A stretch of DNA of 64,000 nucleotides from Solirubrobacterales bacterium (GTDB lineage: Bacteria > Actinomycetota > Thermoleophilia > Solirubrobacterales > 70-9), in the NCBI GenBank assembly GCA_023958085.1, contig JAMLGI010000008.1, positions 1-64,000 on the forward strand. The letters are read 5' to 3'. Each line of letters starts with the position of its first letter. Positions within the stretch are counted from its first letter, which is position 1. The notes below the pieces were generated by a model. The model was not told the origin of the DNA and made no database searches. It was given only the letters and a program-made list of their open reading frames with translations. This document shows positions 1 to 64,000 of the stretch, piece after piece. Both the position numbers and the translations under genes were made by a program.

Positions 1-119
1 TTGCTCCTGGCCAGCAGCCGGACCCGCTCGCTGTTCGAGCTGGCCAGCGCTGCCAGGCCGACCGCGATCGCACCGCTTCCGGCGACTGCGATTTCGGGAT
101 AGGGGTTGTCGACGGTCAC
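1..119 (-). CDS. 3-hydroxyacyl-CoA dehydrogenase, N-terminal fragment (runs off the window)
   Basis: Reading leftward from a GTG at 119 gives a protein beginning VTVDNPYPEIAVAGSGAIAV and continuing GLAALASSNSERVRLLARS. The GSGAIAVGLA loop after a beta strand is the Rossmann NAD-binding signature (GxGxxxG/A) found at the start of 3-hydroxyacyl-CoA dehydrogenases, which oxidise 3-hydroxyacyl-CoA in beta-oxidation. Only about 39 residues are visible, so the call rests on the dinucleotide fold and on the divergent thiolase neighbour. An in-frame TTG about 29 codons upstream is an alternative start. Another NAD(P)-dependent dehydrogenase cannot be excluded. Confidence 0.55.
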   Translation of the reverse strand, partial: MTVDNPYPEIAVAGSGAIAVGLAALASSNSERVRLLARS

Positions 120-199
120 TCGTGCATCACTGGCTGCGAGGTTCGCATATGGCTGCCCGCCGGCGTCGCCAAGGCGGCCGACATGAGCCCGGAAGCCGT

Positions 200-219
200 T
201 TGACTGACACGTCAATCAG
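200..219. promoter_or_regulatory. Palindromic operator between divergent beta-oxidation genes
   Basis: The sequence reads TTGACTGAC-AC-GTCAATCAG, an inverted repeat with 7 of 9 arm positions matching. It lies between the leftward dehydrogenase start and the thiolase start at 285. TetR-family regulators of fatty-acid degradation in actinobacteria bind sites of this general kind (TGAC...GTCA). That a TetR/FadR-like repressor acts here is an inference. Confidence 0.45.
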
Positions 220-284
220 CTATCGTGAAGTCAGGTTTTCCCGCGCTGCGGGCACACGGTCCGGATATTTACGAAAGGTTTTCG

Positions 285-1457
285 ATGAGCAAGTTTGGCG
301 GACGCGAAGTCGTGATCGTGGATGCGGTCCGGACCCCGGTCGGTCGGGGCCACAAGGAGAAGGGCTACTACAAAGACCAGCATGCCTCCAACCTCCTGGC
401 CCACGCGTACTCGGGGCTGATCGAGCGGACCGGGATCGATCCGGCCCTGGTCGAGGACGTGGTCGGTGGCTGCGTCCAGCAGTTCGGCGAGCAGTCGATG
501 AACATCTCCCGCAACGCCTGGCTCGAGGCCGGTTTCCCGATCGAGACCCCGGCCACCACGATCGACCGCCAGTGCGGATCCGCCCAGCAGTCGGTCAACT
601 ACGCCGCGGCGATGATCGCCTCCGGTGTCCACGACGTGATGGTTGGCGGCGGGGTCGAGCACATGGGCCACATCGGATTCGGCGATGCGATGAACGTGAT
701 GAAGGAGTACGGCTTCGGTTACTCGCCGGAGCTGCTCGAGAAGTACAACCTGGTCAACCAGGGGATCTCGGCCGAGATGATCGCCGACAAGTGGGACATC
801 TCCCGGACCGAACTCGACGAACTGGCTGTGGTTTCACACGCCCGTGCCCAGCAGGCGACGGAGGAAGGCCGCTACACCAACGAGATCCTGCCGTACACGG
901 TCGGTGACGAGACCTTCACCACCGACCAGGGTATCCGTCCCGGCACTACCGTCGAGAAACTGGCCGGGCTGAAGCCGGCCTTCAAGGAGGACGGCAAGGT
1001 GACCGCCGGTAACGCCTCCCAGGTTTCGGACGGGGCCGCCGCCCTGCTACTGATGACCCGCGAGAAGGCCGATGAGCTCGGGCTCAAGCCACGGGCAAGG
1101 ATCCTCGACCAGACCTGCGTCGGGGTAGACCCGGTGATGATGCTGACCGGTCCGATCCCGGCCACCCACAAACTGCTCGAGCGCAACTCGATGAGCATGG
1201 AAGACATCGACCTGTTCGAGGTCAACGAGGCCTTTGCCTCGGTTGTGATCGCCTGGCAGCGCGAACTCAACCCGGACATGGACAAGGTCAACGTGAACGG
1301 TGGCGCGATGGCGATCGGCCACGCCCTCGGTTCAACCGGTGGCCGTCTGCTCACCACTCTCCTCAACGAGCTGGAACGTCAGGACAAGGAGACCGGCCTG
1401 GTCACCATGTGCTGTGGTGGAGGAATGGGCACCGGCACCCTGATCCAGCGGATCTGA
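285..1457 (+). CDS. Acetyl-CoA acyltransferase (thiolase)
   Basis: A 390-residue thiolase that cleaves 3-ketoacyl-CoA with CoA (or condenses acetyl-CoA) in the last step of beta-oxidation. The nucleophilic cysteine is Cys97 in the DRQCGSA motif. The VNEAFA motif carries the Asn/Glu region, GGAMAIGHALG holds the catalytic histidine, and CCGGGMGTG near the C-terminus holds the second cysteine. The length is normal for the family. The start MSKFGGREVVIVDAVRTP was chosen because it begins at the usual first strand and follows GAAAGG at good spacing; an upstream ATG at 225 would add an unlikely tail. The partner dehydrogenase is divergent, which fits a fatty-acid or sterol side-chain degradation role, but the substrate cannot be read from the sequence. 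Confidence 0.93.
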   Translation: MSKFGGREVVIVDAVRTPVGRGHKEKGYYKDQHASNLLAHAYSGLIERTGIDPALVEDVVGGCVQQFGEQSMNISRNAWLEAGFPIETPATTIDRQCGSAQQSVNYAAAMIASGVHDVMVGGGVEHMGHIGFGDAMNVMKEYGFGYSPELLEKYNLVNQGISAEMIADKWDISRTELDELAVVSHARAQQATEEGRYTNEILPYTVGDETFTTDQGIRPGTTVEKLAGLKPAFKEDGKVTAGNASQVSDGAAALLLMTREKADELGLKPRARILDQTCVGVDPVMMLTGPIPATHKLLERNSMSMEDIDLFEVNEAFASVVIAWQRELNPDMDKVNVNGGAMAIGHALGSTGGRLLTTLLNELERQDKETGLVTMCCGGGMGTGTLIQRI

Positions 1458-1620
1458 CGGACTCTCGCGCGGCGTCTCGCCGCACCTCGCGGGGGCCGCC
1501 GTGCGGAGCACTGTCGGACCCGGCGAGTCGCACCGATACTTGGCGACAGCCTCGTCAGATCCGCTGGATCGATCCAGTTTCTGACGGACTCCGGCACGGC
1601 GTCTCGCCGCACCCCGCGGA
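1442..1620. repeat. Short direct and inverted duplications at the 3' end of the thiolase gene
   Basis: The last codons of the thiolase (1442-1459) recur inverted at 1553-1570 as an 18-base match. A roughly 40-base stretch starting at the stop codon (1454-1493) recurs directly at 1581-1620 with a few changes. Each direct copy contains a GGCG-TCT-CGCC hairpin, which could stop transcription of the thiolase. Confidence 0.6.
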
Positions 1621-1668
1621 TTCTCGCGGTGGGCACTCCGGCGCACCCGACGCCCCGCCCAACAACGC

Positions 1669-1717
1669 GTTCTGGAGCCGATAGTGGCGGCCATATGGCC
1701 ACAACCGGCTCCAGAAC
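1669..1717. repeat. Palindromic REP-like repeat, family A, copy 1
   Basis: A 49-base imperfect palindrome bounded by GTTCTGGAGCCG and its complement CGGCTCCAGAAC, with a CATATG centre. The same element recurs at 1741-1788, 32556-32604 and 32626-32674, always as closely spaced pairs outside genes. Confidence 0.8.
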
Positions 1718-1740
1718 AGCGGGCAGGAGTCCACCGAGGT

Positions 1741-1788
1741 TTCTGGAGCCGATAGTGGCGGCTATATGGCTACTATCGGCTCCAGAAC
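1741..1788. repeat. Palindromic REP-like repeat, family A, copy 2, possible terminator
   Basis: A 48-base near-perfect palindrome: TTCTGGAGCCGATAG pairs with CTATCGGCTCCAGAA around a TATATG centre. It lies 23 bases after copy 1 and is followed by GGTTTTTTC, so the transcript would be a strong stem followed by a U-run. It may end transcription before the oxidoreductase gene. Confidence 0.75.
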
Positions 1789-1829
1789 GGTTTTTTCGGG
1801 TTGTCGGTGGCTTTGGAGGGTTGGGGAAG

Positions 1830-1835
1830 TAGGGT
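1830..1835 (+). promoter_or_regulatory. Leaderless -10 box (TAGGGT) of the LLM oxidoreductase
   Basis: TAGGGT ends seven bases before the ATG at 1843, a spacing that puts the transcript start at or next to the start codon. It supports 1843 over the upstream in-frame TTG at 1801, which lies just past the repeat. Confidence 0.45.
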
Positions 1836-1842
1836 TCCGTTC

Positions 1843-2880
1843 ATGACGGCTTTGGAGCGGGTTTCGATCGGGGCTATGGGCGCGACACCGGGGGATCTGG
1901 CGGATCTCGCGCGGGAGGCCGAGGCGGCCGGTTTTGAATCGGTCTGGGCGATCGAACTTTTCCGGAACGCTTTCACTCAGACCACCTACCTTTCCACCCA
2001 GACCGAGTCGATCGATGTGGGTACGGCGATCGCCTGGGGTTTCGTCCGCAGTCCGATGACCATGGCGATGAGCGCGATGGACATCGACGAGATCTCCGGC
2101 GGCCGCTTCCGTCTGGGGCTCGGCCCGGGTGTGAAGCGCCTCAACGAGACCTGGCACAACGCCGAGTACGGTCGTCCGGCACCGCACCTGAGGGAGACGA
2201 TCCAGGCGGTTCGGGAGATCATCCACGCTGCATCCGAGGTTCGACCCGCATCCTTCAAAGGCGAGTACTACGACCTGGACATCAAGGGCTGGATCCGGGG
2301 TGCCCCGCCGGTCAGGACCGAGATCCCGATCTACACCGCAGCGGTCCAGCAGGGGATGGCGAGGATGGCCGGCGACGTCGCCGATGGACTGATCGGGCAT
2401 CCGCTCTGCTCGGCCCGCTGGATCGAGCAGGAGATCGTCCCGGCGTTCGAGCTCGGCCTCTCCCGCTCCGGCCGTGAGCGTTCCTCCTTCACCTATCTGC
2501 CGAGCATCTGTGTGGCGATCGACGACGACTACGAGCGTGGCCTCGACGCCGCCCGTCGCACGGTCGCCTTCTACTCGACCGTGAAGACCTACATGCCGCT
2601 CTACGAGCTACACGGCTTCGGCCAGAACGCCGCCGATGCGGCCGCTGCGTTCCGTCGTGGGGACATCGACGGGGTGGCCGCAGCGATCCCGGACGAGATG
2701 GTCGAGACCTACTGCGCGGTCGGCAGCCCGGACCAGGTTCGGGCCAAGGTCGAGGAGGTGGCCGCCTTTGCCGACGCGATCTTCCCCGGTGCCCCCACCT
2801 ACTTCATTCCGCTCGAACAGATCACCGAGTACAACCGGAAGATCATCGAAGTCTTCGGCGCTAGTCCTGATCGCTTGTGA
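1843..2880 (+). CDS. LLM-class (F420-type) flavin-dependent oxidoreductase
   Basis: A 345-residue luciferase-like monooxygenase-fold protein. It shows the typical N-terminal phrase LAREAEAAGFESVWAIE, a GTAIAWGFVRSPMTMAMSAMDIDE strand-helix pair, SGGRFRLGLGPG (the LLM glycine-rich turn) and a C-terminal GSPDQVRAKVEEVA region that closes the barrel. Such proteins use FMN or coenzyme F420 for hydride transfer; actinobacterial members are mostly F420-dependent, but the substrate cannot be predicted. The start is placed at 1843 because of the -10 box seven bases upstream. Its last 20 bases overlap the convergent nucleotidyltransferase gene. Confidence 0.88.
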   Translation: MTALERVSIGAMGATPGDLADLAREAEAAGFESVWAIELFRNAFTQTTYLSTQTESIDVGTAIAWGFVRSPMTMAMSAMDIDEISGGRFRLGLGPGVKRLNETWHNAEYGRPAPHLRETIQAVREIIHAASEVRPASFKGEYYDLDIKGWIRGAPPVRTEIPIYTAAVQQGMARMAGDVADGLIGHPLCSARWIEQEIVPAFELGLSRSGRERSSFTYLPSICVAIDDDYERGLDAARRTVAFYSTVKTYMPLYELHGFGQNAADAAAAFRRGDIDGVAAAIPDEMVETYCAVGSPDQVRAKVEEVAAFADAIFPGAPTYFIPLEQITEYNRKIIEVFGASPDRL

Positions 2881-3364
2881 CGTCACCACGGTCGGTGAGC
2901 GCGGCGATGTCCTCCAGGTCCACCGGTCGACCTCGGGCTTCCTTCATGCGGATGAGGTCATCCAGTCCGACCACCGGCACGGTGACCGGCCCCAGCTTCA
3001 CCTCGAGCGCCGAGCGGCGTAGCTGGTCGAAGCTCCGGCCCCCTGGAACCTCGTGAATGACGTCGATACCCCCGGCTCGCGTGGCGAACTGCCAGATCGT
3101 TGCCGTGGGTAACATCGTTCCACTGATCTCATCAAGTTCATGTCCGGGATTGAGCACCCTTGCCCCGAGCGCATTGAGTGCGTCGGCCAGGCGAGTCAGG
3201 TTGGCCGGATCGGGGGCGGGGATCAGGTCGGCGTCATTGGTCATGCGGACGTGACCGTGGGTTTGAACGGCGATACCGCCGATCAGCACGTACTCGACTC
3301 CCTTTCCGGAGAGGGTCCGGAAAATGGCCGAGGCATCGAGGATCTCCCCTTCGGCGTAGGTCAT
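2861..3364 (-). CDS. Nucleotidyltransferase, putative toxin partner of the adjacent HTH protein
   Basis: A 167-residue protein of the MNT/AbiEii-like nucleotidyltransferase superfamily. VLIGGIAVQTHG matches the GG-x-A motif and RMTNDADLI matches the D-x-D metal-binding pair that coordinates NTP. A later segment, GGIDVIHEVPGG, supplies the third acidic residue. The gene starts in a 4-base ATGA overlap with the upstream XRE gene, an arrangement typical of toxin-antitoxin or regulator-NTase pairs. Some family members nucleotidylate tRNA, but the target here is unknown. The 3' end overlaps the convergent LLM gene by 20 bases. Confidence 0.75.
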   Translation of the reverse strand: MTYAEGEILDASAIFRTLSGKGVEYVLIGGIAVQTHGHVRMTNDADLIPAPDPANLTRLADALNALGARVLNPGHELDEISGTMLPTATIWQFATRAGGIDVIHEVPGGRSFDQLRRSALEVKLGPVTVPVVGLDDLIRMKEARGRPVDLEDIAALTDRGDVTSDQD

Positions 3365-3690
3365 TCTCCTCTTGCCTTGCGCCCTGCGGCGGCGAATTCA
3401 CCTGCCATTCGGTTCCAGGAGATCGCCAGGGCGAGACGCTGCTCGGGGGTCAGGCGTTCCATTGATCGACGATGGAGCGTGTCGTAGCGCCGGGCCGGCG
3501 GACGGGTGGTGAGGGTCAGGTCCTCGCCCATGACCCGGAGCAGCGAGGTGAGTGTCGCGACCGTGGGTGACACCTCGCCGCTCTCGAGACGGCTGATTGC
3601 TGACTGCCGGGTGCCGGCACGCAGCGCCAGCTGATTCTGGCTCAGACCGCGTTTTCGTCTTGCTTCCTTGATCAACTTGCCAGGATTCAC
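3361..3690 (-). CDS. XRE-family HTH protein, probable antitoxin
   Basis: A 109-residue protein with a classic Cro/C1 helix-turn-helix at about residues 7-55 (LIKEARRKRGLSQNQLALRAG, then the recognition helix TRQSAISRLESGEVSP). A charged tail of about 45 residues follows and may contact the partner. It starts at GTG 3690, seven bases after a TATAAT box, and its stop overlaps the start of the nucleotidyltransferase. It probably autoregulates the pair. It could also be a stand-alone regulator, but the tight coupling favours a toxin-antitoxin role. Confidence 0.78.
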   Translation of the reverse strand: MNPGKLIKEARRKRGLSQNQLALRAGTRQSAISRLESGEVSPTVATLTSLLRVMGEDLTLTTRPPARRYDTLHRRSMERLTPEQRLALAISWNRMAGEFAAAGRKARGE

Positions 3691-3697
3691 TACCTGA

Positions 3698-3703
3698 ATT
3701 ATA
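3698..3703 (-). promoter_or_regulatory. Leaderless -10 box (TATAAT) of the HTH/NTase operon
   Basis: On the minus strand a perfect TATAAT is followed by seven bases and then the GTG start of the XRE gene. The surroundings are locally AT-rich. The 127 bases from 3704 to 3830 show no credible gene. Confidence 0.55.
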
Positions 3704-3830
3704 ACGGATATGTGATTTCAGTTCGAGCGAGAACATCGCCGAAGTGTCATCCCGGGGGGCATTGTCGCGCTGCGTTGAAGGACCGCGCTTCAGCAGATGA
3801 CGCGATCGTTGCTGCCCCAGACCTGGCGTC

Positions 3831-4499
3831 CTATCCGGATAGCGATGCCGCCCAGCTCTGGAACCGGGTCATGTCGGTCAGGGCGGGGCCGTGGCCGGGG
3901 AGGAGGATCGAGGGTTCAAGGGCGGCGAGCTTGCGGATCGAGCGGCGGTTCTCGGCCGGGTCGTAGGTGAAGGCGTCCGGCGGCTCCATCAGTTTGGTGC
4001 GGCCGGTGGCGTAGCTCATGTTGCGGATCACGTCACCGCAGATCACGGCCCGATCGGACTCACGAAAGTAGATCACGTGACCCGGGGCGTGGCCGGGGGT
4101 GTGGTGGACGGTGAAATCACCGACCCTGTCGCCGTCCTCCAGAACCCGTGAGACCGGGTGGGGCGGGCCCTGCCAGGAGGCCTGGAGTTTCGCCATCAGC
4201 GGGGGCACATCCATGTCCCCTGAAATCGGCCGCTTGCCCTCCATCGCCTCGACGTCGTCGGCGTGACAGGCCAGCGGGATGTCGCGACCCCGGCAGATCT
4301 CGCGGGCCATGCCCTGATGGTCCGGATGGACGTGGGTCAGGGCCAGCAGCGAGAGCGGTCGTCCCTTGAGCTGACGTCCCAGGCGTCGCCGGTCCCAGGT
4401 GGTCCCGGCGTCAAACAGGATCTCCCCGGCCAGGTACACGTTGATCATCGGCAGCGGGAACTGGCTGAGCCGGAAGATGCCGGGGGCGACCTCTTTCAC
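3831..4499 (-). CDS. MBL-fold metallo-hydrolase
   Basis: A 222-residue metallo-beta-lactamase-fold hydrolase. The metal-binding motif is THVHPDHQG (HxHxDH), followed by the later ligands in HHTPGHAPGH, VICGDVI and LLPGHGP. FDAGTTWDR is the usual first-strand aspartate region. Glyoxalase II and quorum-lactonase-like enzymes share this layout; the substrate is not predictable. It lies downstream of the small 85-residue gene and the membrane protein on the same strand, so the three may be cotranscribed. Confidence 0.88.
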   Translation of the reverse strand: MKEVAPGIFRLSQFPLPMINVYLAGEILFDAGTTWDRRRLGRQLKGRPLSLLALTHVHPDHQGMAREICRGRDIPLACHADDVEAMEGKRPISGDMDVPPLMAKLQASWQGPPHPVSRVLEDGDRVGDFTVHHTPGHAPGHVIYFRESDRAVICGDVIRNMSYATGRTKLMEPPDAFTYDPAENRRSIRKLAALEPSILLPGHGPALTDMTRFQSWAASLSG

Positions 4500-4517
4500 G
4501 CTCCGTCTCCGGTCGAT

Positions 4518-4775
4518 TCAGAAGGCGCCGGAGCCGGGATGCTCCGGTGATCCCGGCTGACCCGAGTTGTCGGCGAGGGTTTCCAGTCGTTCGATCTCGC
4601 GCTCGCCATAGATCCGGGCAGGGTCGTCCTCGGCCAGCGGGGCGATCAACCTGGCCAGCCGGTTGCGGACCTGGAGCGCAAAGTGGGGGGTGACCGCACA
4701 GGTCAACTCCCGGATCGCCTCGGTCGTGACCGGTTCGCTCGAGTCGAGGACCCCGATGTGTTCCGTTTCGCTCAT
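4518..4775 (-). CDS. Small hypothetical protein (85 aa)
   Basis: An 85-residue acidic protein, MSETEHIGVLDSSEPVTTEA at its start, predicted mostly helical with no membrane segment or known motif. It sits 42 bases after the upstream membrane protein gene and 18 bases before the MBL hydrolase gene, all on the minus strand, which supports a real gene in an operon. Function is not recognised. Confidence 0.6.
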   Translation of the reverse strand: MSETEHIGVLDSSEPVTTEAIRELTCAVTPHFALQVRNRLARLIAPLAEDDPARIYGEREIERLETLADNSGQPGSPEHPGSGAF

Positions 4776-4817
4776 CGTCTCGTCGCCGTTCGCTTTCTGG
4801 TCTCTGGTTCGGACTGT

Positions 4818-6113
4818 CTACTGGCTGCTGCCGGTGGTTTCGACCGGGGTCAGCTCGGCAGCGTCATCGACCTTCGCCTGCTGATCGACGTTGATCAACG
4901 ACGTGTCTCCGATTATCCACACATGGTTGTACAGGGCGCGGGTCGGGTCGGTGTCGTAGCCCGGTTTCACGTCCAGCAGATACTCGTGAACGGAGGCCGG
5001 CAGCTCGGAGGCAGAATCGGTCAGGAGCATCGCCGGCCAGGTGCCGCCGGTTGAGAGCGCGGTCGCCGCGATCGCATCCATCGGCCGGTCGGAGCGGGCC
5101 AGGGAGTAGCCGTGGCCGGGATCGTTCAGGTTCCAGCCGAAGCTGCCGGAGTAGAACTTGACCAGCTCGACCGCGACGCTGACCGGATCCTTGCCGTCCA
5201 CCCGTTCGACCGCCTTTGTCGCTTCACCGAGCTGTTTGTACGCCTTGGCGGAGACCGCGTCGGTCGACCCGATCACGAACACCGGGACCTTCTTGTTGGC
5301 CTTCTCCTTGAGGTGGTCGAGCGTGGCGCCGGGCACTTCGTCCTTTCCGGTGAACAGGGCCACGTCCCCGGAGCGAGCCAGCCACGCGGCGACCGGGCCG
5401 GCGAAACCGGGCTCCTCGTCGCTCAGGATCACAAAGGCCCCGGGCGGACCTCCGCTCAGCTTCGCTTTCAGTTTGGCCGCTTCGACCGCAAGATCTGCCG
5501 GATCGTCCCCGGTCACCCGTTTCGTCCGGTACCCGCCGGGAGAGGAGGCCTGGCCGACCGTGAAGATCTGGCTCTCGCCGGTCTCGGGGGCGCCCGCCGG
5601 ATTCAGCTGGGCGAGCGCCTTCTCCCCGTCCTCGGAGAGCTTCCCGGACGGCGCGAGCAGGATCGGTGCCCCAACCGGCCGGGCGGCGAAGGTTGCGGCG
5701 ACCGTGCCGGCCTGCCAGTCCCGGTCGTCGGCGATGGTCACCGCCGCCGGCGGGGCGCCCGGTCCGGAGACCGGGTAGGTGGCATAGGCGGAGGCGATCG
5801 AGATGTCAACCGGGTCGCCGCCGGGGACCCGGGTCGTGTTCCGGGTTGCCGCTGCCGGATACCCGAGGGTTCCGCCGCTCCTGCCACCGGTGCGGGCCTC
5901 CCGGGCCTTCTCGGTGAGTTCACCCGGCTTCACCTTGCCCAGACCCTCCGGGCCGTCGTCGCCGGCCGGGCCGACCCCGAAAATGAAGTGGGCAACCAGG
6001 GCCGCGAGGATCAGGGTCAGGACCAGCAGGATCCCGAGACCGACCCACGGGGTTCCTCCCGTGCGGGGGCTGCCGGAGGGCGCGTTGATCGGGCGTCTTC
6101 CTGAGGTGGCCAC
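4818..6113 (-). CDS. Membrane-anchored protein with cell-wall-binding-repeat-2-like domain
   Basis: A 431-residue protein if it starts at GTG 6113. A short basic, proline-rich N-terminus precedes one membrane helix (WVGLGILLVLTLILAALVAHFIF), and the rest should be outside the cell. The extracellular part has repeated units of the form APILLAPSGKLS...L and VFVIGSTDAVSAKAYKQLG, which resemble the CWB2 repeats that anchor surface proteins to the wall. An upstream ATG at 6182 would overlap lysA on the other strand and is less likely. The role, surface attachment or wall sensing, is inferred. Confidence 0.72.
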   Translation of the reverse strand: MATSGRRPINAPSGSPRTGGTPWVGLGILLVLTLILAALVAHFIFGVGPAGDDGPEGLGKVKPGELTEKAREARTGGRSGGTLGYPAAATRNTTRVPGGDPVDISIASAYATYPVSGPGAPPAAVTIADDRDWQAGTVAATFAARPVGAPILLAPSGKLSEDGEKALAQLNPAGAPETGESQIFTVGQASSPGGYRTKRVTGDDPADLAVEAAKLKAKLSGGPPGAFVILSDEEPGFAGPVAAWLARSGDVALFTGKDEVPGATLDHLKEKANKKVPVFVIGSTDAVSAKAYKQLGEATKAVERVDGKDPVSVAVELVKFYSGSFGWNLNDPGHGYSLARSDRPMDAIAATALSTGGTWPAMLLTDSASELPASVHEYLLDVKPGYDTDPTRALYNHVWIIGDTSLINVDQQAKVDDAAELTPVETTGSSQ

Positions 6114-6157
6114 GGGCTGAAAGGTATCGAGAGACGCAAGACGTAAGAATGCCGCCG

Positions 6158-7411
6158 ATGTCCAACCCCACAGTCGCCCCAATCAATCAGCTCGGTCACA
6201 CCACCGTCGGGGGCTGCGACGTGGTCGACCTGGCCCGCGAGTTCGGCACCCCGGCCTACCTGCTGGACGTCGCCGACATGAAGGCCAGAGCGAAGGCCTA
6301 CCTCGACGCCTTTTCCAGCTATGAGGGCGAGACCGAGGTGCTCTTTGCCTCCAAGGCGCTGCCGGTGACCGCGGTCCTCAAACTGTTTGCCGGTGAAGGT
6401 CTTTCGGTCGACGTCGCCTCGGGCGGGGAACTGACTCTCGCCCTGGCCGCCGGCTGCGATCCCGCCCGGATCTACATGCACGGCAACAACAAGACCGACG
6501 CCGAACTGAAACTCGCATTCGAGAGTGGCGTCGGCCATCTGATTCTCGACTCCTTCGATGAGATCGAGCGTTGCGAACGGCTGCTGGATCGCTCCCAGGA
6601 CGTGCTGATCCGGGTCACGCCGGGAATCAAGCCGTCAACCCACTCCTTCATCCAGACCGGCCAGCTCGACTCGAAGTTCGGCTTCGGCCTCGAGGACGGC
6701 ACCGCCGCCCGGGCGATCGAACGGGTGCTTTCATCCGACACCCTCAACCTGGTCGGCCTCCATGCCCACATCGGCTCCCAGATCTTCGAGCTGGAGCCGT
6801 ACCGCCTCCAGGTGGAGGCCCTCGCCTCGATCAAGGGCGAGTGGTGCCGCATCCTCGATCTGGGTGGCGGGCTCGGGATCACTTACGAGGCCGGCGATGA
6901 ACCGCCCGCGGTTTCCGAGTACGCCCGGGTGAAGCTGGATGCGGTCCGGGAGCATTTCGGGACCGCGGTGAAGGTCCTGGTCGAACCCGGCCGTTCCCTG
7001 GTCGGCGAGGCGGGCTCCACCATTTACACGGTCGGCACGGTCAAGGAGATTCCGGGCGTGAGGACCTACGTCGCGGTCGACGGGGGGATGTCCGACAACC
7101 TCCGTCCGATGCTCTACGACGCCCGTTACGAGGCGGTGATCGCCGATCGGGCTGCCGACCCGCCGGACACCACCGCCACGGTGGCCGGCTCCCACTGCGA
7201 GTCCGGGGATATCCTGATCCGGGATGTCGAACTGGCCGCACCCCGGGTGGGAGACACGCTCTTGATCTACGCGACCGGCGCGTACGGCCACGCGATGGCC
7301 AACAACTACAACGGCATGGCTCGTCCGCCAGTCATTTTCTGCGAGGACGGGAACGCCACCGAGGTCATCCGCCGGGAGACCTGGGACGACCTGCTGCGGA
7401 GGGACGCATGA
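6158..7411 (+). CDS. lysA: Diaminopimelate decarboxylase
   Basis: A 417-residue PLP enzyme that decarboxylates meso-diaminopimelate to L-lysine in the cytoplasm. The PLP lysine is Lys66 in EVLFASKALPV. GLHAHIGSQI, the glycine-rich LDLGGGLGI loop that holds the phosphate, VEPGRSLVG and the late CESGDIL are all present as expected. ATG 6158 follows a TAAGAA-like box by eight bases; ATG 6149 is an in-frame alternative. It forms an operon with hom and thrC through a 4-base overlap, so lysine and threonine synthesis from aspartate are coupled. Confidence 0.96.
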   Translation: MSNPTVAPINQLGHTTVGGCDVVDLAREFGTPAYLLDVADMKARAKAYLDAFSSYEGETEVLFASKALPVTAVLKLFAGEGLSVDVASGGELTLALAAGCDPARIYMHGNNKTDAELKLAFESGVGHLILDSFDEIERCERLLDRSQDVLIRVTPGIKPSTHSFIQTGQLDSKFGFGLEDGTAARAIERVLSSDTLNLVGLHAHIGSQIFELEPYRLQVEALASIKGEWCRILDLGGGLGITYEAGDEPPAVSEYARVKLDAVREHFGTAVKVLVEPGRSLVGEAGSTIYTVGTVKEIPGVRTYVAVDGGMSDNLRPMLYDARYEAVIADRAADPPDTTATVAGSHCESGDILIRDVELAAPRVGDTLLIYATGAYGHAMANNYNGMARPPVIFCEDGNATEVIRRETWDDLLRRDA

Positions 7412-8631
7412 CTGAAACGGTGAAGATCGGCCTGCTCGGCCGGGGGACCGTCGGCGGAGCCTTCGCCGAGCTGGTCGAGGACCGGGCCGGCCCGATCTCG
7501 GAGGCGATCGGCGGGAACCTGGAGATCTCCGGGGTGCTGACCACCTCCCAGGGGGACTTCGAGGAGATCCTGGCCGGGGCCGACGTGATCGTCGAGCTGA
7601 TGGGTGGGACCGACATCGCCCGTAACCATGTGCTGGCCGCCCTCCACGCCGGCAAGCCGGTGGTGACCGCCAACAAGCAGCTGCTCGCCCAGCACGGCGA
7701 CGAGCTTTTCGCCGCCGCCGACGAGGCCGGGGTGCAGCTCCGCTTCGAGGCCGCGGTCGCCGCCGTGGTCCCGGTGATCCGGGTGGTTCAGGAAAGCTTC
7801 GGCACGGTCGAGTTCAGCAAGGTTTCCGGGATCGTCAACGGCACCACCAACTTCATCCTCTCCGAGATGGCGGCCACCGGCGCCTCCTACGAGGATGTAC
7901 TGGCCCGGGCCCAGGAGCTCGGTTACGCCGAGGCCGACCCGACCGATGACGTGAACGGGGCCGACGCGGCCGCCAAGATGGCGATCCTCGCCCGGCTGGC
8001 CTTCCACACCCCGGTCCGGCTCGACCAGGTTGACTTCGAGGGGATCGAGTCGGTCCAGCCGGACGATCTCGCCTACGCCAAGGAGCTCGGTCTCTCGCTC
8101 AAGCTGCTGGGGGTGGCGGAACGGGTCGGTGACGGTGTGGTCGCGAGGGTGTTCCCCTGCTTCCTTTACGGCGATCATCCGCTGGCCCCGATCGAGGGGC
8201 CGTTCAACGCAGTTACGGTCGAGGCCCCGGAGATCAACGAGGTGACGATGTCCGGGCCGGGCGCCGGTGGCATCCAGACCGCCGCCGCGGTGCTCGGCGA
8301 CCTCGTTTCGATCCTGATCGGCGACACCCCGATCCACCGGGCCACCCGTGATCTGCCGGTGCTTGAGGACGCGATCTCCTCCTTCTATCTCCACATGGAG
8401 GTGGCCGACGAACCCGGCGTGCTGGCCAATGTGGCCCAGGTCCTTGCCGACAGTGACGTCTCGGTCAAGAGCGTGGTCCAGCGCGGGATGGGCGACGACG
8501 CCCGTCTGGTCATGGTGATCCACGAGTGTCCCGAGTCCCGGTTCAAGCGGGCGGTCGCCGCGATCGCCGAACTCGGTTCGATGCGGGCCAAGCCCCGTTT
8601 TATCCGGGTGCTCGAGGAGGAGCACGCCTGA
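7408..8631 (+). CDS. hom: Homoserine dehydrogenase
   Basis: A 407-residue enzyme that reduces aspartate semialdehyde to homoserine with NAD(P)H. The N-terminal [10 protein letters not shown] is the Rossmann loop (residues 8-17). [23 protein letters not shown] and [17 protein letters not shown] are the catalytic-domain signatures. The C-terminal segment, about residues 330-400 ([20 protein letters not shown]), is an ACT domain, so feedback control by threonine is likely. It overlaps lysA by four bases and shares one base with thrC. Confidence 0.96.
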
Positions 8632-9665
8632 TGCCGGTCCCGCTGATCGAGCGCTACCGGGCCGACCTGCCGCTGGAGCCGAACGATCCGGTGGTCAGCC
8701 TGAACGAGGGCTCGACCCCGCTGGTCGAGGCGCCCCGGCTTTCGGAACGGGTCGGGGCGAGGGTGTGGCTGAAGGTCGAGGGTGCGAACCCGACCGGTTC
8801 CTTCAAGGACCGCGGGATGACCGTCGCCGTCTCCCGCGCCGCCGGCCGCGGCGCCAAGGCGGTGATCTGCGCTTCGACCGGCAACACCGCCGCCTCGGCC
8901 GCCGCCTACGCGGTCCGGGCCGGCCTGACCGGTGCGGTGATCATCCCGGAGGGCAACATCGCGATGGGGAAGCTGGCCCAGTCGCTGATGCACGGCGCCC
9001 GGGTGGTGGCGATCGACGGCAACTTCGACGACGCCCTGACCGCGGTCCGGGATCTCTCCGAACGCCATCCGATCGAACTGGTCAATTCGGTCAACCCGTA
9101 CCGGATCGAGGGTCAGAAGACCGCCGCCTTCGAGCTGATCGACGAACTCGGCGGCGCCCCGGATGCCCTGGCGATCCCGGTCGGCAACGCCGGCAACATC
9201 TCCGCCTACTGGAAGGGTTTCACCGAAAGGGGTACCGCCCCGATCTGTTACGGCTTCCAGGCGGCCGGTTCCGCCCCGCTGGTGGACGGCGCCCCGGTCG
9301 CCCACCCGAACACGATCGCGACCGCGATCCGGATCGGCAACCCGGCCCGCTGGGAGGAGGCGATGAACGCCTTCAACACCTCCCGCGGCAGGGTCGCGGC
9401 GGTAACCGATGAGCAGATCCTCGATGCATACCGCTGGCTGGCCGCCAACGAAGGGGTGTTCTGCGAACCGGCCTCGGCCGCCTCGGTCGCCGGCATCCTC
9501 ACCCACGGCCTGCCGGTGGTGGAAGGCATGGAGAAGCCGGAAACGGTGGTCTGCGTACTCACCGGCCACGGCCTCAAGGATCCCGACACCGCCCTCGGCA
9601 AGGCCCCGCCGGTGATCAGGTGCGCCAACGAGATCGGCGCAATCGAGGAAGCAGTCTTCGGCTGA
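8631..9665 (+). CDS. thrC: Threonine synthase
   Basis: A 344-residue PLP enzyme of the short class I type that converts O-phosphohomoserine to threonine. The PLP lysine is Lys59 in [27 protein letters not shown] binds the phosphate side of the substrate and [14 protein letters not shown] is the second PLP-phosphate loop. The start codon overlaps the stop of hom (TGATG). The partner kinase gene thrB lies 3.6 kb away rather than next to thrC. Confidence 0.95.
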
Positions 9666-9762
9666 TCCCGGAATCCGCGGGAAGAAGCAGAACCAGGCGG
9701 CCAGTCCGAAACCCCAAGTCGGGGAATCGGATCCGGATTTCCGTCATCCGCCCCGCGCCGGC

Positions 9763-10206
9763 TCAGCAGCGGTGATACTCGTAGGAGCCCGAGCCGTTCC
9801 TGAAGCCCCGAATTTCCAGGTCACGGACGACCCGCCTGGGCGCCTTGGCGTACCAGTAGGAGCACGGCTGAATCCCACCCCCGGTGATCCTCAGCATGTG
9901 CCAACGCCTGGCCTTCGGGCCACGCCGCCTCAGGAGCCCGGAATTGTCGAAGTTTGGTCCCGATGCCCGGGCCCAGGCAAACCGTCGATTCACGGTGGAC
10001 ACCTTGATCCCACCGAGCCAGTCGCAGCGGTATCCACTGACTTCCTGCTTGCGGCAGTCCTTCATCGTCGCACGCTTGATGAACTTCCGTTCGCGCTTGG
10101 TCGGCTTGCGCCAAGCGTCTGCCTGGGATGCAACCAGCAGGCCAAGCCCGAGGCTGCCCGACAGGATGATCGCGGCCACAAGAGCCAGATTCCGGTGATG
10201 TGTCAT
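9763..10206 (-). CDS. Small secreted basic protein, unknown function
   Basis: A 147-residue protein with a clear signal peptide: MTHHRNLALVAAIILSGSLG followed by LGLLVASQADA and a likely cut after ADA. The mature part is strongly basic and has four cysteines (in KDCRKQE, YRCDW, IQPCSYW and the C-terminal EYHRC), which could form two disulfides. ATG 10206 is chosen because GAGGAAC precedes it at good spacing. The adjacent gene on the same strand also encodes a small secreted basic protein. No family was recognised. Confidence 0.72.
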   Translation of the reverse strand: MTHHRNLALVAAIILSGSLGLGLLVASQADAWRKPTKRERKFIKRATMKDCRKQEVSGYRCDWLGGIKVSTVNRRFAWARASGPNFDNSGLLRRRGPKARRWHMLRITGGGIQPCSYWYAKAPRRVVRDLEIRGFRNGSGSYEYHRC

Positions 10207-10232
10207 CGGCTGGTTCCTCATCTCGGTCTGGA

Positions 10233-10724
10233 TCAGTCGATCACGAAGCCGAGCATGATCTGCCTGACTTTTGCGTGCCGGATCCGGAAGCTGGTCACGG
10301 TCTTGCCGATCGTCGCGGATCCGCCGCCGGCGACGATTGCGCAGGAGCCGTAGCTGCACCTGGCTCCTGGATACCGGCGCTTCAGCTTTCGCTTTGTGCT
10401 GCCGACCCGGATTCCCTTCCTGGTGTGAATCGATCGCCGGGTGGTGGTAATCGTGTTGATCCAGCCGGAATGGGAGAAAACATCGAGCTTGCGGTAACGG
10501 TCACGGCGCATGTACCCGGTGATCTCGTCCCGGACGTAACGCACGGACCGCGGGTTTCCCAGAATTCGGTGCAGGCGCTTCACCTTCATTCCCGGTTTCA
10601 CCCCGGCCATCGAGTGATTGACGACCAGCAGGTTGCGGTTTGCGCTTGCCGTGGAGGTGGAAAAACCGATGGACCATGCCAGCAGTACCGCCAGAACCAG
10701 AGCCATCTTGCCGCCAGAAACCAT
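10233..10724 (-). CDS. Small secreted protein with SmpA/OmlA-like motif
   Basis: A 163-residue protein with a signal peptide (MVSGGKMALVLAVLLAWSIG, then FSTSTASA and a likely cut). The mature part has two stretches of the form GVKPGMKVKRLHRILGNP and GIRVGSTKRKLKRRYPG. These resemble the G-M-x-x-x-V-x-x-x-L-G-x-P motif of the BamE/SmpA and BLIP-like fold. A strong GGGAGAG ribosome site precedes ATG 10724. The role is unknown; it may be a wall-associated scaffold or inhibitor. It pairs with the neighbouring secreted gene. Confidence 0.72.
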   Translation of the reverse strand: MVSGGKMALVLAVLLAWSIGFSTSTASANRNLLVVNHSMAGVKPGMKVKRLHRILGNPRSVRYVRDEITGYMRRDRYRKLDVFSHSGWINTITTTRRSIHTRKGIRVGSTKRKLKRRYPGARCSYGSCAIVAGGGSATIGKTVTSFRIRHAKVRQIMLGFVID

Positions 10725-10798
10725 CTCTCTCCCTTGACACATCCTTGTTGATCGGGCGGTCGGGAGTGTATCCCGCCGGGAGGCGGTTTGGAGAGGCC

Positions 10799-11566
10799 CT
10801 ATCGCCGTAGTTTGTAGCCGGTCTGGAAGAGGCGGAGGTTGAGCAGGAAGAGTGCGGCGGTGGCGGCGGTGAGGACCAGCAGGGATAGTGCGACATCCAC
10901 ATCGGCGACCCCGAGGAAGCCGTAGCGGACCAGGGAGATCATGTAGTAGACCGGGTTGAACTGGGTCAGGGTCTGGTAGGGCTCGGGTAGCAGCGAGGCG
11001 GAGTAGAAGATGCCGCCGAGGAAGATCAGCGGCTGCAGGATGAAGGTCTGGGCGAAGGAGACGTCGTCGAACTGTTCGGCCCGGACCCCGATCAGCACGC
11101 CGAGTTGGGAGAAGAAGGCCCCGACCAGGAAGAGGGACGGGACCAGGATCAGTATGTGATCGACCGGGAGGTCGACCAGGATCGAGGCGACGATGAAGGT
11201 GATGATCACGATGATCAGGCCGCGCAGGAAGCCGCCGAGCGAGAAGGCCAGCAGCAGCTGGACCGGGGAGGCGGGGGAGGAGAGCTGATCGTCGATCGCC
11301 CCCTGGAACTTCTGCTGGAGGATCGAGGATGAGTTGTTGGAGAAGGCGTTCATCGCCCAGGCCATCATGATCAGGCCCGGGATCACGAACACGATGTAGT
11401 CGACCCCGTCCAGTTCCCCGACCCGGGAGCCGAGCGCCCCGCCGAAGATCGAGATGTAGAGGAAGGTTTCTAGCAGGGGGGCGCCGATCGTCTGGCCCTT
11501 GATCTTCATGAACCGGCTGACCTCCCGGCGGGTCAGGCTGAGCAGCCGAATCAGGGTGGGGGTCAC
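10799..11566 (-). CDS. ABC-2 type transporter permease
   Basis: A 255-residue membrane protein with six predicted helices. It includes YIVFVIPGLIMMAWAMNAFSN, a middle pair around LLAFSLGGFLRGLIIVIITFIV, and a C-terminal ABC2 signature region (LQPLIFLGGIFYSASLLPEPY). It is the membrane half of a drug, lipid or polysaccharide exporter of the DrrB/NodJ type. The gene overlaps the ATPase gene by four bases, so the two form one two-gene operon and probably a 2+2 complex. Confidence 0.92.
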   Translation of the reverse strand: MTPTLIRLLSLTRREVSRFMKIKGQTIGAPLLETFLYISIFGGALGSRVGELDGVDYIVFVIPGLIMMAWAMNAFSNNSSSILQQKFQGAIDDQLSSPASPVQLLLAFSLGGFLRGLIIVIITFIVASILVDLPVDHILILVPSLFLVGAFFSQLGVLIGVRAEQFDDVSFAQTFILQPLIFLGGIFYSASLLPEPYQTLTQFNPVYYMISLVRYGFLGVADVDVALSLLVLTAATAALFLLNLRLFQTGYKLRR

Positions 11567-12366
11567 GATTCTCCGATTCCGGCGGCGCGGGCCGCGAGAC
11601 CCGACCGGGAGAGCTCCTCGCGACCGACCAGCTCCAGGTAGGCGTCCTCCAGCGACTCCACCCCGAACCGGTTCGACAGTTCGGCACTTGTGCCCTCTGC
11701 AACCAGTTCCCCCTGGTTGATGAAGGCGATCCGGCTGCAGAGCTGCTCGGCCTCCTCCAGGTAGTGGGTGGTCAGCAGAACGGTGGTCCCCGCCTCGTTG
11801 ATCCTCTGGACGTAGTGCCAGAGTTCAAGCCTCAGTTCCACGTCGACCCCGGCGGTCGGCTCGTCGAGGATCAGGAGCCGAGGCCGGTGCATCAGCGCCC
11901 GGGCCAGGATCAGGCGCCGCTTCATACCCCCGGACAGCGTGCGGGTGCGCTCCTTGCGCTTGTCGGTCAGGGAGAAATCCTCCAGCAGCCGGTCCACCTG
12001 TTCGCGGCGGTCGGCGGCGTTCATCCCGAAATAGCCGCCGTGGAAGTCGAGGGTCTCCTCGACCGTGAGGAACCAGTCGATGTTCAGCTCCTGTGGGGCG
12101 AGACCGACCGCCTCCCGGGCCTCGCGGTAGTTCGAGACCGCATCGTGACCGAAGATCTCGATCTCGCCGGAGGTCGGCGAAGCGAGACCGGTCGAGCAGT
12201 GAATCAGGGTGGACTTGCCCGCCCCGTTGGGACCGAGCAGGCCGAAGAACTCACCCTCCGCGATCTCGAGGGAGACCCCGCGCAGGGCTTCGGTTCCGGT
12301 CGGATAACGCTTGAACAGGTCGGCCACCGCCAGGGCGGGGACGGAGCCGGAGGGGGAAGAGGGCAT
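11563..12366 (-). CDS. ABC transporter ATP-binding protein (DrrA-like)
   Basis: A 267-residue ATPase. The Walker A is GPNGAGKST, the Q-loop is in GLAPQELNID, the signature is LSGGMKRRL, the Walker B is LLILDEPTAGVD and the switch histidine is in LLTTHY. This is the standard layout of exporter ATPases. The start MPSSPSGSVPALAV at 12366 is chosen; longer readings add an unlikely tail. It energises the downstream permease. The 178 bases before the next gene hold no other gene. Confidence 0.93.
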   Translation of the reverse strand: MPSSPSGSVPALAVADLFKRYPTGTEALRGVSLEIAEGEFFGLLGPNGAGKSTLIHCSTGLASPTSGEIEIFGHDAVSNYREAREAVGLAPQELNIDWFLTVEETLDFHGGYFGMNAADRREQVDRLLEDFSLTDKRKERTRTLSGGMKRRLILARALMHRPRLLILDEPTAGVDVELRLELWHYVQRINEAGTTVLLTTHYLEEAEQLCSRIAFINQGELVAEGTSAELSNRFGVESLEDAYLELVGREELSRSGLAARAAGIGES

Positions 12367-12531
12367 CGGGGCATCATCGCAAACCGAGGCCGCATCCTCC
12401 CGGAGCCGCATGCTCCCCGGGGGAGAGTTTCCGCGGTCGGAGACTTGAACCCCCATGGGCCGGATTGAAGATCACCTGCCAGCGAGCGTGGGGATGCCAG
12501 ATCAGAAACGGAAGTGCCCTACAACGCGCCC

Positions 12532-12537
12532 TACAAT
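12532..12537 (+). promoter_or_regulatory. Leaderless -10 box (TACAAT) of the first VapBC-like operon, with tandem GCCCTACAA repeats
   Basis: TACAAT lies seven bases before ATG 12545. It is part of the second of two direct copies of GCCCTACAA (12516-12524 and 12528-12536, a 12-base period), which could be the antitoxin's own binding site. Confidence 0.5.
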
Positions 12538-12544
12538 GAACGGT

Positions 12545-12781
12545 ATGCGCAAGACGAGCGTCTATCTGAACGACCGGCTGACCCGCAAGCTCGCCCGGCT
12601 CGCCCGGCAGGGTGGCTGTTCCCAGGCCGAAGTTCTGCGGGCTGCGATTGCCGCCTACGAACCCGGTTCGGCCCAGGACCGAGGGTTCGCGTTGGCCGCG
12701 GGTTTCGAGCGGATCGACGGTGATCCACGGCCAATCTCCGAGATCCCGGACCGGGAGCTAATGGAGGGTTTCGGCGATTGA
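12545..12781 (+). CDS. Ribbon-helix-helix antitoxin (VapB-like)
   Basis: A 78-residue protein. RKTSVYLNDRLTRKLARLAR is a ribbon-helix-helix strand plus first helix, followed by the second helix GCSQAEVLRAAIAAY. The tail is acidic and extended, as expected of a segment that wraps a PIN toxin. The start is fixed by the TACAAT box seven bases upstream. The stop overlaps the TTG start of the PIN gene. It should bind its own promoter as a dimer and neutralise the toxin. Confidence 0.82.
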   Translation: MRKTSVYLNDRLTRKLARLARQGGCSQAEVLRAAIAAYEPGSAQDRGFALAAGFERIDGDPRPISEIPDRELMEGFGD

Positions 12782-13203
12782 CGCTCCTGGTTGACGCTGC
12801 CCCGCTGGTCGCGCTGGCGGATGACAGTGAGCCAAGGCGAGGGCAGATACTGGACTGCCTGAGGCGCGAGGATGGTCCGCTGGTCATCCCCGCACCGATA
12901 ACCGCGGAGGTCGACTACCTGCTCGGCCGACGCTTCGGAAGCCGGGCGCAGAGAGCCTTTCTCGCCGACCTCGCGGCCGGGAGGTTCATGGTCAGTGCCC
13001 TGGAGCCGGAGGAGTACATGACCGTCCTGACCCTGGAGGACCGGTACGCGGGGCTCGATCTGGGCCTGGCTGACTGCTCGCTGGTCATCCTGGCTGCCCG
13101 GTACGAGACGACGAGGCTCCTGACCTTCGACGAGCGGCAATTCCGCACCGTCGGTCCACTGCGTGGCGGCGAGACGTTCACGATCCTTCCCTCCGATCTG
13201 TGA
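12778..13203 (+). CDS. PIN-domain ribonuclease toxin (VapC-like)
   Basis: A 141-residue PIN protein. The acidic metal site is visible as Asp6 in LLVDAAPL, Glu in ITAEVDYL, Asp in LGLADCSLVILA and Asp in LLTFDERQF. VapC toxins are Mg-dependent RNases that usually cut tRNA or rRNA. The start is TTG 12778, inside a 4-base TTGA overlap with the antitoxin gene, so the toxin is probably made at a low, coupled rate. It ends 57 bases before thrB. Confidence 0.85.
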   Translation: MTLLVDAAPLVALADDSEPRRGQILDCLRREDGPLVIPAPITAEVDYLLGRRFGSRAQRAFLADLAAGRFMVSALEPEEYMTVLTLEDRYAGLDLGLADCSLVILAARYETTRLLTFDERQFRTVGPLRGGETFTILPSDL

Positions 13204-13246
13204 AGCGGTCCGAACGAGGGGAGCGACCGGCGCCGCGTCCGGCAGG

Positions 13247-13252
13247 TAACTT
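13247..13252 (+). promoter_or_regulatory. Leaderless -10 box (TAACTT) of thrB
   Basis: TAACTT is followed by seven bases and then the GTG at 13260. It supports that start over the GTG at 13200, which overlaps the PIN gene stop. Confidence 0.4.
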
Positions 13253-13259
13253 TTCCCGG

Positions 13260-14138
13260 GTGACCGAGCGCCGTCGTGTCGTCCGTGTGCCTGCCTCGTC
13301 CGCCAATCTCGGCCCGGGCTACGACGTGATGGCCGCCGCCCTGGACGTCTGGCTGGAGCTGGAGGTGACCGAGACCGGGAATCTCGCGGTCGAATGCGAC
13401 GGTCTCGACCTGCCGACCGGACGAGACAACCTGATCGTCAGGGCGTTCGAGACCCTGCACCCGGCCGACGGACTCAACTTCCGAATTCGAAGTGAAATTC
13501 CGCTGACCCGGGGCATGGGTTCCTCGGCGGCGGCGATCGTCGCCGGGCTGGTTGCCGCCGACCACATGTACGAGCTCGCCCTGGAACGGCAGGATCTGCT
13601 CGAACGGGCGACCGCGCTGGAGGGCCATCCGGACAACGTCGCCGCGGCCCTGGTCGGCGGATTCGTGGTCTGCAGCGGCGAGGGCGCCGATCTGGTTGCG
13701 ACCCGGCTTGATCCGCCCGAGGGGCTGGAGGGGATCCTGGTGATCCCGAACGAGCCGGTTGCGACCTCGAAGGCCCGGGAGGCGATTCCGGCGGAGATTC
13801 CGATCGGTGATGCGGTCGCCAATGCGGCCAGCGCCGCCCACCTGATCCTCGGGCTCAGTCACGGTGATTACGACCTGCTCGCCCTCGGTCTCAGCGACCG
13901 GCTTCACCAGGACCGTCGGGCCCACCTGTTCCCGCGATCGATGGAGATTCTGCGTCAGGCAAGGGATTTCGGGGCGATCGGCGCGACCGTCTCGGGGGCC
14001 GGCCCGACCGTCCTGATCTGGTCCGGTTGGCAGGAAACCGGGAAGGTGATCGCCGCCCTCCGCGAGCGATGCGAAGGCTGGGCCGAGGTCAAGCGGGTCG
14101 GGTTCAGTCCCCTCGGGGCGGACGTCCCCGAACTCTGA
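13260..14138 (+). CDS. thrB: Homoserine kinase
   Basis: A 292-residue GHMP-family kinase that phosphorylates homoserine with ATP before threonine synthase. VRVPASSANLGPGYDVMA is the N-terminal GHMP motif, PLTRGMGSSAAAIVAGLVA is the glycine- and serine-rich ATP loop, and GAIGATVSGAGPTVLIW is the C-terminal GHMP motif 3. GTG 13260 is preferred for the reason given for the -10 box. It stands apart from lysA-hom-thrC, separated by an ABC exporter, two secreted proteins and a VapBC-like pair, and has its own promoter. Confidence 0.95.
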   Translation: MTERRRVVRVPASSANLGPGYDVMAAALDVWLELEVTETGNLAVECDGLDLPTGRDNLIVRAFETLHPADGLNFRIRSEIPLTRGMGSSAAAIVAGLVAADHMYELALERQDLLERATALEGHPDNVAAALVGGFVVCSGEGADLVATRLDPPEGLEGILVIPNEPVATSKAREAIPAEIPIGDAVANAASAAHLILGLSHGDYDLLALGLSDRLHQDRRAHLFPRSMEILRQARDFGAIGATVSGAGPTVLIWSGWQETGKVIAALRERCEGWAEVKRVGFSPLGADVPEL

Positions 14139-14140
14139 CC

Positions 14141-14518
14141 ATGGACCTGCTCGTCCAGGTTGGCCTGATCGAGCTTGCGGTCGGCGGGCTGCTCGGCTGG
14201 GCCGTGGTGCTGCGAAAGGAGAGGCCCGACCTGCTTCAGCGGCTCGGACTCCAGCGCACCCGGGCGGTGCTCCAGGCCCACATCGACTACCTGCTGATGG
14301 GGCTGATCCTGATCGCGCTCGGAACGGTGATCGAAGATCCCCCGGCCGTTCTGGCCGGGCTGCTGATCTTCGGCACCGTCGTCAATCCGCTGCTTTTCTT
14401 CCCGGGGGCGATCAACCCGGCCAACGAGAAAAAGCTGCTCTTCCGGGCCATCGCCGGCCTCTCCTTCACCGCGATCTCGATCGCGCTGGTCTGGGCGGCG
14501 ATCATCGGCCCTGCCTGA
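14141..14518 (+). CDS. Small four-helix membrane protein
   Basis: A 125-residue protein with four predicted membrane helices (LIELAVGGLLGWAVVL; LLMGLILIALGTVI; AVLAGLLIFGTVVNPLLFF; IAGLSFTAISIALVWAAIIG). A charged RPDLLQRLGLQRTRAVLQAH loop lies between the first two. The AHIDYLLMGL phrase recalls small hydrophobic integral proteins of the hydroxylaminobenzene-mutase type, but that likeness is weak. It starts two bases after the thrB stop, so it is probably cotranscribed with thrB. Function unknown. Confidence 0.7.
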   Translation: MDLLVQVGLIELAVGGLLGWAVVLRKERPDLLQRLGLQRTRAVLQAHIDYLLMGLILIALGTVIEDPPAVLAGLLIFGTVVNPLLFFPGAINPANEKKLLFRAIAGLSFTAISIALVWAAIIGPA

Positions 14519-14550
14519 ATCCGGGGGCCATCCCGAATCATGAGCATGAG

Positions 14551-14574
14551 ATGCACATGCTAATATATGTGCAT
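14551..14574. promoter_or_regulatory. Autoregulatory palindrome over the second VapBC-like promoter
   Basis: ATGCACAT and ATGTGCAT form a perfect 8-base inverted repeat separated by eight bases. The spacer holds TAATAT (14561-14566), a -10 box six bases before ATG 14573. A ribbon-helix-helix antitoxin bound here would cover both the -10 box and the start codon. Confidence 0.6.
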
Positions 14575-14821
14575 GTCGACCATGAAGCACCGGCTTCAGA
14601 TCCTGCTGGATGAGGAGCGGCATGATCGCGTTCTTTCTGCGGCGCGGGAGCGTGGCGTTTCCGTGGCTACCGTTGTTCGGGACGCGATCGATAGTGGCGT
14701 TCCTCGCGCAGACCGTCGCCGGGCGGAGGCCGGACGGAGGATCCTCGAAGCGCCGGATATGGAAGTTCCCGATATGTCCGAGCTCCAGGCGGAGCTGGAT
14801 CGGGCGCACGACCGGTTTTGA
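14573..14821 (+). CDS. Ribbon-helix-helix antitoxin (VapB-like)
   Basis: An 82-residue protein. KHRLQILLDEERHDRVLSAA is the RHH strand and first helix and GVSVATVVRDAIDSG is the second helix. The C-terminal part (MEVPDMSELQAELDRAHDRF) is an acidic helix suited to toxin binding. The start at 14573 is favoured over ATG 14567 because TAATAT lies exactly six bases before it. The operon is autoregulated if the palindrome is its operator. The stop overlaps the TTG start of the PIN gene. Confidence 0.82.
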   Translation: MSTMKHRLQILLDEERHDRVLSAARERGVSVATVVRDAIDSGVPRADRRRAEAGRRILEAPDMEVPDMSELQAELDRAHDRF

Positions 14822-15249
14822 TCGTCCTGGACACATCGGTGCTCGTCTACGCAAAGGGCGCGGACCATCCGCTCCGTGAGCCCTGTCGGGACCTGGTCCT
14901 GGGAATAACCGACGGGCTGGTCGCCGCGACAACCACGCCGGAAGTCATCCAGGAGTTCGTTCATGTGAGGGCGCGACGCGGGGAGCGGGAAGAGGCCGTG
15001 CTGCTCGGTCGGCACTACGCGGCTCTGCTCGCCCCTTTGATCACCGTGGATCAAGCGATCCTTGAGCATGGCCTCTCGATTTTTGATTCATGCCACTCAA
15101 TCGGCTCGTTCGACTCGGTGCTCGCGGCGGTGGCAGCCAGATCCGGGCTGCGGGTCATTTCATCCGACCGTGACTTCAGCGAGGTGCCCGGGCTTGAAGT
15201 GATCTTTCCGGATCAAGCCGGTGTGGAGTCAGCGTTTCTTCGGGGTTAG
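14818..15249 (+). CDS. PIN-domain ribonuclease toxin (VapC-like)
   Basis: A 143-residue PIN protein. MIVLDTSVLVYA carries the first aspartate, TTPEVIQEFVHV the glutamate, GSFDSVLAAVAA the third acidic residue and VISSDRDFSEV the last. The start is TTG 14818, overlapping the antitoxin stop as in the pair at 12.8 kb. Sequence similarity to that other toxin is low, so the two modules look unrelated by recent duplication. Its last 21 bases overlap the convergent ParA gene. Confidence 0.86.
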   Translation: MIVLDTSVLVYAKGADHPLREPCRDLVLGITDGLVAATTTPEVIQEFVHVRARRGEREEAVLLGRHYAALLAPLITVDQAILEHGLSIFDSCHSIGSFDSVLAAVAARSGLRVISSDRDFSEVPGLEVIFPDQAGVESAFLRG

Positions 15250-16041
15250 TTCGCGGACCAGCTTTCGGGCCCTGCCGAGCTGGTCGTCGAACTCGAGGCG
15301 TTCCAGCACCTCGACCGTGAGAGTCGCGTAGTCGAGGCCCTTGCGCCGCTGGTAGTCGAAGATCGAAACCCCGGCCCGGGCTGACTCGGGATAGGCGATC
15401 GACCGCTTGATCACGGTGTCGAAAACCTTCCCGCCGAACTGTTCCCGGAGGATCTCCAGGGTGCGTCGGGCATGCTTGGTCCGCATGTCGGCGATGTTCA
15501 GCAGCACCCCGAGCAGCTCCAGCTCCGGGTTGAGGTTCTCCCGGGCGAGACCGATCACGTCCATTGCCTGCTCGGCGCCCTGCTCCGAGAAGTGCTCCGC
15601 CTCCGAGGAAAGAATCGCGTGGTCGGATGCGACCAGCGCGTTCACGGTGAGCAGCCCGAGGGTGGGCGGGCAGTCGATCAGGATCACGTCGTGATGCCGT
15701 TTCGGCTCCCGGAGTGCGTTTCTGAGGGTGAGTTCCCGGCCGATCTTCCCGGCCAGCATCAGCTCGGCCTCGGCCAGGCCGAGGTTGGCCGGGATCACCT
15801 GGCCGCCGTTTGGCCCGTCATGGGTGGCGTCGGCCGCCTTCTCCTGGCCGGCGAGGACCTCACCCAGGGCGGGAAAGGCGTCGGCCGGGATCTGGAAGTA
15901 CTCGGAGAGGTTGCCCTGCGGGTCGGCGTCGATCACCAGCACGTCGAGACCGGAGCGGGAGAGCCCCTCTGCCAGCGAGCGGGTCAGAGTGGTCTTGCCG
16001 GTGCCGCCCTTCTGGGACAGGATCGCGATGGTCTCGGCCAT
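15229..16041 (-). CDS. ParA/Soj-family ATPase
   Basis: A 270-residue ATPase. The deviant Walker A is QKGGTGKTT (residues 10-18) with the signature first lysine, A' is VLVIDADPQGN, and Walker B is VILIDCPPTLG. Such proteins position DNA or protein cargo by forming ATP-dependent dimers on DNA. No ParB gene or parS-like cluster is seen nearby, so it is an orphan ParA, perhaps for protein rather than chromosome positioning. The ATG is preceded by TAGGGT and six bases, a leaderless arrangement. Confidence 0.9.
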   Translation of the reverse strand: MAETIAILSQKGGTGKTTLTRSLAEGLSRSGLDVLVIDADPQGNLSEYFQIPADAFPALGEVLAGQEKAADATHDGPNGGQVIPANLGLAEAELMLAGKIGRELTLRNALREPKRHHDVILIDCPPTLGLLTVNALVASDHAILSSEAEHFSEQGAEQAMDVIGLARENLNPELELLGVLLNIADMRTKHARRTLEILREQFGGKVFDTVIKRSIAYPESARAGVSIFDYQRRKGLDYATLTVEVLERLEFDDQLGRARKLVRELTPKKR

Positions 16042-16047
16042 GCCGGA

Positions 16048-16053
16048 ACCCTA
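16048..16053 (-). promoter_or_regulatory. Leaderless -10 box (TAGGGT) of the ParA gene
   Basis: On the minus strand TAGGGT is followed by TCCGGC and then the ATG at 16041, the same 6-base spacing seen at several other genes in the window. Confidence 0.45.
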
Positions 16054-16171
16054 TTTGAGACGGGAACGGACCGGACCCCCGATACAGCCGCCGTGGCGGG
16101 GCTGACCGCCCACTCATTGGCGGGTGCAGGGCCCCACCGATACGGGGTAGGCACCGGTCCGTGCGAGCGCT

Positions 16172-16177
16172 TACAAT
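16172..16177 (+). promoter_or_regulatory. -10 box (TACAAT) next to the SRPBCC gene start
   Basis: TACAAT ends eight bases before ATG 16186 (five before an in-frame GTG at 16183), so the transcript probably begins at or just before the start codon. Confidence 0.42.
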
Positions 16178-16185
16178 CGCGGGTG

Positions 16186-16695
16186 ATGGGACCCGTTTAC
16201 GCAGAAGTGGACATCGACGCTCCCCGGGAGAAGATTCAGGACTACCTGATGGAGTTCGCCACCCGCAGGGAGCTCTACGGGGACTCGGTCGAACAGTTCC
16301 GCCTGCTACGGATCAACTCGCGAGGTGTCGGCGCGGGCGCCCGCTTCCGCTTCAAGCGGGGGCGTGCCTGGATCGACTCGACCATCACCGCCGCCGATCC
16401 CGGCCGGATCTCGGAGCGTGGCGAGGCCGGCAAGTTCAACCGGACCCCGAGCGGGACGGAATGGGAGTTCGAGGAGACCCCGTCCGGGCTGACCCGGCTG
16501 CGGCTCAGCTACTGGACCGAACCAAGCGGCGGGGCCAGACATTTCGACCGGATGACCGGTCGCGCCGGCTGGCACACCCGTCGGCTCAAGCGTGCGGCGG
16601 CCCGGCTGCGGGATCTGATGGAGTCCGACGCCAGCCCGGTTACCGCTCCGGTCCGGGTGAACGGCGGCAAGCGCCACGAGGTCGGCGTCTTCTAG
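16186..16695 (+). CDS. SRPBCC-family (START/Bet v1-like) protein
   Basis: A 169-residue protein. VYAEVDIDAPREKIQDYLMEF is the typical first strand and helix of polyketide-cyclase/START-like folds. It is followed by beta strands GARFRFKRGRAWIDSTITAA and EWEFEETPSGLTRLRLSYWT, then a long C-terminal helix (WHTRRLKRAAARLRDLMES). The fold forms a hydrophobic cavity for a lipid or cofactor. The ligand is not predictable. It is divergent from the ParA gene. Confidence 0.75.
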   Translation: MGPVYAEVDIDAPREKIQDYLMEFATRRELYGDSVEQFRLLRINSRGVGAGARFRFKRGRAWIDSTITAADPGRISERGEAGKFNRTPSGTEWEFEETPSGLTRLRLSYWTEPSGGARHFDRMTGRAGWHTRRLKRAAARLRDLMESDASPVTAPVRVNGGKRHEVGVF

Positions 16696-16747
16696 GTCCT
16701 CCGACCGGCAAGCGGAGAGCGCAGCGGCCGAATAGACTTCCCCGCCG

Positions 16748-17311
16748 ATGGAGATGATCTCGAAAAGCAACCGGTTCCGGGGCCTTCTCGCGGCCCTCCT
16801 TCTCGTCCTTGTATCGGGCTTCGCGCTGTCCGCCTGCGGCTCCGAACATCACGAAGTGACCGGCATCGTCGAGGGTGAACCGGTCGCCCTCGGCCAGCTC
16901 GAGTACAACGTGCTCTTCACCCGGCCACTCAACCCGAACGACGTCGAGGATGCCGAGTACCTGGTCGGTCACAAGCCGGCTCCCCCCGGCAGCTCCTACA
17001 TCGGCGTTTTCCTCAAGGTGAACAACCTCGACGAGAACAAGCCACAGACCATTCCCGACACCTTCACGATCCGGACCACCGCCGGCAAGGAGTACAGGAA
17101 CCTGCCGACCGACACCGCCTACGCGCTCGAACCCGGTGCGACGATCCCGGGCGGCGACGGGCTGCCGGTGATCGACTCCACCCCCCAGGTGGGCCCGATC
17201 CAGGCCTCGATGCTGCTGTTCGAGATGGCCGATGAATCGATGGAGAACCGGCCGGTCGAACTGATCATCGAGGGCGAAGGTGGTCCCGCCACCGTCGAAC
17301 TCGACCTCTGA
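16748..17311 (+). CDS. Lipoprotein with DUF4352-like domain
   Basis: A 187-residue protein with a lipoprotein signal: a basic start, the hydrophobic run GLLAALLLVLVSGFA, and the lipobox LSAC (cleavage before Cys29 or so). The mature part is beta-rich with phrases such as SSYIGVFLKVNNLDENKPQTI and DTFTIRTTAGKEYRNL. These resemble immunoglobulin-like telomeric-repeat-factor/DUF4352 domains in which a protein 'remains constant beside other ions'. It should sit on the outer face of the membrane. The 3' end overlaps the next small membrane gene. Confidence 0.78.
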   Translation: MEMISKSNRFRGLLAALLLVLVSGFALSACGSEHHEVTGIVEGEPVALGQLEYNVLFTRPLNPNDVEDAEYLVGHKPAPPGSSYIGVFLKVNNLDENKPQTIPDTFTIRTTAGKEYRNLPTDTAYALEPGATIPGGDGLPVIDSTPQVGPIQASMLLFEMADESMENRPVELIIEGEGGPATVELDL

Positions 17312-17639
17312 TCCGGTTCTCCGGGCCGGCCGGGCCGGCCAACTGATCGCGGGCGCCGGGGCGACGCTGGCCCTGCTCGGGCCGGTTGCCGACTGGCTGG
17401 CGGGGATCGGGGTCTTCACCCTGATTCTCGGTGTGATCGTGGCCGCCCCCGTTGCCTCGAACCCCGGGCCCTACCTGGACAACTGGTGGCCGACGATTGC
17501 GGTTGCGGGGCTGATCTGCCTGATCGGATTCGGCCTCGGTTTCGTGGTCGGTTGGCTCGGAGGGCTACTTCTGGTCGGGGGCGGGGTTACAGTGTTGGTA
17601 ACGTTGTTTCTCGGCAGCCCGCCGAAGCCGATTGACTGA
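17280..17639 (+). CDS. Small three-helix membrane protein
   Basis: A 119-residue protein starting at GTG 17280, which overlaps the lipoprotein gene by 32 bases in another frame. No later ATG, GTG or TTG fits before the first membrane helix. Predicted helices are QLIAGAGATLALLGPVADWLAG with GVFTLILGVIVAAP, then IAVAGLICLIGFGLGFVVGWLGG, and LLLVGGGVTVLVTLFLG. Cotranslation with the lipoprotein suggests they work together at the membrane. No family recognised. Confidence 0.65.
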   Translation: MVPPPSNSTSDPVLRAGRAGQLIAGAGATLALLGPVADWLAGIGVFTLILGVIVAAPVASNPGPYLDNWWPTIAVAGLICLIGFGLGFVVGWLGGLLLVGGGVTVLVTLFLGSPPKPID

Positions 17640-17695
17640 GTAGCGTCTTCCGGCAGTTTTCCTCGATTTCCCTCGTTCGCCACCCGCGTTCTTCG

Positions 17696-19522
17696 ATGAG
17701 ACTCAAGCTAACCATTTCACTCGTTTTCGCCCTGCTCGTTCCGGCTGCGCTGGCGGCTTCGGCCGCGACCGGTTCCCCGGAGGATCCATCGTCCGCCGAG
17801 GCCTCCTCGATCTCCCTTTCCCGCAGCCACCCGAACATCATCTACATCCTGACCGACGACCTGGACCGGCAGTCGTTCAACCCGGCGACGATGCCACGGA
17901 CCTTCTCCTACCTGAAGGACCGGGGCACGACCTTCCGCAACAACGTGATCCCGATGCCGACCTGCTGCCCCAGCCGGGGGGCGTCGCTAAGCGGCCAGTA
18001 CAACCACAACAACGACGTCCTCGCCAACGAACGCAAGTACGGCGGGGGTTACCCCGGCTACTACCGCACCCGCCGCAGCCAGGGAATCAGCCTCGGCTAC
18101 AACCTGGGGTCATTCATGCAGAACGGCGGCTACCGGACCGCCTTGGTCGGCAAGTACATGAACGTGTACGGCGACGAGTGGATCCGCGGCAACCCGGACA
18201 CGACCCCGGAGTACATTCCCGGCTGGAACAAGTGGTTCGTTCCGATCCAGAACCGCAGCCAGAAGTACTACAACTACAAGGTCAAGTTCAACGAGGCTCC
18301 CGCCGACTTTGAGCCGGTCGTCTCGCTCGATGCTCCGAAGCGGTTCACCACGGATGTGAAGGTGGATCCGGTCAACCGGGTCGCGATCTACTCGGCCCCG
18401 CCCTGCGACCGCCCGGGAGGCTGCTCCAAGGCCCTGCGCAAACGTCAGCGCCAGACCTTCTCCGAACGGATTTTCGTGAACCAGGTGATCAACTTTCTCG
18501 GCAGGTCCCGCAGCGGCTCGACTCCCGCGAAACCGTCGTTCGTCTGGTACGCGACCGACACCCCGCACGGTACCGGTGACAACACCTTCTACCGGCACAA
18601 GAAGAAGACCTGGGGTGGTCCGGAGTACTCGCCACTCGACCGAAACCGGTTTACCGACATGGCGCTGCCGAGGACCGGTGCCTTCAACGAGCCCGACGTC
18701 AGCGACAAACCTCCGTACATCCGTAACGCCCCGTCGTTCGACCGGGACACGCTCGACCGGATGCTCAAGCACAATCGGGCACGGTGGCGGTCCCTCTACT
18801 CGCTCGATCGCGAGCTCGGACGGCTCTACGACTATCTCGAGCGCAGCGGTCTGGCGGACCGCACGGTGATCGCGTTCACCTCCGACAACGGCTACATGGC
18901 CGGTCAGCACCGCCTGTCACACGGCAAGCAGGTCCCCTACCGGGAGTCCACCGAGTTCCCGATCATCTTCCGGGGACCTGGGATCGCCGCCGGCCGGACG
19001 GTGAACCGGCTTTCGGCCAACTTCGACCTGCCTCCGACTGTGCTTGGGCTGGCCAACCTGCCGAACTCGGTGGTGGCCGACCCTTCGAGCGGCAAACGGA
19101 TGCCGTTCGACGGGGTGAACCTGAAGCCCTACATGACCGCCGGGACACCGGTGCCGTCCGCCCCGACCCGGAAGGCCGTGGTGCTGGAGTCGGTCTCCAA
19201 CGACCTCCTCCACAAGGTGCAGCGGTTCCGGCCTTTCAAGGGCGTTCGGACCGACCGGTATGCCTTCATCCGGTACTACCGGCCGGGCACCGTGTTCGAC
19301 TGTCCCGCCGGACTGCTCCAGAACTGTCTCACCGGCCGCGGTGAGCTCTACGACCTGGAGCGTGACCCCGATCAGAAGAACAACCTGATGCGGGAGATCG
19401 GTCAGTTTGGCGACAACCCCGGCTGGCGCGCGAGGAACCAGGGACTGCTGAATGCCCACTCGCGCCTCAAACAGACCCTGAATCGGCTGGAGTACTGCTC
19501 CGGTAGCGACTGTCTGAAGTAG
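17696..19522 (+). CDS. Secreted sulfatase
   Basis: A 608-residue protein with a signal peptide (MRLKLTISLVFALLVPAALA, likely cut after ASA). HPNIIYILTDDLDRQSF gives the metal-binding aspartates of the sulfatase/alkaline-phosphatase fold. TCCPSRGASLSG carries the C-x-P-S-R motif, so Cys90 should be oxidised to formylglycine by a formylglycine-generating enzyme not seen here. VIAFTSDNGYMAGQHRL supplies the C-terminal metal ligands. It probably removes sulfate from carbohydrates or other esters outside the cell. Its convergent neighbour is the penicillin-binding protein gene, six bases away. Confidence 0.92.
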   Translation: MRLKLTISLVFALLVPAALAASAATGSPEDPSSAEASSISLSRSHPNIIYILTDDLDRQSFNPATMPRTFSYLKDRGTTFRNNVIPMPTCCPSRGASLSGQYNHNNDVLANERKYGGGYPGYYRTRRSQGISLGYNLGSFMQNGGYRTALVGKYMNVYGDEWIRGNPDTTPEYIPGWNKWFVPIQNRSQKYYNYKVKFNEAPADFEPVVSLDAPKRFTTDVKVDPVNRVAIYSAPPCDRPGGCSKALRKRQRQTFSERIFVNQVINFLGRSRSGSTPAKPSFVWYATDTPHGTGDNTFYRHKKKTWGGPEYSPLDRNRFTDMALPRTGAFNEPDVSDKPPYIRNAPSFDRDTLDRMLKHNRARWRSLYSLDRELGRLYDYLERSGLADRTVIAFTSDNGYMAGQHRLSHGKQVPYRESTEFPIIFRGPGIAAGRTVNRLSANFDLPPTVLGLANLPNSVVADPSSGKRMPFDGVNLKPYMTAGTPVPSAPTRKAVVLESVSNDLLHKVQRFRPFKGVRTDRYAFIRYYRPGTVFDCPAGLLQNCLTGRGELYDLERDPDQKNNLMREIGQFGDNPGWRARNQGLLNAHSRLKQTLNRLEYCSGSDCLK

Positions 19523-19528
19523 CCCGGC

Positions 19529-21235
19529 TCAGGGGATGGCCGTCGAGAGGACGGAACTGGCGATCGGCGCCGCGACCGTGCCGCCGTCGCCGGGTGCGTC
19601 CACGATCAGCACACCGATCGCGTACTTCGGCTTGTCGGCGGGGGCGAATGCGGCAAACCAGGCGTCCTCGCTCTTGTCCGGTCCGCCCAACTCGGCGGTG
19701 CCGGTCTTGCCGGCGACCTGCCCTCCCGCGATCGCCCCGGCCGCGCCGGTTCCGGAGGTGACCACCGCGACCATCAGGTCCCCGACCTTCGCCGCCACCT
19801 TGCGGCTGGCGACCCTGGTTGGCTTGCGATCGGGCTGCAGTTCCGGTTCGAGGGTGATCGGGGTGGGTGAGGAAACCCCCCGGTTGCCGATCGCCTGAGC
19901 CACCGACGCCATCAGCAGCGGCGTTGCCTGGACCTTGCCCTGGCCGATCGCGCTGACCCCGACCTCGTTGTTGTACTCACCCGGCTGGGGAATCGTGGGG
20001 ACCGGCGGGTCGACCAGCTCGGTCGCTTCCGGGTCGAACAGGGCCGGCGGGCTGTTGAAACCGAACTTCTCGGCGGTGGCGGTCATCTCCTCTTCGCCGA
20101 TCTCCATGCCGAGCGGAGCGAAAACGGAGTTGCAGGACTTGGCGAACGACTCAACGAAGGTGCCGCCACAGACCTCGTTGTGGGCGTTGTTGATCAGTCT
20201 CCCGTCGGCGGCGCCGGCGGTCGCGTAGTCGAAGCTGTCGGTCATCTTGACCTTGCCGGTTTCCAGCCCGGCGGTGGCGGTCACGATCTTCATGGTCGAG
20301 CCCGGCGGCTGCAGCAGGGAGTAAGCCTGACCGGCGAGAGCGACCACGTAGCCCCTCCGCACATCGAGTACGGCAACCCCGCCCGAGCGGCCGGCGAGTG
20401 CGGTGACCGCGGCATTCTGGATGTCGGGGTTGATCGTGGTGCGAAGCGGCTTGCCGCGGCTCGGCTCGCCCTTCCCGAGAACCCGTCCCCTTCCTTCCTC
20501 CTCGGATCCGAACGGTTTGGCGAACAGGGTCCCGCCCGGAGTTCCGCCCAGCCTTTCGTTGAAAGCGAACTCGAGGCCGCTGGTCCCCACCGGGTCACCC
20601 GGGTCGTAGCCGAACGGAACCAGGTCGGCACTCACCTCCGGATCGGCCTGGCCGGTTACCCCGGTCACATCGATCATCGCGTCGCCGAGTGGATGTTCCC
20701 GGGCCTCGGCCGGTCCCTTGGCCATCGGCTGGCCACCCCTGGTCAGGATCGCGGTCCGGCCCGGCATCACCGTGTCACGGGTCAATTCCTCACCCAGCTT
20801 GAGTCCGGGGAAGAGCAGGCTGTTTTCCCAGGCGATTCCGTCCGAGCCGAAGCTGAAACGTAGTGGCTGTTTCACCGTGCCGAAAGCCCGGGTGTCGGCC
20901 GCGGCCGGCAGCCTGACCTCGGATTCATCACCTTCTGCATCCCCGTCCCCGGCCACCGAAGTCATCGTGGCGATGCCCTCCGACTTTTCGTATCGCTTGG
21001 TGAACCGGTCCAGCGGGATCGCCTCGCGGGACTTGGTCGAGAGCTTTTCGTGCATCGAGCTGTAGTCGTGTCTGGCCCAGGCCTCCAGGTAGCTTTCGGC
21101 GGCGTCGCGGTTGGGATGTCCGGGGCAGCCCTTGACCGCACCGGCGACGAACGAGACCAGCGCCAGGGCAACGAGCGGCAACGCCCGGGTCTTGAGGCGC
21201 TTCCGGCGATCCTGTCTGGTCGGAGTCCTTCCCAC
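19529..21235 (-). CDS. Penicillin-binding protein, class B transpeptidase with NTF2-like N-terminal domain
   Basis: A 568-residue protein with one N-terminal membrane helix (TRALPLVALALVSFVAGAVKG). Then comes an NTF2/MecA-N-like domain (PNRDAAESYLEAWARHDYSS onwards), a dimerisation domain, and the transpeptidase domain. Active-site motifs are S313-T-M-K316, S367-C-N369 and K510-T-G. It crosslinks peptidoglycan and is inhibited by beta-lactams. The start is GTG 21235. The MecA-N-like layout is also found in low-affinity PBP2a-type enzymes and in other gram-positive PBPs, so resistance cannot be inferred. Confidence 0.93.
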   Translation of the reverse strand: MGRTPTRQDRRKRLKTRALPLVALALVSFVAGAVKGCPGHPNRDAAESYLEAWARHDYSSMHEKLSTKSREAIPLDRFTKRYEKSEGIATMTSVAGDGDAEGDESEVRLPAAADTRAFGTVKQPLRFSFGSDGIAWENSLLFPGLKLGEELTRDTVMPGRTAILTRGGQPMAKGPAEAREHPLGDAMIDVTGVTGQADPEVSADLVPFGYDPGDPVGTSGLEFAFNERLGGTPGGTLFAKPFGSEEEGRGRVLGKGEPSRGKPLRTTINPDIQNAAVTALAGRSGGVAVLDVRRGYVVALAGQAYSLLQPPGSTMKIVTATAGLETGKVKMTDSFDYATAGAADGRLINNAHNEVCGGTFVESFAKSCNSVFAPLGMEIGEEEMTATAEKFGFNSPPALFDPEATELVDPPVPTIPQPGEYNNEVGVSAIGQGKVQATPLLMASVAQAIGNRGVSSPTPITLEPELQPDRKPTRVASRKVAAKVGDLMVAVVTSGTGAAGAIAGGQVAGKTGTAELGGPDKSEDAWFAAFAPADKPKYAIGVLIVDAPGDGGTVAAPIASSVLSTAIP

Positions 21236-21268
21236 GTACCCCGGAAAAATACCGTGGTCTCCGGTGGA

Positions 21269-21274
21269 TAGATT
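21269..21274 (+). promoter_or_regulatory. Leaderless -10 box (TAGATT) of the CvpA-protease gene
   Basis: TAGATT is followed by six bases and the GTG at 21281, matching the spacing at other leaderless candidates in this window. Confidence 0.42.
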
Positions 21275-21280
21275 GGCCGG

Positions 21281-22423
21281 GTGACACCGCTCGACTGGGG
21301 CATCGCCGCCTTTCTCTTCCTCGTTTCCCTCTGGGGGTTCCGCCAGGGCTTCGTGGTGGGTGCCCTCGGACTGGCGGGTCTAGCCCTCGGCGCGGTGTTC
21401 GGATCACGCATGGCGCCGGTCCTGCTGGAGGGAGGTTCTTCCTCGCCGTACGCACCGCTCACCGCTCTGGTCGGGGCAATCCTGATCGGTTCCCTGGCCC
21501 TGGCGATCGGGATCGGGGTCGGCGAGCGGGTGCGTGATTCCGCCATGAACCACCCCTTCCTTCGAACCCTCGACGGGATCGGTGGGGCCCTGCTGATCGC
21601 CGGTGTGGCCCTGGGCCTGATCTGGGTCCTCGGGGTCGTCGCGATCTATCTGCCCGGGGCGAGCGGGGTCCGGCAGGACGTGCAGCGGTCATATCTGCTG
21701 GGTGGGATCAATCGGGTGATGCCTCCCTCGGGCCCTCTGCTGCGGGCACTCCATCGGATTGACCCGGTCCCGAAGATCGTTTCGTCACCGGGTCAGATCG
21801 CTCCGCCAGCCCGGGGGACAGAGGGCCTCCGGGCGGTACGCACCGCCGCGCGGTCGGTGGTCAAGGTCGCGGGCACCGCCTGCGGGATCGGTGTGATGGG
21901 CTCCGGCTGGTCGGTCGGGAACGGTGTGTTCGTCACCAACGCCCATGTGGTGGCGGGGGAGAGCGACACCACCGTTGAGACCTTTGACGGTCGTTCCGGA
22001 CCGGTCACCGTGATCGCCTTCAACCCTCGCAACGACATCGCTGTTCTCCGGAGCACGGTTTCCCTGACCCCGCTGACGATGAGCGGATCGGTTCGAACCG
22101 GCTCGGCTGCCGCGGCCATCGGGTATCCCCTGGACGGCCCGCTCACCGTAACCCCGGCTCGCGCCGGAGAGACCCGCACCGTGGTCACCGGTGATGCCTA
22201 CGGGCGCGGGCCGGTCGAGCGCGAGGTGCTCCCGCTCCGCGGTCGGGTTCGTCACGGAAACTCGGGCGGTCCGGCGGTCGACCGTCGCGGCCGGGTGATC
22301 GGCACCGTTTTCGCGGCGACGACCGATGGCCCGGCGGGTGGCCTGGCGGTGCCGAACCGGGTGTTGACACGGATTCTCCGCGGCGCGACCGCCCCGGTCT
22401 CGACCGGACCCTGTGCCCGCTGA
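21281..22423 (+). CDS. CvpA-type membrane protein fused to a trypsin-like serine protease (MarP-like)
   Basis: A 380-residue protein. The first 125 residues are a CvpA-like membrane domain with four helices (from WGIAAFLFLVSLWGFRQGFV to GLIWVLGVVAIYLPG). The rest is a periplasmic chymotrypsin-fold protease with catalytic His222 (VTNAHVVAG), Asp252 (RNDIAVLR) and Ser328 (HGNSGGPA). This domain order is that of mycobacterial MarP, which protects the cell under acid and oxidative stress by cleaving a peptidoglycan hydrolase. Cys201 and the C-terminal Cys could form a redox disulfide. The specific substrate here is unknown. Confidence 0.9.
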   Translation: MTPLDWGIAAFLFLVSLWGFRQGFVVGALGLAGLALGAVFGSRMAPVLLEGGSSSPYAPLTALVGAILIGSLALAIGIGVGERVRDSAMNHPFLRTLDGIGGALLIAGVALGLIWVLGVVAIYLPGASGVRQDVQRSYLLGGINRVMPPSGPLLRALHRIDPVPKIVSSPGQIAPPARGTEGLRAVRTAARSVVKVAGTACGIGVMGSGWSVGNGVFVTNAHVVAGESDTTVETFDGRSGPVTVIAFNPRNDIAVLRSTVSLTPLTMSGSVRTGSAAAAIGYPLDGPLTVTPARAGETRTVVTGDAYGRGPVEREVLPLRGRVRHGNSGGPAVDRRGRVIGTVFAATTDGPAGGLAVPNRVLTRILRGATAPVSTGPCAR

Positions 22424-22461
22424 ACCGGGCGAGAGCGCGGGCTTGCTGCGCTAACCTCAAG

Positions 22462-22836
22462 GTGGTGAGCGGCGAAACCGGCAATCGCGTTGCGGCCAAC
22501 GGCCGGGACGAAGACTCGGGCTTGAGCCAGGTCTGCCCCCGCTTTCACGCGGCGATCGAGTTGATCGGAAAGAGGTGGAGCGGGGCGATCATCTGGACCC
22601 TGAGAGATGGCGAGATGAGGTTCGCCGATCTCAAGCGGGCCGTGCCGGGCCTTTCCGACCGACTCCTTTCCCGACGGCTCAGGGAGCTGGAGTCGGCCGG
22701 GCTGGTCGAACGGCAGGTGGAGGACGGCAAGCCGGTCCGGGTCCTCTACACGCTGACCGAAAAGGGCCTCGGCCTGATGCCCGCGGTCCGGGCGGTGGAG
22801 GAATGGGCGACCGACTGGCAGGACACGCTTCACTGA
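22462..22836 (+). CDS. HxlR-family transcriptional regulator
   Basis: A 124-residue winged-helix regulator. CPRFHAAIELIGKRWSGAII is the N-terminal HxlR signature with the sensor cysteine. The recognition helix lies in GLSDRLLSRRLRELESAGLV, and VRVLYTLTEKGLGL is the wing. The start is GTG 22462 or the next codon, GTG 22465, which lies seven bases after a TAACCT box. HxlR proteins often sense aldehydes or oxidants through cysteines. Its target is not visible; xseA follows at 55 bases. Confidence 0.88.
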   Translation: MVSGETGNRVAANGRDEDSGLSQVCPRFHAAIELIGKRWSGAIIWTLRDGEMRFADLKRAVPGLSDRLLSRRLRELESAGLVERQVEDGKPVRVLYTLTEKGLGLMPAVRAVEEWATDWQDTLH

Positions 22837-22891
22837 GCGGACGGGGCGGTCCGGGATCTGCCGCGTCGTCCGGACTTGTCATGCTGAGGGG

Positions 22892-24373
22892 GTGGAGTCC
22901 GATCCCCGACACCAGCCTCTGGAGTCGGCCGAAGCCGACCGTCCGGCGCCGACCCCGGTCGGTGAGTACGCCCTTCAGCTGAAACGGGACCTCCAGGCGA
23001 TGCCCCGGGTGACGATCACCGGGGAGTTGACCCGGGTCACCAACAACCCCAGGCACAAGCAGGTCTACTTCGAGTTGACCGATGATCGCGGCGGGGTCCC
23101 GGGGACGATCTGGCGGAACGTCTTCGAGAGTTGCGACCTGCCCGAAAACGCGTTCAAGGCCGGTGCGGAAGTGGTGGTGACCGGGCGACCCGACTACTAC
23201 GAAGGCCGCAGGACCGCGTCACCCTCATTCAGCTTCCGGGCGACCGGGATCCGTCTCTCGGGTGAGGGCGACCTGCTCGCCCGTCTCGAGGTCCTGCGCA
23301 AACAGTTCGCCGCGGACGGCCTGTTGGACCGCCAGAAACTGCTGCCACGGCCGGCCCTGCCCCGACGGATCGGGGTGATCACCGCCGAAACGGGGGCCGC
23401 CAAGGACGACCTGCTGGCCGGACTTGAGCGGCGTGGCTGGGCCGGGGAGATCGTCTGGGGCTTCGCCCCGGTCCAGGATCGCAAGGCAGCCCCGACGATC
23501 ACCAGGATCCTGAGCGACATGGCCGCCTTCGGCGAGGTCGAGGCGATCGTGGTCTGTCGTGGCGGCGGCAGCCTCACCGATCTCTGGGCGTTCTGTGACG
23601 AGACCCTCTGCCGCACGGTGGCACTGCTGGCGGTGCCGGTCGTTTCCGCGGTCGGCCACGAACGGGACGTGACTCTGCTTGACGATGTCGCGGCCGTGCG
23701 CTGTTCGACCCCGACCCACGCCGCGGACGGGGTGATCCGGATTGACTGCCGAGCCGAACGGGAGGCGCTGATCCGTCGCGCCGGCCGGGTCAGTCTGGCC
23801 GGTCCGGTCGCGGTCAGGAGCCGGGCGATCCCGCTGGAGGCTCTTGCTGCCGGTCCGGGTCGGGCTCTCCGCCAGGAGCGCAATCTGCTCAACCAGAAGA
23901 CCAGGGAGATCGCGGCAGCGAGCCGACGCGGCCTCGTCCGGCGCGGCGACCGGCTGGCGGCAGAGCACGTAATGCGACTTGCCGCCGCTGCCGAACGCTT
24001 CAGCAGAACGATCATCACTTCGCAAGGCAAAAACGCGCAGCGGCCGGAACGAATCCGGGCTGGCGCGGCGAGACTGTTCGAGACCCGTGCCCGCACGCTC
24101 CAGTCTGAGCGGGTGGCGATCGATGCCCACGACCCGCAGCGAACCCTGGAACGCGGATACGCCCGGATCCTGGATCGTTCCGGGGAGCCGGTGGTTGACC
24201 CGGCTTCGGCCCGTCGAGCCGGGGATGTGAAGATCCGGTTCGCCAAGGGCGATGTGGAGGCCACGGTCGGTGCCCCGGGGAAGAGAAAGAGACATCGAAG
24301 CTCACGCGCCCCGACGGACCGGGAGAATGAGTTCAAGCAGATCACCCTGGAGGGAGTCGAGTCGGATGAGTGA
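22892..24373 (+). CDS. xseA: Exodeoxyribonuclease VII large subunit
   Basis: A 493-residue subunit of ExoVII, which degrades single-stranded DNA to oligonucleotides. The N-terminal OB fold (TITGELTRVTNNPRHKQVYF) binds DNA. The catalytic domain carries RIGVITAETGAAKDDLLAGL, AIVVCRGGGSLTDLWAF and PVVSAVGHERDVTLLDDVAA, all family hallmarks. The C-terminal third is a long, charged coiled coil that contacts XseB. The coding start is GTG 22892. It overlaps xseB by eight bases. Confidence 0.95.
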   Translation: MESDPRHQPLESAEADRPAPTPVGEYALQLKRDLQAMPRVTITGELTRVTNNPRHKQVYFELTDDRGGVPGTIWRNVFESCDLPENAFKAGAEVVVTGRPDYYEGRRTASPSFSFRATGIRLSGEGDLLARLEVLRKQFAADGLLDRQKLLPRPALPRRIGVITAETGAAKDDLLAGLERRGWAGEIVWGFAPVQDRKAAPTITRILSDMAAFGEVEAIVVCRGGGSLTDLWAFCDETLCRTVALLAVPVVSAVGHERDVTLLDDVAAVRCSTPTHAADGVIRIDCRAEREALIRRAGRVSLAGPVAVRSRAIPLEALAAGPGRALRQERNLLNQKTREIAAASRRGLVRRGDRLAAEHVMRLAAAAERFSRTIITSQGKNAQRPERIRAGAARLFETRARTLQSERVAIDAHDPQRTLERGYARILDRSGEPVVDPASARRAGDVKIRFAKGDVEATVGAPGKRKRHRSSRAPTDRENEFKQITLEGVESDE

Positions 24374-24686
24374 GGAAACGGAAGCGGTTGGACAGGACCG
24401 GACCTACGAGCAGGCGGTCACCCGGCTCGACCAGATCATCAACCGGCTCGACTCGGGCAGTGCCGAACTGCGAGAGACCCTGGATCTCTGCGCCGAAGCC
24501 AAGGACCTGATCGAGTTCTGCGCCGTCGAGCTCAACGCCGTCGACAACAGCCTCAAGGAACTCCGCCTGGAGGATCTGGCCGCCTCCCTCAACTCTTCCT
24601 CCGAAGCTCAACCTGCCGACGCATCACCGGAAGCGCCAGCCACCGAAGAGGCACCGCCACCCACGGACGACGAAGTCCCCTTCTGA
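24366..24686 (+). CDS. xseB: Exodeoxyribonuclease VII small subunit
   Basis: A 106-residue protein. TYEQAVTRLDQIINRLDSGS and the following helix ELRETLDLCAEAKDLIEFC match the small helical XseB fold that coats the coiled coil of XseA. The C-terminal 35 residues are acidic and proline-rich with no clear fold. It begins inside xseA (8-base overlap), as expected for translational coupling, and is needed to hold the nuclease in its proper stoichiometry. Confidence 0.92.
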   Translation: MSEETEAVGQDRTYEQAVTRLDQIINRLDSGSAELRETLDLCAEAKDLIEFCAVELNAVDNSLKELRLEDLAASLNSSSEAQPADASPEAPATEEAPPPTDDEVPF

Positions 24687-24702
24687 GCCCGCCCCGGCTC
24701 AT

Positions 24703-27700
24703 TCAGCCCGCTGAGGCAGCCGCGATCCGAGGCCCCAGCAGTTCGCAGGCCCAGCACTCACCGCAGGGCTGGTGGAGTGCTTCCGGTCCGCCGAGATACC
24801 TGCCCCGGGCCACCTCCCCGACCAGTCGCTCGATCTGATCGGAGGCAGCCGCCAGACGGTCCCGGTCGTAGATGACCTCCACCGGACGATCGGGAGATTC
24901 CAGGAACACGTAAGCCGTGCCGACCGAATCCACCCTGCGGTCCCGGGCGATACCGAGCGCATAGAGATCGCGTTGAAGGGTGTACGTCTCCATCTTTTCT
25001 TCAGGGGATGAACCGTCGAGCCGATTGGTCTTGTAGTCGAGGACAAGCGGAGGGTCGGCGGAGGGAAGGGCCAGATCGATGTATCCACGAATCATCAGCT
25101 TCCCGAAGCGGAGCACCAGGTTCACCTCGGTCTGGCTGCGCTCACCCTTGATCCGTTGGCCCAGGGGTGACTCCAGGAATCCGTCCACCATCGCCCGGGC
25201 CCGGGCGAACGTGTCGCCGCTCTCGGGGTCGAATCCGGCGACTTTGAGTTCCCTGCTTACAGCCCCGTCAGTCGGACGGATCCACCTGCCGTTCGGCTTG
25301 GCCGAATTTTCGAGCATCCGGTGAACGGCCGACCCGAAAGCAGAGCCGTCGTGGTCAACCGGCAGTTCGCGATCTTCCGGGTCCAGCGGTTCGGTTGAAG
25401 GGCGGTGGATCCCGTCGGAACCACCGTTCCCGCGGACCCGCCCCCGGGGTTGGCCCGGAGCTGGCTGTGGGTCGCGGAGTTTCAGCACCCGTCGGGCGAA
25501 AAACCGGGCGGGACAGTCCGCGAACTCACCAAGAGCCGAGTACGAGAGCGGCACGTCGGGCAGGGACGGCAAATCCGGCCTCGCGAGCGGAGGGATCCTG
25601 TCCGGCTCAGTGGATGGGTCGGTGGTTGCCAGGGCGAACTCCCGGGCAAGTTCAAGGCCCCGTTCCGTCGAGGCACGGTTGAACTCGACCCGGATTTCAC
25701 TTTCCGCCGGGACAATCCCTGCTTCCGGCAACGTCCCGGGGGCCGGGATCGGCAGCGGCTCGGGCTCGTCGGCACCAAGTTCGAACGCCGCAGCCAGACG
25801 GGCCAGATGGGAACTCGTTGCGGAAATCGAAGGGACTTCGCCCAGCGGGATCGTGCCGCTGAGCAGCAGTCTTCGCTCGGCCCTGGTCAGAGCCACGTGA
25901 AGCAGACGCAGCTCCTCATCGGCCGATGCCTCGTTGCTTGCCTGGCTGAGTTGCCCCCAATCGAAAAGCTTCAGGGTGTCGTCACTGCCCGGCACTGGTG
26001 CGTTGATGCCGACCGTCAGTTTCTTCCGGTCTCCGGGATCGCGGCCCACCCAGATCGCCGATTCGGTATCCGTCCGGCGCGGCCGCCCCATGTCGGCTAG
26101 GCAGACCATGCCGAACTCGAGCCCCTTCGACTTGTGGATGGTCATCAGCCGGACCGCCCCGGGCGAATCGTCGTCCACCGAGTCCTCGTCCGTCGATTCA
26201 TCCTGGGTGGAGACCGCGGCCTCCGAGTCGAGTCGTTTCGAGAGGTCGATCCAGTCGACCAGTCCCCGCAGATCGCGGCCGTTTTCCGTCTCGAACCCGG
26301 CCGCCAGGGAGGCCACCCGGCGGATGTTCACCAGGCCGGCCCCCGAAGGGTCGCGCAGCAGAGAGACCAGGTCGTAGCCGGTCCTCGTCACCGCGGCCTC
26401 GACCAGCTCGCCGAGCGGCATCAGGCCGGCCCGGTGCCTGAGGTCGTTGATCACGGCCACGGTCACCTCCGTTCTTGTCCGGTCGGACTCGGCGAGCTCC
26501 ACACCGACCGCGGCGGGGTCTTGCACCACGTTCCAGAGCGGCAGCCGTGACCAGCGTCCCGTTCCATCTGCCGCCGCTTCCCGGCCCAGATCCCGGGCCT
26601 CGTCCCGGTCGGTGCGACGGGCTGCCGCGAGCTTCCAGAGCGCGCTGCTACTGAGGCCGCAGGCCGGACCCGCCAGCAGCCCGAGCAGAGAATCATCATC
26701 GAGCGGGTTGGCCAGAGCCGCCAGCAGCCCCCGCAGGTCGACCCCTTCACGCGTGTCCCAGAAGCCGGTGCCGCCCGCCACATGAGCGGGGATCCCGACC
26801 TGGCGCAGGGCCTGCTCGAAGATCCACATACGGGACTTGCCCCGGAATAGGATCGCGATCTGGCCTGGCCGGAACTCCTTGCGCTCAACCGTTTCCCGAA
26901 TCCGGTGAGCCAGGGCCAGCGCCTCGGCTTCATGCTGGCCGGCGCCCTTCGGGCGGTCGGAAGCGCCGTCCGCGGAGGCCTCCGGCAGCGGTGAGAGACC
27001 ACCGAGATCGAACTCCGACCACGCCCCCGCCTCGTTGATGATCAACTCGACCTCGTCGCCCCTTTCCGGACCGCGGTCTTTCCCGTTTACCAGTTCCTGG
27101 AAATGGTGGGAAACCGGTTCCTGGCCGCCGCCGGTGACCCGTCGGCCGATCTCGTTGACCGCCCCGATGATCGGCCCGCCCGAACGGAAGTTCGCGGAGA
27201 GGGAGAGGACAGCGTCGGGGTCGCTGCGGCACAGCTCGTCGCGGCGGTCCTGGAAGAGCTGGATGTCGGCATGGCGGAACCCGTAGATCGCCTGCATCTC
27301 GTCACCGACCGTGAACAGGGTCGTGCCCTCTCCCCGCAGGGTTTCGATCAACTCCACCTGGAGCGGATTCGTGTCCTGGAACTCGTCAACCATGATTTCC
27401 GCAAACTGCTGCTTATAGATCCCGGCGATCGCCGGGTGACGCTTCAGCAGATCGAGGGTCATCAACTGGAGATCCTCGAAATCGAGGGCGCCAGCCAGGT
27501 TCTTCCGGCGGGTGAGTTCGGCTCCGTATGCGACCAGCAGCTCGTTCAGGACGGTGTACGTTTCCGCTCCGAAGGCCGATTCGGCGACCCTGGCGATCAG
27601 GCGGTCGAGATCGGCTTGGAGGTCGCTGACCGACTTCGGCAGACCCTCCGGGCAGAGCGAGTTCACCTCCTCCCAGGTCGGATCCCGGTCCGGCGGGAAG

Positions 27701-28359
27701 GCGGCGATGCCGTCGATGATTCCCTTGATCCTGTCCTTGGTCGTTTGACGGATGCGTGGAGTTGACTCCGCCGCCACCGCCGCCTCGGAAACCCCGATCG
27801 CGAGCGTCCGGGGGTCCGGCCGATTCTCCGGCAGGGGCGGCAGGGCCGGCTCGGTGGAACCGAAAGAGCGCAGCTTCTCCCAGACGTTCTCGATGCCCGG
27901 CCTGAGGACGTACGGGGAGAACCGCGAGATCACATCGAGGCGTTCGGGGCTGTCGGTGATCGTCGCCAGTGCCGCCTCCCAGGACTCGTCCTTCAACCGC
28001 TCAGACTGGACCTCGTCGAGGACCCTGAACGTCGGGTCGACGTCGGCGGCGATCGGATGGGCCCGCAGAATCCGGGCACAGATCGAGTGGAAGGTCCCGA
28101 CCCAGGCGGAACTAATCGAGAGCTTCCGTTCTGAGCCGGCCGAGACTTTCCGGATCCGGCTTCGCAGCTCGTTCGCCGCCTTCTCGGTAAAGGTGAAAAC
28201 GAGTATGTGGGACGGCTCAAGGCCGTTGGCGATCAGGCGGGCGTAACGGGCGGTCGTGGTCTTGGTTTTGCCGGTTCCGGCCCCGGCCACGACCAGGATG
28301 TTGGGCCGGTCGCATTCAACCGCCGTCCTCTGGTCGTCGGTCAGGTCTGGGGGGGTCAT
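24703..28359 (-). CDS. AddA/UvrD-like helicase-nuclease with C-terminal iron-sulfur PD-(D/E)XK domain
   Basis: A 1218-residue SF1 helicase fused to a RecB-type nuclease. Helicase motifs: Walker A AGAGTGKT (residues 25-32), EIMVDEFQDTNPLQ, GDEMQAIYGFRHAD, LSANFRSGGP, VRLMTIHKSKGLEF and HVALTRAERRLLL. Nuclease: FGSAVHRMLE and LVLDYKTNRLDG. The cysteine in FADCPARFF plus Cys1199, Cys1202 and Cys1205 (PCGECWAC) form a C-x(n)-CxxCxxC iron-sulfur staple. With the adjacent gene it should process double-strand breaks for recombination, as AddAB or AdnAB does. The downstream gene starts in a 4-base overlap. Confidence 0.9.
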   Translation of the reverse strand: MTPPDLTDDQRTAVECDRPNILVVAGAGTGKTKTTTARYARLIANGLEPSHILVFTFTEKAANELRSRIRKVSAGSERKLSISSAWVGTFHSICARILRAHPIAADVDPTFRVLDEVQSERLKDESWEAALATITDSPERLDVISRFSPYVLRPGIENVWEKLRSFGSTEPALPPLPENRPDPRTLAIGVSEAAVAAESTPRIRQTTKDRIKGIIDGIAAFPPDRDPTWEEVNSLCPEGLPKSVSDLQADLDRLIARVAESAFGAETYTVLNELLVAYGAELTRRKNLAGALDFEDLQLMTLDLLKRHPAIAGIYKQQFAEIMVDEFQDTNPLQVELIETLRGEGTTLFTVGDEMQAIYGFRHADIQLFQDRRDELCRSDPDAVLSLSANFRSGGPIIGAVNEIGRRVTGGGQEPVSHHFQELVNGKDRGPERGDEVELIINEAGAWSEFDLGGLSPLPEASADGASDRPKGAGQHEAEALALAHRIRETVERKEFRPGQIAILFRGKSRMWIFEQALRQVGIPAHVAGGTGFWDTREGVDLRGLLAALANPLDDDSLLGLLAGPACGLSSSALWKLAAARRTDRDEARDLGREAAADGTGRWSRLPLWNVVQDPAAVGVELAESDRTRTEVTVAVINDLRHRAGLMPLGELVEAAVTRTGYDLVSLLRDPSGAGLVNIRRVASLAAGFETENGRDLRGLVDWIDLSKRLDSEAAVSTQDESTDEDSVDDDSPGAVRLMTIHKSKGLEFGMVCLADMGRPRRTDTESAIWVGRDPGDRKKLTVGINAPVPGSDDTLKLFDWGQLSQASNEASADEELRLLHVALTRAERRLLLSGTIPLGEVPSISATSSHLARLAAAFELGADEPEPLPIPAPGTLPEAGIVPAESEIRVEFNRASTERGLELAREFALATTDPSTEPDRIPPLARPDLPSLPDVPLSYSALGEFADCPARFFARRVLKLRDPQPAPGQPRGRVRGNGGSDGIHRPSTEPLDPEDRELPVDHDGSAFGSAVHRMLENSAKPNGRWIRPTDGAVSRELKVAGFDPESGDTFARARAMVDGFLESPLGQRIKGERSQTEVNLVLRFGKLMIRGYIDLALPSADPPLVLDYKTNRLDGSSPEEKMETYTLQRDLYALGIARDRRVDSVGTAYVFLESPDRPVEVIYDRDRLAAASDQIERLVGEVARGRYLGGPEALHQPCGECWACELLGPRIAAASAG

Positions 28360-31300
28360 CCGTCGCCTTCCGGGTTGTCGCTCTCGGGGCGCCAGTCGGG
28401 GACGGCAGGGTGGTGAAAGTGGTCGGGGCAGGTGAGCGGGTCGTGGGCGATCAGGCCGGATCTGATTTCCGCGACGGCTTGGTCGGCCAGCCCGGTCGCC
28501 TCGGCGATCGCATCCTCCAGATCGGTCTTGTCCTTTCCTACCGTTCGGATTCCGGCGATCTCGCCGAAGTCTTCCTCTTCGATCGGTCCCCGGGGCTGGC
28601 GTTTGCCGTTGCAGACGGGCAGGTACAGCCCGGCGAGCGGATCGATCTTCCAGAGTTCCCTGACGGCTTTCAGGTAGAGCTGAAGCTGGAGCCGCCGACC
28701 GCTCACAATCTTCTTCCAGGTCTTGACCGAGCCGTTGCCGGTCTTGTAATCGATCACGACACCCCGTCCGTCGGGGGTTGTGTCAACCCGGTCGATGGTC
28801 CCGACCAACTGCCAGTCCTCGAACTGAAGTGCCTCCTCCCTTGAGCCCTCCCTGCCAAAGGACGCTTCGAGAAGTTTCGGGACGAGCGGAGACTCAAACC
28901 CGGCCTCAAGCCGGATCTGGGTGCTTATGTCAGCGACCGCCCGCCTCAGCATCACCTCGCTTGAAGCACTACGCCGCTCCTCGGTCAGGCCCGCCGCCTC
29001 GGCAGCTTCCGCGACCGCCGGGGCGACCGCGGACAGCCACTGATCCAGACTGTCTTCCCGCGGCCTCTGTCCCGGCCTGCCCGAGTAGATCGTCTGAAGA
29101 GCCTGGTGGACGATGTTCCCGCGGGCCAAAGCCTCGGGTTCCGGACCAAACCGCTGGAGGCCCAGCTCCCGTTCGATGAACCAGCGGTAGGGGCAGCCGG
29201 TGAAGGATTCAAGTCCGGTGGGGCTGAACGTATTCCGGCCACGCAGCTTCTCAAGGACCTCGGGATCATTCAGATCGGAAAGCGCCCGGGTCTGCTCGTC
29301 GATGATCCCCGCATCGGCTATCTGTGCCACCGCATCTTTGACCGGTAGCTCAGGCAGCCCGGCGTCGGGGGCGACTCCGACCGCAGCCTGTGCTGTGAGG
29401 CTCCGGGTCAACTCGTGTTTGCTCGGAGCCACGGCAGGGGGAAAGATGATGTCCGAGCTCACCCGGCGGATCACGGTCAGACCCGGATGCCTCCGGCCCT
29501 CTTCATCGCTTTCGATCTCTTCGGGAGACCTGAAGAGATCGGTCACCGCCTGGATCAGGGGCGACGGATGTTCCGGGGAGCCGTTGTCATCGGCGATCCG
29601 GCAGGAGATACAGAGCCCCTCGGTCGGCACACTCAGACAGGAATGAAACAGATACCGCTCCTGGTCTTCAGGGGGGTTGGGGTCTTCCATCCCGATCGCG
29701 CCCCGGACTCCCTTGTTCAGGAACGGCCCGTCGGACCTGTCGCTCGCGCCGGGGTCACGCTCCTGTAGAGACACCATGAACAGCCGTCTCACCCGCTTGG
29801 CCCGGAGGCTGTACGGGCTGGCGATGCGAACGGTGTTGCCGGCCGGGACGGCCCAGGTGGAGACCGTCCCGGAGGTCAGCGCATCGAGGATGTGACCCCG
29901 GCCGAGCCGTTCGCCGTGGATCGTCTGAAGTTCCTCCACCGCCTGGTGAATCGCGGTCGTCATCTGGGTTTCGGTGGCGACGTCGGGTCCGGGCAGATCG
30001 GGATCGGTGCTGCCGAGCAGCGAAGCCACGACCGTCTCGAGCAGATCGAGCACCGCCTGCCCCGGATCGTGACCGCGGGCGGCCTCCAGAAACGGTACCC
30101 GGTTACCGCAAACCCGCCGGAAGATTTCTGCGGCCTCACGGGCGTCCGTAACGCTCGCCCGGACGCATCTGAGCTCGGTTCGGTCGACCATTCCGGGGTC
30201 GGTCCCGACCGGTCCCCGGAGGAAGCGCAGCAGATCCTCGGTGCGGCCGGAGGGGCCGGCGGCCCGCAGCAGGGCGATCACCGTCTGTCCGACCGCTGTT
30301 CCGGTTGCCGCGGTCTCACACTCAAGCGTGGAGGCGATCCCGTACTCCCTCAGTACATCGTGGAACACCCGGCCGTTGACGGCCGGGGAGTTCACCGCGA
30401 TCGCAATCTCGTCAGGGGTGACGCCGGTGGAAACCAGCCGCGCGATTTCCGCACCGACCGCTTCCGCCTCGCCCCGGGTGCCGGACGCCTCGATCAGGGT
30501 GAGCGACCGGTCGGGGGAAAGGGGAGTCGCATCCGGCAGCCGACGCAGGAAACGACGCTCGATCTCGTTCAGGAGGGGTTCGCGACCCGCCTCGCGACCA
30601 TCAAGGCGATCTCGAGGCTGGTTCGCATCGCCATGCTCAGGCAGTCGGGAAAGGAGCAGGTCGGTCACCGCCATCGCGGGGCTGTCGTCCTCGTGAGTGA
30701 TCGCGATAGTGACTGTGGTCTCCTTCGCCAGTCGGACAAGCAACTCCAACTGAACCTCGGTCAGATCATCGAATCCGGCCAGGAACACCGGTCGGCCCTG
30801 CCAGTGATCGAGAGCGGAGACGGAGGCTTCGGCCGCAAGAGCCGCCTCATCCTTCAAGCCGAGTTCGGCCAGGGAGGAGGTGTAGGCGGCAAACATCTCG
30901 CCGATGCGTTCCAGCACGGACCCGTCGGGGCTGGCCGGGCCGTCCTCTTCCGGACTGTCAGCGGAATCCACGGAATCCGCCTGGACCCTGAAGGCGTCCG
31001 GGAAGATCCGGCCTGCTCGCAGGTCATCGAAAGCCCTGAGCGCCGCATCGATCAGTCCGGGTTGCCGCTCCAGACGATTGGCGATCGCGGGCCATCCCCT
31101 TCGGATCGACTCGGCTGCCAGCGCCCGGCGGCGCAGCGGTCCGGCGATTCCGGTTCTCTCGAGCGGGTCGCGTCCAAGGATGGCACCGATCAGATCCTTG
31201 AAATGCATGACCCTGCCTCCGAGCAAGGCACCCTGGTCTCCCCGGGTGAGCCGCTCCTCCCAGGTAAAGATGTCATCCGTGGAGGGAACCACCAGAACTG

Positions 31301-31394
31301 GGTCCTTGCCCTCACGCAGGCGATCCATGTAGAGCTGTCGAACCTGTTCGGTTCGGCCTGAATTCGGGGGTCCTTTGATGATGGTCAGCGGCAC
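28356..31394 (-). CDS. AddB-like nuclease subunit with degenerate ATPase
   Basis: A 1012-residue protein. The N-terminus, TIIKGPPNSGRTEQV, is a Walker A in which Arg14 replaces the essential lysine, so ATP use is doubtful. The middle carries helicase-like folds without clear motor motifs. The C-terminal third is a PD-(D/E)XK nuclease: LARGNIVHQAL and GVVIDYKTGNGSVK. In AddB proteins four cysteines normally bind 4Fe-4S; here the first is kept (FTGCPYRWF) but the last group is CPDHFHH with one cysteine at 989. It probably pairs with the AddA-like partner encoded just downstream (4-base overlap). Confidence 0.87.
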   Translation of the reverse strand: MPLTIIKGPPNSGRTEQVRQLYMDRLREGKDPVLVVPSTDDIFTWEERLTRGDQGALLGGRVMHFKDLIGAILGRDPLERTGIAGPLRRRALAAESIRRGWPAIANRLERQPGLIDAALRAFDDLRAGRIFPDAFRVQADSVDSADSPEEDGPASPDGSVLERIGEMFAAYTSSLAELGLKDEAALAAEASVSALDHWQGRPVFLAGFDDLTEVQLELLVRLAKETTVTIAITHEDDSPAMAVTDLLLSRLPEHGDANQPRDRLDGREAGREPLLNEIERRFLRRLPDATPLSPDRSLTLIEASGTRGEAEAVGAEIARLVSTGVTPDEIAIAVNSPAVNGRVFHDVLREYGIASTLECETAATGTAVGQTVIALLRAAGPSGRTEDLLRFLRGPVGTDPGMVDRTELRCVRASVTDAREAAEIFRRVCGNRVPFLEAARGHDPGQAVLDLLETVVASLLGSTDPDLPGPDVATETQMTTAIHQAVEELQTIHGERLGRGHILDALTSGTVSTWAVPAGNTVRIASPYSLRAKRVRRLFMVSLQERDPGASDRSDGPFLNKGVRGAIGMEDPNPPEDQERYLFHSCLSVPTEGLCISCRIADDNGSPEHPSPLIQAVTDLFRSPEEIESDEEGRRHPGLTVIRRVSSDIIFPPAVAPSKHELTRSLTAQAAVGVAPDAGLPELPVKDAVAQIADAGIIDEQTRALSDLNDPEVLEKLRGRNTFSPTGLESFTGCPYRWFIERELGLQRFGPEPEALARGNIVHQALQTIYSGRPGQRPREDSLDQWLSAVAPAVAEAAEAAGLTEERRSASSEVMLRRAVADISTQIRLEAGFESPLVPKLLEASFGREGSREEALQFEDWQLVGTIDRVDTTPDGRGVVIDYKTGNGSVKTWKKIVSGRRLQLQLYLKAVRELWKIDPLAGLYLPVCNGKRQPRGPIEEEDFGEIAGIRTVGKDKTDLEDAIAEATGLADQAVAEIRSGLIAHDPLTCPDHFHHPAVPDWRPESDNPEGDG

Positions 31395-31437
31395 GGGATG
31401 AACTCTAGGGTCCGCTTCGGCGGAGCGAATCTGACGA

Positions 31438-31471
31438 AACCCCGCTGTTCATCCGCAAAATGCGGGTTTTT
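31438..31471. terminator. Hairpin with U-run upstream of the 31.5-kb gene
   Basis: AAACCCGC (31438-31445) pairs with GCGGGTTT (31462-31469), and a smaller CCGCA-TGCGG stem ends in TTTTT on the plus strand. It sits between the divergent AddB-like gene and the gene at 31551. It could stop rightward antisense transcripts or act as a leader structure. Confidence 0.5.
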
Positions 31472-31550
31472 GATGCTCCTTTTGGCGTCCTGCGGCGGCT
31501 CTATCTTGGCTGTTGACAAAGCCCCGATCCGAAGGGACGGCATTTCCCCA

Positions 31551-32006
31551 ATGTCACTCTGTTTCGTCGACCCGGCCGATGCGATTCATGTGATTTCCGA
31601 TTCGATCGGCCGTGAGGCCCGTCGTCAGCTGCTCGCCGAGGCGCTGCGTGCATGGGTGGACGAGATCCCGGAGGAGGAGCTTGAGACCCAGTACGCCCGG
31701 GCCCTGTCCGATCTCGATCAGGACGATCTGTCGCTGCTGGCGGCCTGGCACGGCTCGCTCGATCTCGGGCAGCCGCTCCCCAACCGGGACTTCCTGATGG
31801 GCGCTTTCTCCTCCCTGGGAGAGAACCGTCGGGAGGCCCTGAAACTGGCCGCCGGTTTCCGCGGCGAGGAGGTGCTCGAGGACGGCCTGACCGAGGATCT
31901 CGCCCTGGAGACCGTGCTCGGCTGGCTGTCGCCGAACCGGCTGATGGACCTCGCCGACGAGGCGATCGAGCTTTACATCTGGGACAGGGCCGGCTCCGAC
32001 AATTAG
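31551..32006 (+). CDS. Hypothetical protein (151 aa)
   Basis: A 151-residue acidic, mainly helical protein with no signal peptide. Phrases such as WVDEIPEEELETQYARALSDLDQDDLSLLAAW and GWLSPNRLMDLADEAIELYIW show leucine-rich amphipathic helices. ATG 31551 follows GAAGGGACGG at a good distance. The longer reading from 31398 would add an unlikely hydrophobic tail across a hairpin. It is followed at once by a hairpin. No family recognised; being next to the helicase-nuclease operon is the only hint to function. Confidence 0.6.
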   Translation: MSLCFVDPADAIHVISDSIGREARRQLLAEALRAWVDEIPEEELETQYARALSDLDQDDLSLLAAWHGSLDLGQPLPNRDFLMGAFSSLGENRREALKLAAGFRGEEVLEDGLTEDLALETVLGWLSPNRLMDLADEAIELYIWDRAGSDN

Positions 32007-32039
32007 CGGGCGGTCCGCAGGAACCACCAGCCGCCCGCT
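32005..32039 (+). terminator. Hairpin at the end of the 31.5-kb gene
   Basis: AGCGGGCGG (32005-32013, overlapping the stop codon) pairs with CCGCCCGCT (32031-32039), a perfect 9-base stem. No strong T-run follows, so it may be a weak or Rho-assisted stop. Confidence 0.45.
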
Positions 32040-32423
32040 GGCTTCGTCGACGGCCGGAAATCACAGCTCACTTACACACGTAATATCGCGGTAATTTCCG
32101 GCCTTTACTTCTTGCCAGCGGACGGCTGGAGGCCCCTGCGAACCACCCGCCCGTTGACCGGTCGCTGGGGAAATCACCGGAGTAGCGGCGTCTGCGGCGT
32201 CATCGGCCTCGCGGGTTCTCTCACGCACCGAAGTACGTTCGCTGCTCCCGTTCGGTCGATTCCTTGCATCCATCCGCGCAGGAGGTCCCTGCGGACCGCC
32301 CGCCTTTTGGGAAGAGCCACGGGGAGATAAATGCCCTACCCGCGCCCCGCGTTCGGTGGATTCCTGGCCAGGCGAACGGCTGGACGGCCCCGGATAACTT
32401 CGAACCTCCTGCCACCCGTTCCG

Positions 32424-32490
32424 CCCCAATCGCCGGTGCTGCCGATCCGAGTCCGATCAGGTCCCTGATCGCCAGCACCGCCGATTGGGG
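32424..32490. repeat. Large nested inverted repeat
   Basis: An 18-base left arm beginning CCCCAATCG pairs with a right arm ending CGATTGGGG at 32473-32490, with 17 of 18 positions matching. Inside it, GATCAG and CTGATC form a second 6-base stem (32455-32470). A transcript would fold into a long two-part hairpin. Confidence 0.7.
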
Positions 32491-32555
32491 CTCCATCTGC
32501 CTCACGCGAGACGCTCACGGACCAAAGACCTGCCCGCGCCTGTCCCCCGTGAACC

Positions 32556-32604
32556 GTTCTGGAGCCGGTTTGGGCGGTATGGCCGCCACTATCGGCTCCA
32601 GAAC
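32556..32604. repeat. Palindromic REP-like repeat, family A, copy 3
   Basis: Same 12-base termini (GTTCTGGAGCCG / CGGCTCCAGAAC) and 49-base length as the copies near 1.7 kb. The internal sequence GTTTGGGCGGTATGG shows base changes relative to those copies. Confidence 0.8.
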
Positions 32605-32625
32605 GGGTGGGACTCGTGGGGTTGT

Positions 32626-32674
32626 GTTCTGGAGCCGGTTTGGGCGGTATGGCCGCCACAATCGGCTCCAGAAC
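32626..32674. repeat. Palindromic REP-like repeat, family A, copy 4
   Basis: Identical to copy 3 except for one base in the right arm (ACAATCGG for ACTATCGG). It lies 21 bases after copy 3, which repeats the paired layout near 1.7 kb, and 42 bases past the end of the leftward HAD gene. Confidence 0.8.
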
Positions 32675-32716
32675 GGGTGGGGGTCTCGGGGTGGGACCGG
32701 CCTAGGGCCATGCCTC

Positions 32717-33385
32717 CTAGCGGCCTCCGCCGTGCTGCTCCAGCAGGTTGTGAACCTCGCGGCGGGCCTGGGCGGTTTCGCGGAAGTGGACTGCATGGAT
32801 CCCGAGCTCGGCTGCTGCCGCACAGTTGATCTCCATGTCGTCGATGAAGATGCAGTTCTCCGGAGCCAGTCCGACCCGGCCGAGCGTCAGCTCGTAGATC
32901 CGGGGATCGGGTTTGCGCAGGCCGACGAAGGCGGAATCGACCACCGTCTCGAACAGGTCGTCGACCGGCAGCATCGAGCGCCAGGTGGCTTCCCACTCGC
33001 GCACGTTGTTGGTGAGCATCGCGGCGCGAAAACCACGTCGCCTCACCTCCCGGATCAGGTCGATCATCTCCGGGTTCGGATCGAGCGCCTCGAACAGCCG
33101 TTCACCGAACGAGTCGATGTCCGGCCGACGTCCGATCAGCGGCTCGATCGCGTCGGCCAGCCGACCCTGGAACTCGGCCTCGGTGATCCGCCCGCACTCG
33201 AGTTCGAACAGCGGGTTCTCGCCGGACTGTTCGGCCGCGGCCGCGAGCCCCTTGCCGAAGGTTCGGAGCGGGATTCCGGCCCCGTCCTGAACGGCGGCGA
33301 AGGCATCGGTCAGCGGGGAGGTCAGGACCCCGCCGAAGTCGGAGATCACCATCTGGATGAAGGGTCCCTGATCGGGCTGGCTCAA
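32717..33385 (-). CDS. HAD-family hydrolase
   Basis: A 222-residue haloacid-dehalogenase-like protein. Motif I is ISDFGGVLTS, with the nucleophilic aspartate but glycine in place of the usual second aspartate, as in the epoxide-hydrolase N-domain and dehalogenase-like branch. Motif II is AAMLTNN, motif III has RKPDPRIYEL and motif IV is CIFIDDMEIN. The cap domain lies between about residues 20 and 85. The substrate, a phosphate ester or halide, is not predictable. The start overlaps the upstream gene stop by four bases. Confidence 0.9.
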   Translation of the reverse strand: MSQPDQGPFIQMVISDFGGVLTSPLTDAFAAVQDGAGIPLRTFGKGLAAAAEQSGENPLFELECGRITEAEFQGRLADAIEPLIGRRPDIDSFGERLFEALDPNPEMIDLIREVRRRGFRAAMLTNNVREWEATWRSMLPVDDLFETVVDSAFVGLRKPDPRIYELTLGRVGLAPENCIFIDDMEINCAAAAELGIHAVHFRETAQARREVHNLLEQHGGGR

Positions 33386-34167
33386 CTGTCTGTCTCCTCA
33401 CTTGTCCGGGGTCGGGTCAGTTCATATCTTCCGGTCCCGGCGTGACCGTCCAGGGACCAGCGAAACAGGGCGGTGTTCACCGTGGCGTCGGGGAGCCGGG
33501 CGGTGCAGCCGGCGACCGAGTGCCCGGCACCGTGCAGGGCGGCGACCTGTTCGCTGGCAGGCCAGAGCTCCAGGGTTGCCCGCTGCTGCCGTCCCGCTTC
33601 ATCGGACTGGGTGGAGACCAGGGCCCGCTCGAACTCCAGGTAGCCACCGGGATGGCTGATCGCTGCCACCGCTTCCTCCTCGCCGTGGCACCAGCTTGCC
33701 TCCGGCCCGGCGGTGGCGACACAGAGCAGACCGCCTTCGTCGAGGATCACGGTCAGATCACGCCGGAGTGAATCGGACGAAGGCGGGCGCTTCACCGAGT
33801 GGATGACCCCGGTACCGCCGATCCGGTGCTCGTCGCCCCGGTCGGTGAGGGTCCCGCGGACCTCGGCCCGGCAGGATTCGCGCTCGCCGGTCAGGTTTCC
33901 GCTGAACCGGATCGGCTCGCCGACCGATTCAAGTCCGACCTCGAGCTCACCGCGTTCAGTGTCGAGCGAGAGGGACGTTCCGGCGGTGAATGAGGAGAGT
34001 CCGCCGGCCGGGATCGGTGATGCCGCGATCACCTCGCCGTCCAGGATCACCGCACCGTTGCCGCCGGCGGTGAGGCTCAGGAAGAGTCCCGATCCGGGAT
34101 CCAGGACCTCGACCGAGCCGACCTCGGGCCGGTCCGGGGCCCGGTCGTCCGGACCGGAGTCAGGCAT
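33382..34167 (-). CDS. Hypothetical beta-rich protein, possibly lipocalin-like
   Basis: A 261-residue protein rich in beta strands, with phrases such as SLDTERGELEVGLESVGEPIRFSGN, VIHSVKRPPSS and a final HAGTGRYELTRP. The paired halves suggest a two-domain lipocalin-like or DUF7064/7065-like barrel, but this is tentative. Start ATG 34167 overlaps the FxsA stop by eight bases; ATG 34203 is an alternative that would overlap more. It is in an operon with FxsA upstream and the HAD hydrolase downstream. Confidence 0.6.
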   Translation of the reverse strand: MPDSGPDDRAPDRPEVGSVEVLDPGSGLFLSLTAGGNGAVILDGEVIAASPIPAGGLSSFTAGTSLSLDTERGELEVGLESVGEPIRFSGNLTGERESCRAEVRGTLTDRGDEHRIGGTGVIHSVKRPPSSDSLRRDLTVILDEGGLLCVATAGPEASWCHGEEEAVAAISHPGGYLEFERALVSTQSDEAGRQQRATLELWPASEQVAALHGAGHSVAGCTARLPDATVNTALFRWSLDGHAGTGRYELTRPRTSEETDS

Positions 34168-34714
34168 CGTTTCGGTCGTCTGGCTTGTCCCGTCGGCCGT
34201 CATCCTGCCCGGAGGGTAGTCGGCGCACGTAATCACCATCGGATCCGGGGCTGGTGGTCACGTCGACGACTTCGCCTTCGATGTCGTAATCCGGTCCCCG
34301 GGTCCGGTAGTAACGGTCGCGAGTCACTCGCCATGCCGTGGTCGAGGCGCGAAAGCGGGAAGCGAACAGCCAGAAGAGCACGATCCGGACCAGGAAGCGA
34401 GTGGGTGGCAGCAGGACCAGGATCCCGACGAAGCTGGTGAGGAAACCGGGAATGATCAGCAGGAATGCACCGGCGGTGATCATCACCCCGTCGAACGCTT
34501 CCCGGGCCGGCGGCTTGCGTGACCTGACCGCACCGCGCAGCCGCTCCCAGTGGACCCGTCCCCGATGGCGCAGAATGAGCATTCCCGCCACCGCGGACAG
34601 AAACAGGAGGAAAAGCATCCAGAAGAACCCGAGCCAGCGGGCCACTTCGATCATGAGGTAGATCTCGGCGATCGGCCAGACGATCAGGAGGGCAAGGATG
34701 ATCACGAATGCCAT
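34160..34714 (-). CDS. FxsA-family membrane protein
   Basis: A 184-residue protein. MAFVIILALLIVWPIAEIYL opens the cytoplasmic-membrane FxsA fold, followed by WLGFFWMLFLLFLSAVAGML and GVMITAGAFLLIIPGFLTSFVGILVLLP, then a charged tail of about 60 residues. FxsA in Escherichia coli affects phage exclusion when overproduced, but most homologues are uncharacterised. The start at 34714 was chosen because the membrane segment begins there; upstream residues are basic and low in complexity. Confidence 0.82.
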   Translation of the reverse strand: MAFVIILALLIVWPIAEIYLMIEVARWLGFFWMLFLLFLSAVAGMLILRHRGRVHWERLRGAVRSRKPPAREAFDGVMITAGAFLLIIPGFLTSFVGILVLLPPTRFLVRIVLFWLFASRFRASTTAWRVTRDRYYRTRGPDYDIEGEVVDVTTSPGSDGDYVRRLPSGQDDGRRDKPDDRNDA

Positions 34715-34833
34715 CGCCCCGGAAAGACTACGCAAGTCGGCGCGGCGGCCCCTGCCGTGCGGTCTCGCGGACTGTCTCCGCGGCTCGCCGGACGGCTGAC
34801 CCTGGCCTGGCTCGCCCAATCCGCCCGGCCAGC

Positions 34834-34839
34834 TAGGAT
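34834..34839 (+). promoter_or_regulatory. Leaderless -10 box (TAGGAT) of the MIP18-like gene
   Basis: TAGGAT is followed by six bases (TTAGCC) and ATG 34846. Confidence 0.45.
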
Positions 34840-34845
34840 TTAGCC

Positions 34846-35163
34846 ATGGCTACGGAACAGGCGACCATGCCGAGCGAAGAGGAAGTGTACGAGGCCCTCG
34901 AAGATGTGATCGACCCCGAGCTCGGGCTCGACTTCGTTTCCCTTGGCCTCGTTTACGACGTCGAGATCGAGGCGCCCGATGTGTACGTAACCTTCACCCT
35001 GACCACGCCGGCCTGCCCGATCGGACCCCAGGTGTCGGTTCAGATGAAGGAGTTCGTGAGCGCCTTGGACGGAGTCCGCGACGTCTACCCGAAAATGATC
35101 TTCGACCCGCCCTGGTCACCGGAGATGATGACCGAAGACGCCAAGTTCGCGCTCGGTTTCTAG
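34846..35163 (+). CDS. MIP18/SufT-family iron-sulfur assembly factor
   Basis: A 105-residue protein of the DUF59 family. EEEVYEALEDVIDPELGLDF, then VSLGLVYDVEIE, TTPACPIGPQ with the conserved cysteine, and FDPPWSPEMMTEDAKFALGF at the end are the classic family sequence. It helps deliver Fe-S clusters to target proteins. In many actinobacteria it ends the suf operon; here it is 9 kb from sufD, sharing four bases with the convergent acyltransferase gene. A leaderless -10 box precedes it. Confidence 0.88.
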   Translation: MATEQATMPSEEEVYEALEDVIDPELGLDFVSLGLVYDVEIEAPDVYVTFTLTTPACPIGPQVSVQMKEFVSALDGVRDVYPKMIFDPPWSPEMMTEDAKFALGF

Positions 35164-36707
35164 CTCTTCTTTGCGGGGGTCCGGGCGGCCCCGTTGGAGC
35201 TGCCCCTCCCGCCCGAGGCCTTCTTTGCCGGGGCCTTCCTGCCCCCGGTCCCGGTGGACCTGCCCGCGGCAGGTTTCTTCTTTTTGGCCGGGGTGATCGA
35301 GCTCTCGATCTCATTTGCCGCATCCAGCAGCTCCGCCAGTGACTCATCCATTCCCCGGCGAACCACGCCGATGTCCGGCATCGCGTCGAAATCGCCGATC
35401 AGGCCGATGTTGACCGTGCCGGAATAGCTCATGATCCCGATCGCGAGACCGTGGTTTTCGGCGAGGAAGGCGACCGGGATCGACTGGCTCAACCGGCGGC
35501 CAAGGATGTAGAGCGGCATCTGTGGTCCGGGAACATTGGTGACCAGCAGGTTGAAGAGGCGGGTGGAAAAGGTGAGGCGGGCGGCCTGGGCCAGCAGGGT
35601 CGGGGGAGCGAAGTCGTTGAGCCGCGCGATCACTTCCGCGCCGAGCGCCTGCTTTGACTGTTTGAGGCCGTCCATCGCGGAGCTGACGATCTCCAGGCGA
35701 GCGACCGGGTCGGGCTCATAGACCGGTAGCGGCGCCCGCATGGTGGTGAGCTTGTTTCCGAGATGGCCGTGCTCGTCCTTGGTGCGGACCGACACCGGGA
35801 CCATCGCCCGCATCTCAAGTCCGTTGGTCTCAACCCCGCGCTGGAGCAACCACCTGCGGACCGAACCCGCGGCCACGGCCAGCACCACATCGTTGACCGT
35901 GGTGCCGAATACGTTCTTGATCCGGCGGAAGTCATCCAGGCTGGCCGAGGTCCAGGTGATTCGGCGGTGGGGGCCGATCGGCACGTTCATCGGCCCTTCG
36001 GGGGCTGCATCGGCGAAGGCCCGCGCGACCTCGGCCAGGCCTTCGGCGCTCTCGCCCACCCGCTCGGCCAGCGAAGACGGCTGGCGCAGGGCGGAAAGGG
36101 CCTTCTCCCCGAGCCGGACCGGTTCGCTGACCAGCTCCCGGGCGCCCCGGCCGAGCAGGCTGATCCCGGTCGGCAGCGGGTCCGGTTTCCACTCCACTTC
36201 GGGAACGATCGGGTCGGCGTCGGGCGCCAGATCGAAGATCACGGTGCCGATGTCGACTCCGGAGATTCCGTCGATCATCGCGTGATGACTCTTGATCACG
36301 ATCGCGAAACGGTCGCCCTCGAGATCCTCGACCAGAGTCATCTCCCAGAGCGGTTTGGCCCGGTCGAGCGACTGCGAGAAGAGTCGTGAGGTGAGGATCT
36401 TGAGCTCCCGCTCCATGCCGGGGGAGGGCAGGGCGGTGTGGCGAAGGTGATAGTTGAGGTTGAAGTCCGGATCGTCGGCCCAGAGCGGTCGACCGGTGCT
36501 GAACGGGGGATGAACCAGCTTCTGCCGGTAGCGGGGAACCAGGTCGAGCCGGGAGCTGATGTGGGCCTTGAACTCGTCGTAGGTAGGCGGCTCGCCCTCG
36601 AAGATCATCACCGCACCGATGTGCATGTGCGAGTTCTGATTTTCGTTGCTCAGAAACTGCGCGTCGATCGCGGTCAGTCGGTCAAGATGGTCTGTCGGCG
36701 ATTCCAT
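35160..36707 (-). CDS. Wax ester synthase/diacylglycerol acyltransferase (WS/DGAT)
   Basis: A 515-residue O-acyltransferase. The catalytic HHxxxDG motif is SHHAMIDGISG at about residue 140, and GTTVNDVVLAVAAGSVRRWL and PVSVRTKDEHGHLGNKL are the next conserved blocks. It joins acyl-CoA to long alcohols or diacylglycerol to make storage lipids. The C-terminal 45 residues are lysine-, alanine- and proline-rich (AKKKKPAAG..., ARTPAKKS), an unusual tail that could bind membranes, lipid droplets or nucleic acid. The start follows GAGGGAGA. Confidence 0.92.
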   Translation of the reverse strand: MESPTDHLDRLTAIDAQFLSNENQNSHMHIGAVMIFEGEPPTYDEFKAHISSRLDLVPRYRQKLVHPPFSTGRPLWADDPDFNLNYHLRHTALPSPGMERELKILTSRLFSQSLDRAKPLWEMTLVEDLEGDRFAIVIKSHHAMIDGISGVDIGTVIFDLAPDADPIVPEVEWKPDPLPTGISLLGRGARELVSEPVRLGEKALSALRQPSSLAERVGESAEGLAEVARAFADAAPEGPMNVPIGPHRRITWTSASLDDFRRIKNVFGTTVNDVVLAVAAGSVRRWLLQRGVETNGLEMRAMVPVSVRTKDEHGHLGNKLTTMRAPLPVYEPDPVARLEIVSSAMDGLKQSKQALGAEVIARLNDFAPPTLLAQAARLTFSTRLFNLLVTNVPGPQMPLYILGRRLSQSIPVAFLAENHGLAIGIMSYSGTVNIGLIGDFDAMPDIGVVRRGMDESLAELLDAANEIESSITPAKKKKPAAGRSTGTGGRKAPAKKASGGRGSSNGAARTPAKKS

Positions 36708-36743
36708 TCATCTCCCTCGGGGTGAGGTCGAACACTACTCCGG

Positions 36744-36749
36744 TACCCT
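36744..36749 (+). promoter_or_regulatory. Leaderless -10 box (TACCCT) of ispH
   Basis: TACCCT is followed by six bases and ATG 36756. It lies in the 48-base gap between the divergent WS/DGAT gene and ispH. Confidence 0.4.
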
Positions 36750-36755
36750 TGGCTT

Positions 36756-37733
36756 ATGTCTTTGAGCGAAAATTCCGGTCCGAGCCGGGTCATTCTCGCC
36801 GCGCCGCGAGGTTACTGCGCCGGGGTCGACCGGGCCGTCCAGACCGTTGAACGGGCCCTCGATCAGCACGGAGCACCGGTATACGTCCGCAAGGAAATCG
36901 TCCACAACAAGCATGTGGTCGAGCAGCTCACCGAGCGGGGCGCGATCTTCGTCGATCAGGAGACCGAGGTCCCCGAGGGCGAGATCGTTGTTTTCAGCGC
37001 CCACGGTGTCGCCCCGGCGGTTCATGAGCGGGCCGCCGAACGCAGCCTCCGGACGATCGACGCAACCTGCCCACTGGTGACCAAGGTCCACGTCGAGGCC
37101 CGCAAGTTCGCGGCTCAGGGCTACACGATCATCATGGTCGGACACGAGGGGCATGAAGAGGTGGAAGGAACCATGGGGGAAGCACCGGAAGGTTCGGTCA
37201 TTCTGGTCCAGACGGTGGAGGAAGCCGACCGGCTTGAACTGGACGATCCCGACCACGTCGCCCTGATCACCCAGACCACGCTTTCGGTCGACGAAACCCA
37301 GGTGATCATCGCCCGGCTGAGGGAGCGGTTCCCTGCAATCACCACCGGCAAGACCCAGGACATCTGTTACGCCACCACCAACCGTCAGGGTGCAGTCAAG
37401 GAACTCGCCACCCAGTGTGACCTGGTGCTGGTGATCGGCTCCACCAACTCCTCCAACTCGAACCGGCTGGTCGAGGTCGCCCGGGATCACGGGGCGGACT
37501 CGCACCTGATCGACAATCACACCCAGGTCCGGGAGGAGTGGCTTGAGGGTGTGGAGACCGTCGGAATCACCTCCGGAGCGTCCGCCCCGGAAGAGCTGGT
37601 CCAGAATCTGGTCGAACTGTTCCGTGAACGCGGGGCGGAAGACGTCTCCGAACTGAGGACCGTGGACGAGTCGGTTCGGTTCATGCTTCCGAAGGAGATC
37701 CGCAAGGGCCTCCCGGTCGCCGAGCCGGCCTAG
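36756..37733 (+). CDS. ispH: 4-hydroxy-3-methylbut-2-enyl diphosphate reductase
   Basis: A 325-residue [4Fe-4S] enzyme, the last step of the MEP isoprenoid pathway, making IPP and DMAPP. The three cluster cysteines are visible in [22 protein letters not shown] and [13 protein letters not shown]. Histidines in [13 protein letters not shown] and [12 protein letters not shown] bind substrate, as in the family. NSSNSNRL is the diphosphate-binding loop. The length is normal. Its cluster presumably comes from the SUF genes elsewhere in this window. Confidence 0.97.
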
Positions 37734-37745
37734 CGCCTTGTGAAG

Positions 37746-37763
37746 CCGGGACCCGGGTCCCGG
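37746..37763. terminator. Perfect 18-base palindrome between convergent genes
   Basis: CCGGGACCCGGGTCCCGG is perfectly palindromic and lies 13 bases past the ispH stop and about 20 bases before the end of the leftward thioredoxin-fold gene. It may act as a two-way terminator; no T-run follows. Confidence 0.5.
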
Positions 37764-37782
37764 TGGCCATTCGGGACCGGCC

Positions 37783-38574
37783 TCAGCCGGTTCGCGGCGC
37801 GAAGCTGACCGACCAGATCTCGGATTCACCTTCGAGGTCGATCGAGATCCGGTGCGGACCGGTGGTTTCGCGGTCGATCAGGTCGTAGAGGCCGGGACCA
37901 TCGATCGCCACCGGGGTGAGCTTCTCGCCATCAAGGGACGGGATCAGGCTGCCCCGGCCGGCCGCGGTTACATGGACCGAGGCGTAGCCCGCATCCTCGT
38001 ACTCGATATCGAATCCGTCGCCGTCGGCCCGGGTGAAGGGCTCCCCGTCACCGGGAATCAGCTCCTCCCCCGGCGGGATTACCTCGACGCCAGTCGCGTC
38101 GGTCGGCCGGAGCGGATCGGTCAGCGCAGGCAGCTCCGGAAGTCCGTCGGGCAGACCCTCCGGCATCTCCCGGCCTGCCCGTGGTGCTGCCTTGCCTGCC
38201 GCCACAAGCGCGTCCTGGATAGCGGACTCGGTGCCCTCGTACTCCCCTTCACCGAAATGGAACCAGCGCAGAAGTCCACCCCGGCTCCAGAGGAAGAGGC
38301 TCGGCCAGCCTTCGAACCCGTAGCTGGCCTGAAGGATCCGGTCGCGATCGATGACCACCGGAAAGTCGACGGCGAGCCGCCCGAGTCCGGCCGCCACCGC
38401 TTCGGAGTCCGCGCCAAACGGGAAGCGGGGCACCTGGACCCCGATGGTTCGCAGACCGAACGGTTCGTACCGGCGCTGCCACTCGAGCAGATAGGGCAGG
38501 GTCCTCACGCTGTTCAGCTGGCTGAAATCGAACATGTGGACCAGCACCGGACCCTTGGCGGTCAGCACGGTCAT
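37783..38574 (-). CDS. Thioredoxin-fold protein lacking the CxxC motif
   Basis: A 263-residue protein as read from ATG 38574. GPVLVHMFDFSQLNSVRTLPYLLEWQRRYEPFGLRTIGVQVPRF has the layout of a TlpA/NHL-type thioredoxin domain (VVLLDFWTYxCxNCxxVLP) but with S-Q-L-N-S-V in place of the cysteines, so it should not catalyse disulfide exchange. The C-terminal half is beta-rich (GRGSLIPSLDGEKLTPVAIDG, HRISIDLEGESEIWSVSFAPR), like the domain that follows thioredoxin in such proteins. In-frame sequence upstream of 38574 still looks coding; see findings. Confidence 0.75.
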   Translation of the reverse strand: MTVLTAKGPVLVHMFDFSQLNSVRTLPYLLEWQRRYEPFGLRTIGVQVPRFPFGADSEAVAAGLGRLAVDFPVVIDRDRILQASYGFEGWPSLFLWSRGGLLRWFHFGEGEYEGTESAIQDALVAAGKAAPRAGREMPEGLPDGLPELPALTDPLRPTDATGVEVIPPGEELIPGDGEPFTRADGDGFDIEYEDAGYASVHVTAAGRGSLIPSLDGEKLTPVAIDGPGLYDLIDRETTGPHRISIDLEGESEIWSVSFAPRTG

Positions 38575-38708
38575 CTTGCCCGGGTCCTTGCCGATCCATT
38601 CCGCCTCGGGCGGCAGATCGGGGACCGCTATGTCAGGTGTGGGAGGGAGGATGGGGCGGATTCTACGGGCCCGCCACGGCCCCTGACGGTCGATATAGTC
38701 GGCATCCC

Positions 38709-40139
38709 GTGCCGGATCTACTTCTAGCTCACGCCCTTCCCGCGGGAGAGGATGTGCCGATCCCCGCCTGGCTGTTTGCCTGGGGGGCGTCGGTGGTGCT
38801 GATCGTGTCCTTCTTCGCGCTTTCGGCCGGTTGGCGGAAGGTCCGCTACGAGGGCGACAGCTGGAGGCCGGTCGCCCCGCGCTTTTCGGCGGTCCTCACG
38901 TCGGTCCCGGTCCGGATCCTCTGCGGTGCGGTCGGACTGTTCCTGCTCCTGCTCGCGATGTATGCCGGTTTCGAGGGCACCGACGCCCCCGACCGGAATA
39001 TCGCGCTCACCCTGCTTTTTGTCACCGCCTGGCTGGGGTTTCCGGCAATTTCGGTGCTTTTCGGGAACATCTTTCCCGCGTTCAGCCCGTGGAACGCGAT
39101 CGCGGCGCCGATCGGTCTGATCTGGCGCAAGATGGCCGGCACGGCTCCGCCTCACCTCCGGTATCCGTCCCGGCTCGGTCGCTGGCCGGCTGCGGCAGGG
39201 CTGGTTCTGTTCGTCTGGATGGAGCTGATCTATGGCCAGGGGGCCGGGGTAGCGGTCGGGGTCACCCCATCCTCGGTCGCCACCGCGGCGGTGATCTACT
39301 CGGCGTACACCCTCGCCATGACCGCTGTGTTCGGCCGCGACGTCTGGTTCCGCAACGGCGAAACATTCTCGGTCTACTTCGGCATGTTCGGCTCGCTCGG
39401 CAAGCTCGAACTGCGGGACGGCAAGCTCGGTAGCAGGCGTTTCCTCTCGGGGGCGACCCACTGGCTGACCGGGGGCAACCGGGATCTGGACGTCGCCCGG
39501 TCGGCGATCCCGGGGTCGGTGGCCATGATCGTCGCCTCGATCGGCACGACCACCTTTGACGGGGCTCAGGAGGGGGTCTTCAAGGGCGGGATCGACCGCC
39601 TGATCACCCTGTTCGGTGACCTCGGGTTCGGCCCGACCGCCGCAACTCGGATCTCCGGTTCCATCTTCATGGTGGTCACCTTCGCCCTGGTCGCCCTGGT
39701 CTTCTATCTCGGGGTGCGGGGGATGTCCGGCGTGCCGAAGGCACCGAACCGATGGGCGCTCTGGCACTCGTTCGCCCACACCCTGATCCCGATCGCCTTC
39801 GCCTACCTGGTCGCTCACTACTTCACCCTGTTCTTCTTCCAGGAGCAGGCACAGTTCACGTTCCTGCTTTCGGATCCTCTCGGCACCGGCCGCACCGATC
39901 TGTTCGGCACCGCCGGGAGCGGGGTGAAATACGACGCGATCACCACTTCGATCACCTGGTACGTGCAGGTAGCAGCTCTGGTCGGTGGTCATGTCGCTGG
40001 TCTGATCCTCGCCCACGACAAGGCGATCTCGATCTGGTCCAACATCAGGTCGGCGGCCCGTTCCCAGTACTGGATGCTGGCGGTCATGGTCTGTTTCACC
40101 TGTTTCGGGCTGTTCCTGCTCTCGGTCTCGAACGCCTGA
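38709..40139 (+). CDS. Polytopic membrane protein resembling actinobacterial 'fenitrothion hydrolase' proteins
   Basis: A 476-residue membrane protein with about ten to twelve helices. The start, VPDLLLAHALPAGEDVPIPAWLFAWGASVVLIV, with a histidine just before the first helix, is typical of this family. Histidines recur in later helices (ATHWLTG, WHSFAHTLIPIAFAYLVAHY, GGHVAGLILAHDKA), suggesting metal or haem binding. The family name comes from an organophosphate hydrolase and is not proof of that activity here. GTG 38709 follows a TATAGT box. No partner genes are visible. Confidence 0.72.
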   Translation: MPDLLLAHALPAGEDVPIPAWLFAWGASVVLIVSFFALSAGWRKVRYEGDSWRPVAPRFSAVLTSVPVRILCGAVGLFLLLLAMYAGFEGTDAPDRNIALTLLFVTAWLGFPAISVLFGNIFPAFSPWNAIAAPIGLIWRKMAGTAPPHLRYPSRLGRWPAAAGLVLFVWMELIYGQGAGVAVGVTPSSVATAAVIYSAYTLAMTAVFGRDVWFRNGETFSVYFGMFGSLGKLELRDGKLGSRRFLSGATHWLTGGNRDLDVARSAIPGSVAMIVASIGTTTFDGAQEGVFKGGIDRLITLFGDLGFGPTAATRISGSIFMVVTFALVALVFYLGVRGMSGVPKAPNRWALWHSFAHTLIPIAFAYLVAHYFTLFFFQEQAQFTFLLSDPLGTGRTDLFGTAGSGVKYDAITTSITWYVQVAALVGGHVAGLILAHDKAISIWSNIRSAARSQYWMLAVMVCFTCFGLFLLSVSNA

Positions 40140-40256
40140 ACCTCAACCACCCCATCGGGTCGGCCGGAGATTCACGGGACCTTCGGCGCGGGAAGTGGTA
40201 CGCGAAAGTTCCGTACCCGTCTGTTTGTGGGTACCCGAAATTCTATAAAACAGATG
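40140..40256. other. Intergenic stretch with a GTACCC/GGGTAC hairpin
   Basis: After the membrane-protein stop there is GTACCC...GGGTAC (about 40213-40234), a small stem that could end transcription, followed by an AT-richer ATTCTATAAAACAG segment leading to the next promoter. Confidence 0.4.
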
Positions 40257-40285
40257 TTCACAAATGCCGATTTCCCTGCTATCTT
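40257..40285 (+). promoter_or_regulatory. SigA-type promoter of the 40.3-kb secreted protein gene
   Basis: TTCACA (-35) and TATCTT (-10) are separated by exactly 17 bases. The -10 ends 41 bases before ATG 40327, leaving a short leader with the ribosome site AGGGAGAGG. Confidence 0.6.
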
Positions 40286-40326
40286 GCGGCTCGCCGGGGA
40301 GCACAGCAACCCAGAGGGAGAGGTAC

Positions 40327-40767
40327 ATGAAGTTGAAGACGAAGTTGGGAGCCTTCGTTGCAGCGGCTGCGGTCGCCTGCGCGATCGGTGTCGCACCGGC
40401 CCAGGCGGGCTCCGCCCATTCGCTGCCCAGTCCGGGTGAACTGAGCGGGCTCTGCGGCAAGACCAAGAATGCGAAGCTCGGCTCGCTCTGCGCCAAGGGC
40501 GTGGAGGCGTACAACGCCTGCAGCAGCCAGACCAGCTCGAAGGGTCTCGCCGCCTGCCTGGCGTCAGCCGCGAAGGGCATTGTCGGGTCCGGCGTTCCCG
40601 TCAAGGGCAACACTGCCGGAATCCTCGACAAGCTCAAGTCGCTGGCCGGTGGCAAGCTCGGGGGACTCAACCTCGGCGGGATCGACCTCAACTCGATCCT
40701 TGGCAAGCTGGGCGGTGCCGGAGGGCTCAATCTGGGCAGCCTCCTCAGCAAGGGTCTATCCCGATAG
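40327..40767 (+). CDS. Small secreted protein, glycine/leucine-rich tail
   Basis: A 146-residue protein with a textbook signal peptide (MKLKTKLGAFVAAAAVACAI, then GVAPAQA and a likely cut). The mature part has four cysteines in SGLCGKTKNAKLGSLCAKG, YNACSSQ and AACLASA, probably two disulfides. The C-terminus is a repeating glycine/leucine tract (GGKLGGLNLGGIDLNSILGKLGGAGGLNLG) that could be surface-active or membrane-bound. A good promoter and a terminator frame the gene, so it may be strongly expressed. No family recognised. Confidence 0.75.
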   Translation: MKLKTKLGAFVAAAAVACAIGVAPAQAGSAHSLPSPGELSGLCGKTKNAKLGSLCAKGVEAYNACSSQTSSKGLAACLASAAKGIVGSGVPVKGNTAGILDKLKSLAGGKLGGLNLGGIDLNSILGKLGGAGGLNLGSLLSKGLSR

Positions 40768-40900
40768 GGCTGCGAAGTCCAGGAAGGTTGAAGGCATCGG
40801 CCGCGGCCGTCCCGCGGTCGATGCCCAACCATTCAACGACCGGTCGGGTCGGCTCGAAAATCGCTCGCTTCAGGCCATGAGCGAGGGCAGCAACATTCAG

Positions 40901-40928
40901 ATCCACGCAGATGCGTGGATTTCTCTTT
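40901..40928 (+). terminator. Intrinsic terminator after the secreted protein gene
   Basis: ATCCACGC and GCGTGGAT form a perfect 8-base stem with the 4-base loop AGAT, followed by TTCTCTTT. It is the clearest rho-independent terminator in the window. Confidence 0.8.
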
Positions 40929-40958
40929 GAGGTCACCGCAGATAAGGGGATCAGGCGG

Positions 40959-40964
40959 TAGGGT
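40959..40964 (+). promoter_or_regulatory. Leaderless -10 box (TAGGGT) of the molybdate operon
   Basis: TAGGGT is followed by six bases (TCCCGC) and ATG 40971. No structured leader resembling a Moco riboswitch is seen in the short gap after the terminator. Confidence 0.45.
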
Positions 40965-40970
40965 TCCCGC

Positions 40971-41375
40971 ATGTCAGCGACCAGATTCAGAGTCAGTGAA
41001 GCGGCCTCCCTGCTCGGGGTGAGCGACGACACCGTTCGCCGCTGGGCGGCGGACGGACGGCTCACACTCTCCGCGGCGGGGGACGGAGTGAAGACCGTCG
41101 ACGGTCTGGATCTCGCGGAACTGGCCAAGGAGTCGGCAGCCGATCCTGATGGCCGGGAGGAGTACTCCGCCCGCAACCGGATGCGGGGGCTGGTCACGGC
41201 AGTCAAGGTGGACGGGGTCATGGCCCAGGTGGATGTTCAGGCCGGGCCGTTCCGGCTGGTCTCGCTGATCAGCGCCGAGGCAGTCCGGGAGCTCGGTCTG
41301 GAACCCGGATGCGCGGTGATCGCGACGGTCAAGGCGACCAACGTCGGGGTGGAGGTGCTTCCCGATGTCAGGTAG
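40971..41375 (+). CDS. HTH-TOBE molybdate-binding regulator
   Basis: A 134-residue protein. FRVSEAASLLGVSDDTVRRW is an excisionase/MerR-type HTH, and RNRMRGLVTAVKVDGVMAQVDVQAGPFRLVSLISAEAVRELGL...VKATNVGVEVL is a TOBE/Mop domain that binds molybdate or tungstate. This HTH-TOBE layout is common next to modABC in actinobacteria, where it should act as the molybdate sensor in place of ModE. It overlaps modA by 11 bases, so it is cotranscribed with the transporter. Confidence 0.88.
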   Translation: MSATRFRVSEAASLLGVSDDTVRRWAADGRLTLSAAGDGVKTVDGLDLAELAKESAADPDGREEYSARNRMRGLVTAVKVDGVMAQVDVQAGPFRLVSLISAEAVRELGLEPGCAVIATVKATNVGVEVLPDVR

Positions 41376-42138
41376 ATCCACCCGGATCGCGACGGCCGGC
41401 GTGGTTCTGCTGCTGTCCCTCGCACCCGGCATTTCGGCCTGCGGAAGCTCCGGCGATTCCGAAGCCGGTGACCTGAAAGTGTTCGCCGCCGCCTCGTTGA
41501 CCGAGGCCTTCACCGAACTCGGGCAGGTCTATGAACGGGAGCACGACGGAGCCGGGGTGACTTTCAGCTTCGCGTCCAGCTCCGATCTGGCCGGCCAGAT
41601 CAACGCGGGAGCACCGGCCGATGTGTTCGCTTCGGCGGATGAACCGAACATGGAGAAGGTGGTCGATACCGGGTCGAACCTCGACCGGCCGGTGAACTTC
41701 GCCGGCAACGTGTTGGAGATCGCAGTTCCGAAAGGCAATCCCGGCAAGGTTGAGCTTCTGGACGATCTCGCCAAAGGGAACCTGAAGGTCGCTCTCTGCG
41801 CCCCCGAGGTCCCCTGTGGAAACGCCGCGAAAGAGCTGCTTGATCTGGTCGGCGTGAAGGCCTCGGTCGACTCGTACGAGCCGGATGTGAAGGCGGTCCT
41901 GACCAAGGTCGAACTCGGCGAGGTCGATGCCGGGCTGGTCTACCACTCCGACGTACTGGCCGCCGGAGAGAAGATCGACTCGATCCGGATCCCGCAGACG
42001 GACCGGGTGGTGAACACCTACCCGATCGTGGTCGTCAAGGGCGGAGAGAACCCGGAGGGTGGGCAGGACTTCATCGACCTGGTAGTCAGCGATCAGGGTC
42101 AAAAGGAACTCGCGAAGTGGGGATTCCGCTCCCCCTGA
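41365..42138 (+). CDS. modA: Molybdate-binding lipoprotein of the ABC importer
   Basis: A 257-residue solute-binding lipoprotein. The signal ends in the lipobox ISAC. LKVFAAASLTEAFTELG and FSFASSSDLAGQINAGAPADVFASAD give the serine-rich oxyanion pocket of ModA, and LVYHSDVLAAG is the late conserved segment. It captures molybdate outside the membrane and hands it to ModB. Tungstate cannot be ruled out. The gene overlaps the TOBE regulator gene and precedes modB by 16 bases. Confidence 0.93.
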   Translation: MSGRSTRIATAGVVLLLSLAPGISACGSSGDSEAGDLKVFAAASLTEAFTELGQVYEREHDGAGVTFSFASSSDLAGQINAGAPADVFASADEPNMEKVVDTGSNLDRPVNFAGNVLEIAVPKGNPGKVELLDDLAKGNLKVALCAPEVPCGNAAKELLDLVGVKASVDSYEPDVKAVLTKVELGEVDAGLVYHSDVLAAGEKIDSIRIPQTDRVVNTYPIVVVKGGENPEGGQDFIDLVVSDQGQKELAKWGFRSP

Positions 42139-42154
42139 AGAAGACCCGGCGGCG

Positions 42155-42991
42155 ATGAGCGACGGTCCCGGGGATCCCGTTCCGTTGGTGCGCCCGATCC
42201 CACCGCCTCGGGCGCTCCTGCCGCTCGGGGCGGTCGCGGTCCTGTTCCTGACCCTGCCGCTCCTGGCCTTGCTGCTCCGGGTCCCCTGGCGTTCACTGCC
42301 GGAGATCATCTCCCGGCCCGACACGCTCGAGGCGCTGCTGCTCTCGCTCGGCTCGGCCGGCGTTGCCACCGTGATCTGCCTGGTGCTCGGGGTGCCGCTC
42401 GCCTGGTGGCTGGTCTGGCTTTCGCGACGGCCCCATGACCTTGCCTACCGGATCGTGCGGGCGCTGGTGCTGGTGCCGCTGGTGCTGCCGCCGGTGGTCG
42501 GCGGGGTCGCCCTGCTGCTGTTGCTCGGCCGTCGCGGGGTGCTGGGCGGACCGGTTTACGAGCTCACCGGCTTCTCGATTCCCTTTACCGCCGCCGCCGT
42601 GGTGGTCGCGCAGACCTTCGTCGCGCTGCCCTTCCTGGTGCTCTCGGTCGAGGGGAGCCTGAGGACGGTTGGTCCCCGGCTGGAGGAAGCGGCGATGACT
42701 CTCGGGGCCACCCAGTGGCGGATCTTCACCTGGGTAACCCTGCCGATCGTACGGCCGGCGGTGGTCGCCGGAGCGGTGCTCAGCTTCGCCCGGGCTCTCG
42801 GGGAGTTCGGGGCGACGATCACCCTCGCCGGGAACATGCCGGGCGTGACCCGCACCATGCCCACCGCCACCTATCTCACGATCCAGACCGATCCGGACGC
42901 GGCGATCACCCTGGCGCTGCTCCTGCTCGCCGTTTCCCTGGTAGTCCTGATCGGTCTGCGGGGTCGCTGGTCCGGCGGGGCGACGCTGTGA
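42155..42991 (+). CDS. modB: Molybdate ABC transporter permease
   Basis: A 278-residue permease with six predicted membrane helices. The cytoplasmic coupling loop EEAAMTLGATQWRIFTWVTLPIVRPAVVAGA matches the EAA motif of importers, and ARALGEFGATITLAGNMPG is typical of ModB. It moves molybdate across the membrane using ModC ATP hydrolysis. It ends in a 4-base GTGA overlap with modC. Confidence 0.94.
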   Translation: MSDGPGDPVPLVRPIPPPRALLPLGAVAVLFLTLPLLALLLRVPWRSLPEIISRPDTLEALLLSLGSAGVATVICLVLGVPLAWWLVWLSRRPHDLAYRIVRALVLVPLVLPPVVGGVALLLLLGRRGVLGGPVYELTGFSIPFTAAAVVVAQTFVALPFLVLSVEGSLRTVGPRLEEAAMTLGATQWRIFTWVTLPIVRPAVVAGAVLSFARALGEFGATITLAGNMPGVTRTMPTATYLTIQTDPDAAITLALLLLAVSLVVLIGLRGRWSGGATL

Positions 42992-44202
42992 ACGACGGTC
43001 AGGTTTTGGCCCGGCCTCATTCTCCCGGCCTGAGCATTGAGGCCACCCTGGCCCGCGGTGGCTTCCGGGCGGAGGTGGTTCTGGATCTGCCCGGTGGGGG
43101 TGCGCTGGCGCTCCTGGGTCCGAACGGGGCCGGCAAGTCAACTGTGCTGAGGGCAGTCGCGGGGCTGGATCCGATAGTTGCCGGAACGATCCGGATCGGC
43201 GGGAGGACGGTCGCCGACCCGGATCGCGGGATCGGCATCTCGGCCGGAAAGCGCGGGGTCGGCTACGTATTCCAGGACTACCGGCTCTTTCCTCACCTCG
43301 ACGTCCTCGACAACGTGGCGTTCGGCATCCGGGCCACAGGTGCCAGCCGAAAGGCATCGCGGCGGCGGGCCGGAGAGGTGCTGGAGAGGGCCGGCCTCGA
43401 GCGCTTCTCATCAGCGCAGCCCGGGGACCTCTCCGGCGGTGAGTCCCAGCAGGTGGCGGTGGCCCGGGCGCTGGCATCCGGGCCCCATCTGCTCCTGCTG
43501 GACGAGCCACTGGCGGCTCTCGATGTCGAGAATCGGGCCGACATGCGGGAGCATCTCAAACGGGTGATCGCGAACTTCGATGCCACCGTGCTGCTTGTGA
43601 CCCACGATCCGGGAGATGCCCTGGCGGTCACCGACCGGATCGCGATCATCGAAGCTGGCCGGGTGGTTCAGCGGGGCACCGGCCGGGAGCTTTCCGCCGC
43701 GCCGGCCACCGCCTGGGTCGCGCGACTGGTCGGTCGTACCGGGATCTCCGGGGAGGTGCCGGCAGGGGCCGTAGTCGAACCGGGAGGAGTGGTCGTCTTC
43801 CGTACCGCGGCCGGACCGATGCGAGGCCGGGCGGTCGGCCTGCTGCCGGGGGACCCGTTCCCACCCGGCCCGGTGTTCGCCTCCTTCAATCCGGCCGCGG
43901 TCCGGATCGGGGATCCGGGCACGCCCGGGGGCCACGCGGCATTGCCCAACTTCTGGCCGGCCGCAACGGTGAGTGTGGTCGAACCCGACCTGGGCCGCAC
44001 GATGTTCGAGCTCGATCTTGAACCCGACGCAGTCGGGTCAACCACGGTCCGGGCCGCAACCTCGCCGGAGCGGGCGAGTCAGCTCCGCCCCGGCGACCGG
44101 ATCAAGGTCGAGATCCCCCCCGACACGATCCAGATAACCCCAACCAACCAACAACCCCCAAACAAATGGGTGGGGCCAACCAGTATCCCCACGGATACCT
44201 GA
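42988..44202 (+). CDS. modC: Molybdate ABC transporter ATP-binding protein
   Basis: A 404-residue ATPase. Walker A is GPNGAGKST, the Q-loop lies in YVFQDYRLF, the signature is LSGGESQQVA, Walker B is LLLLDEPLAALD and the switch is LVTHDPGD. The last 170 residues hold two TOBE/Mop-like units (MRGRAVGLLPGDPFPPGP and ending DRIKVEIPPDTIQI). The final 13 residues, NKWVGPTSIPTDT, are encoded by a palindromic repeat copy, and the stop codon lies inside it. The start is GTG 42988. Confidence 0.93.
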   Translation: MNDGQVLARPHSPGLSIEATLARGGFRAEVVLDLPGGGALALLGPNGAGKSTVLRAVAGLDPIVAGTIRIGGRTVADPDRGIGISAGKRGVGYVFQDYRLFPHLDVLDNVAFGIRATGASRKASRRRAGEVLERAGLERFSSAQPGDLSGGESQQVAVARALASGPHLLLLDEPLAALDVENRADMREHLKRVIANFDATVLLVTHDPGDALAVTDRIAIIEAGRVVQRGTGRELSAAPATAWVARLVGRTGISGEVPAGAVVEPGGVVVFRTAAGPMRGRAVGLLPGDPFPPGPVFASFNPAAVRIGDPGTPGGHAALPNFWPAATVSVVEPDLGRTMFELDLEPDAVGSTTVRAATSPERASQLRPGDRIKVEIPPDTIQITPTNQQPPNKWVGPTSIPTDT

Positions 44203-44212
44203 GGGCCCCACC
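44169..44212. repeat. Palindromic repeat, family B, copy 1 (inside the end of modC)
   Basis: A 44-base unit with ends GGTGGGGCC and GGGCCCCACC and an inner palindrome GTATCC-CCAC-GGATAC. An identical copy lies at 44230-44273. The modC stop codon (44200-44202) falls within this copy. Confidence 0.85.
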
Positions 44213-44229
44213 CCCCGAAGAACCAACCC

Positions 44230-44273
44230 GGTGGGGCCAACCAGTATCCCCACGGATACCTGAGGGCCCCACC
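44230..44273. repeat. Palindromic repeat, family B, copy 2
   Basis: Identical to copy 1 and 17 bases away, in the same orientation. It ends 12 bases before the convergent sufD stop, so the pair could act as a two-way terminator. Confidence 0.85.
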
Positions 44274-44284
44274 GGATTTGGGGT

Positions 44285-45460
44285 TCAGAGAATTTCGGCC
44301 AGACGCTGCTCGAGCTTCTCGGCGATCTCTTCGCGGACGGTGCCGTGGCCGAGCCGTTCAACCAGTGACTCAAGGAAGCCGCCGATCACCAGGTTGCGGG
44401 CCTTCTCCTTCGGCAGGCCGCGGGAGCTCAGGTAGAAGACCTGCTCCGGATCAACCTGGGCGATCGCCGCCGCGTGGGTACAGGCGACGTCGTCGGCCGC
44501 GATCTCGAGGCCGGGAATCGCGTCGGCGTGGGCCTTGGGGGAGAGCAGCATGTTGCGGCACTCCTGGAAGGCGTCGGTCTGCTGGGCACCCTCCTCGACG
44601 TCGATCATGCCCCGCCAGACCGCGGTTGCCCGGTCGGTCAGAACCCCGCGGAAGGCGAGGTCGGAGACCGTGTTCAGGGCGGCATGCTCCTGCAGGGTGT
44701 CGTAATCGAGATGCTGGCGACCGCCACCGGCGTACCCCCCGGTGACCTTCGCGGTTGAGCCGTTGCCGATCAGCCGGGTGGTCATGCGGACCTTGCCGCT
44801 GGTGCCACCGAATCCGAGGGCGGCCCAGTCGAGGGTGCCGTCACGATCCACCTCGCCGCGCTGGGCGGAGAAAAGCCATGACTTCTCGGAAAGGTCCTGG
44901 GTGCTCACGTAGTGAAGGTTCGCGGCCGGACCGACCGCCACCTCGACCACCGTGTTGAGCAGCGAGGCGACCTCGTCGTCGGCGGAAACGTAGTTCTCCC
45001 AGACCTCGGCCTGAGCGCCTTCCTCGAGCACAACCAGGGTGCGCCAGTAGACCGCCTGCCCGGACTCGTCGAGATTCAGTTCAACCCGGATCGGATCCTT
45101 GACCACCGTGTTCCGCGGCACGTAGACCAGCACACCGTCGTGCCACTCGGCGTCGTTGCGGGCGATGAACGGATCGCGCTGGGTGACCAGCCTGCCGAGC
45201 CGGTCCTCAAGCAGCTCACCGTGCTCGGCGAGAGCCTCGGCCAGGGGCAGGACCACCGCGCCGTCCTCGCCGCCGGTCACCGAGACGTCGGCCGGGGCCG
45301 ACTCGTAGGCGTCCAGTTTCAGCTTCCTGAGGTCGGTGAACTCCCAGCCCTTGCTCTTCTTGGTCGGAAGGTCGAGGGTGGAAACGAGTTCCCGCGCCTG
45401 TTCGCGCCGCGCTTCGAGCCAGGCCGGTTCGGTCAGGGTGCTTTCCGCCAACTCAGCCAA
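44285..45460 (-). CDS. sufD: Fe-S cluster assembly protein SufD
   Basis: A 391-residue scaffold partner of SufB in the SufBC2D complex. [16 protein letters not shown] near the N-terminus, [20 protein letters not shown], then the beta-helix core and the C-terminal [29 protein letters not shown] are family features. [14 protein letters not shown] carries the conserved Cys-x-His region used at the SufB-SufD interface. It overlaps sufB by eight bases and ends next to the repeats after modC. Confidence 0.95.
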
Positions 45461-46886
45461 TGCTTCCCTCCATCTGCAGCTCGATAAGTCGGTTCAGTTC
45501 GACCGCGTACTCCATCGGCAGCTCCTTGGTGATCGGCTCGATGAAGCCGTTCACGATCAGCTTCGAGGCTTCCTCTTCGGAGAGGCCGCGGCTCATCAGG
45601 TAAAAGAGAACGTCGTCACCGACCTTGGAGACGGTGGCCTCGTGACCCATGTCGGCGTCGGACTCGCCCACCTTGATCGTGGGGAAGGTGTCCGACTTGG
45701 ATTTCGCGTCCAGGAGCAGCGCGTCGCAGACCACCTTCGAACGGGTCTCGGTGGCGCCCTTGGCGATGTCCATCAGGCCACGGAAGGTGGAGTGCCCACC
45801 GTCCTTCGAGATTGATTTCGAGAACACCGTGGAGGTCGTCTTCGGGGCGTTGTGGATGATCTTGGTGCCGGCGTCGAGATGCTGGCCCTCGCCGGCAAAA
45901 GCGATCGAAAGCGACTCGCCGTGCGCGCCTTCGCCCATCAGGTAGATCGAGGGGTACTTCATGGTGACCTTCGAGCCGAGGTTGCAGTCAACCCACTCCA
46001 TGGTCGCCCGTTCCTGGGCGACGGCCCGCTTGGTGACCAGGTTGTAGACGTTGTTCGACCAGTTCTGGATCGTGGTGTAGCGAACCCTTGAGCCGGGCTT
46101 GCAGATGATCTCGACCACCGCCGAGTGGAGCGAGTCGGTCGAGTAGGTGGGGGCGGTGCAGCCCTCGATGTAGTGGACGTCCGAGTCCTCGTCGGCGATG
46201 ATCAGGGTCCGCTCGAACTGGCCCATGTTCTCGGTGTTGATCCGGAAGTAGGCCTGGAGCGGCATCTCCACCTTCACGCCGGGCGGCACGTAGACGAAGG
46301 AGCCACCGGACCAGACGGCCGAGTTGAGCGCGGCCAGCTTGTTGTCGGCGGCCGGGATCACGGTCGCCCAGTACTCCTTGACGATGTCCTCGTGCTCCTT
46401 CAGGGCGGAGTCCATGTCGAGGAAGAGGACGCCCTGCTCCTCCAGGTCCTTGCGCACCTGGTGGTAGACCATCTCGGACTCGTACTGCGCACCGACGCCG
46501 GCCAGGAACTGCTGTTCGGCCTCGGGGATTCCGAGCTTGTCGAAGGTGTCCTTGATGTCGTCGGGGACGTCATCCCAGCTGCCTTCGGGCCGCTCCGAGG
46601 CGCGCACGAAGTAGTGGATGTCGTCGTAATCAATCTGGCCGAGGTCGGCACCCCACTTCGGGTCCGGCTTGGAGTAGAAGATGTCCAGCGCGTCGAGCCG
46701 GTACTGCCGCATCCACTCGGGCTCGTTCTTGTACTCCGAGATCTGTTCGACGATCTTGCGGGAGAGTCCCTTGGGAGCCTTGTAGACGTAGCCGGTCTCG
46801 GGATCCGAGAAGCCGAACTTCTCGTCGTAGTCACCCTTGATCGACTGGACCTTTTTACGTTCGGCCAGAACTTCGGGGCTAGCCAT
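45453..46886 (-). CDS. sufB: Fe-S cluster assembly protein SufB
   Basis: A 477-residue scaffold on which the SUF pathway builds clusters with sulfur from SufS/Suf[62 protein letters not shown] and the late [24 protein letters not shown] are hallmark segments. [22 protein letters not shown] carries the conserved cysteine and glutamate region. ATG 46886 follows GGAGG, and the Rieske gene is only two bases upstream. The length is normal. Confidence 0.97.
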
Positions 46887-46888
46887 GT

Positions 46889-47221
46889 TCAGTCCTCCAC
46901 TTTCACTGTGATCGTGTCGTCGATGATCTCGACCGGAAATATCTCGACCGGCTCGAAGGCCGGCAGGTTGAGCGGCTTGCCGCTCTTCAGATCGAACACC
47001 GAGCCGTGCCGCGGACACTCGATCCTGCAGTCCTTCTGGTCCAGCTCACCTTCGCTCAGGGGGCCGTCGTCATGCGAGCAGCGGTCTTCGATCGCCAGGA
47101 TCTCGCCCTCGCAGTTGAAAACGACGATCACGTAGTCCTCGGTCTCGACGATCATCCGTTCGCCGGGGCCGAGCTTGCCGGCTGGGCACACAGGGATGTT
47201 TGTCGTTTCTTCAGTAGGCAT
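46889..47221 (-). CDS. Rieske-type [2Fe-2S] ferredoxin
   Basis: A 110-residue single-domain Rieske protein. The cluster ligands are in [14 protein letters not shown] (C-x-H) and [17 protein letters not shown] (C-x-x-H). The fold is like that of dioxygenase ferredoxins (no disulfide cysteines). Placed first in the sufB-sufD operon, it may supply electrons for cluster assembly or be an early client. Similar genes sit in suf operons of many actinobacteria. Confidence 0.92.
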
Positions 47222-47417
47222 GCGGGAAGGTGAGCCGCGCTGCCGGTCCGGTCCGATCGTCCCGGTCCGCCATTTGCGGACGGGGACTTGACAGTAATCC
47301 CGACTTTCGCGCTCGGATCTAGATTCTAACGATTCCAGAAAAGAAAGCTCCGTCCCGACGCCCCTCCGGGCTCTAGAGTCAGGGGTCCATGGGAATGCGT
47401 GACACCGCGGACAACCG
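47222..47417. other. Divergent promoter region of the Rieske-suf and acyltransferase genes
   Basis: About 196 bases without a gene. It contains TTGACA near 47288 on the plus strand and an AT-richer segment with TAGAAT on the minus strand about 110 bases upstream of the Rieske start, plus a short ATCTAGAT palindrome. Exact promoters cannot be fixed. Confidence 0.35.
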
Positions 47418-48086
47418 ATGAGCGCGTCGATCGCGAGAGATTCGACCGATCAGGAAGCCGAGGCCGAGGCCCACGGGTACCGTCCGGGCTGGAAGCTCTA
47501 CCAGATCCTGCGCCTGATCCTGCGGCCGCTGCGCTGGTGGGTTCGCCTCCAGGTGAAGGGACTTGAGTACCTGCCGGACCGGGGCGAGGCGCTAATCGTT
47601 TCAAACCATGACTCCTGGCTCGATCCGCTGGCGATCGCCGAGGCGATGATGTGGAAGGGGCGCCAGCTTCGTTTCCTTGCCAAGCACACCCTCTGGAAGT
47701 TCAAGCCTCTGGCGATGATTCTAGATGGGGCCGCACAGATCCCGATCCGCCGGGGCGAAGGTGACACGGCCGCGCTCGAGTCGGCGGTCGGAGCGATCGG
47801 CCGCGGGGAGATGATCGGGGTCTTTCCCGAGGGCACGCTGTCGCGCGGAACGGTCCTGCGGGCCCGTCGCGGAGTCTCCCGGCTCGCCCAGGCCTGCCCC
47901 GGGGTGCCGATCACCCTGGTCGCGGTCACCGGCGGTACCGATCTCAAGCGTTTTCCCCGGCGCCCCCGAATGACGGTCGAGTTCTTCCAGCCCGCGGGCG
48001 ATTTGCCCGACCCGGGAGCGGATCCTCAGGCTTTCGCCCAGAACCTGCTGGACCAGATCCGGGCGAAGGCCCCGCAGATCAGTTGA
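47418..48086 (+). CDS. 1-acylglycerol-3-phosphate O-acyltransferase (PlsC-like)
   Basis: A 222-residue acyltransferase. The catalytic NHxxxxD motif is VSNHDSWLDPL, the glycerophosphate-binding block is VFPEGTLSRG, and GAAQIPIRRGEG and PGVPITLVAVTGG are the other conserved blocks. It adds the second acyl chain to lysophosphatidate or a related lipid at the membrane face. It is divergent from the suf operon. The partner toxin gene lies just beyond its 3' end on the other strand. Confidence 0.92.
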   Translation: MSASIARDSTDQEAEAEAHGYRPGWKLYQILRLILRPLRWWVRLQVKGLEYLPDRGEALIVSNHDSWLDPLAIAEAMMWKGRQLRFLAKHTLWKFKPLAMILDGAAQIPIRRGEGDTAALESAVGAIGRGEMIGVFPEGTLSRGTVLRARRGVSRLAQACPGVPITLVAVTGGTDLKRFPRRPRMTVEFFQPAGDLPDPGADPQAFAQNLLDQIRAKAPQIS

Positions 48087-48089
48087 CGC

Positions 48090-48506
48090 TCAGGCCGGGT
48101 CTGCCGGCGACATGGCCGGCAGTCCAGCGGTTCCAGCTGCCTCGGCCATGCGTCGGTCGTAGGTGACGAAATACGCCAGATGCGGCGAGATCCCCAAGCC
48201 CGTTGCCATGTGAATGGCATCGAGCGAACGGATACTGGTCGGGCTGATGAACTGAGCCCTGGCCCTGATCTCGGCAGTGAGTGGAAGCAGAACGATCTCA
48301 TCCAGCAGCGAGTGAGCCTGATCCGACAGTTCGGGACTGTGTCGCCGGACGGCACGCATCAGCTCGACCTCGGCGATCTGGCTGGAGGCAGGGACGGCAC
48401 CCGTTGTCTCAAGCAGCGAGCTAACCCCACTAGAGCCGGCTTCCTGCCGGATCAGCTTGACCAGCGCGGAGGTATCGAGGTAGACGGCTGGCCCAAGCCC
48501 GGTCAA
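48090..48506 (-). CDS. PIN-domain ribonuclease toxin (VapC-like)
   Basis: A 138-residue PIN protein. VYLDTSALVKLI carries the first aspartate, SQIAEVELMRAV the glutamate, IRSLDAIHMATGL the third and YFVTYDRRMAEAA the last acidic residue, a complete VapC active site. The gene overlaps its antitoxin by four bases and ends three bases from the acyltransferase stop. It is not closely similar to the PIN toxins near 13 and 15 kb. Confidence 0.88.
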   Translation of the reverse strand: MTGLGPAVYLDTSALVKLIRQEAGSSGVSSLLETTGAVPASSQIAEVELMRAVRRHSPELSDQAHSLLDEIVLLPLTAEIRARAQFISPTSIRSLDAIHMATGLGISPHLAYFVTYDRRMAEAAGTAGLPAMSPADPA

Positions 48507-48826
48507 AGCCGCTCCTCTCGTTGTTCCTCCAGAGCGCGGGAAAGCCCGTCCGGGTCATCTGGCGAGTATGGAACAGGTGGATGCTCCGCCAGAAATTCGT
48601 GAATTCCCCCGGCTCCGGACTTGGGCCCCCTGGCCCCGGGAATCGCCAGAAGAAACTCGAGCGCCGTCTCGGGTCGGCTGCCCGTCACCTGCCCGGCCCC
48701 GATGATCGCCAGCTCCCGAACCAGCGAAGCCCTGCTCCGATGGGTCACTTCACCCGCAGCCCGGTCCAGAGCCTCCGCCAGCTCAGGATCCTCCACCACC
48801 GCAATCCTCCGATACTTACTCGGCAT
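48503..48826 (-). CDS. Antitoxin of the PIN module
   Basis: A 107-residue protein. KYRRIAVVEDPELAEALDRA is a strand followed by a helix, and the second helix is RSRASLVRELAIIGAG, consistent with a ribbon-helix-helix-like DNA-binding head. The C-terminal half (ALEFLLAIPGARGPKSGAGGIHEFLAEHPPVPYSPDDPDGL) is extended and acidic and should wrap the toxin. It lies just before the PIN gene with an ATGA overlap. It is divergent from the SauUSI-like gene, 82 bases away. Confidence 0.78.
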   Translation of the reverse strand: MPSKYRRIAVVEDPELAEALDRAAGEVTHRSRASLVRELAIIGAGQVTGSRPETALEFLLAIPGARGPKSGAGGIHEFLAEHPPVPYSPDDPDGLSRALEEQREERL

Positions 48827-48896
48827 CCATCGAGTGTAGCACCGAAGTGAGACACCAAGAAGAGACAGACGAGACCGAAACCCGACGCTCCGGGGC

Positions 48897-48902
48897 TAGG
48901 AT
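48897..48902 (+). promoter_or_regulatory. Leaderless -10 box (TAGGAT) of the SauUSI-like gene
   Basis: TAGGAT is followed by six bases (CACGCT) and the GTG at 48909. It shows that the gene probably has its own promoter between it and the divergent toxin-antitoxin pair. Confidence 0.45.
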
Positions 48903-48908
48903 CACGCT

Positions 48909-51900
48909 GTGTCTGTCGGAGGAGACGAGGGAGAGATCAAGTCTGGGCCACGGGATGAACTCGTGACCGAATCCCTGGCGCAGCGGCTCGAGAAAGTTGA
49001 TCGAGAACGGCTTGTGCTTGATCCCCTGGACCCGGAAGAGGCCCCGTTCCGGCTGGCCCAGTTCGCGAGAGACGAGGTCAGACGGGTCCTTGATCCGGAG
49101 GAAAAAGCCGGAGCGCAGGTAGAACGAGTGAATCGGGCGCTCTCCGACCTGGGTAGCGAGGGTGCTGAGATCATCCAGATGCCGCCGAGTGTTCTCGGTG
49201 GAATCAAGCCGGTTTCGACCCTCGGGCAGGTCGTGGAGCTTCCCCCGAGCCCCGCAACCCCGTTCAGTCAGAGTGATCTGTTGGTCAACGCCGAAGGTCA
49301 GCCCAACATCGGTTCGGAGCTCAAGGCAGAGCTGGCCAGCGCCGACCGAGTTGACCTAGTCTGCGCCTTCGTGATCTGGTCCGGAGTGCGGCAACTTCGC
49401 GATGCCTTGGAGGGGGTGGTCGGACGCGGTGGCGTCGTCAGGGTGATCACCACCACCTACATGGGTGCGACCGAGAAACGGGCGGTGGACGAGCTGCATG
49501 GACTCGGGGCTGAGGTGCGGATCGCACTCGACGCCCGCACCACCAAGCTCCACGCGAAGGCTTGGCTACTGGAGCGGGACTCGGGCTTGAGTACCGCATA
49601 CGTCGGCTCGTCGAACCTATCTCACACGGCCCTGTTCGACGGGTTGGAGTGGAACGTCCGCCTCTCCTCAACCGACGCTGCTCACGTCATTGACCGGATC
49701 CGGATGACCTTCGAGAGCCACTGGGAATCCGAGCATTTCGAGAGATACGACCCTGACGTGAACGGCAGCGAGTTGGAGCGAGCGCTGGCTGAACACAACC
49801 GACGTACGTTGGGGGAGAGCTCAACCATCAGCTTCGCGGGGCTCGACGTACGGCCCTACCCGCATCAGCAGAGGATGCTCGACACCCTGAAGCTGGAGCG
49901 TGAACGCCATGGGCGTCACCGGAACCTGGTGGTTGCTGCGACCGGCACCGGGAAGACTGTGGTTGCTGCGCTTGACTACAAGCAGGTGATGGCTGAACTC
50001 GGCGGCAGGCCCTCACTCCTGTTCGTCGCCCATCGCGAAGAGATCCTGAGACAGTCGCTCGCTACCTACCGGGCAGTCCTGAAGGACGGATCTTTCGGAG
50101 AGATTCACGGTGGCGGAAAGATCGAGGAGGGTGAACACGTTTTCGCCATGATTCAGTCGCTTCGGCCCAATCGGCTTGCCCAGCTCGGTTCGGATGCGTT
50201 TGATGTCGTGGTTGTAGATGAGTTTCACCACGCCGCAGCTGAGTCGTACGACCGCTTGCTGAACCACGTTGAGCCCAAAGAATTACTCGGGCTGACCGCC
50301 ACCCCGGAACGGCTTGACGGCAAGGACGTGACCACCTGGTTCGACGGCAGGATTGCTGTGGAACTTCGCCTTTGGGAAGCGATAGACCAGGGCTTTCTGG
50401 TGCCGTTCCAGTTTTTCGGCGTCGCCGACGGAGTTGATCTGAACCACATCACCTGGAGGCGCAGCGGCTACGCGCTGTCCGAACTGAGCAATCTCTACAC
50501 GGGCGACGACCTCCGGGTCGCGAAGATTCTCAAGGCACTTAACCGGATAGTGGCTGACCCGGGGCAGATGCGGGCTCTCGGCTTCTGTGTTTCGAAAGAG
50601 CATGCCCGGTACATGGCAGAGAAGTTCACGCAGGCCGGGCTGGAAAGCTGCTCCCTGACTGGCGACGACCCCCCCGAGTACCGAAGTCAGGTCCTCGATC
50701 GTCTCCAGCGTGGTGAGCTGCGTTGCGTGTTCTCGGTCGAGGTGCTTGGTGAGGGAGTTGACGTTCCCGCCGTTGACTGTCTGCTTCTGCTTCGGCCGAC
50801 CGAATCCGCCACCGTGTTTTCGCAGCAGCTCGGACGTGGCCTCAGGTGGGCTGACGGCAAGAGCCACCTGACCGTGATCGACCTGATCGGTCAACACCGC
50901 AAGGAGTTCCGCTTCGACCGGCGCCTGGCAGCGATTCTGGATCGACGCAGGGGAAGGGTCGAGGAACAGGTCGAACACGACTTCCCGTTCCTGCCGGCAG
51001 GCTGCACCGTTGACCTGGACAGAAAGAGCCGGGAAGTGGTCCTCGAGAGCTTGCGCCAGGTGGTGCGACACTCGCGCAGGGCCCAGGTCGTGGCCGATCT
51101 GAAGCAGGCCGGATCTGATCTTGCGATGCCGCTTTTTCTGGACGATTTTGGTCACCGCATCGAGGACATCTACCGTCGTGGACGCTCGTGGACTGAGCTT
51201 CGGCGGGAGGCCGGGTTCGAAGTTCCAATTGCGGCTGACAGCGATCTGGAAGCCTTGGCCCTCCGCAACCTCAGCCGCCTCACCCATGTGGACGATCCGG
51301 AACGGTCGCAGTTCTACCGCAAGCTGCTTTCGGCGGAAAAGCCACCGAGCATTTCAGGACTGGGGGATCGCCACCGGAGAATGTTGACCATGCTCTCCTG
51401 GAGTCTCGGTTCGGGCCGGTCGGGTCGTGACTCGGTCAGCCAATTCTTCGCTGATCTGTGGAGAGAGAAGGCAGTTCTCTCGGAACTCAACGACCTGCTT
51501 ACGGCGTTGGACCAGCAGGCAGGGACGATGCCGGTTGCACTCACGGATGCTTCGACGCCGCTGAACGTCCACGCCCGGTACTCGCGAGAGGAGATCGTTG
51601 CCGCCCTGCGCTTCGGGGAGGGCGTGAAGCCAAAGGTCACCCAGGGAGGGGTGCTCTGGGTCGAGCGAGCGAAGTCCGACGTCTTCTTCGTTGACCTCCA
51701 CAAGGCCGAGCGAGACTACTCGCCGACCACCATGTATCGCGACTACGCAATCAACCGCGAGCTCTTCCACTGGGAGTCCCAGTCAAGGCAGGCGCCCCAT
51801 CAAGCGACGGTGAAGCGCTACATCAACCATCGCGAGCAGGGAACCGACGTTCTGTTGTTTGTCCGTGAGCGGAAGCGAAGCGAGTTGGGGACGATGCCGT

Positions 51901-52028
51901 TCACATTCTTGGGGCCGGCTGACTACGTATCCCACACCGGCGAGTTTCCCGTGCAGTTCACCTGGCGGCTCCAGACCCCGATGCCGGCCGAACTATTCGA
52001 GACCGCCCGAAGCGTCGCCGCCGCCTGA
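48909..52028 (+). CDS. SauUSI-like restriction protein: PLD nuclease, SF2 helicase, DUF3427
   Basis: A 1039-residue protein. Residues 130-275 form a phospholipase-D-like nuclease with His215 and Lys217 (TTKLHAKAW) and GSSNLS. Residues 315-660 form an SF2 helicase: Walker A ATGTGKT (344-350), DEFHH (437-441), LTATPERLDG, QQLGRGLRW. The last 350 residues match the DUF3427 region (PLFLDDFGHRIEDIYRRGRSW onwards). This order is that of SauUSI, a type IV enzyme that restricts DNA with modified cytosine. No methyltransferase is nearby, which fits type IV. An HNH gene follows in the same orientation. Confidence 0.85.
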   Translation: MSVGGDEGEIKSGPRDELVTESLAQRLEKVDRERLVLDPLDPEEAPFRLAQFARDEVRRVLDPEEKAGAQVERVNRALSDLGSEGAEIIQMPPSVLGGIKPVSTLGQVVELPPSPATPFSQSDLLVNAEGQPNIGSELKAELASADRVDLVCAFVIWSGVRQLRDALEGVVGRGGVVRVITTTYMGATEKRAVDELHGLGAEVRIALDARTTKLHAKAWLLERDSGLSTAYVGSSNLSHTALFDGLEWNVRLSSTDAAHVIDRIRMTFESHWESEHFERYDPDVNGSELERALAEHNRRTLGESSTISFAGLDVRPYPHQQRMLDTLKLERERHGRHRNLVVAATGTGKTVVAALDYKQVMAELGGRPSLLFVAHREEILRQSLATYRAVLKDGSFGEIHGGGKIEEGEHVFAMIQSLRPNRLAQLGSDAFDVVVVDEFHHAAAESYDRLLNHVEPKELLGLTATPERLDGKDVTTWFDGRIAVELRLWEAIDQGFLVPFQFFGVADGVDLNHITWRRSGYALSELSNLYTGDDLRVAKILKALNRIVADPGQMRALGFCVSKEHARYMAEKFTQAGLESCSLTGDDPPEYRSQVLDRLQRGELRCVFSVEVLGEGVDVPAVDCLLLLRPTESATVFSQQLGRGLRWADGKSHLTVIDLIGQHRKEFRFDRRLAAILDRRRGRVEEQVEHDFPFLPAGCTVDLDRKSREVVLESLRQVVRHSRRAQVVADLKQAGSDLAMPLFLDDFGHRIEDIYRRGRSWTELRREAGFEVPIAADSDLEALALRNLSRLTHVDDPERSQFYRKLLSAEKPPSISGLGDRHRRMLTMLSWSLGSGRSGRDSVSQFFADLWREKAVLSELNDLLTALDQQAGTMPVALTDASTPLNVHARYSREEIVAALRFGEGVKPKVTQGGVLWVERAKSDVFFVDLHKAERDYSPTTMYRDYAINRELFHWESQSRQAPHQATVKRYINHREQGTDVLLFVRERKRSELGTMPFTFLGPADYVSHTGEFPVQFTWRLQTPMPAELFETARSVAAA

Positions 52029-52145
52029 CCGGTGGCGCACCCAGCCCCCCAGTGATTGCCCCGGCGGGCTGTCCAGCAGTCTTCCGCCAAGGGGCTATCC
52101 TGGCTTCGGTCGGAGTGGTTGCGCTGCGAGGAGAGTCGGACCGAG
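52029..52145 (+). other. Leader gap between the SauUSI-like and HNH genes
   Basis: About 117 bases without a gene; the in-frame upstream reading of the HNH frame (from a TTG at 52056) adds a basic stretch with no family look. GAGGAGA at about 52128 may be the ribosome site. Confidence 0.4.
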
Positions 52146-52802
52146 ATGGCACGTTCCAGGAAATCGGCTTGGCTGAGGGATGAGCTCATCCTCTGTCTCG
52201 ACCTCTACCGTCTCGAGGGGGCCAGCCCGAGCAAGGAGAGTAGGGAGAACCTGAGTCAGACCCTCAGGGCGATCCCGATCGAGCCAGAGTTGGCCGATGA
52301 CCCCGAGTTTCGGAGCTATTCGTCAGTGGGATGGAAGCTCGCCAACTTCGCCACGCTTGATCCTGCAACCGGATCGGAGCGCTCTCACGGAGCTAAGGGC
52401 GATCGTGCCGTGTGGAGCGAGTTCTGGGAAGAACCCGAGCGGCTCGCCGCAACCGCGGCGAACATCATCGCCAATATCGAACGATCAGAAGTCCAGGGTC
52501 TGGGGATTCCAGATCTCGACGCTGAGGCTCCAGAGGGACGAGTCCTCACCATGGTTCATCACGCCCGTGAGCGCAATTCCCGCCTTGTCAAGAAGAAGAA
52601 GGCCAGCGTTCTGGAGACTTGCGGAAGGCTGGAGTGCGAAGCCTGCCGGTTCGACTTCAGCGCCTTCTACGGCGAACGCGGGCAGGGTTTCATCGAGTGT
52701 CACCATCTTCTGCCTGTCTCGCAGTTGAGCCCGGAGCACAAGACGAAACTGACCGATCTGGCCCTGGGGTCTGCCCCGGGTTTGGTTGTCACCGGGGTTT
52801 AG
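52146..52802 (+). pseudogene. HNH endonuclease gene, 5' part, interrupted by an IS3-family element
   Basis: Codons 1-207 of an HNH nuclease end at 52766. The N-terminal half has SWKLANF-like (VGWKLANFATLDP) features seen in HNH proteins of restriction loci. Cys164 and Cys167 (LECEACRFDF) begin the zinc site and EGFIECHH-type residues GFIECHHLLP (His186, His187) are the HNH core. After codon 207 the frame runs into the IS end and stops at 52802 with the foreign tail GSAPGLVVTGV, so the made product lacks the last zinc cysteines and catalytic histidine. Confidence 0.85.
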
Positions 52803-52808
52803 TGGTTT

Positions 52809-53714
52809 TCAGCCCGCCATGGCGGGCTGATGGTGGACTGTTTCATATTCGACGGGGGTGAGTTTCCCGAGGCCGCGTTGGCGACGCCGCCGGTTGTATT
52901 TCGCTTCGATCCAGTAGACGATCGCGTGGCGGAGTTCAGCCCGGGTGTTCCAGGTCCGGGTGTTCAGCACGTTCTTCTGGAGCAGGCTGTAAAACGATTC
53001 CATTGAGGCGTTGTCGCCGGCCGAACCGACCCGGCCCATCGAGCCCTGAAGGCCGTGGTTGTTCAGCAGCTTCACGACTTTCCGGGAGCGGAACTGGCTG
53101 CCGCGGTCGGAGTGGCAGATCGTGCCCTCGGGGTCACGCAAGGTGATCGCGTGCTGGATCGCCCGGGCCGCGAGTGAGGACTTCATCCGGATGTCGATGC
53201 TGTGTCCGACGATCCGGTTCGAGAACACGTCCTTGACCGCGCAGAGATAAAGCTTCCCTTCCCGGGTTGGGTGTTCGGTGATATCCGTCAGCCAAACCTG
53301 GTCAGGACCCTTCGCGCTGAACACGTGCCGGACCTGGCCGCGCTCATCCTCGACGGCCAGCAGGTCGTCATGAACCGGTGGGCCGGGTTTCCCGGCCTTC
53401 CCCTTCTTTCTCGCGTGGGAAGCGATGATCCCACCGACTTGGCAGAGCCGGTGAACCCGGTTCTCGCAGCAGACGACCCCGGCTCCCTCGAGCTCGTCGG
53501 TGAGGAACCGGTAACCCAAGGTCGGATCGTCCTCGTGAAGATCAACCAGCTTGTTGATGACCTCCGCATCGTCCCGGTCTTTTTCCGAGACAGGCTCTTT
53601 GAGCCACTTGTAATACCCCTGGGTGGTGAACCCGAGGACCCGGCACGCCACCGCCACCGGCACCCGAACACGGGCACCGGCAGCGGCCATCTCACGGACG
53701 AGCGGGAAGATCAT
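52809..53714 (-). CDS. IS3-family transposase OrfB (DDE integrase domain)
   Basis: A 301-residue transposase. The N-terminal HTH_21-like part (AVACRVLGFTTQGYYKWLKE and DDPTLGYRFLTDELEGAG) is followed by the rve catalytic core. The DDE triad lies in QVWLTDITEHPT (Asp), ICHSDRGSQF (Asp) and GDNASMESFYSLLQKN (Glu), with the typical YNRRRRQRGLGKLTPVEYE end. It overlaps orfA by four bases (ATGA) near a run of four A, so it may be made by reinitiation or by a -1 frameshift fusion. Confidence 0.95.
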   Translation of the reverse strand: MIFPLVREMAAAGARVRVPVAVACRVLGFTTQGYYKWLKEPVSEKDRDDAEVINKLVDLHEDDPTLGYRFLTDELEGAGVVCCENRVHRLCQVGGIIASHARKKGKAGKPGPPVHDDLLAVEDERGQVRHVFSAKGPDQVWLTDITEHPTREGKLYLCAVKDVFSNRIVGHSIDIRMKSSLAARAIQHAITLRDPEGTICHSDRGSQFRSRKVVKLLNNHGLQGSMGRVGSAGDNASMESFYSLLQKNVLNTRTWNTRAELRHAIVYWIEAKYNRRRRQRGLGKLTPVEYETVHHQPAMAG

Positions 53715-53998
53715 TTTCCCGGCAGATTTGCCTGCGAAAGATAGGCGGCAGCCCTTCGGAGGACCTCGTTCTCCTGCTCCAGCAGGCGGTTTCGCTTCTT
53801 GATCTCCCTTAGCTCGATTCGCTCGGCCTCGGTCAAACCAGGACGGGATCCCTCCTCGATCTCGGCCTTCTTCAACCAGTTATGCAAGGTGGCTTCGGAA
53901 ATCCCGAAGTCCTTCGCCACCTGGGTGATCGGTGCGTGGCCCGTACGGGCCACGGCAACAACATCATCACGGAACTCCTTCGGAAACGCCTTTGGCAT
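53711..53998 (-). CDS. IS3-family transposase OrfA (HTH protein)
   Basis: A 95-residue protein. EFRDDVVAVARTGHAPITQVAKDFGISEATLHNWLKKAE is the helix-turn-helix of the HTH_Tnp_1 family. The C-terminal leucine zipper ERIELREIKKRNRLLEQENEVLRRAAAYLS lets it pair with OrfB. The start MPKAFPKEF at 53998 is chosen; slightly longer readings enter the terminal repeat region. It should recognise the element's ends and regulate transposition. Confidence 0.92.
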   Translation of the reverse strand: MPKAFPKEFRDDVVAVARTGHAPITQVAKDFGISEATLHNWLKKAEIEEGSRPGLTEAERIELREIKKRNRLLEQENEVLRRAAAYLSQANLPGK

Positions 53999-54065
53999 GG
54001 GTGCCATCCTTCCAGTGCGAGGCAATCCTCACACGTCAGGTGTCAACCAAACCCGGGGCAGACCC

Positions 54066-54158
54066 CTGGTCTGCTCAAACTGCCATCGGATGATCCACCG
54101 CCGGGCACCATGGCTAAAAATGGACCGACTTCGGGCCCTGCTCAGACGCCCAGCGTGA
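54066..54158 (+). pseudogene. HNH endonuclease gene, 3' part (beyond the IS element)
   Basis: After the duplicated CTG, codons read VCSNCHRMIHRRAPWLKMDRLRALLRRPA and stop at 54158. This is the second half of an HNH domain: Cys209 and Cys212 (numbering of the rejoined protein) complete the zinc site and His213/His217 the catalytic end. Joining 52146-52766 to 54069-54158 restores one 236-residue frame with no other change. The fragment has no start of its own. Confidence 0.88.
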
Positions 54159-54183
54159 AGCCTTTCAACGAATGACTCGGGGG

Positions 54184-54189
54184 TAGGCT
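54184..54189 (+). promoter_or_regulatory. Leaderless -10 box (TAGGCT) of the macrodomain gene
   Basis: TAGGCT is followed by six bases (CGATTC) and ATG 54196. Confidence 0.42.
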
Positions 54190-54195
54190 CGATTC

Positions 54196-54714
54196 ATGGG
54201 CATTCATCTCGAAATGGGGGACATCACCACCTTCGACGGGGATGTGATCGTCAACGCGGCGAACTCGCATCTGCGGCATGGCGGTGGAGTGGCGGCGGCG
54301 ATTTCGAGGGTGGCCGGGCCGGGGTTTCAGTGGGAGTCGGATGAGCTGGTCCGGCGGAAAGGGCCGGTTCCGGTCGGTGGTGCGGCGATCACCGGGGGTC
54401 ACGCTCTGAAGGCGATGTGGGTGGTTCACGCGGTCGGACCGGTCTTTGGGCAGGAGGATGGCCGGGAGGCGGAGCTTCTGCGTTCGGCCTACCGGTCCAG
54501 CCTGGAGCTGGCCCGCAAGGTGAGGGCGAGATCAATCGCCTTCCCTGCGATCAGCGCGGGAATCTTCGGCTATCCGCTGGCTGACGCGGCGCGAGTGGCC
54601 GTTGAGGCAATCGGAGACGAGACCGAGATCGCGGTGACCTTCATGCTCTTCGACCGGCGGATCCTGAAAGCCTTCGAGGAGGCGGCCGACCGGTCGGGCG
54701 GCACTGTCGGCTGA
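54196..54714 (+). CDS. Macrodomain protein (ADP-ribose binding)
   Basis: A 172-residue macrodomain. GDITTFDGDVIVNAANSHLRHGGGVAAAISRVAGP is the ADP-ribose loop 1 and GGHALKAMWVVHAVGP and SIAFPAISAGIFGYPLADAARVAVEAI complete the fold, with the loop 2 glycines in SAGIFGYP. Such proteins hydrolyse ADP-ribosyl groups or O-acetyl-ADP-ribose; some act as antitoxins to ADP-ribosyl transferases. No such toxin is visible next to it. It lies just after the interrupted HNH gene but has its own promoter. Confidence 0.93.
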   Translation: MGIHLEMGDITTFDGDVIVNAANSHLRHGGGVAAAISRVAGPGFQWESDELVRRKGPVPVGGAAITGGHALKAMWVVHAVGPVFGQEDGREAELLRSAYRSSLELARKVRARSIAFPAISAGIFGYPLADAARVAVEAIGDETEIAVTFMLFDRRILKAFEEAADRSGGTVG

Positions 54715-54807
54715 GCAGGATGCCTTCGCCCCAGACCGTCATCACCGCGGTCCCGGTTTCGGGAATGAGGCCGGATGGACCCTGCTCGCCCCGGCGGGGT
54801 GACGGCC

Positions 54808-55500
54808 CTACGTCTTGATCAGCTTCACCGTCCTGGACTTGGTCCGTGCCGTGCCGCCATTTCCGGGGCGGAAGGTGATCTTGAGGGTCACGGTTGTGTG
54901 ACCGTGGCGCTTGAGCTGCCTCAGCGCCTTGCCCTTGGCCGCGATCCTGAGTTTTGCCTTGCCGGTCTTGTTCGCCCGGGCCGATGCCGATTTGACCTGG
55001 CTGCTGCCCCGGAGCGACACCCTTCCCGATCCGCTCGTTTCGACCGCGAGGATCGCCGTGCCGTTCCTTCGGTTCAGCCTGAGCTTGCCGAGGTGGAGAC
55101 GGGACTTCGATGGTTTCTCAGTCTTGGCCGGAATGAATTTGGCTTCGACCGTGGTCGGTCCCATAACCGTGAACGCGCATTGCATTCCGGGCATCTCGCA
55201 CAGGTCGCCGGTTGAATCACCCGACTGGATGGTCCACCCGCCCCACCAACTGCCGTCCGACGGGATCGCGGTCAACGAGATCTCGTCACCGGTCCAGACG
55301 TCGGCCGAGCAGTCCGAGCCGCCCGCCCCACAGGCGACCTGGTCCGAGTAGTAAACCGTTCCGCTTCCGGGTCCGGAAACGGTCACGTTGAGCGGAACCT
55401 TGACGCTGTCCGCCGAGGCCGGGTTGGCCGCAAACAGAAGCAGGCCGACCGTCCCGATAACCGCAGTCACGAGCAGTCGGCGAAGTGAATGAGCTGACAT
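54808..55500 (-). CDS. Secreted protein with a beta-repeat domain
   Basis: A 230-residue protein with a signal peptide (MSAHSLRRLLVTAVIGTVGLL, then LFAANPASA and a likely cut). The mature N-terminal half, TVSGPGSGTVYYSDQVACGAGGSDCSADVWTGDEISLTAIPSDGSWWGGW, resembles the InlB-B/'bacterial repeat' beta domain with a likely disulfide. The C-terminal part is lysine- and arginine-rich (KANKTGKAKLRIAAKGKALRQLKR) and would bind wall polymers. AAGGAGG is a strong ribosome site. Its neighbour on the minus strand is the sufU gene, 199 bases away. Exact role unknown. Confidence 0.75.
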   Translation of the reverse strand: MSAHSLRRLLVTAVIGTVGLLLFAANPASADSVKVPLNVTVSGPGSGTVYYSDQVACGAGGSDCSADVWTGDEISLTAIPSDGSWWGGWTIQSGDSTGDLCEMPGMQCAFTVMGPTTVEAKFIPAKTEKPSKSRLHLGKLRLNRRNGTAILAVETSGSGRVSLRGSSQVKSASARANKTGKAKLRIAAKGKALRQLKRHGHTTVTLKITFRPGNGGTARTKSRTVKLIKT

Positions 55501-55542
55501 CGGATATCAGCCTCCTTGGGTTGAGGGGATCGCTGCCGGGAG

Positions 55543-55585
55543 CGATGTGCAAAACCGGCCTAGCACATCGGCGGTCCGATTGCAA
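55543..55585 (-). promoter_or_regulatory. Promoter and inverted repeat upstream of the secreted protein gene
   Basis: On the minus strand TTGCAA (55580-55585) and TAGGCC (55557-55562) are 17 bases apart. CGATGTGC and GCACATCG form a perfect 8-base inverted repeat (55543-55550 and 55563-55570) around the -10, a good place for an operator or an early hairpin. The rest of the 55501-55698 gap shows nothing else. Confidence 0.42.
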
Positions 55586-55698
55586 GTTGCGGTCCTGTGA
55601 AGGATCCGAAAGGGAGGCGGAGGGTGGTTCACCGCCCAGGGGCGAGGGTCCCGGGCGCTGGGGATGGCTGCTGCCCCGATCCTGGTGTTGGTCCGGTC

Positions 55699-56124
55699 TC
55701 AGAGCTGGTCGGCGAGCTCCGGACTGCCCTGCTCGCCGGAGTCCTCCCAGTCGGCCGGTTTGCCGAGTGCGGCACCCTTCACGACCTTGAGGCCGAGCAG
55801 GGCGCACTTCACCCGGGTGGCGGAGATGTCGATTCCGAGCAGGTCGAAAACATCCTCCTTGGGCAGGTGGAGCAGCTCCTCGCGGGACTTGCCGATCAAC
55901 TCGTCGGTGAGCAGCGAGGTGGCGGCGGTGGAGATCGCGCAGCCGGTGCCGTCGAACTTGACCTCGGCCACCCGGTCGTTCTCGTCGAGCCGGATCGTCA
56001 CGTGCTGCTCGTCGCCACAGAACGGGTTCGTGTCCTCGAACTCAAGGTCCGGGTTCTCGACCTCACCGAAGTTGTGCGGCCGTTTGTAGTGCTCGAGAAT
56101 CTGTTCGCGATAAAGCTCTTCCAC
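55699..56124 (-). CDS. sufU: SUF sulfur-transfer scaffold SufU
   Basis: A 141-residue SufU/IscU-fold protein that accepts persulfide from SufS through a zinc-bound site. The three cysteines are in NPFCGDEQHV, GTGCAISTAATS and RVKCALLGLK, and GCAISTAATSLL is the family core. In gram-positive bacteria SufU works with SufS rather than as a cluster scaffold. GTG 56124 is used because the family begins there (ELYREQILEHYKRPHNFG). It sits alone, about 9 kb from sufB and 2 kb from sufS. Confidence 0.95.
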   Translation of the reverse strand: MEELYREQILEHYKRPHNFGEVENPDLEFEDTNPFCGDEQHVTIRLDENDRVAEVKFDGTGCAISTAATSLLTDELIGKSREELLHLPKEDVFDLLGIDISATRVKCALLGLKVVKGAALGKPADWEDSGEQGSPELADQL

Positions 56125-56163
56125 CCGACCGAGGTTAACGGAAGCGGGCTTCGGCCCCGGGGG

Positions 56164-56169
56164 TAGGGT
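56164..56169 (+). promoter_or_regulatory. Leaderless -10 box (TAGGGT) of rpiA
   Basis: TAGGGT is followed by six bases (GAAGAC) and ATG 56176. It sits 40 bases from the start of the divergent sufU gene. Confidence 0.48.
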
Positions 56170-56175
56170 GAAGAC

Positions 56176-56889
56176 ATGGCGCGACAGGAGATCGAGTTTG
56201 AGGCCTTCGACCGGGGGCAGATCGGCAACCTGGAGGCGAAGCAGGGTGTGGCTCGGAGAGTGGCGGGCGAGGTCCGGCCCGGCGACGTGATCGGGGCCGG
56301 CTCCGGCAGCACCGCCTGGCTGGCGATCCACGCGATCGCCTCGCGGGTCGAACTCGGGCAACTTTCGGATGTGACCCTGATCCCGACCTCGATCGAGGGT
56401 CAGTTGACGATCGCGGCACTGGCCTCGCATCGGCCTGGACTCCGGATCGGTGATCTCAACCTCAACGATCCCGACTGGCTCTTCGACGGGGCCGACGAGG
56501 TTGATCCGGACGGCAACCTGATCAAGGGGCGCGGCGGGGCGCTCTTCAGGGAGAAGATCCTGTTCCGGGCCACCGCGGACCGGCGGGTTCTGATCGACGC
56601 TTCCAAGCGGGTCGAGCGGCTGGGGGAGAGCTTCCCGGTCCCGGTCGAGGTGATCCCGGCTGCCCTGCCCATCCTCGCCCGGCCGTTGACCTCCCTGGGT
56701 GCGACCGGGATGAAATTCCGCACCGGCAGCGGCAAGGACGGGCCGGTGATCACCGAGTCCGGCAACCTGCTCGTCGACTGCCGCTTCGAGCGGATCGAGT
56801 CCGGCCTCGAAGCCGCGATCAAGCAGATCACCGGGGTGGTCGAGTCCGGCCTCTTCCAGGGCTACGACCCGACAATCATCTCGGTCTGA
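56176..56889 (+). CDS. rpiA: Ribose-5-phosphate isomerase A
   Basis: A 237-residue enzyme that interconverts ribose 5-phosphate and ribulose 5-phosphate in the pentose phosphate pathway. GDVIGAGSGSTAWLAI is the phosphate loop, DWLFDGADEVDPDGNLIKGRGGALFREKI carries the catalytic acid and lysine, and the late part SGNLLVDCRF is typical. The length is normal. It is divergent from sufU and has a leaderless -10 box. Its place between suf genes shows how far the system is dispersed. Confidence 0.96.
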   Translation: MARQEIEFEAFDRGQIGNLEAKQGVARRVAGEVRPGDVIGAGSGSTAWLAIHAIASRVELGQLSDVTLIPTSIEGQLTIAALASHRPGLRIGDLNLNDPDWLFDGADEVDPDGNLIKGRGGALFREKILFRATADRRVLIDASKRVERLGESFPVPVEVIPAALPILARPLTSLGATGMKFRTGSGKDGPVITESGNLLVDCRFERIESGLEAAIKQITGVVESGLFQGYDPTIISV

Positions 56890-56978
56890 CCCGGCCACAC
56901 CTCGAGGCTGGGGGAGAGATTTGCGCGCTGCAGACTTATTCCTTTGATGGCTGGACTTCGAGCGAGAGCGGAGCTAAA

Positions 56979-57269
56979 ATGACCATTACTGTGAGTGGGA
57001 AAAGCGCCACAAATGGTGAGAGTCGGGAGGTCGGGATTCGCGAACTGCGTGACGGCCTCAGTCGATACCTGGCCAAAGTGGTGGAGGGCGAACGGATCGT
57101 GGTCACCGATCACGGCAAGCCGATCGCCGAGATCCTGCCGCTCAACGAGTACGCCGCGATCGCCCGTCTGGAGAGAGAGGGCCGCATTGCCCCGGCCCGC
57201 TCGCCAAAGCGCGATCCCGGTGAGCCGCTCGATCTGGGTTTCTCCCTCTCCGAATTCCTCGAACGTTGA
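56979..57269 (+). CDS. Phd/YefM-type antitoxin
   Basis: A 96-residue protein. VGIRELRDGLSRYLAKVVEGERIVVTDHGKPIAEILPL is the Phd/YefM fold, which forms the DNA-binding dimer head. The C-terminal tail (ARSPKRDPGEPLDLGFSLSEFLER) is acidic and amphipathic for toxin binding. GGAG precedes the ATG by six bases. The PIN toxin starts one base after its stop. The family usually autorepresses its operon through a palindrome; none was pinned down here. Confidence 0.85.
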   Translation: MTITVSGKSATNGESREVGIRELRDGLSRYLAKVVEGERIVVTDHGKPIAEILPLNEYAAIARLEREGRIAPARSPKRDPGEPLDLGFSLSEFLER

Positions 57270-57270
57270 G

Positions 57271-57726
57271 GTGATTGCCTACCTCGACACTTCGGCTTTC
57301 GTTCCGCTGGTGATCCATGAGGCCAAGAGCCCGGACTGTCGTCAGTTCTGGAATGACGTGACCTTGGTGCTGGCCACCCGGCTGCTTTACGTCGAGGCGG
57401 TCGCTGCGATGCGTCGTGCCAACCGAGCGGGGCGGCTGGAGAATACGGAGGTGCCTTCCGCCGTTCGCCGGCTTGAGGACCGCTGGCAGGAAATCCGAGT
57501 GATTGAACTCGACTCAACCCTGGCCGAGATGGCCGGGAATGTGGCCTGGCGCTTTGGGCTCAAGGGATATGACGCTGTCCATTGCGCCGCCGCGAATCTC
57601 TTGAGAGACGAATTCGGGCAAGGAGAAGACGGCGGGTCTGTGCCGTTTGTCGCAGCGAGTGGCGACCGCCAGCTCCTGGCGGCCTGGGATGAACTCGGGG
57701 TCGCCACCTTCGAACCCTCGGTTTGA
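57271..57726 (+). CDS. PIN-domain ribonuclease toxin
   Basis: A 151-residue PIN protein. VIAYLDTSAFVPLVI carries the first aspartate, RLLYVEAVAAMRRA the glutamate, GLKGYDAVHCAAANLL the third and FVAASGDRQLLAAWDELG the last aspartate, so the active site is complete. The start is GTG 57271, one base after the antitoxin stop. The gene ends four bases before the convergent sufS stop. Substrate RNA is unknown. Confidence 0.86.
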   Translation: MIAYLDTSAFVPLVIHEAKSPDCRQFWNDVTLVLATRLLYVEAVAAMRRANRAGRLENTEVPSAVRRLEDRWQEIRVIELDSTLAEMAGNVAWRFGLKGYDAVHCAAANLLRDEFGQGEDGGSVPFVAASGDRQLLAAWDELGVATFEPSV

Positions 57727-57730
57727 AGGA

Positions 57731-59057
57731 TCAGAGGCCGAAGATCCGGCGGGCGTCGTGGAGGCCCTCGACCAGGCGGTCGATCTCTTCCGGGGTGTTG
57801 TAGGCGGCGAAGCTGGCCCGGGTGGTGGCTGGCATCCCTGAGTCGGCGCATCAGGATCTGGGCGCAGTGGTGGCCGGCCCTGACCGCCACCCCGTGGCGG
57901 TCGAGGATCTCGGAGATGTCGTGGGGATGGATCCCGTCCACCTCGAAGGAGATGATCCCCTCACGCTCCTCGGTGCCGGACGGACCGAAGATCCTCATAC
58001 CGGGGACCTCGAGCAGGCGAGGAAGGGCGTAGGCGGCGAGTTCCCGTTCGAGCCCGCCGATCGTCTCGATCCCGACCGACTCGATCCACTCGATTGCCGC
58101 CCCGAGGCCGACCGCTTCGGCGACCGCCGGGGTGCCGGCCTCGAACTTCGCGGGCACCTCGGCCCAGGTGATCCTCTCCGGGGTGACCTTGTTGATCATC
58201 GAGCCACCGCCCTCGAAAGGCTCCAGTTCCTCGAGTAGTTCGCGGCGGCCCCAGATCACCCCGATCCCGGTCGGCCCGTACAGCTTGTGGCCGGTGAAAC
58301 CGTAAAAGTCGGCGTCGATCTCCTTCACGTCGACCGGCAGGCGGGGGGCGGCCTGGGCGCCGTCGACCACGGTCATCGCGCCGGACTCCCGGGCGGCGGC
58401 GACCAGTTCAGCCACCGGGTTCACGGTGCCGAGCACGTTGGAAACATGGGTCACGGCGAACACTCTCGGTTCACGGTCGAGGGCGGCCCGGAAGAAATCC
58501 AGGTCGAGGCGGCCCTCGTCGTCCACCGGCACGAACTCGAGTTCGGCCCCGGCCCGGCGGGCGGCCAGATACCAGGGAACGATGTTGGCGTGATGCTCCA
58601 TCTCGGTCAGCAGGATGCGATCGCCGGCGCGGAGGTTCAGCTCGCCCCAGGACTGGGCGACCAGGTTGAGTCCGGCGGTCACGTTCCGGGTGAAGATCAC
58701 CTCGCGTTCGCTGCCTCCGATGAAGGAGGCAACGCGCGACCGGGCTCCCTCATAGAGCTCGGTCGCCTCGGCCGAGAGGGTGTGGGCGCCGCGGTGCACG
58801 TTCGAGTTGTGCTCCCGGTAGTAGCGGTCCATCGCCTCGATCACGGCCTCCGGCTTCTGGGAGGTGGCGCCGTTGTCGAGATAGGCAAGGGGGTTGTCGC
58901 CGATCTTTCGGGTCAGGATCGGGAAGTCATCCCGGATCGATTCGGCCGAGCGGTGGAGGGTGGGCAGCTCCGGTTCGGGCGCTGCCTCGAAGTCGGGGCC
59001 GGCCCCGGCCGGAGCCGGGGCGGCGGTGTCGGGGGCTGCCGGGTCAGGGGAGGCCAT
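57731..59057 (-). CDS. sufS: Cysteine desulfurase SufS, with an apparent one-base frameshift
   Basis: A PLP enzyme that supplies sulfur to SufU. Family features: the PLP lysine is Lys258 in FTGHKLYGPTGIG, the persulfide cysteine is Cys398 in AGHHCAQ, and YLDNGATSQKPEAV is the entry motif. After residue 406 the frame is lost: an extra A (complement of position 57839) separates CTC from GGGATG. Removing it restores GMPATTRASFAAYNTPEEID...RRIFGL and a stop at 57731, 441 residues in all. As given, the frame would run on to 57387 in foreign sequence. See findings. Confidence 0.85.
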
Positions 59058-59821
59058 CAGGCCGCCGCCTCGACCTCCTCGCGGATCCAGCCGTAGCCTT
59101 CGGACTCGAGCTGTTCGACCAGCTCGGTGCCGCCTTCCTTGACGATCCGGCCCTTGTACATCACGTGAACCACGTCCGGCTGGACCTCGTGGAGCAGCCG
59201 CTGGTAGTGGGTGATGATCAGGGCGCCCATGTCGGGGCCGGTGAACTTGTTGATTCCGTCGGCCACGGTGCGAAGCGCGTCGATGTCGAGGCCGGAGTCG
59301 GTTTCGTCGAGCACCGCGATCTCGGGCTTGAGGATCGCCAGCTGAAGCAGCTCCATGCGCTTCTTCTCGCCGCCGGAGAAACCGTCGTTGAGGTAGCGGC
59401 TGGAGAACTCCCGGGGGATGTTCGCGAGGTCCATCGCCTCACGGGCAAGGGCGGCGAACTCCCGCAGCTTCAGCGCCTTCTCGCCACGCGCCTCGCGCTG
59501 GGCGTTGACGATCATCCGGAGGAACTTGTTGACCGCCACCCCCGGCACCGCGACCGGGTACTGGAAGGCCATGAAGAGTCCGGCCTGTGACCGCTCGTCC
59601 GGGGCTGCCTCGGTGATGTCCTCACCCTTGAAGATGATCTCGCCCTCGGTCACCTCGTAGGCCGGGTTGCCCATGATCACGTTGGCCAGGGTTGACTTCC
59701 CGGAACCGTTCGGGCCCATCAGGGCGTGGATCTTGCCCTTCTCGACAGTCAGGTCGAGTCCGCGCAGGATCTCCTGGTCCTCGACGCTGACGTGAAGGTT
59801 CTTGATCTCTAGCTCTGCCAA
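59057..59821 (-). CDS. sufC: Fe-S assembly ATPase SufC
   Basis: A 254-residue ABC-type ATPase that drives opening of the SufB-SufD scaffold. Walker A is GPNGSGKSTL, the signature is FSGGEKKRMEL, Walker B is IAVLDETDSGLD with the SufC-specific sequence, and the switch histidine is in LIITHYQRLL. The start is TTG 59821. Its stop shares one base with the sufS start (TGATG), so sufC and sufS are translationally coupled. It lies just downstream of the Rrf2 regulator. Confidence 0.96.
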   Translation of the reverse strand: MAELEIKNLHVSVEDQEILRGLDLTVEKGKIHALMGPNGSGKSTLANVIMGNPAYEVTEGEIIFKGEDITEAAPDERSQAGLFMAFQYPVAVPGVAVNKFLRMIVNAQREARGEKALKLREFAALAREAMDLANIPREFSSRYLNDGFSGGEKKRMELLQLAILKPEIAVLDETDSGLDIDALRTVADGINKFTGPDMGALIITHYQRLLHEVQPDVVHVMYKGRIVKEGGTELVEQLESEGYGWIREEVEAAA

Positions 59822-59861
59822 GGCGTTTGACTCCGTTTCTCGATTTGCGAATTAGTGGGAC

Positions 59862-60332
59862 TCAGGCGGCATTTGTCGCCGATGGGCGTTCCCGGTTTGC
59901 CGGCCCGGAAAACTCGGCCAGCTCGGCCAGCGTGGTGCCGTCCAGGGCCCGGTTCACACCCATCTGTACCCGGGTCCAGAGCACCTTTGTGGCGCAGCCG
60001 TGGTCGCTGTCCAGGTCGTGGGAGCAGAGGACCCGTCCCTCCGGATGCTCGTGGAAGCACTCCATCGGGGCGATCGGCCCCTCCAGCGCCTCCACCACCC
60101 TGAGCATGGTGATCTCCCCGGCGGGACGAGCGAGACTGTATCCGCCGTGGGCCCCCCGGGTCGACTTGACCAGCTCGGCGCTCTTCAGTTTCGCGACCAG
60201 GTGCTCCAGATAGGAGAGCGGCAGGTTCTCGGCGTCCGCGATCGCGCTCAGCGAAACCGGCCGGGCATCCGACTGGCGGCCAAGTTCGATCATGAGACGG
60301 ACGCCGTACTCAGCTTTGGTCGAGAAGAGCAT
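59862..60332 (-). CDS. Rrf2-family Fe-S sensing regulator of the suf genes
   Basis: A 156-residue Rrf2 regulator. The winged helix is KAEYGVRLMIELGRQSDARPVSLSAIADAENLPLSYLEHLVAKL and the wing holds STRGAHGGYSLAR. The sensing loop has cysteines in MECFHEHPEG, VLCSHDLDSD and HGCATKVLW, as in IscR/SufR-type proteins, so it probably carries an Fe-S cluster and represses suf when clusters are plentiful. TGACTAATGCTCTAGGAT upstream on the minus strand (near 60340-60360) resembles such operators. It is first in the Rrf2-sufC-sufS operon. Confidence 0.93.
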   Translation of the reverse strand: MLFSTKAEYGVRLMIELGRQSDARPVSLSAIADAENLPLSYLEHLVAKLKSAELVKSTRGAHGGYSLARPAGEITMLRVVEALEGPIAPMECFHEHPEGRVLCSHDLDSDHGCATKVLWTRVQMGVNRALDGTTLAELAEFSGPANRERPSATNAA

Positions 60333-60389
60333 CGCCCTAAATCCTAGAGCATTAGTCAGGTATGGCCCGGTCCGATCCCCGGCCCGGGG

Positions 60390-61610
60390 CTACCTCATCG
60401 TCCGGGCGGAGGCGAATGCGACCAAGCCGGCGAGGCTGGTGACCACTGCCCCGAGCAGAAACGCCCGGCCGGCTCCGTGGGAATCGACCAGCTGGCCGGC
60501 GATCGCCGAGCCGATCGCGATGCCGGTGATCAGGGCGGCGAGGCTCCAGGTGAAGGCCTCCGCCATCGTGCCGGCCGGGGCCTCTCGGCCAACCAGAACG
60601 TAGAGACAGGAAAGCCAGGCCGCGGTCGGGAAGCCCGCCAGGACGGTAAGCAGAATGGCGGCAGTGAGCGAACCGGTGAAGATCAGGGGCAGCAGCGCGA
60701 CCGCCCCGACCGTCAGCAGCACAGCAAAACGGAGGTCGACCGGTGAGCTCCACTTGCGGGCCCCGTAGGCGATGCCGCCGGTCATGCTGCCAACGCTCCA
60801 GGCGGCGAGCAGAATCCCGCCGGCCGAAGCCGATCCGACCGCCACCGCCAGCGCGGGCAGGCCAACCTCGATCGTGCCGATCCCGAGTCCGGCGAGCATC
60901 GTCGCGAGCAGCAGGATCCGCAGCGGGCGGCTGGCCAGCGCTCCCGCTCTCGAGTCCGGCTCCTCCTGATCGGGCCACCAGGAGAGCGGTGGGGAGGTGA
61001 CGAAGATCGCGGTGCCGGCCAGCAGGATGGCTGCGGTCACGAAAACCGCTGCCGCGGGGCTGGCCACCGCAATCGAGACCGCGACGATCAGCGGCCCGGC
61101 GGTCCAGATCAGCTCCTGGGCGGTCGCGTCGAGGGCGTAGGCGGACTCGACCCCTTCCGGGGTTGGCACGATCTCGGGCCAGAGCACCCGGACGGAGGCC
61201 GAGATCGGTGGTACCAGAGCCCCGGCCGCAGCGGCGATCAGGACGATTGCGGCATCCGTCGCGCCGGAGGTGACGACCGGGACCAGGGCAGCGAGGACCA
61301 GGGCCTGGGACACGGCGAACGGGGGCAGCACCCGACGCGGGCCGAACCGGTCAAGCAGCCGACCCTGGATCGGGGCGGCGATCGCTCCGGTCAGGGCGAA
61401 AGCTCCGACCGTGATCCCGGCCAGCCCGAAGGAACCGGTCTGTTCCCGGACCAGCAGCAGAATCGCCAGAGAGCTCGAGCCGATCGGGAGCCGGCCGACC
61501 ACGGCACTGACCAGAAGTCGCCAGACTCCCGGTACCGCAAGAACCGCCCCGTAACCGCTCTTGGGCAGCACCAGCTCACCGGTGTCCTCGAACTGGATCG
61601 GTCGGCTCAC
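60390..61610 (-). CDS. Major facilitator superfamily transporter
   Basis: A 406-residue membrane protein with about twelve helices. The first half contains LFLLVREQTGSFGLAGITVGAF-like segments (here ILLLVREQTGSFGLAGITVG) and the motif A-like loop RLLDRFGPRRVLP. ETGAIAAPIQGRLLDRFG-type residues (ALTGAIAAPIQGRLLDRFGPR) mark the loop between helices 2 and 3. It is probably a drug or metabolite exporter. The start overlaps the response regulator gene by four bases, so it may be under its control and be cotranscribed with it. Confidence 0.9.
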   Translation of the reverse strand: MSRPIQFEDTGELVLPKSGYGAVLAVPGVWRLLVSAVVGRLPIGSSSLAILLLVREQTGSFGLAGITVGAFALTGAIAAPIQGRLLDRFGPRRVLPPFAVSQALVLAALVPVVTSGATDAAIVLIAAAAGALVPPISASVRVLWPEIVPTPEGVESAYALDATAQELIWTAGPLIVAVSIAVASPAAAVFVTAAILLAGTAIFVTSPPLSWWPDQEEPDSRAGALASRPLRILLLATMLAGLGIGTIEVGLPALAVAVGSASAGGILLAAWSVGSMTGGIAYGARKWSSPVDLRFAVLLTVGAVALLPLIFTGSLTAAILLTVLAGFPTAAWLSCLYVLVGREAPAGTMAEAFTWSLAALITGIAIGSAIAGQLVDSHGAGRAFLLGAVVTSLAGLVAFASARTMR

Positions 61611-62236
61611 GGCTCGATCAGCCCCCTGCGGATCGCGTACCGGACCAGCTCTACCCGGTCCCGCATTCCGAGTTTCCTCATCGCGTTACCCCGGTGGTTT
61701 TCCACCGTCTTCTCCGAGAGGTGCAGCATCCCGGCGATCTCCCGGGTGGTGTTGGCCTCGGCGACCAGCTTGACGATCTCCTCTTCGCGCGGGGTCAGGT
61801 CGGACTCGGCGGGGGCACCCCGTTCGAGCAGATCCCGGATCAGGGACTGTTGGGCGCCGGGGGAGAGGAAGGGTTCTCCCCGCTCGACCGAGCGGATCGC
61901 GGCGAGCAGGTCCGAGTCGGCCTGGGACTTCAGTACGTAACCCGATGCCCCGGCCCGCAGGGCCTCGAACAGGTAGCGCTCGTCGTCATGCATCGAGAGG
62001 ATCAGGATCTGGACGTCCGGAGCCTGCTCTTTGATCTCCCGGGTTGCCTGGAGTCCGGTGAGGCCGGGCATCTTCACGTCGAGGATCGCCAGGTCCGGAC
62101 GCTCACGGACCGCAAGGTTCCTGGCCTCGATTCCGTCGGCGGCTTCGCCGATCACCTCGAGGTCGGGCTGGGTCTCCAGCAGGAGCCGGATGCCGGAACG
62201 GACGATCCCGTGGTCGTCGGCGATCACAATCCTCAT
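61607..62236 (-). CDS. NarL/FixJ-type response regulator
   Basis: A 209-residue regulator. The receiver domain (residues 1-120) has the acidic pair IADDHG, the phospho-acceptor in LAILDVKMPGLTG and the switch lysine in GYVLKSQ. The LuxR-type HTH is DLTPREEEIVKLVAEANTTREIAGMLHLSEKTVENHRGNAMRKLGMRDRVELV. It overlaps the kinase gene by four bases, so the two form a two-component pair. Likely targets are its own operon and the MFS gene. Confidence 0.95.
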   Translation of the reverse strand: MRIVIADDHGIVRSGIRLLLETQPDLEVIGEAADGIEARNLAVRERPDLAILDVKMPGLTGLQATREIKEQAPDVQILILSMHDDERYLFEALRAGASGYVLKSQADSDLLAAIRSVERGEPFLSPGAQQSLIRDLLERGAPAESDLTPREEEIVKLVAEANTTREIAGMLHLSEKTVENHRGNAMRKLGMRDRVELVRYAIRRGLIEP

Positions 62237-63243
62237 TGCTCGCCTCTCTCGGTCGAACCCGATTCGGAAAACGCGGCGGGAACGGTCAGCCGGACCGTGG
62301 TTCCGCGGCCCGGCCGTGACTCGGTGATCAGGTCACCTCCCACCAGCAGTGCCCGTTCCCGCATTCCGCCGAGCCCGAGACCGGAGGTCGCCTGCTCGAA
62401 GGTGAAGCCGGAACCGTTGTCGGAGACGGTCAGTTCGGCGCCCTCGTCGCTGATTCGGAGGATCGCCTCGATCCGGTCGGCACCGGAGTGCCGGATCGCG
62501 TTTCCGAGTGCCTCCTGGGATACCCGGTAGATGACCAACTGCGCGTCGGGGCCGAGGATCGCCGGGTCCCCCTCGGCCGAAAACTCAACCGTAGTTCCCG
62601 GCCGCTCCAGCTGGCCGGCAAGACCGGCGATGGCCGCCTTCAGACCGAGGTCATCCAAAGCGGTCGGCCGGAGCTGGCGGGCCACCGAAAGCAGCTCGTC
62701 CATCGCCTGATGGGCGAGCTGCTTGGTCTCGTCGATCTCCGCCTCAAGTTCCGGAGGAGCGCTGGAACGCACCGCCTCCAGCCGCAGCAGAACCCCGGTC
62801 AGAGACTGGTTCACCTGGTCGTGGAGGTCGCGCGCCACCCGGGTCCTTTCCTCCTCCTGGGCGCTCAGCGCGGCACTTGCGCTTCGCCGCCGTTCCGCCT
62901 CGAGCCGTCGCATCATCCGCAGGAAAGCCAGCTCCAGACGCTCGACCTCTTCCGAATCTGCCCGGCCGTCGATCCAGGCCGGGAGGTTGGCACCGGGCTG
63001 GCTCAGATCGGCCTTCTCCATCTCGTCGATCAGCTCCTCCAACGGGCTGAAGCGGCGCTTCAGAAGCAGCACGTTGACCAGACTGGCCAGGCCGGCTATC
63101 GCCACTGCCAGGAGAACCATCCAGAGGATCCGGTCGACCCCCAGCGCGACCAGGGCAGCACCAGCTGCAGCCGCGAGCGCCACCAGGAGCGCGTTCAGAC
63201 CGAGGACACCGGTGAAGATCGGACTCTGCTTCACGTCGGTCAT
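62233..63243 (-). CDS. Two-component sensor histidine kinase (HisKA_3 type)
   Basis: A 336-residue kinase. Two membrane helices (LGLNALLVALAAAAGAALVALGV and ILWMVLLAVAIAGLASLVNVLLL) lead to a HAMP-like linker (RFSPLEELIDEMEKADLSQ). The phospho-acceptor histidine lies in RVARDLHDQVNQSLTGVLLR, the N-box is EALGNAIRHSGAD and the G-boxes are SDNGSGFT and GLGLGGMRERALLVGG. There is no large extracellular sensor, so it may sense the membrane. The ATG at 63243 is chosen; longer readings add unlikely sequence. Confidence 0.94.
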   Translation of the reverse strand: MTDVKQSPIFTGVLGLNALLVALAAAAGAALVALGVDRILWMVLLAVAIAGLASLVNVLLLKRRFSPLEELIDEMEKADLSQPGANLPAWIDGRADSEEVERLELAFLRMMRRLEAERRRSASAALSAQEEERTRVARDLHDQVNQSLTGVLLRLEAVRSSAPPELEAEIDETKQLAHQAMDELLSVARQLRPTALDDLGLKAAIAGLAGQLERPGTTVEFSAEGDPAILGPDAQLVIYRVSQEALGNAIRHSGADRIEAILRISDEGAELTVSDNGSGFTFEQATSGLGLGGMRERALLVGGDLITESRPGRGTTVRLTVPAAFSESGSTERGEQ

Positions 63244-63411
63244 GCTCGCAGGCCGGGCCGACTGGCCGCGACCGGGCAGTCGGCAGCCCGTGGCGGGGCC
63301 GACCGGACCTGAATGGGGGATACCCCCTATGGACTCCCGGTCCGGCCTGCGGCACACTCCCACCAGGAATTCAGCGACCGGACCGCCCGCGGGTGCTCCA
63401 AGGAGACCAGA
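63244..63411. other. Intergenic promoter region with a GGGGG-ATA-CCCCC palindrome
   Basis: About 168 bases between the divergent kinase and HtpX-like genes. GGGGG-ATA-CCCCC (63315-63327) is a perfect 5-base inverted repeat and a candidate operator or hairpin. AAGGAGACC ahead of 63412 is the ribosome site of the next gene. No other gene is seen. Confidence 0.45.
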
Positions 63412-64000
63412 TTGACCACAACCAGACAGTCCACATTCAGCGCGACTCTTCGCACCACCCTTCTGATGGCAACTCTCTCGGGGTTGCTGGTCGGAATCGG
63501 CTATCTGGTGAGTGGGGGCAATCCGAGCACGACTCTGATGTTCCTCGGTTTCGCCGTGGCGATGAACTTTTTCTCCTACTTCTTCAGCGACAAGATCGCC
63601 CTGAAGATGTCCGGCGCCCAGCCGATGGAGGAGTCCGAGCATCCGCAGTACTTCCAGATGGTGCGTGAACTCTGCCAGCGGGCCGAGATCCCGATGCCGA
63701 AGCTGTACGTGATCCCGCAGGAACAGCCGAACGCGTTTGCCACCGGCCGCAACTACAACCACTCGGCGGTGGCGGTCACCGCCGGCATCACCAGGCTGCT
63801 CTCGACCGACGAACTGCGCGGCGTGGTCGCCCACGAGCTCGCCCACATCAAGCACCGCGACATTCTGATCCAGTCGGTGGCCTCGACCATCGGCGCCGCG
63901 ATCACCTACATCGGCTACATGTTGATGTGGTTCGGTGGCGACAACAACTCGCCACTCGGCTTGATCGGGGCGCTGGCGATGGTGCTGCTCGCCCCGCTTG
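63412..64000 (+). CDS. htpX: HtpX-like M48 zinc metalloprotease, N-terminal part (runs off the window)
   Basis: At least 196 residues of an M48 membrane protease. LLMATLSGLLVGIGYLVSG and FLGFAVAMNFFSYFFSD are two membrane helices, LYVIPQEQPNAFATGRNYNH precedes the zinc site VVAHELAHIKHRDI (HExxH), and a third helix follows. HtpX degrades misfolded membrane proteins under stress. TTG 63412 is used because AAGGAGACC lies just before it. It is divergent from the two-component genes, which might control it. Confidence 0.92.
   Translation, partial: MTTTRQSTFSATLRTTLLMATLSGLLVGIGYLVSGGNPSTTLMFLGFAVAMNFFSYFFSDKIALKMSGAQPMEESEHPQYFQMVRELCQRAEIPMPKLYVIPQEQPNAFATGRNYNHSAVAVTAGITRLLSTDELRGVVAHELAHIKHRDILIQSVASTIGAAITYIGYMLMWFGGDNNSPLGLIGALAMVLLAPL

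Follow-up and report, generated by a model that had tools for sequence, protein, structure and literature searches.

An AddAB-type helicase-nuclease with staple cysteines in AddA and loss of the late staple cysteines from AddB in one genus of Solirubrobacterales

Which subunit of an AddAB-type helicase-nuclease carries the iron-sulfur staple, and can that arrangement change? AddB is the subunit that holds the [4Fe-4S] staple in Bacillus subtilis (Yeeles 2009, as cited in PMC7430649); there the staple pins the two ends of the nuclease domain together and matters for the integrity of the structure (PMC7430649). According to the title of that study by Yeeles et al., which PMC7430649 and PMC4824097 both cite, the cluster is essential for the binding of broken DNA. 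The gene pair that we describe here, found in a window of 64,000 nucleotides (the whole stretch of DNA that was analysed), differs from this system in that the four cysteines are in AddA, while the late triple is gone from AddB. We consider it likely that the pair encodes a chromosomal AddAB-type complex that resects double-strand breaks, in a genus where the three C-terminal cluster cysteines have disappeared from AddB and AddA keeps a four-cysteine site with a shortened spacing to the third ligand.

The gene pair and its motifs

The genes are arranged as addB and then addA on the minus strand, with the start of addA overlapped by 4 bp of addB. Both open reading frames, as well as the FADCP, CxxCxxC, GPPNSGRT, FTGCP and CPDHFHH motifs that a preliminary description had reported, were confirmed by reading the sequence:

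24703..28359, minus strand: addA-like gene, 1218 aa; UvrD-type SF1A motor and C-terminal PD-(D/E)XK nuclease with four staple cysteines
25840..28359, minus strand: AddA motor region, about residues 1-840; Walker A AGAGTGKT, DEFQDT and GDEMQAIYGFR all intact
24745..25554, minus strand: AddA nuclease domain with staple, about residues 936-1205 (Pfam PDDEXK_1, AlphaFold model, VIA-align)
25513..25515, minus strand: AddA C949 (FADCP), the first staple cysteine
24745..24765, minus strand: AddA C1199-GE-C1202-WA-C1205, the late staple cysteines (C1199-x2-C1202-x2-C1205)
28356..31394, minus strand: addB-like gene, 1012 aa, GTG start; vestigial UvrD-like helicase domain and PD-(D/E)XK nuclease
31350..31373, minus strand: AddB degenerate Walker A GPPNSGRT, residues 8-15, with R in place of K
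28410..29231, minus strand: AddB nuclease domain, about residues 722-995, active site complete
29193..29195, minus strand: AddB C734 (FTGCP), invariant in the alignment and the sole staple cysteine still at its own place
28410..28430, minus strand: AddB C989-x2-H992-x2-H995 (CPDHFHH), a remnant of, or a replacement for, the late staple cysteines

The full open reading frames and conserved active sites rule out a pseudogene or a frameshift. The AddA-like protein matches the Pfam families UvrD-helicase, UvrD_C and PDDEXK_1; the AddB-like protein has a strong match to PDDEXK_1 and a weak one to ADDB_N. The top NCBIfam match of the former is addA_Gpos (261.7 bits, below the equivalog cut-off of 707.65), and the first match of the latter is addB_Gpos (60.6 bits, below the cut-off of 903.7). 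These scores deny the pair membership of the Gram-positive equivalogs, and not of the wider AddAB type.

In an alignment of 24 sequences all AddA motor motifs are invariant, as are C949, C1199 and C1202, which lie at the staple positions, as the preliminary description had proposed. One conserved cysteine precedes the nuclease motifs and three follow them. The preliminary description had also divided the labour anew, with motor and cluster in one subunit and a nuclease with a degenerate motor in the other. This division is not supported. The AddA nuclease residues H1013, D1095, D1108, K1110, Q1129 and Y1133 are invariant in the same alignment, and H763, D868, D882, K884, Q903 and Y907 are invariant among the aligned AddB sequences, so that the nuclease is not limited to AddB and both active sites are complete. 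Furthermore, the helicase-like domains of AddB and RecC have lost most or all of their motor motifs and act as Chi scanners (PMC4824097). Because a degenerate helicase domain is normal in these proteins, and in AddB across the sampled class, the arginine in the AddB Walker A is one more degenerate form rather than a new division of labour. GPPNSGRT is typical of AddB in the window's genus. In related genera the motif reads GPPNSGRA, GPPGSGRG or GPANAAKA, apart from two sequences with GKT (G023 and G249); this comparison draws on the alignment and on the legible entries of a regular-expression tabulation in which the starts of the reading frames are ragged.

AlphaFold modelled the AddA C-terminus with high confidence at the cysteine tail (block pLDDT 92-94). 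When the model is compared by VIA-align with the staple nucleases AdnA, AddB, Dna2 and Cas4, the match runs to model residues 341-348, beyond the cysteines at 329-335, whereas the match to AddA, RecB and AdnB ends at residues 292-311. These end-points indicate that the AddA described here has a C-terminal segment that is matched by staple nucleases and is unmatched by the solved AddA-type subunits, that of B. subtilis included.

Other DNA-repair genes lie next to addA. The genes for the large and small subunits of exonuclease VII, xseA and xseB (22892-24686, plus strand), converge on addA and end 16 bp from its stop, so that xseA, xseB and addAB form a small DNA-repair cluster. Also nearby are a penicillin-binding transpeptidase with a MecA_N-like domain (19529-21235, minus strand), a MarP-family serine protease (21281-22423, plus strand) and a wax ester/triacylglycerol synthase (35160-36707, minus strand), the last two being in keeping with a genome of Actinomycetota. 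Beside addB, at 31398-34239, are open reading frames of 202, 393 and 285 aa with no Pfam or NCBIfam match.

The staple cysteines in the genus, the class and other phyla

Sampling of both proteins covered 18 genomes of the window's genus and extended to its family, order and class. The genomes are mostly metagenome-assembled, and the AddA C-terminal profile was matched in 263 of the 299 sampled from the class. Outside the genus the late cysteine triple is present in every AddB (73/73), and AddA has late cysteines at the corresponding places in about 70 of 71 sequences (64 of them as CxxCx6C), the exception being an unfinished tail. The sampled class therefore has an AddAB with staple cysteines in both subunits, i.e. 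a dual-staple form.

The genus departs from this in both proteins. Its AddA has the first cysteine and three late cysteines in all 16 complete tails, of which 15 read CxxCxxC and the other Cx4CxxC; the late cysteines are spaced C@0,3,6, compared with C@0,3,10 in relatives, and the spacing of the third ligand is unlike that of all of them. Chance cysteines in AddA are ruled out by this genus-wide conservation. In AddB the late triple is absent from all 18 sequences, although one (G004) has an additional cysteine at +4. What the genus AddB retains is the first cysteine (17/17), the late cysteine (18/18), a histidine at +3 (18/18) and, in 15 of 18, a histidine at +6. Only two of four staple cysteines, C734 and C989, are thus conserved. 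The preliminary description, which placed the four-cysteine signature in AddA and not in AddB, is therefore true of this genus, and neither an alignment that puts the cysteines off the staple positions nor a poorly conserved CxxCxxC, its own grounds for refutation, was found.

In a tree of AddB computed without the cysteine tail, the genus forms one clade (SH-aLRT 100) whose stem is long, at 0.66 changes per column. The simplest reading is a single loss in AddB and a single ligand shift in AddA. A move of the cluster site from AddB to AddA is ruled out, as both subunits carry it in related genera. One genome of the genus (G002) has two addAB loci, on contigs C75 and C107, both with the cysteine loss in AddB, which reflects either duplication or contamination of a metagenome-assembled genome.

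Named loci from other phyla give a broader view. Of 28 that have both genes, nine have staple cysteines in both subunits, about 16 in AddB only and about three in neither, where two loci (L111 and L118) were reassigned by eye because their AddB does have late cysteines. The nine come from Candidatus Aquicultor, Planctomycetota, Tissierellia, Thermoflavimicrobium, Acidobacteriia, Tumebacillus, Pyrinomonadaceae, Acidaminococcus and one further metagenome-assembled genome; the first AddA cysteine is uncertain in two of them (L069 and L073). In the dual-staple forms of the same class and of other phyla, for example those of Candidatus Aquicultor, Tumebacillus, Thermoflavimicrobium and Acidobacteria, the four AddA cysteines are at the same positions as here, but AddB too has four, and the late AddA spacing is CxxCx5-6C or similar rather than CxxCxxC. 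Outside the window's genus, no pair with staple cysteines in AddA only was seen in the class sample or among the 28 named pairs, a small and non-random set.

There are also AddA-like proteins with staple cysteines for which no AddB was found alongside (L084, L086, L098, L072 and L123, from Ignavibacteria, Poribacteria, Acidobacteria and Chloroflexi). Upstream of the AddA-like gene in L084 and L086, the neighbour is an open reading frame of about 1280 aa.

Possible metal sites in the two nucleases

A cysteine in a CP motif followed by CxxCxxC is the classical ferredoxin [4Fe-4S] arrangement, and the AddA pattern resembles it. We infer that an iron-sulfur cluster is bound by AddA and not by AddB, and that DNA-end resection by the complex proceeds as in B. 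subtilis AddAB. The AddB nuclease domain would then fold without a [4Fe-4S] staple, perhaps with its CxxHxxH remnant, and may be held together by packing alone or by a Cys2His2 metal site.

The second of these options deserves attention. C734 and C989-x2-H992-x2-H995 could be a converted site, holding Zn2+ or a Rieske-type Cys2His2 [2Fe-2S] cluster, in which a different metal would take over the structural role of the staple. The four residues stay conserved, to the extent given above, at AddB identities of 36-49% within the genus, and the two histidines suggest that some metal may still be bound and that to speak of no staple is perhaps too strong. However, the +6 histidine is absent from three members, AlphaFold is unsure of the CxxHxxH tail (block pLDDT 57-70), and we know of no nuclease with this Cys/CxxHxxH arrangement. 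We regard such a conversion as possible, if somewhat unlikely. The fuller version, in which AddA alone keeps an iron-sulfur cluster and the two nucleases are stapled by different metals, is in our view unlikely.

A similar doubt could be raised over AddA, where four cysteines can hold zinc and the spacing has been altered, such that the shortened site might have exchanged its cluster for zinc. The site is nevertheless homologous to the four-cysteine staples of relatives and retains the ferredoxin-type arrangement, which makes zinc in AddA improbable.

The type of complex and the roles of its subunits

The window pair is of the AddAB type. AddA combines SF1A helicase motifs with RecB-type nuclease motifs, AddB has an inactivated UvrD-like domain, a RecB-type nuclease and AddB as its best structural match, and the two genes are adjacent; the addB-addA order is the same in relatives and the pairing is maintained across the sampled class. 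Of the [4Fe-4S] staple cysteines expected of AddB the late triple is lacking, hence we call it a variant. With B. subtilis AddAB (PDB 3U44, 3U4Q, 4CEH/I/J) it shares gene content, domain plan, a vestigial AddB helicase, a single AddA motor and two nucleases.

The mycobacterial AdnAB complex is likewise a two-subunit motor-nuclease (PDB 6PPJ, 6PPR, 6PPU, 7SJR, 9NP6). The genome is probably actinobacterial: in a PcrA tree its protein falls beside that of an Acidimicrobiia metagenome-assembled genome (support 99/96), and on this evidence the sampled class would probably be Acidimicrobiia. Relatives in the PDB include AdnA and AdnB, and a profile built from the C-terminal part of AddA matches RecB, AdnB and AddA. 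The full-length AddB model (mean pLDDT 83.5) is nonetheless closer to AddB of B. subtilis than to AdnA, both in Foldseek (E 5.9e-35, the best match, against 8.5e-23) and in VIA-align (Z 33.8 over 939 residues against 24.6), and the profile of the AddB C-terminus gives AddB first in the PDB (55.8 bits) and AdnA second (36 bits). In AdnAB the cluster subdomain sits in AdnA, the AddB-type subunit, and it is this subunit that is without the subdomain here. We think it very improbable that the pair is an AdnAB.

Iron-staple domains are known in AddB, Dna2, Cas4 and Bad (PMC7430649). Dna2 and its bacterial relative Bad combine such a nuclease with an SF1 helicase, as here, and the AddA C-terminal model aligns with Dna2 at Z 11, but their nuclease is N-terminal and their helicase is SF1B (PMC7430649). 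UvrD-Cas4 fusions of pfam12705 have an SF1A motor and an iron-staple nuclease in one chain and are described as stand-alone or in restriction-modification neighbourhoods, rather than as AddA subunits paired with an AddB (PMC5704561). That the AddA-like protein is such a defence-type fusion (Hudaiberdiev et al.), of the same architecture (PMC5704561) and beside an AddB by chance, is hardly credible, given that the genes overlap, that AddA has an AddB partner throughout the class and that a separate, shorter UvrD-PDDEXK protein in the genome fits that class better. This second protein, an open frame of about 1006 aa on contig C1 (about 49136-52078, minus strand), has a CxxCx5C staple and resembles the fusions of PMC5704561; similar open reading frames seem to be present in most genomes of the family.

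For the AddAB-type pair, we propose that AddA would be the single working 3'-5' motor, pulling along the 3' strand, which its own nuclease could cut. AddB would be a vestigial-helicase subunit of the Chi-scanner type with a second nuclease, and would scan and cut the 5' strand.

In the literature searched, which missed several key AddAB and AdnAB papers, neither staple cysteines in AddA nor their loss from AddB were found to be described. What appears to be new, as read from the sequences, is the history, i.e. a dual-staple class with the AddB loss in one genus. With an entire genus in which AddB has lost the cluster cysteines yet has all its nuclease residues intact, nature offers a test of the role of the staple. 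Furthermore, with staple cysteines in both subunits across the class and in several other phyla, the textbook view of a cluster in AddB only covers part of the family.
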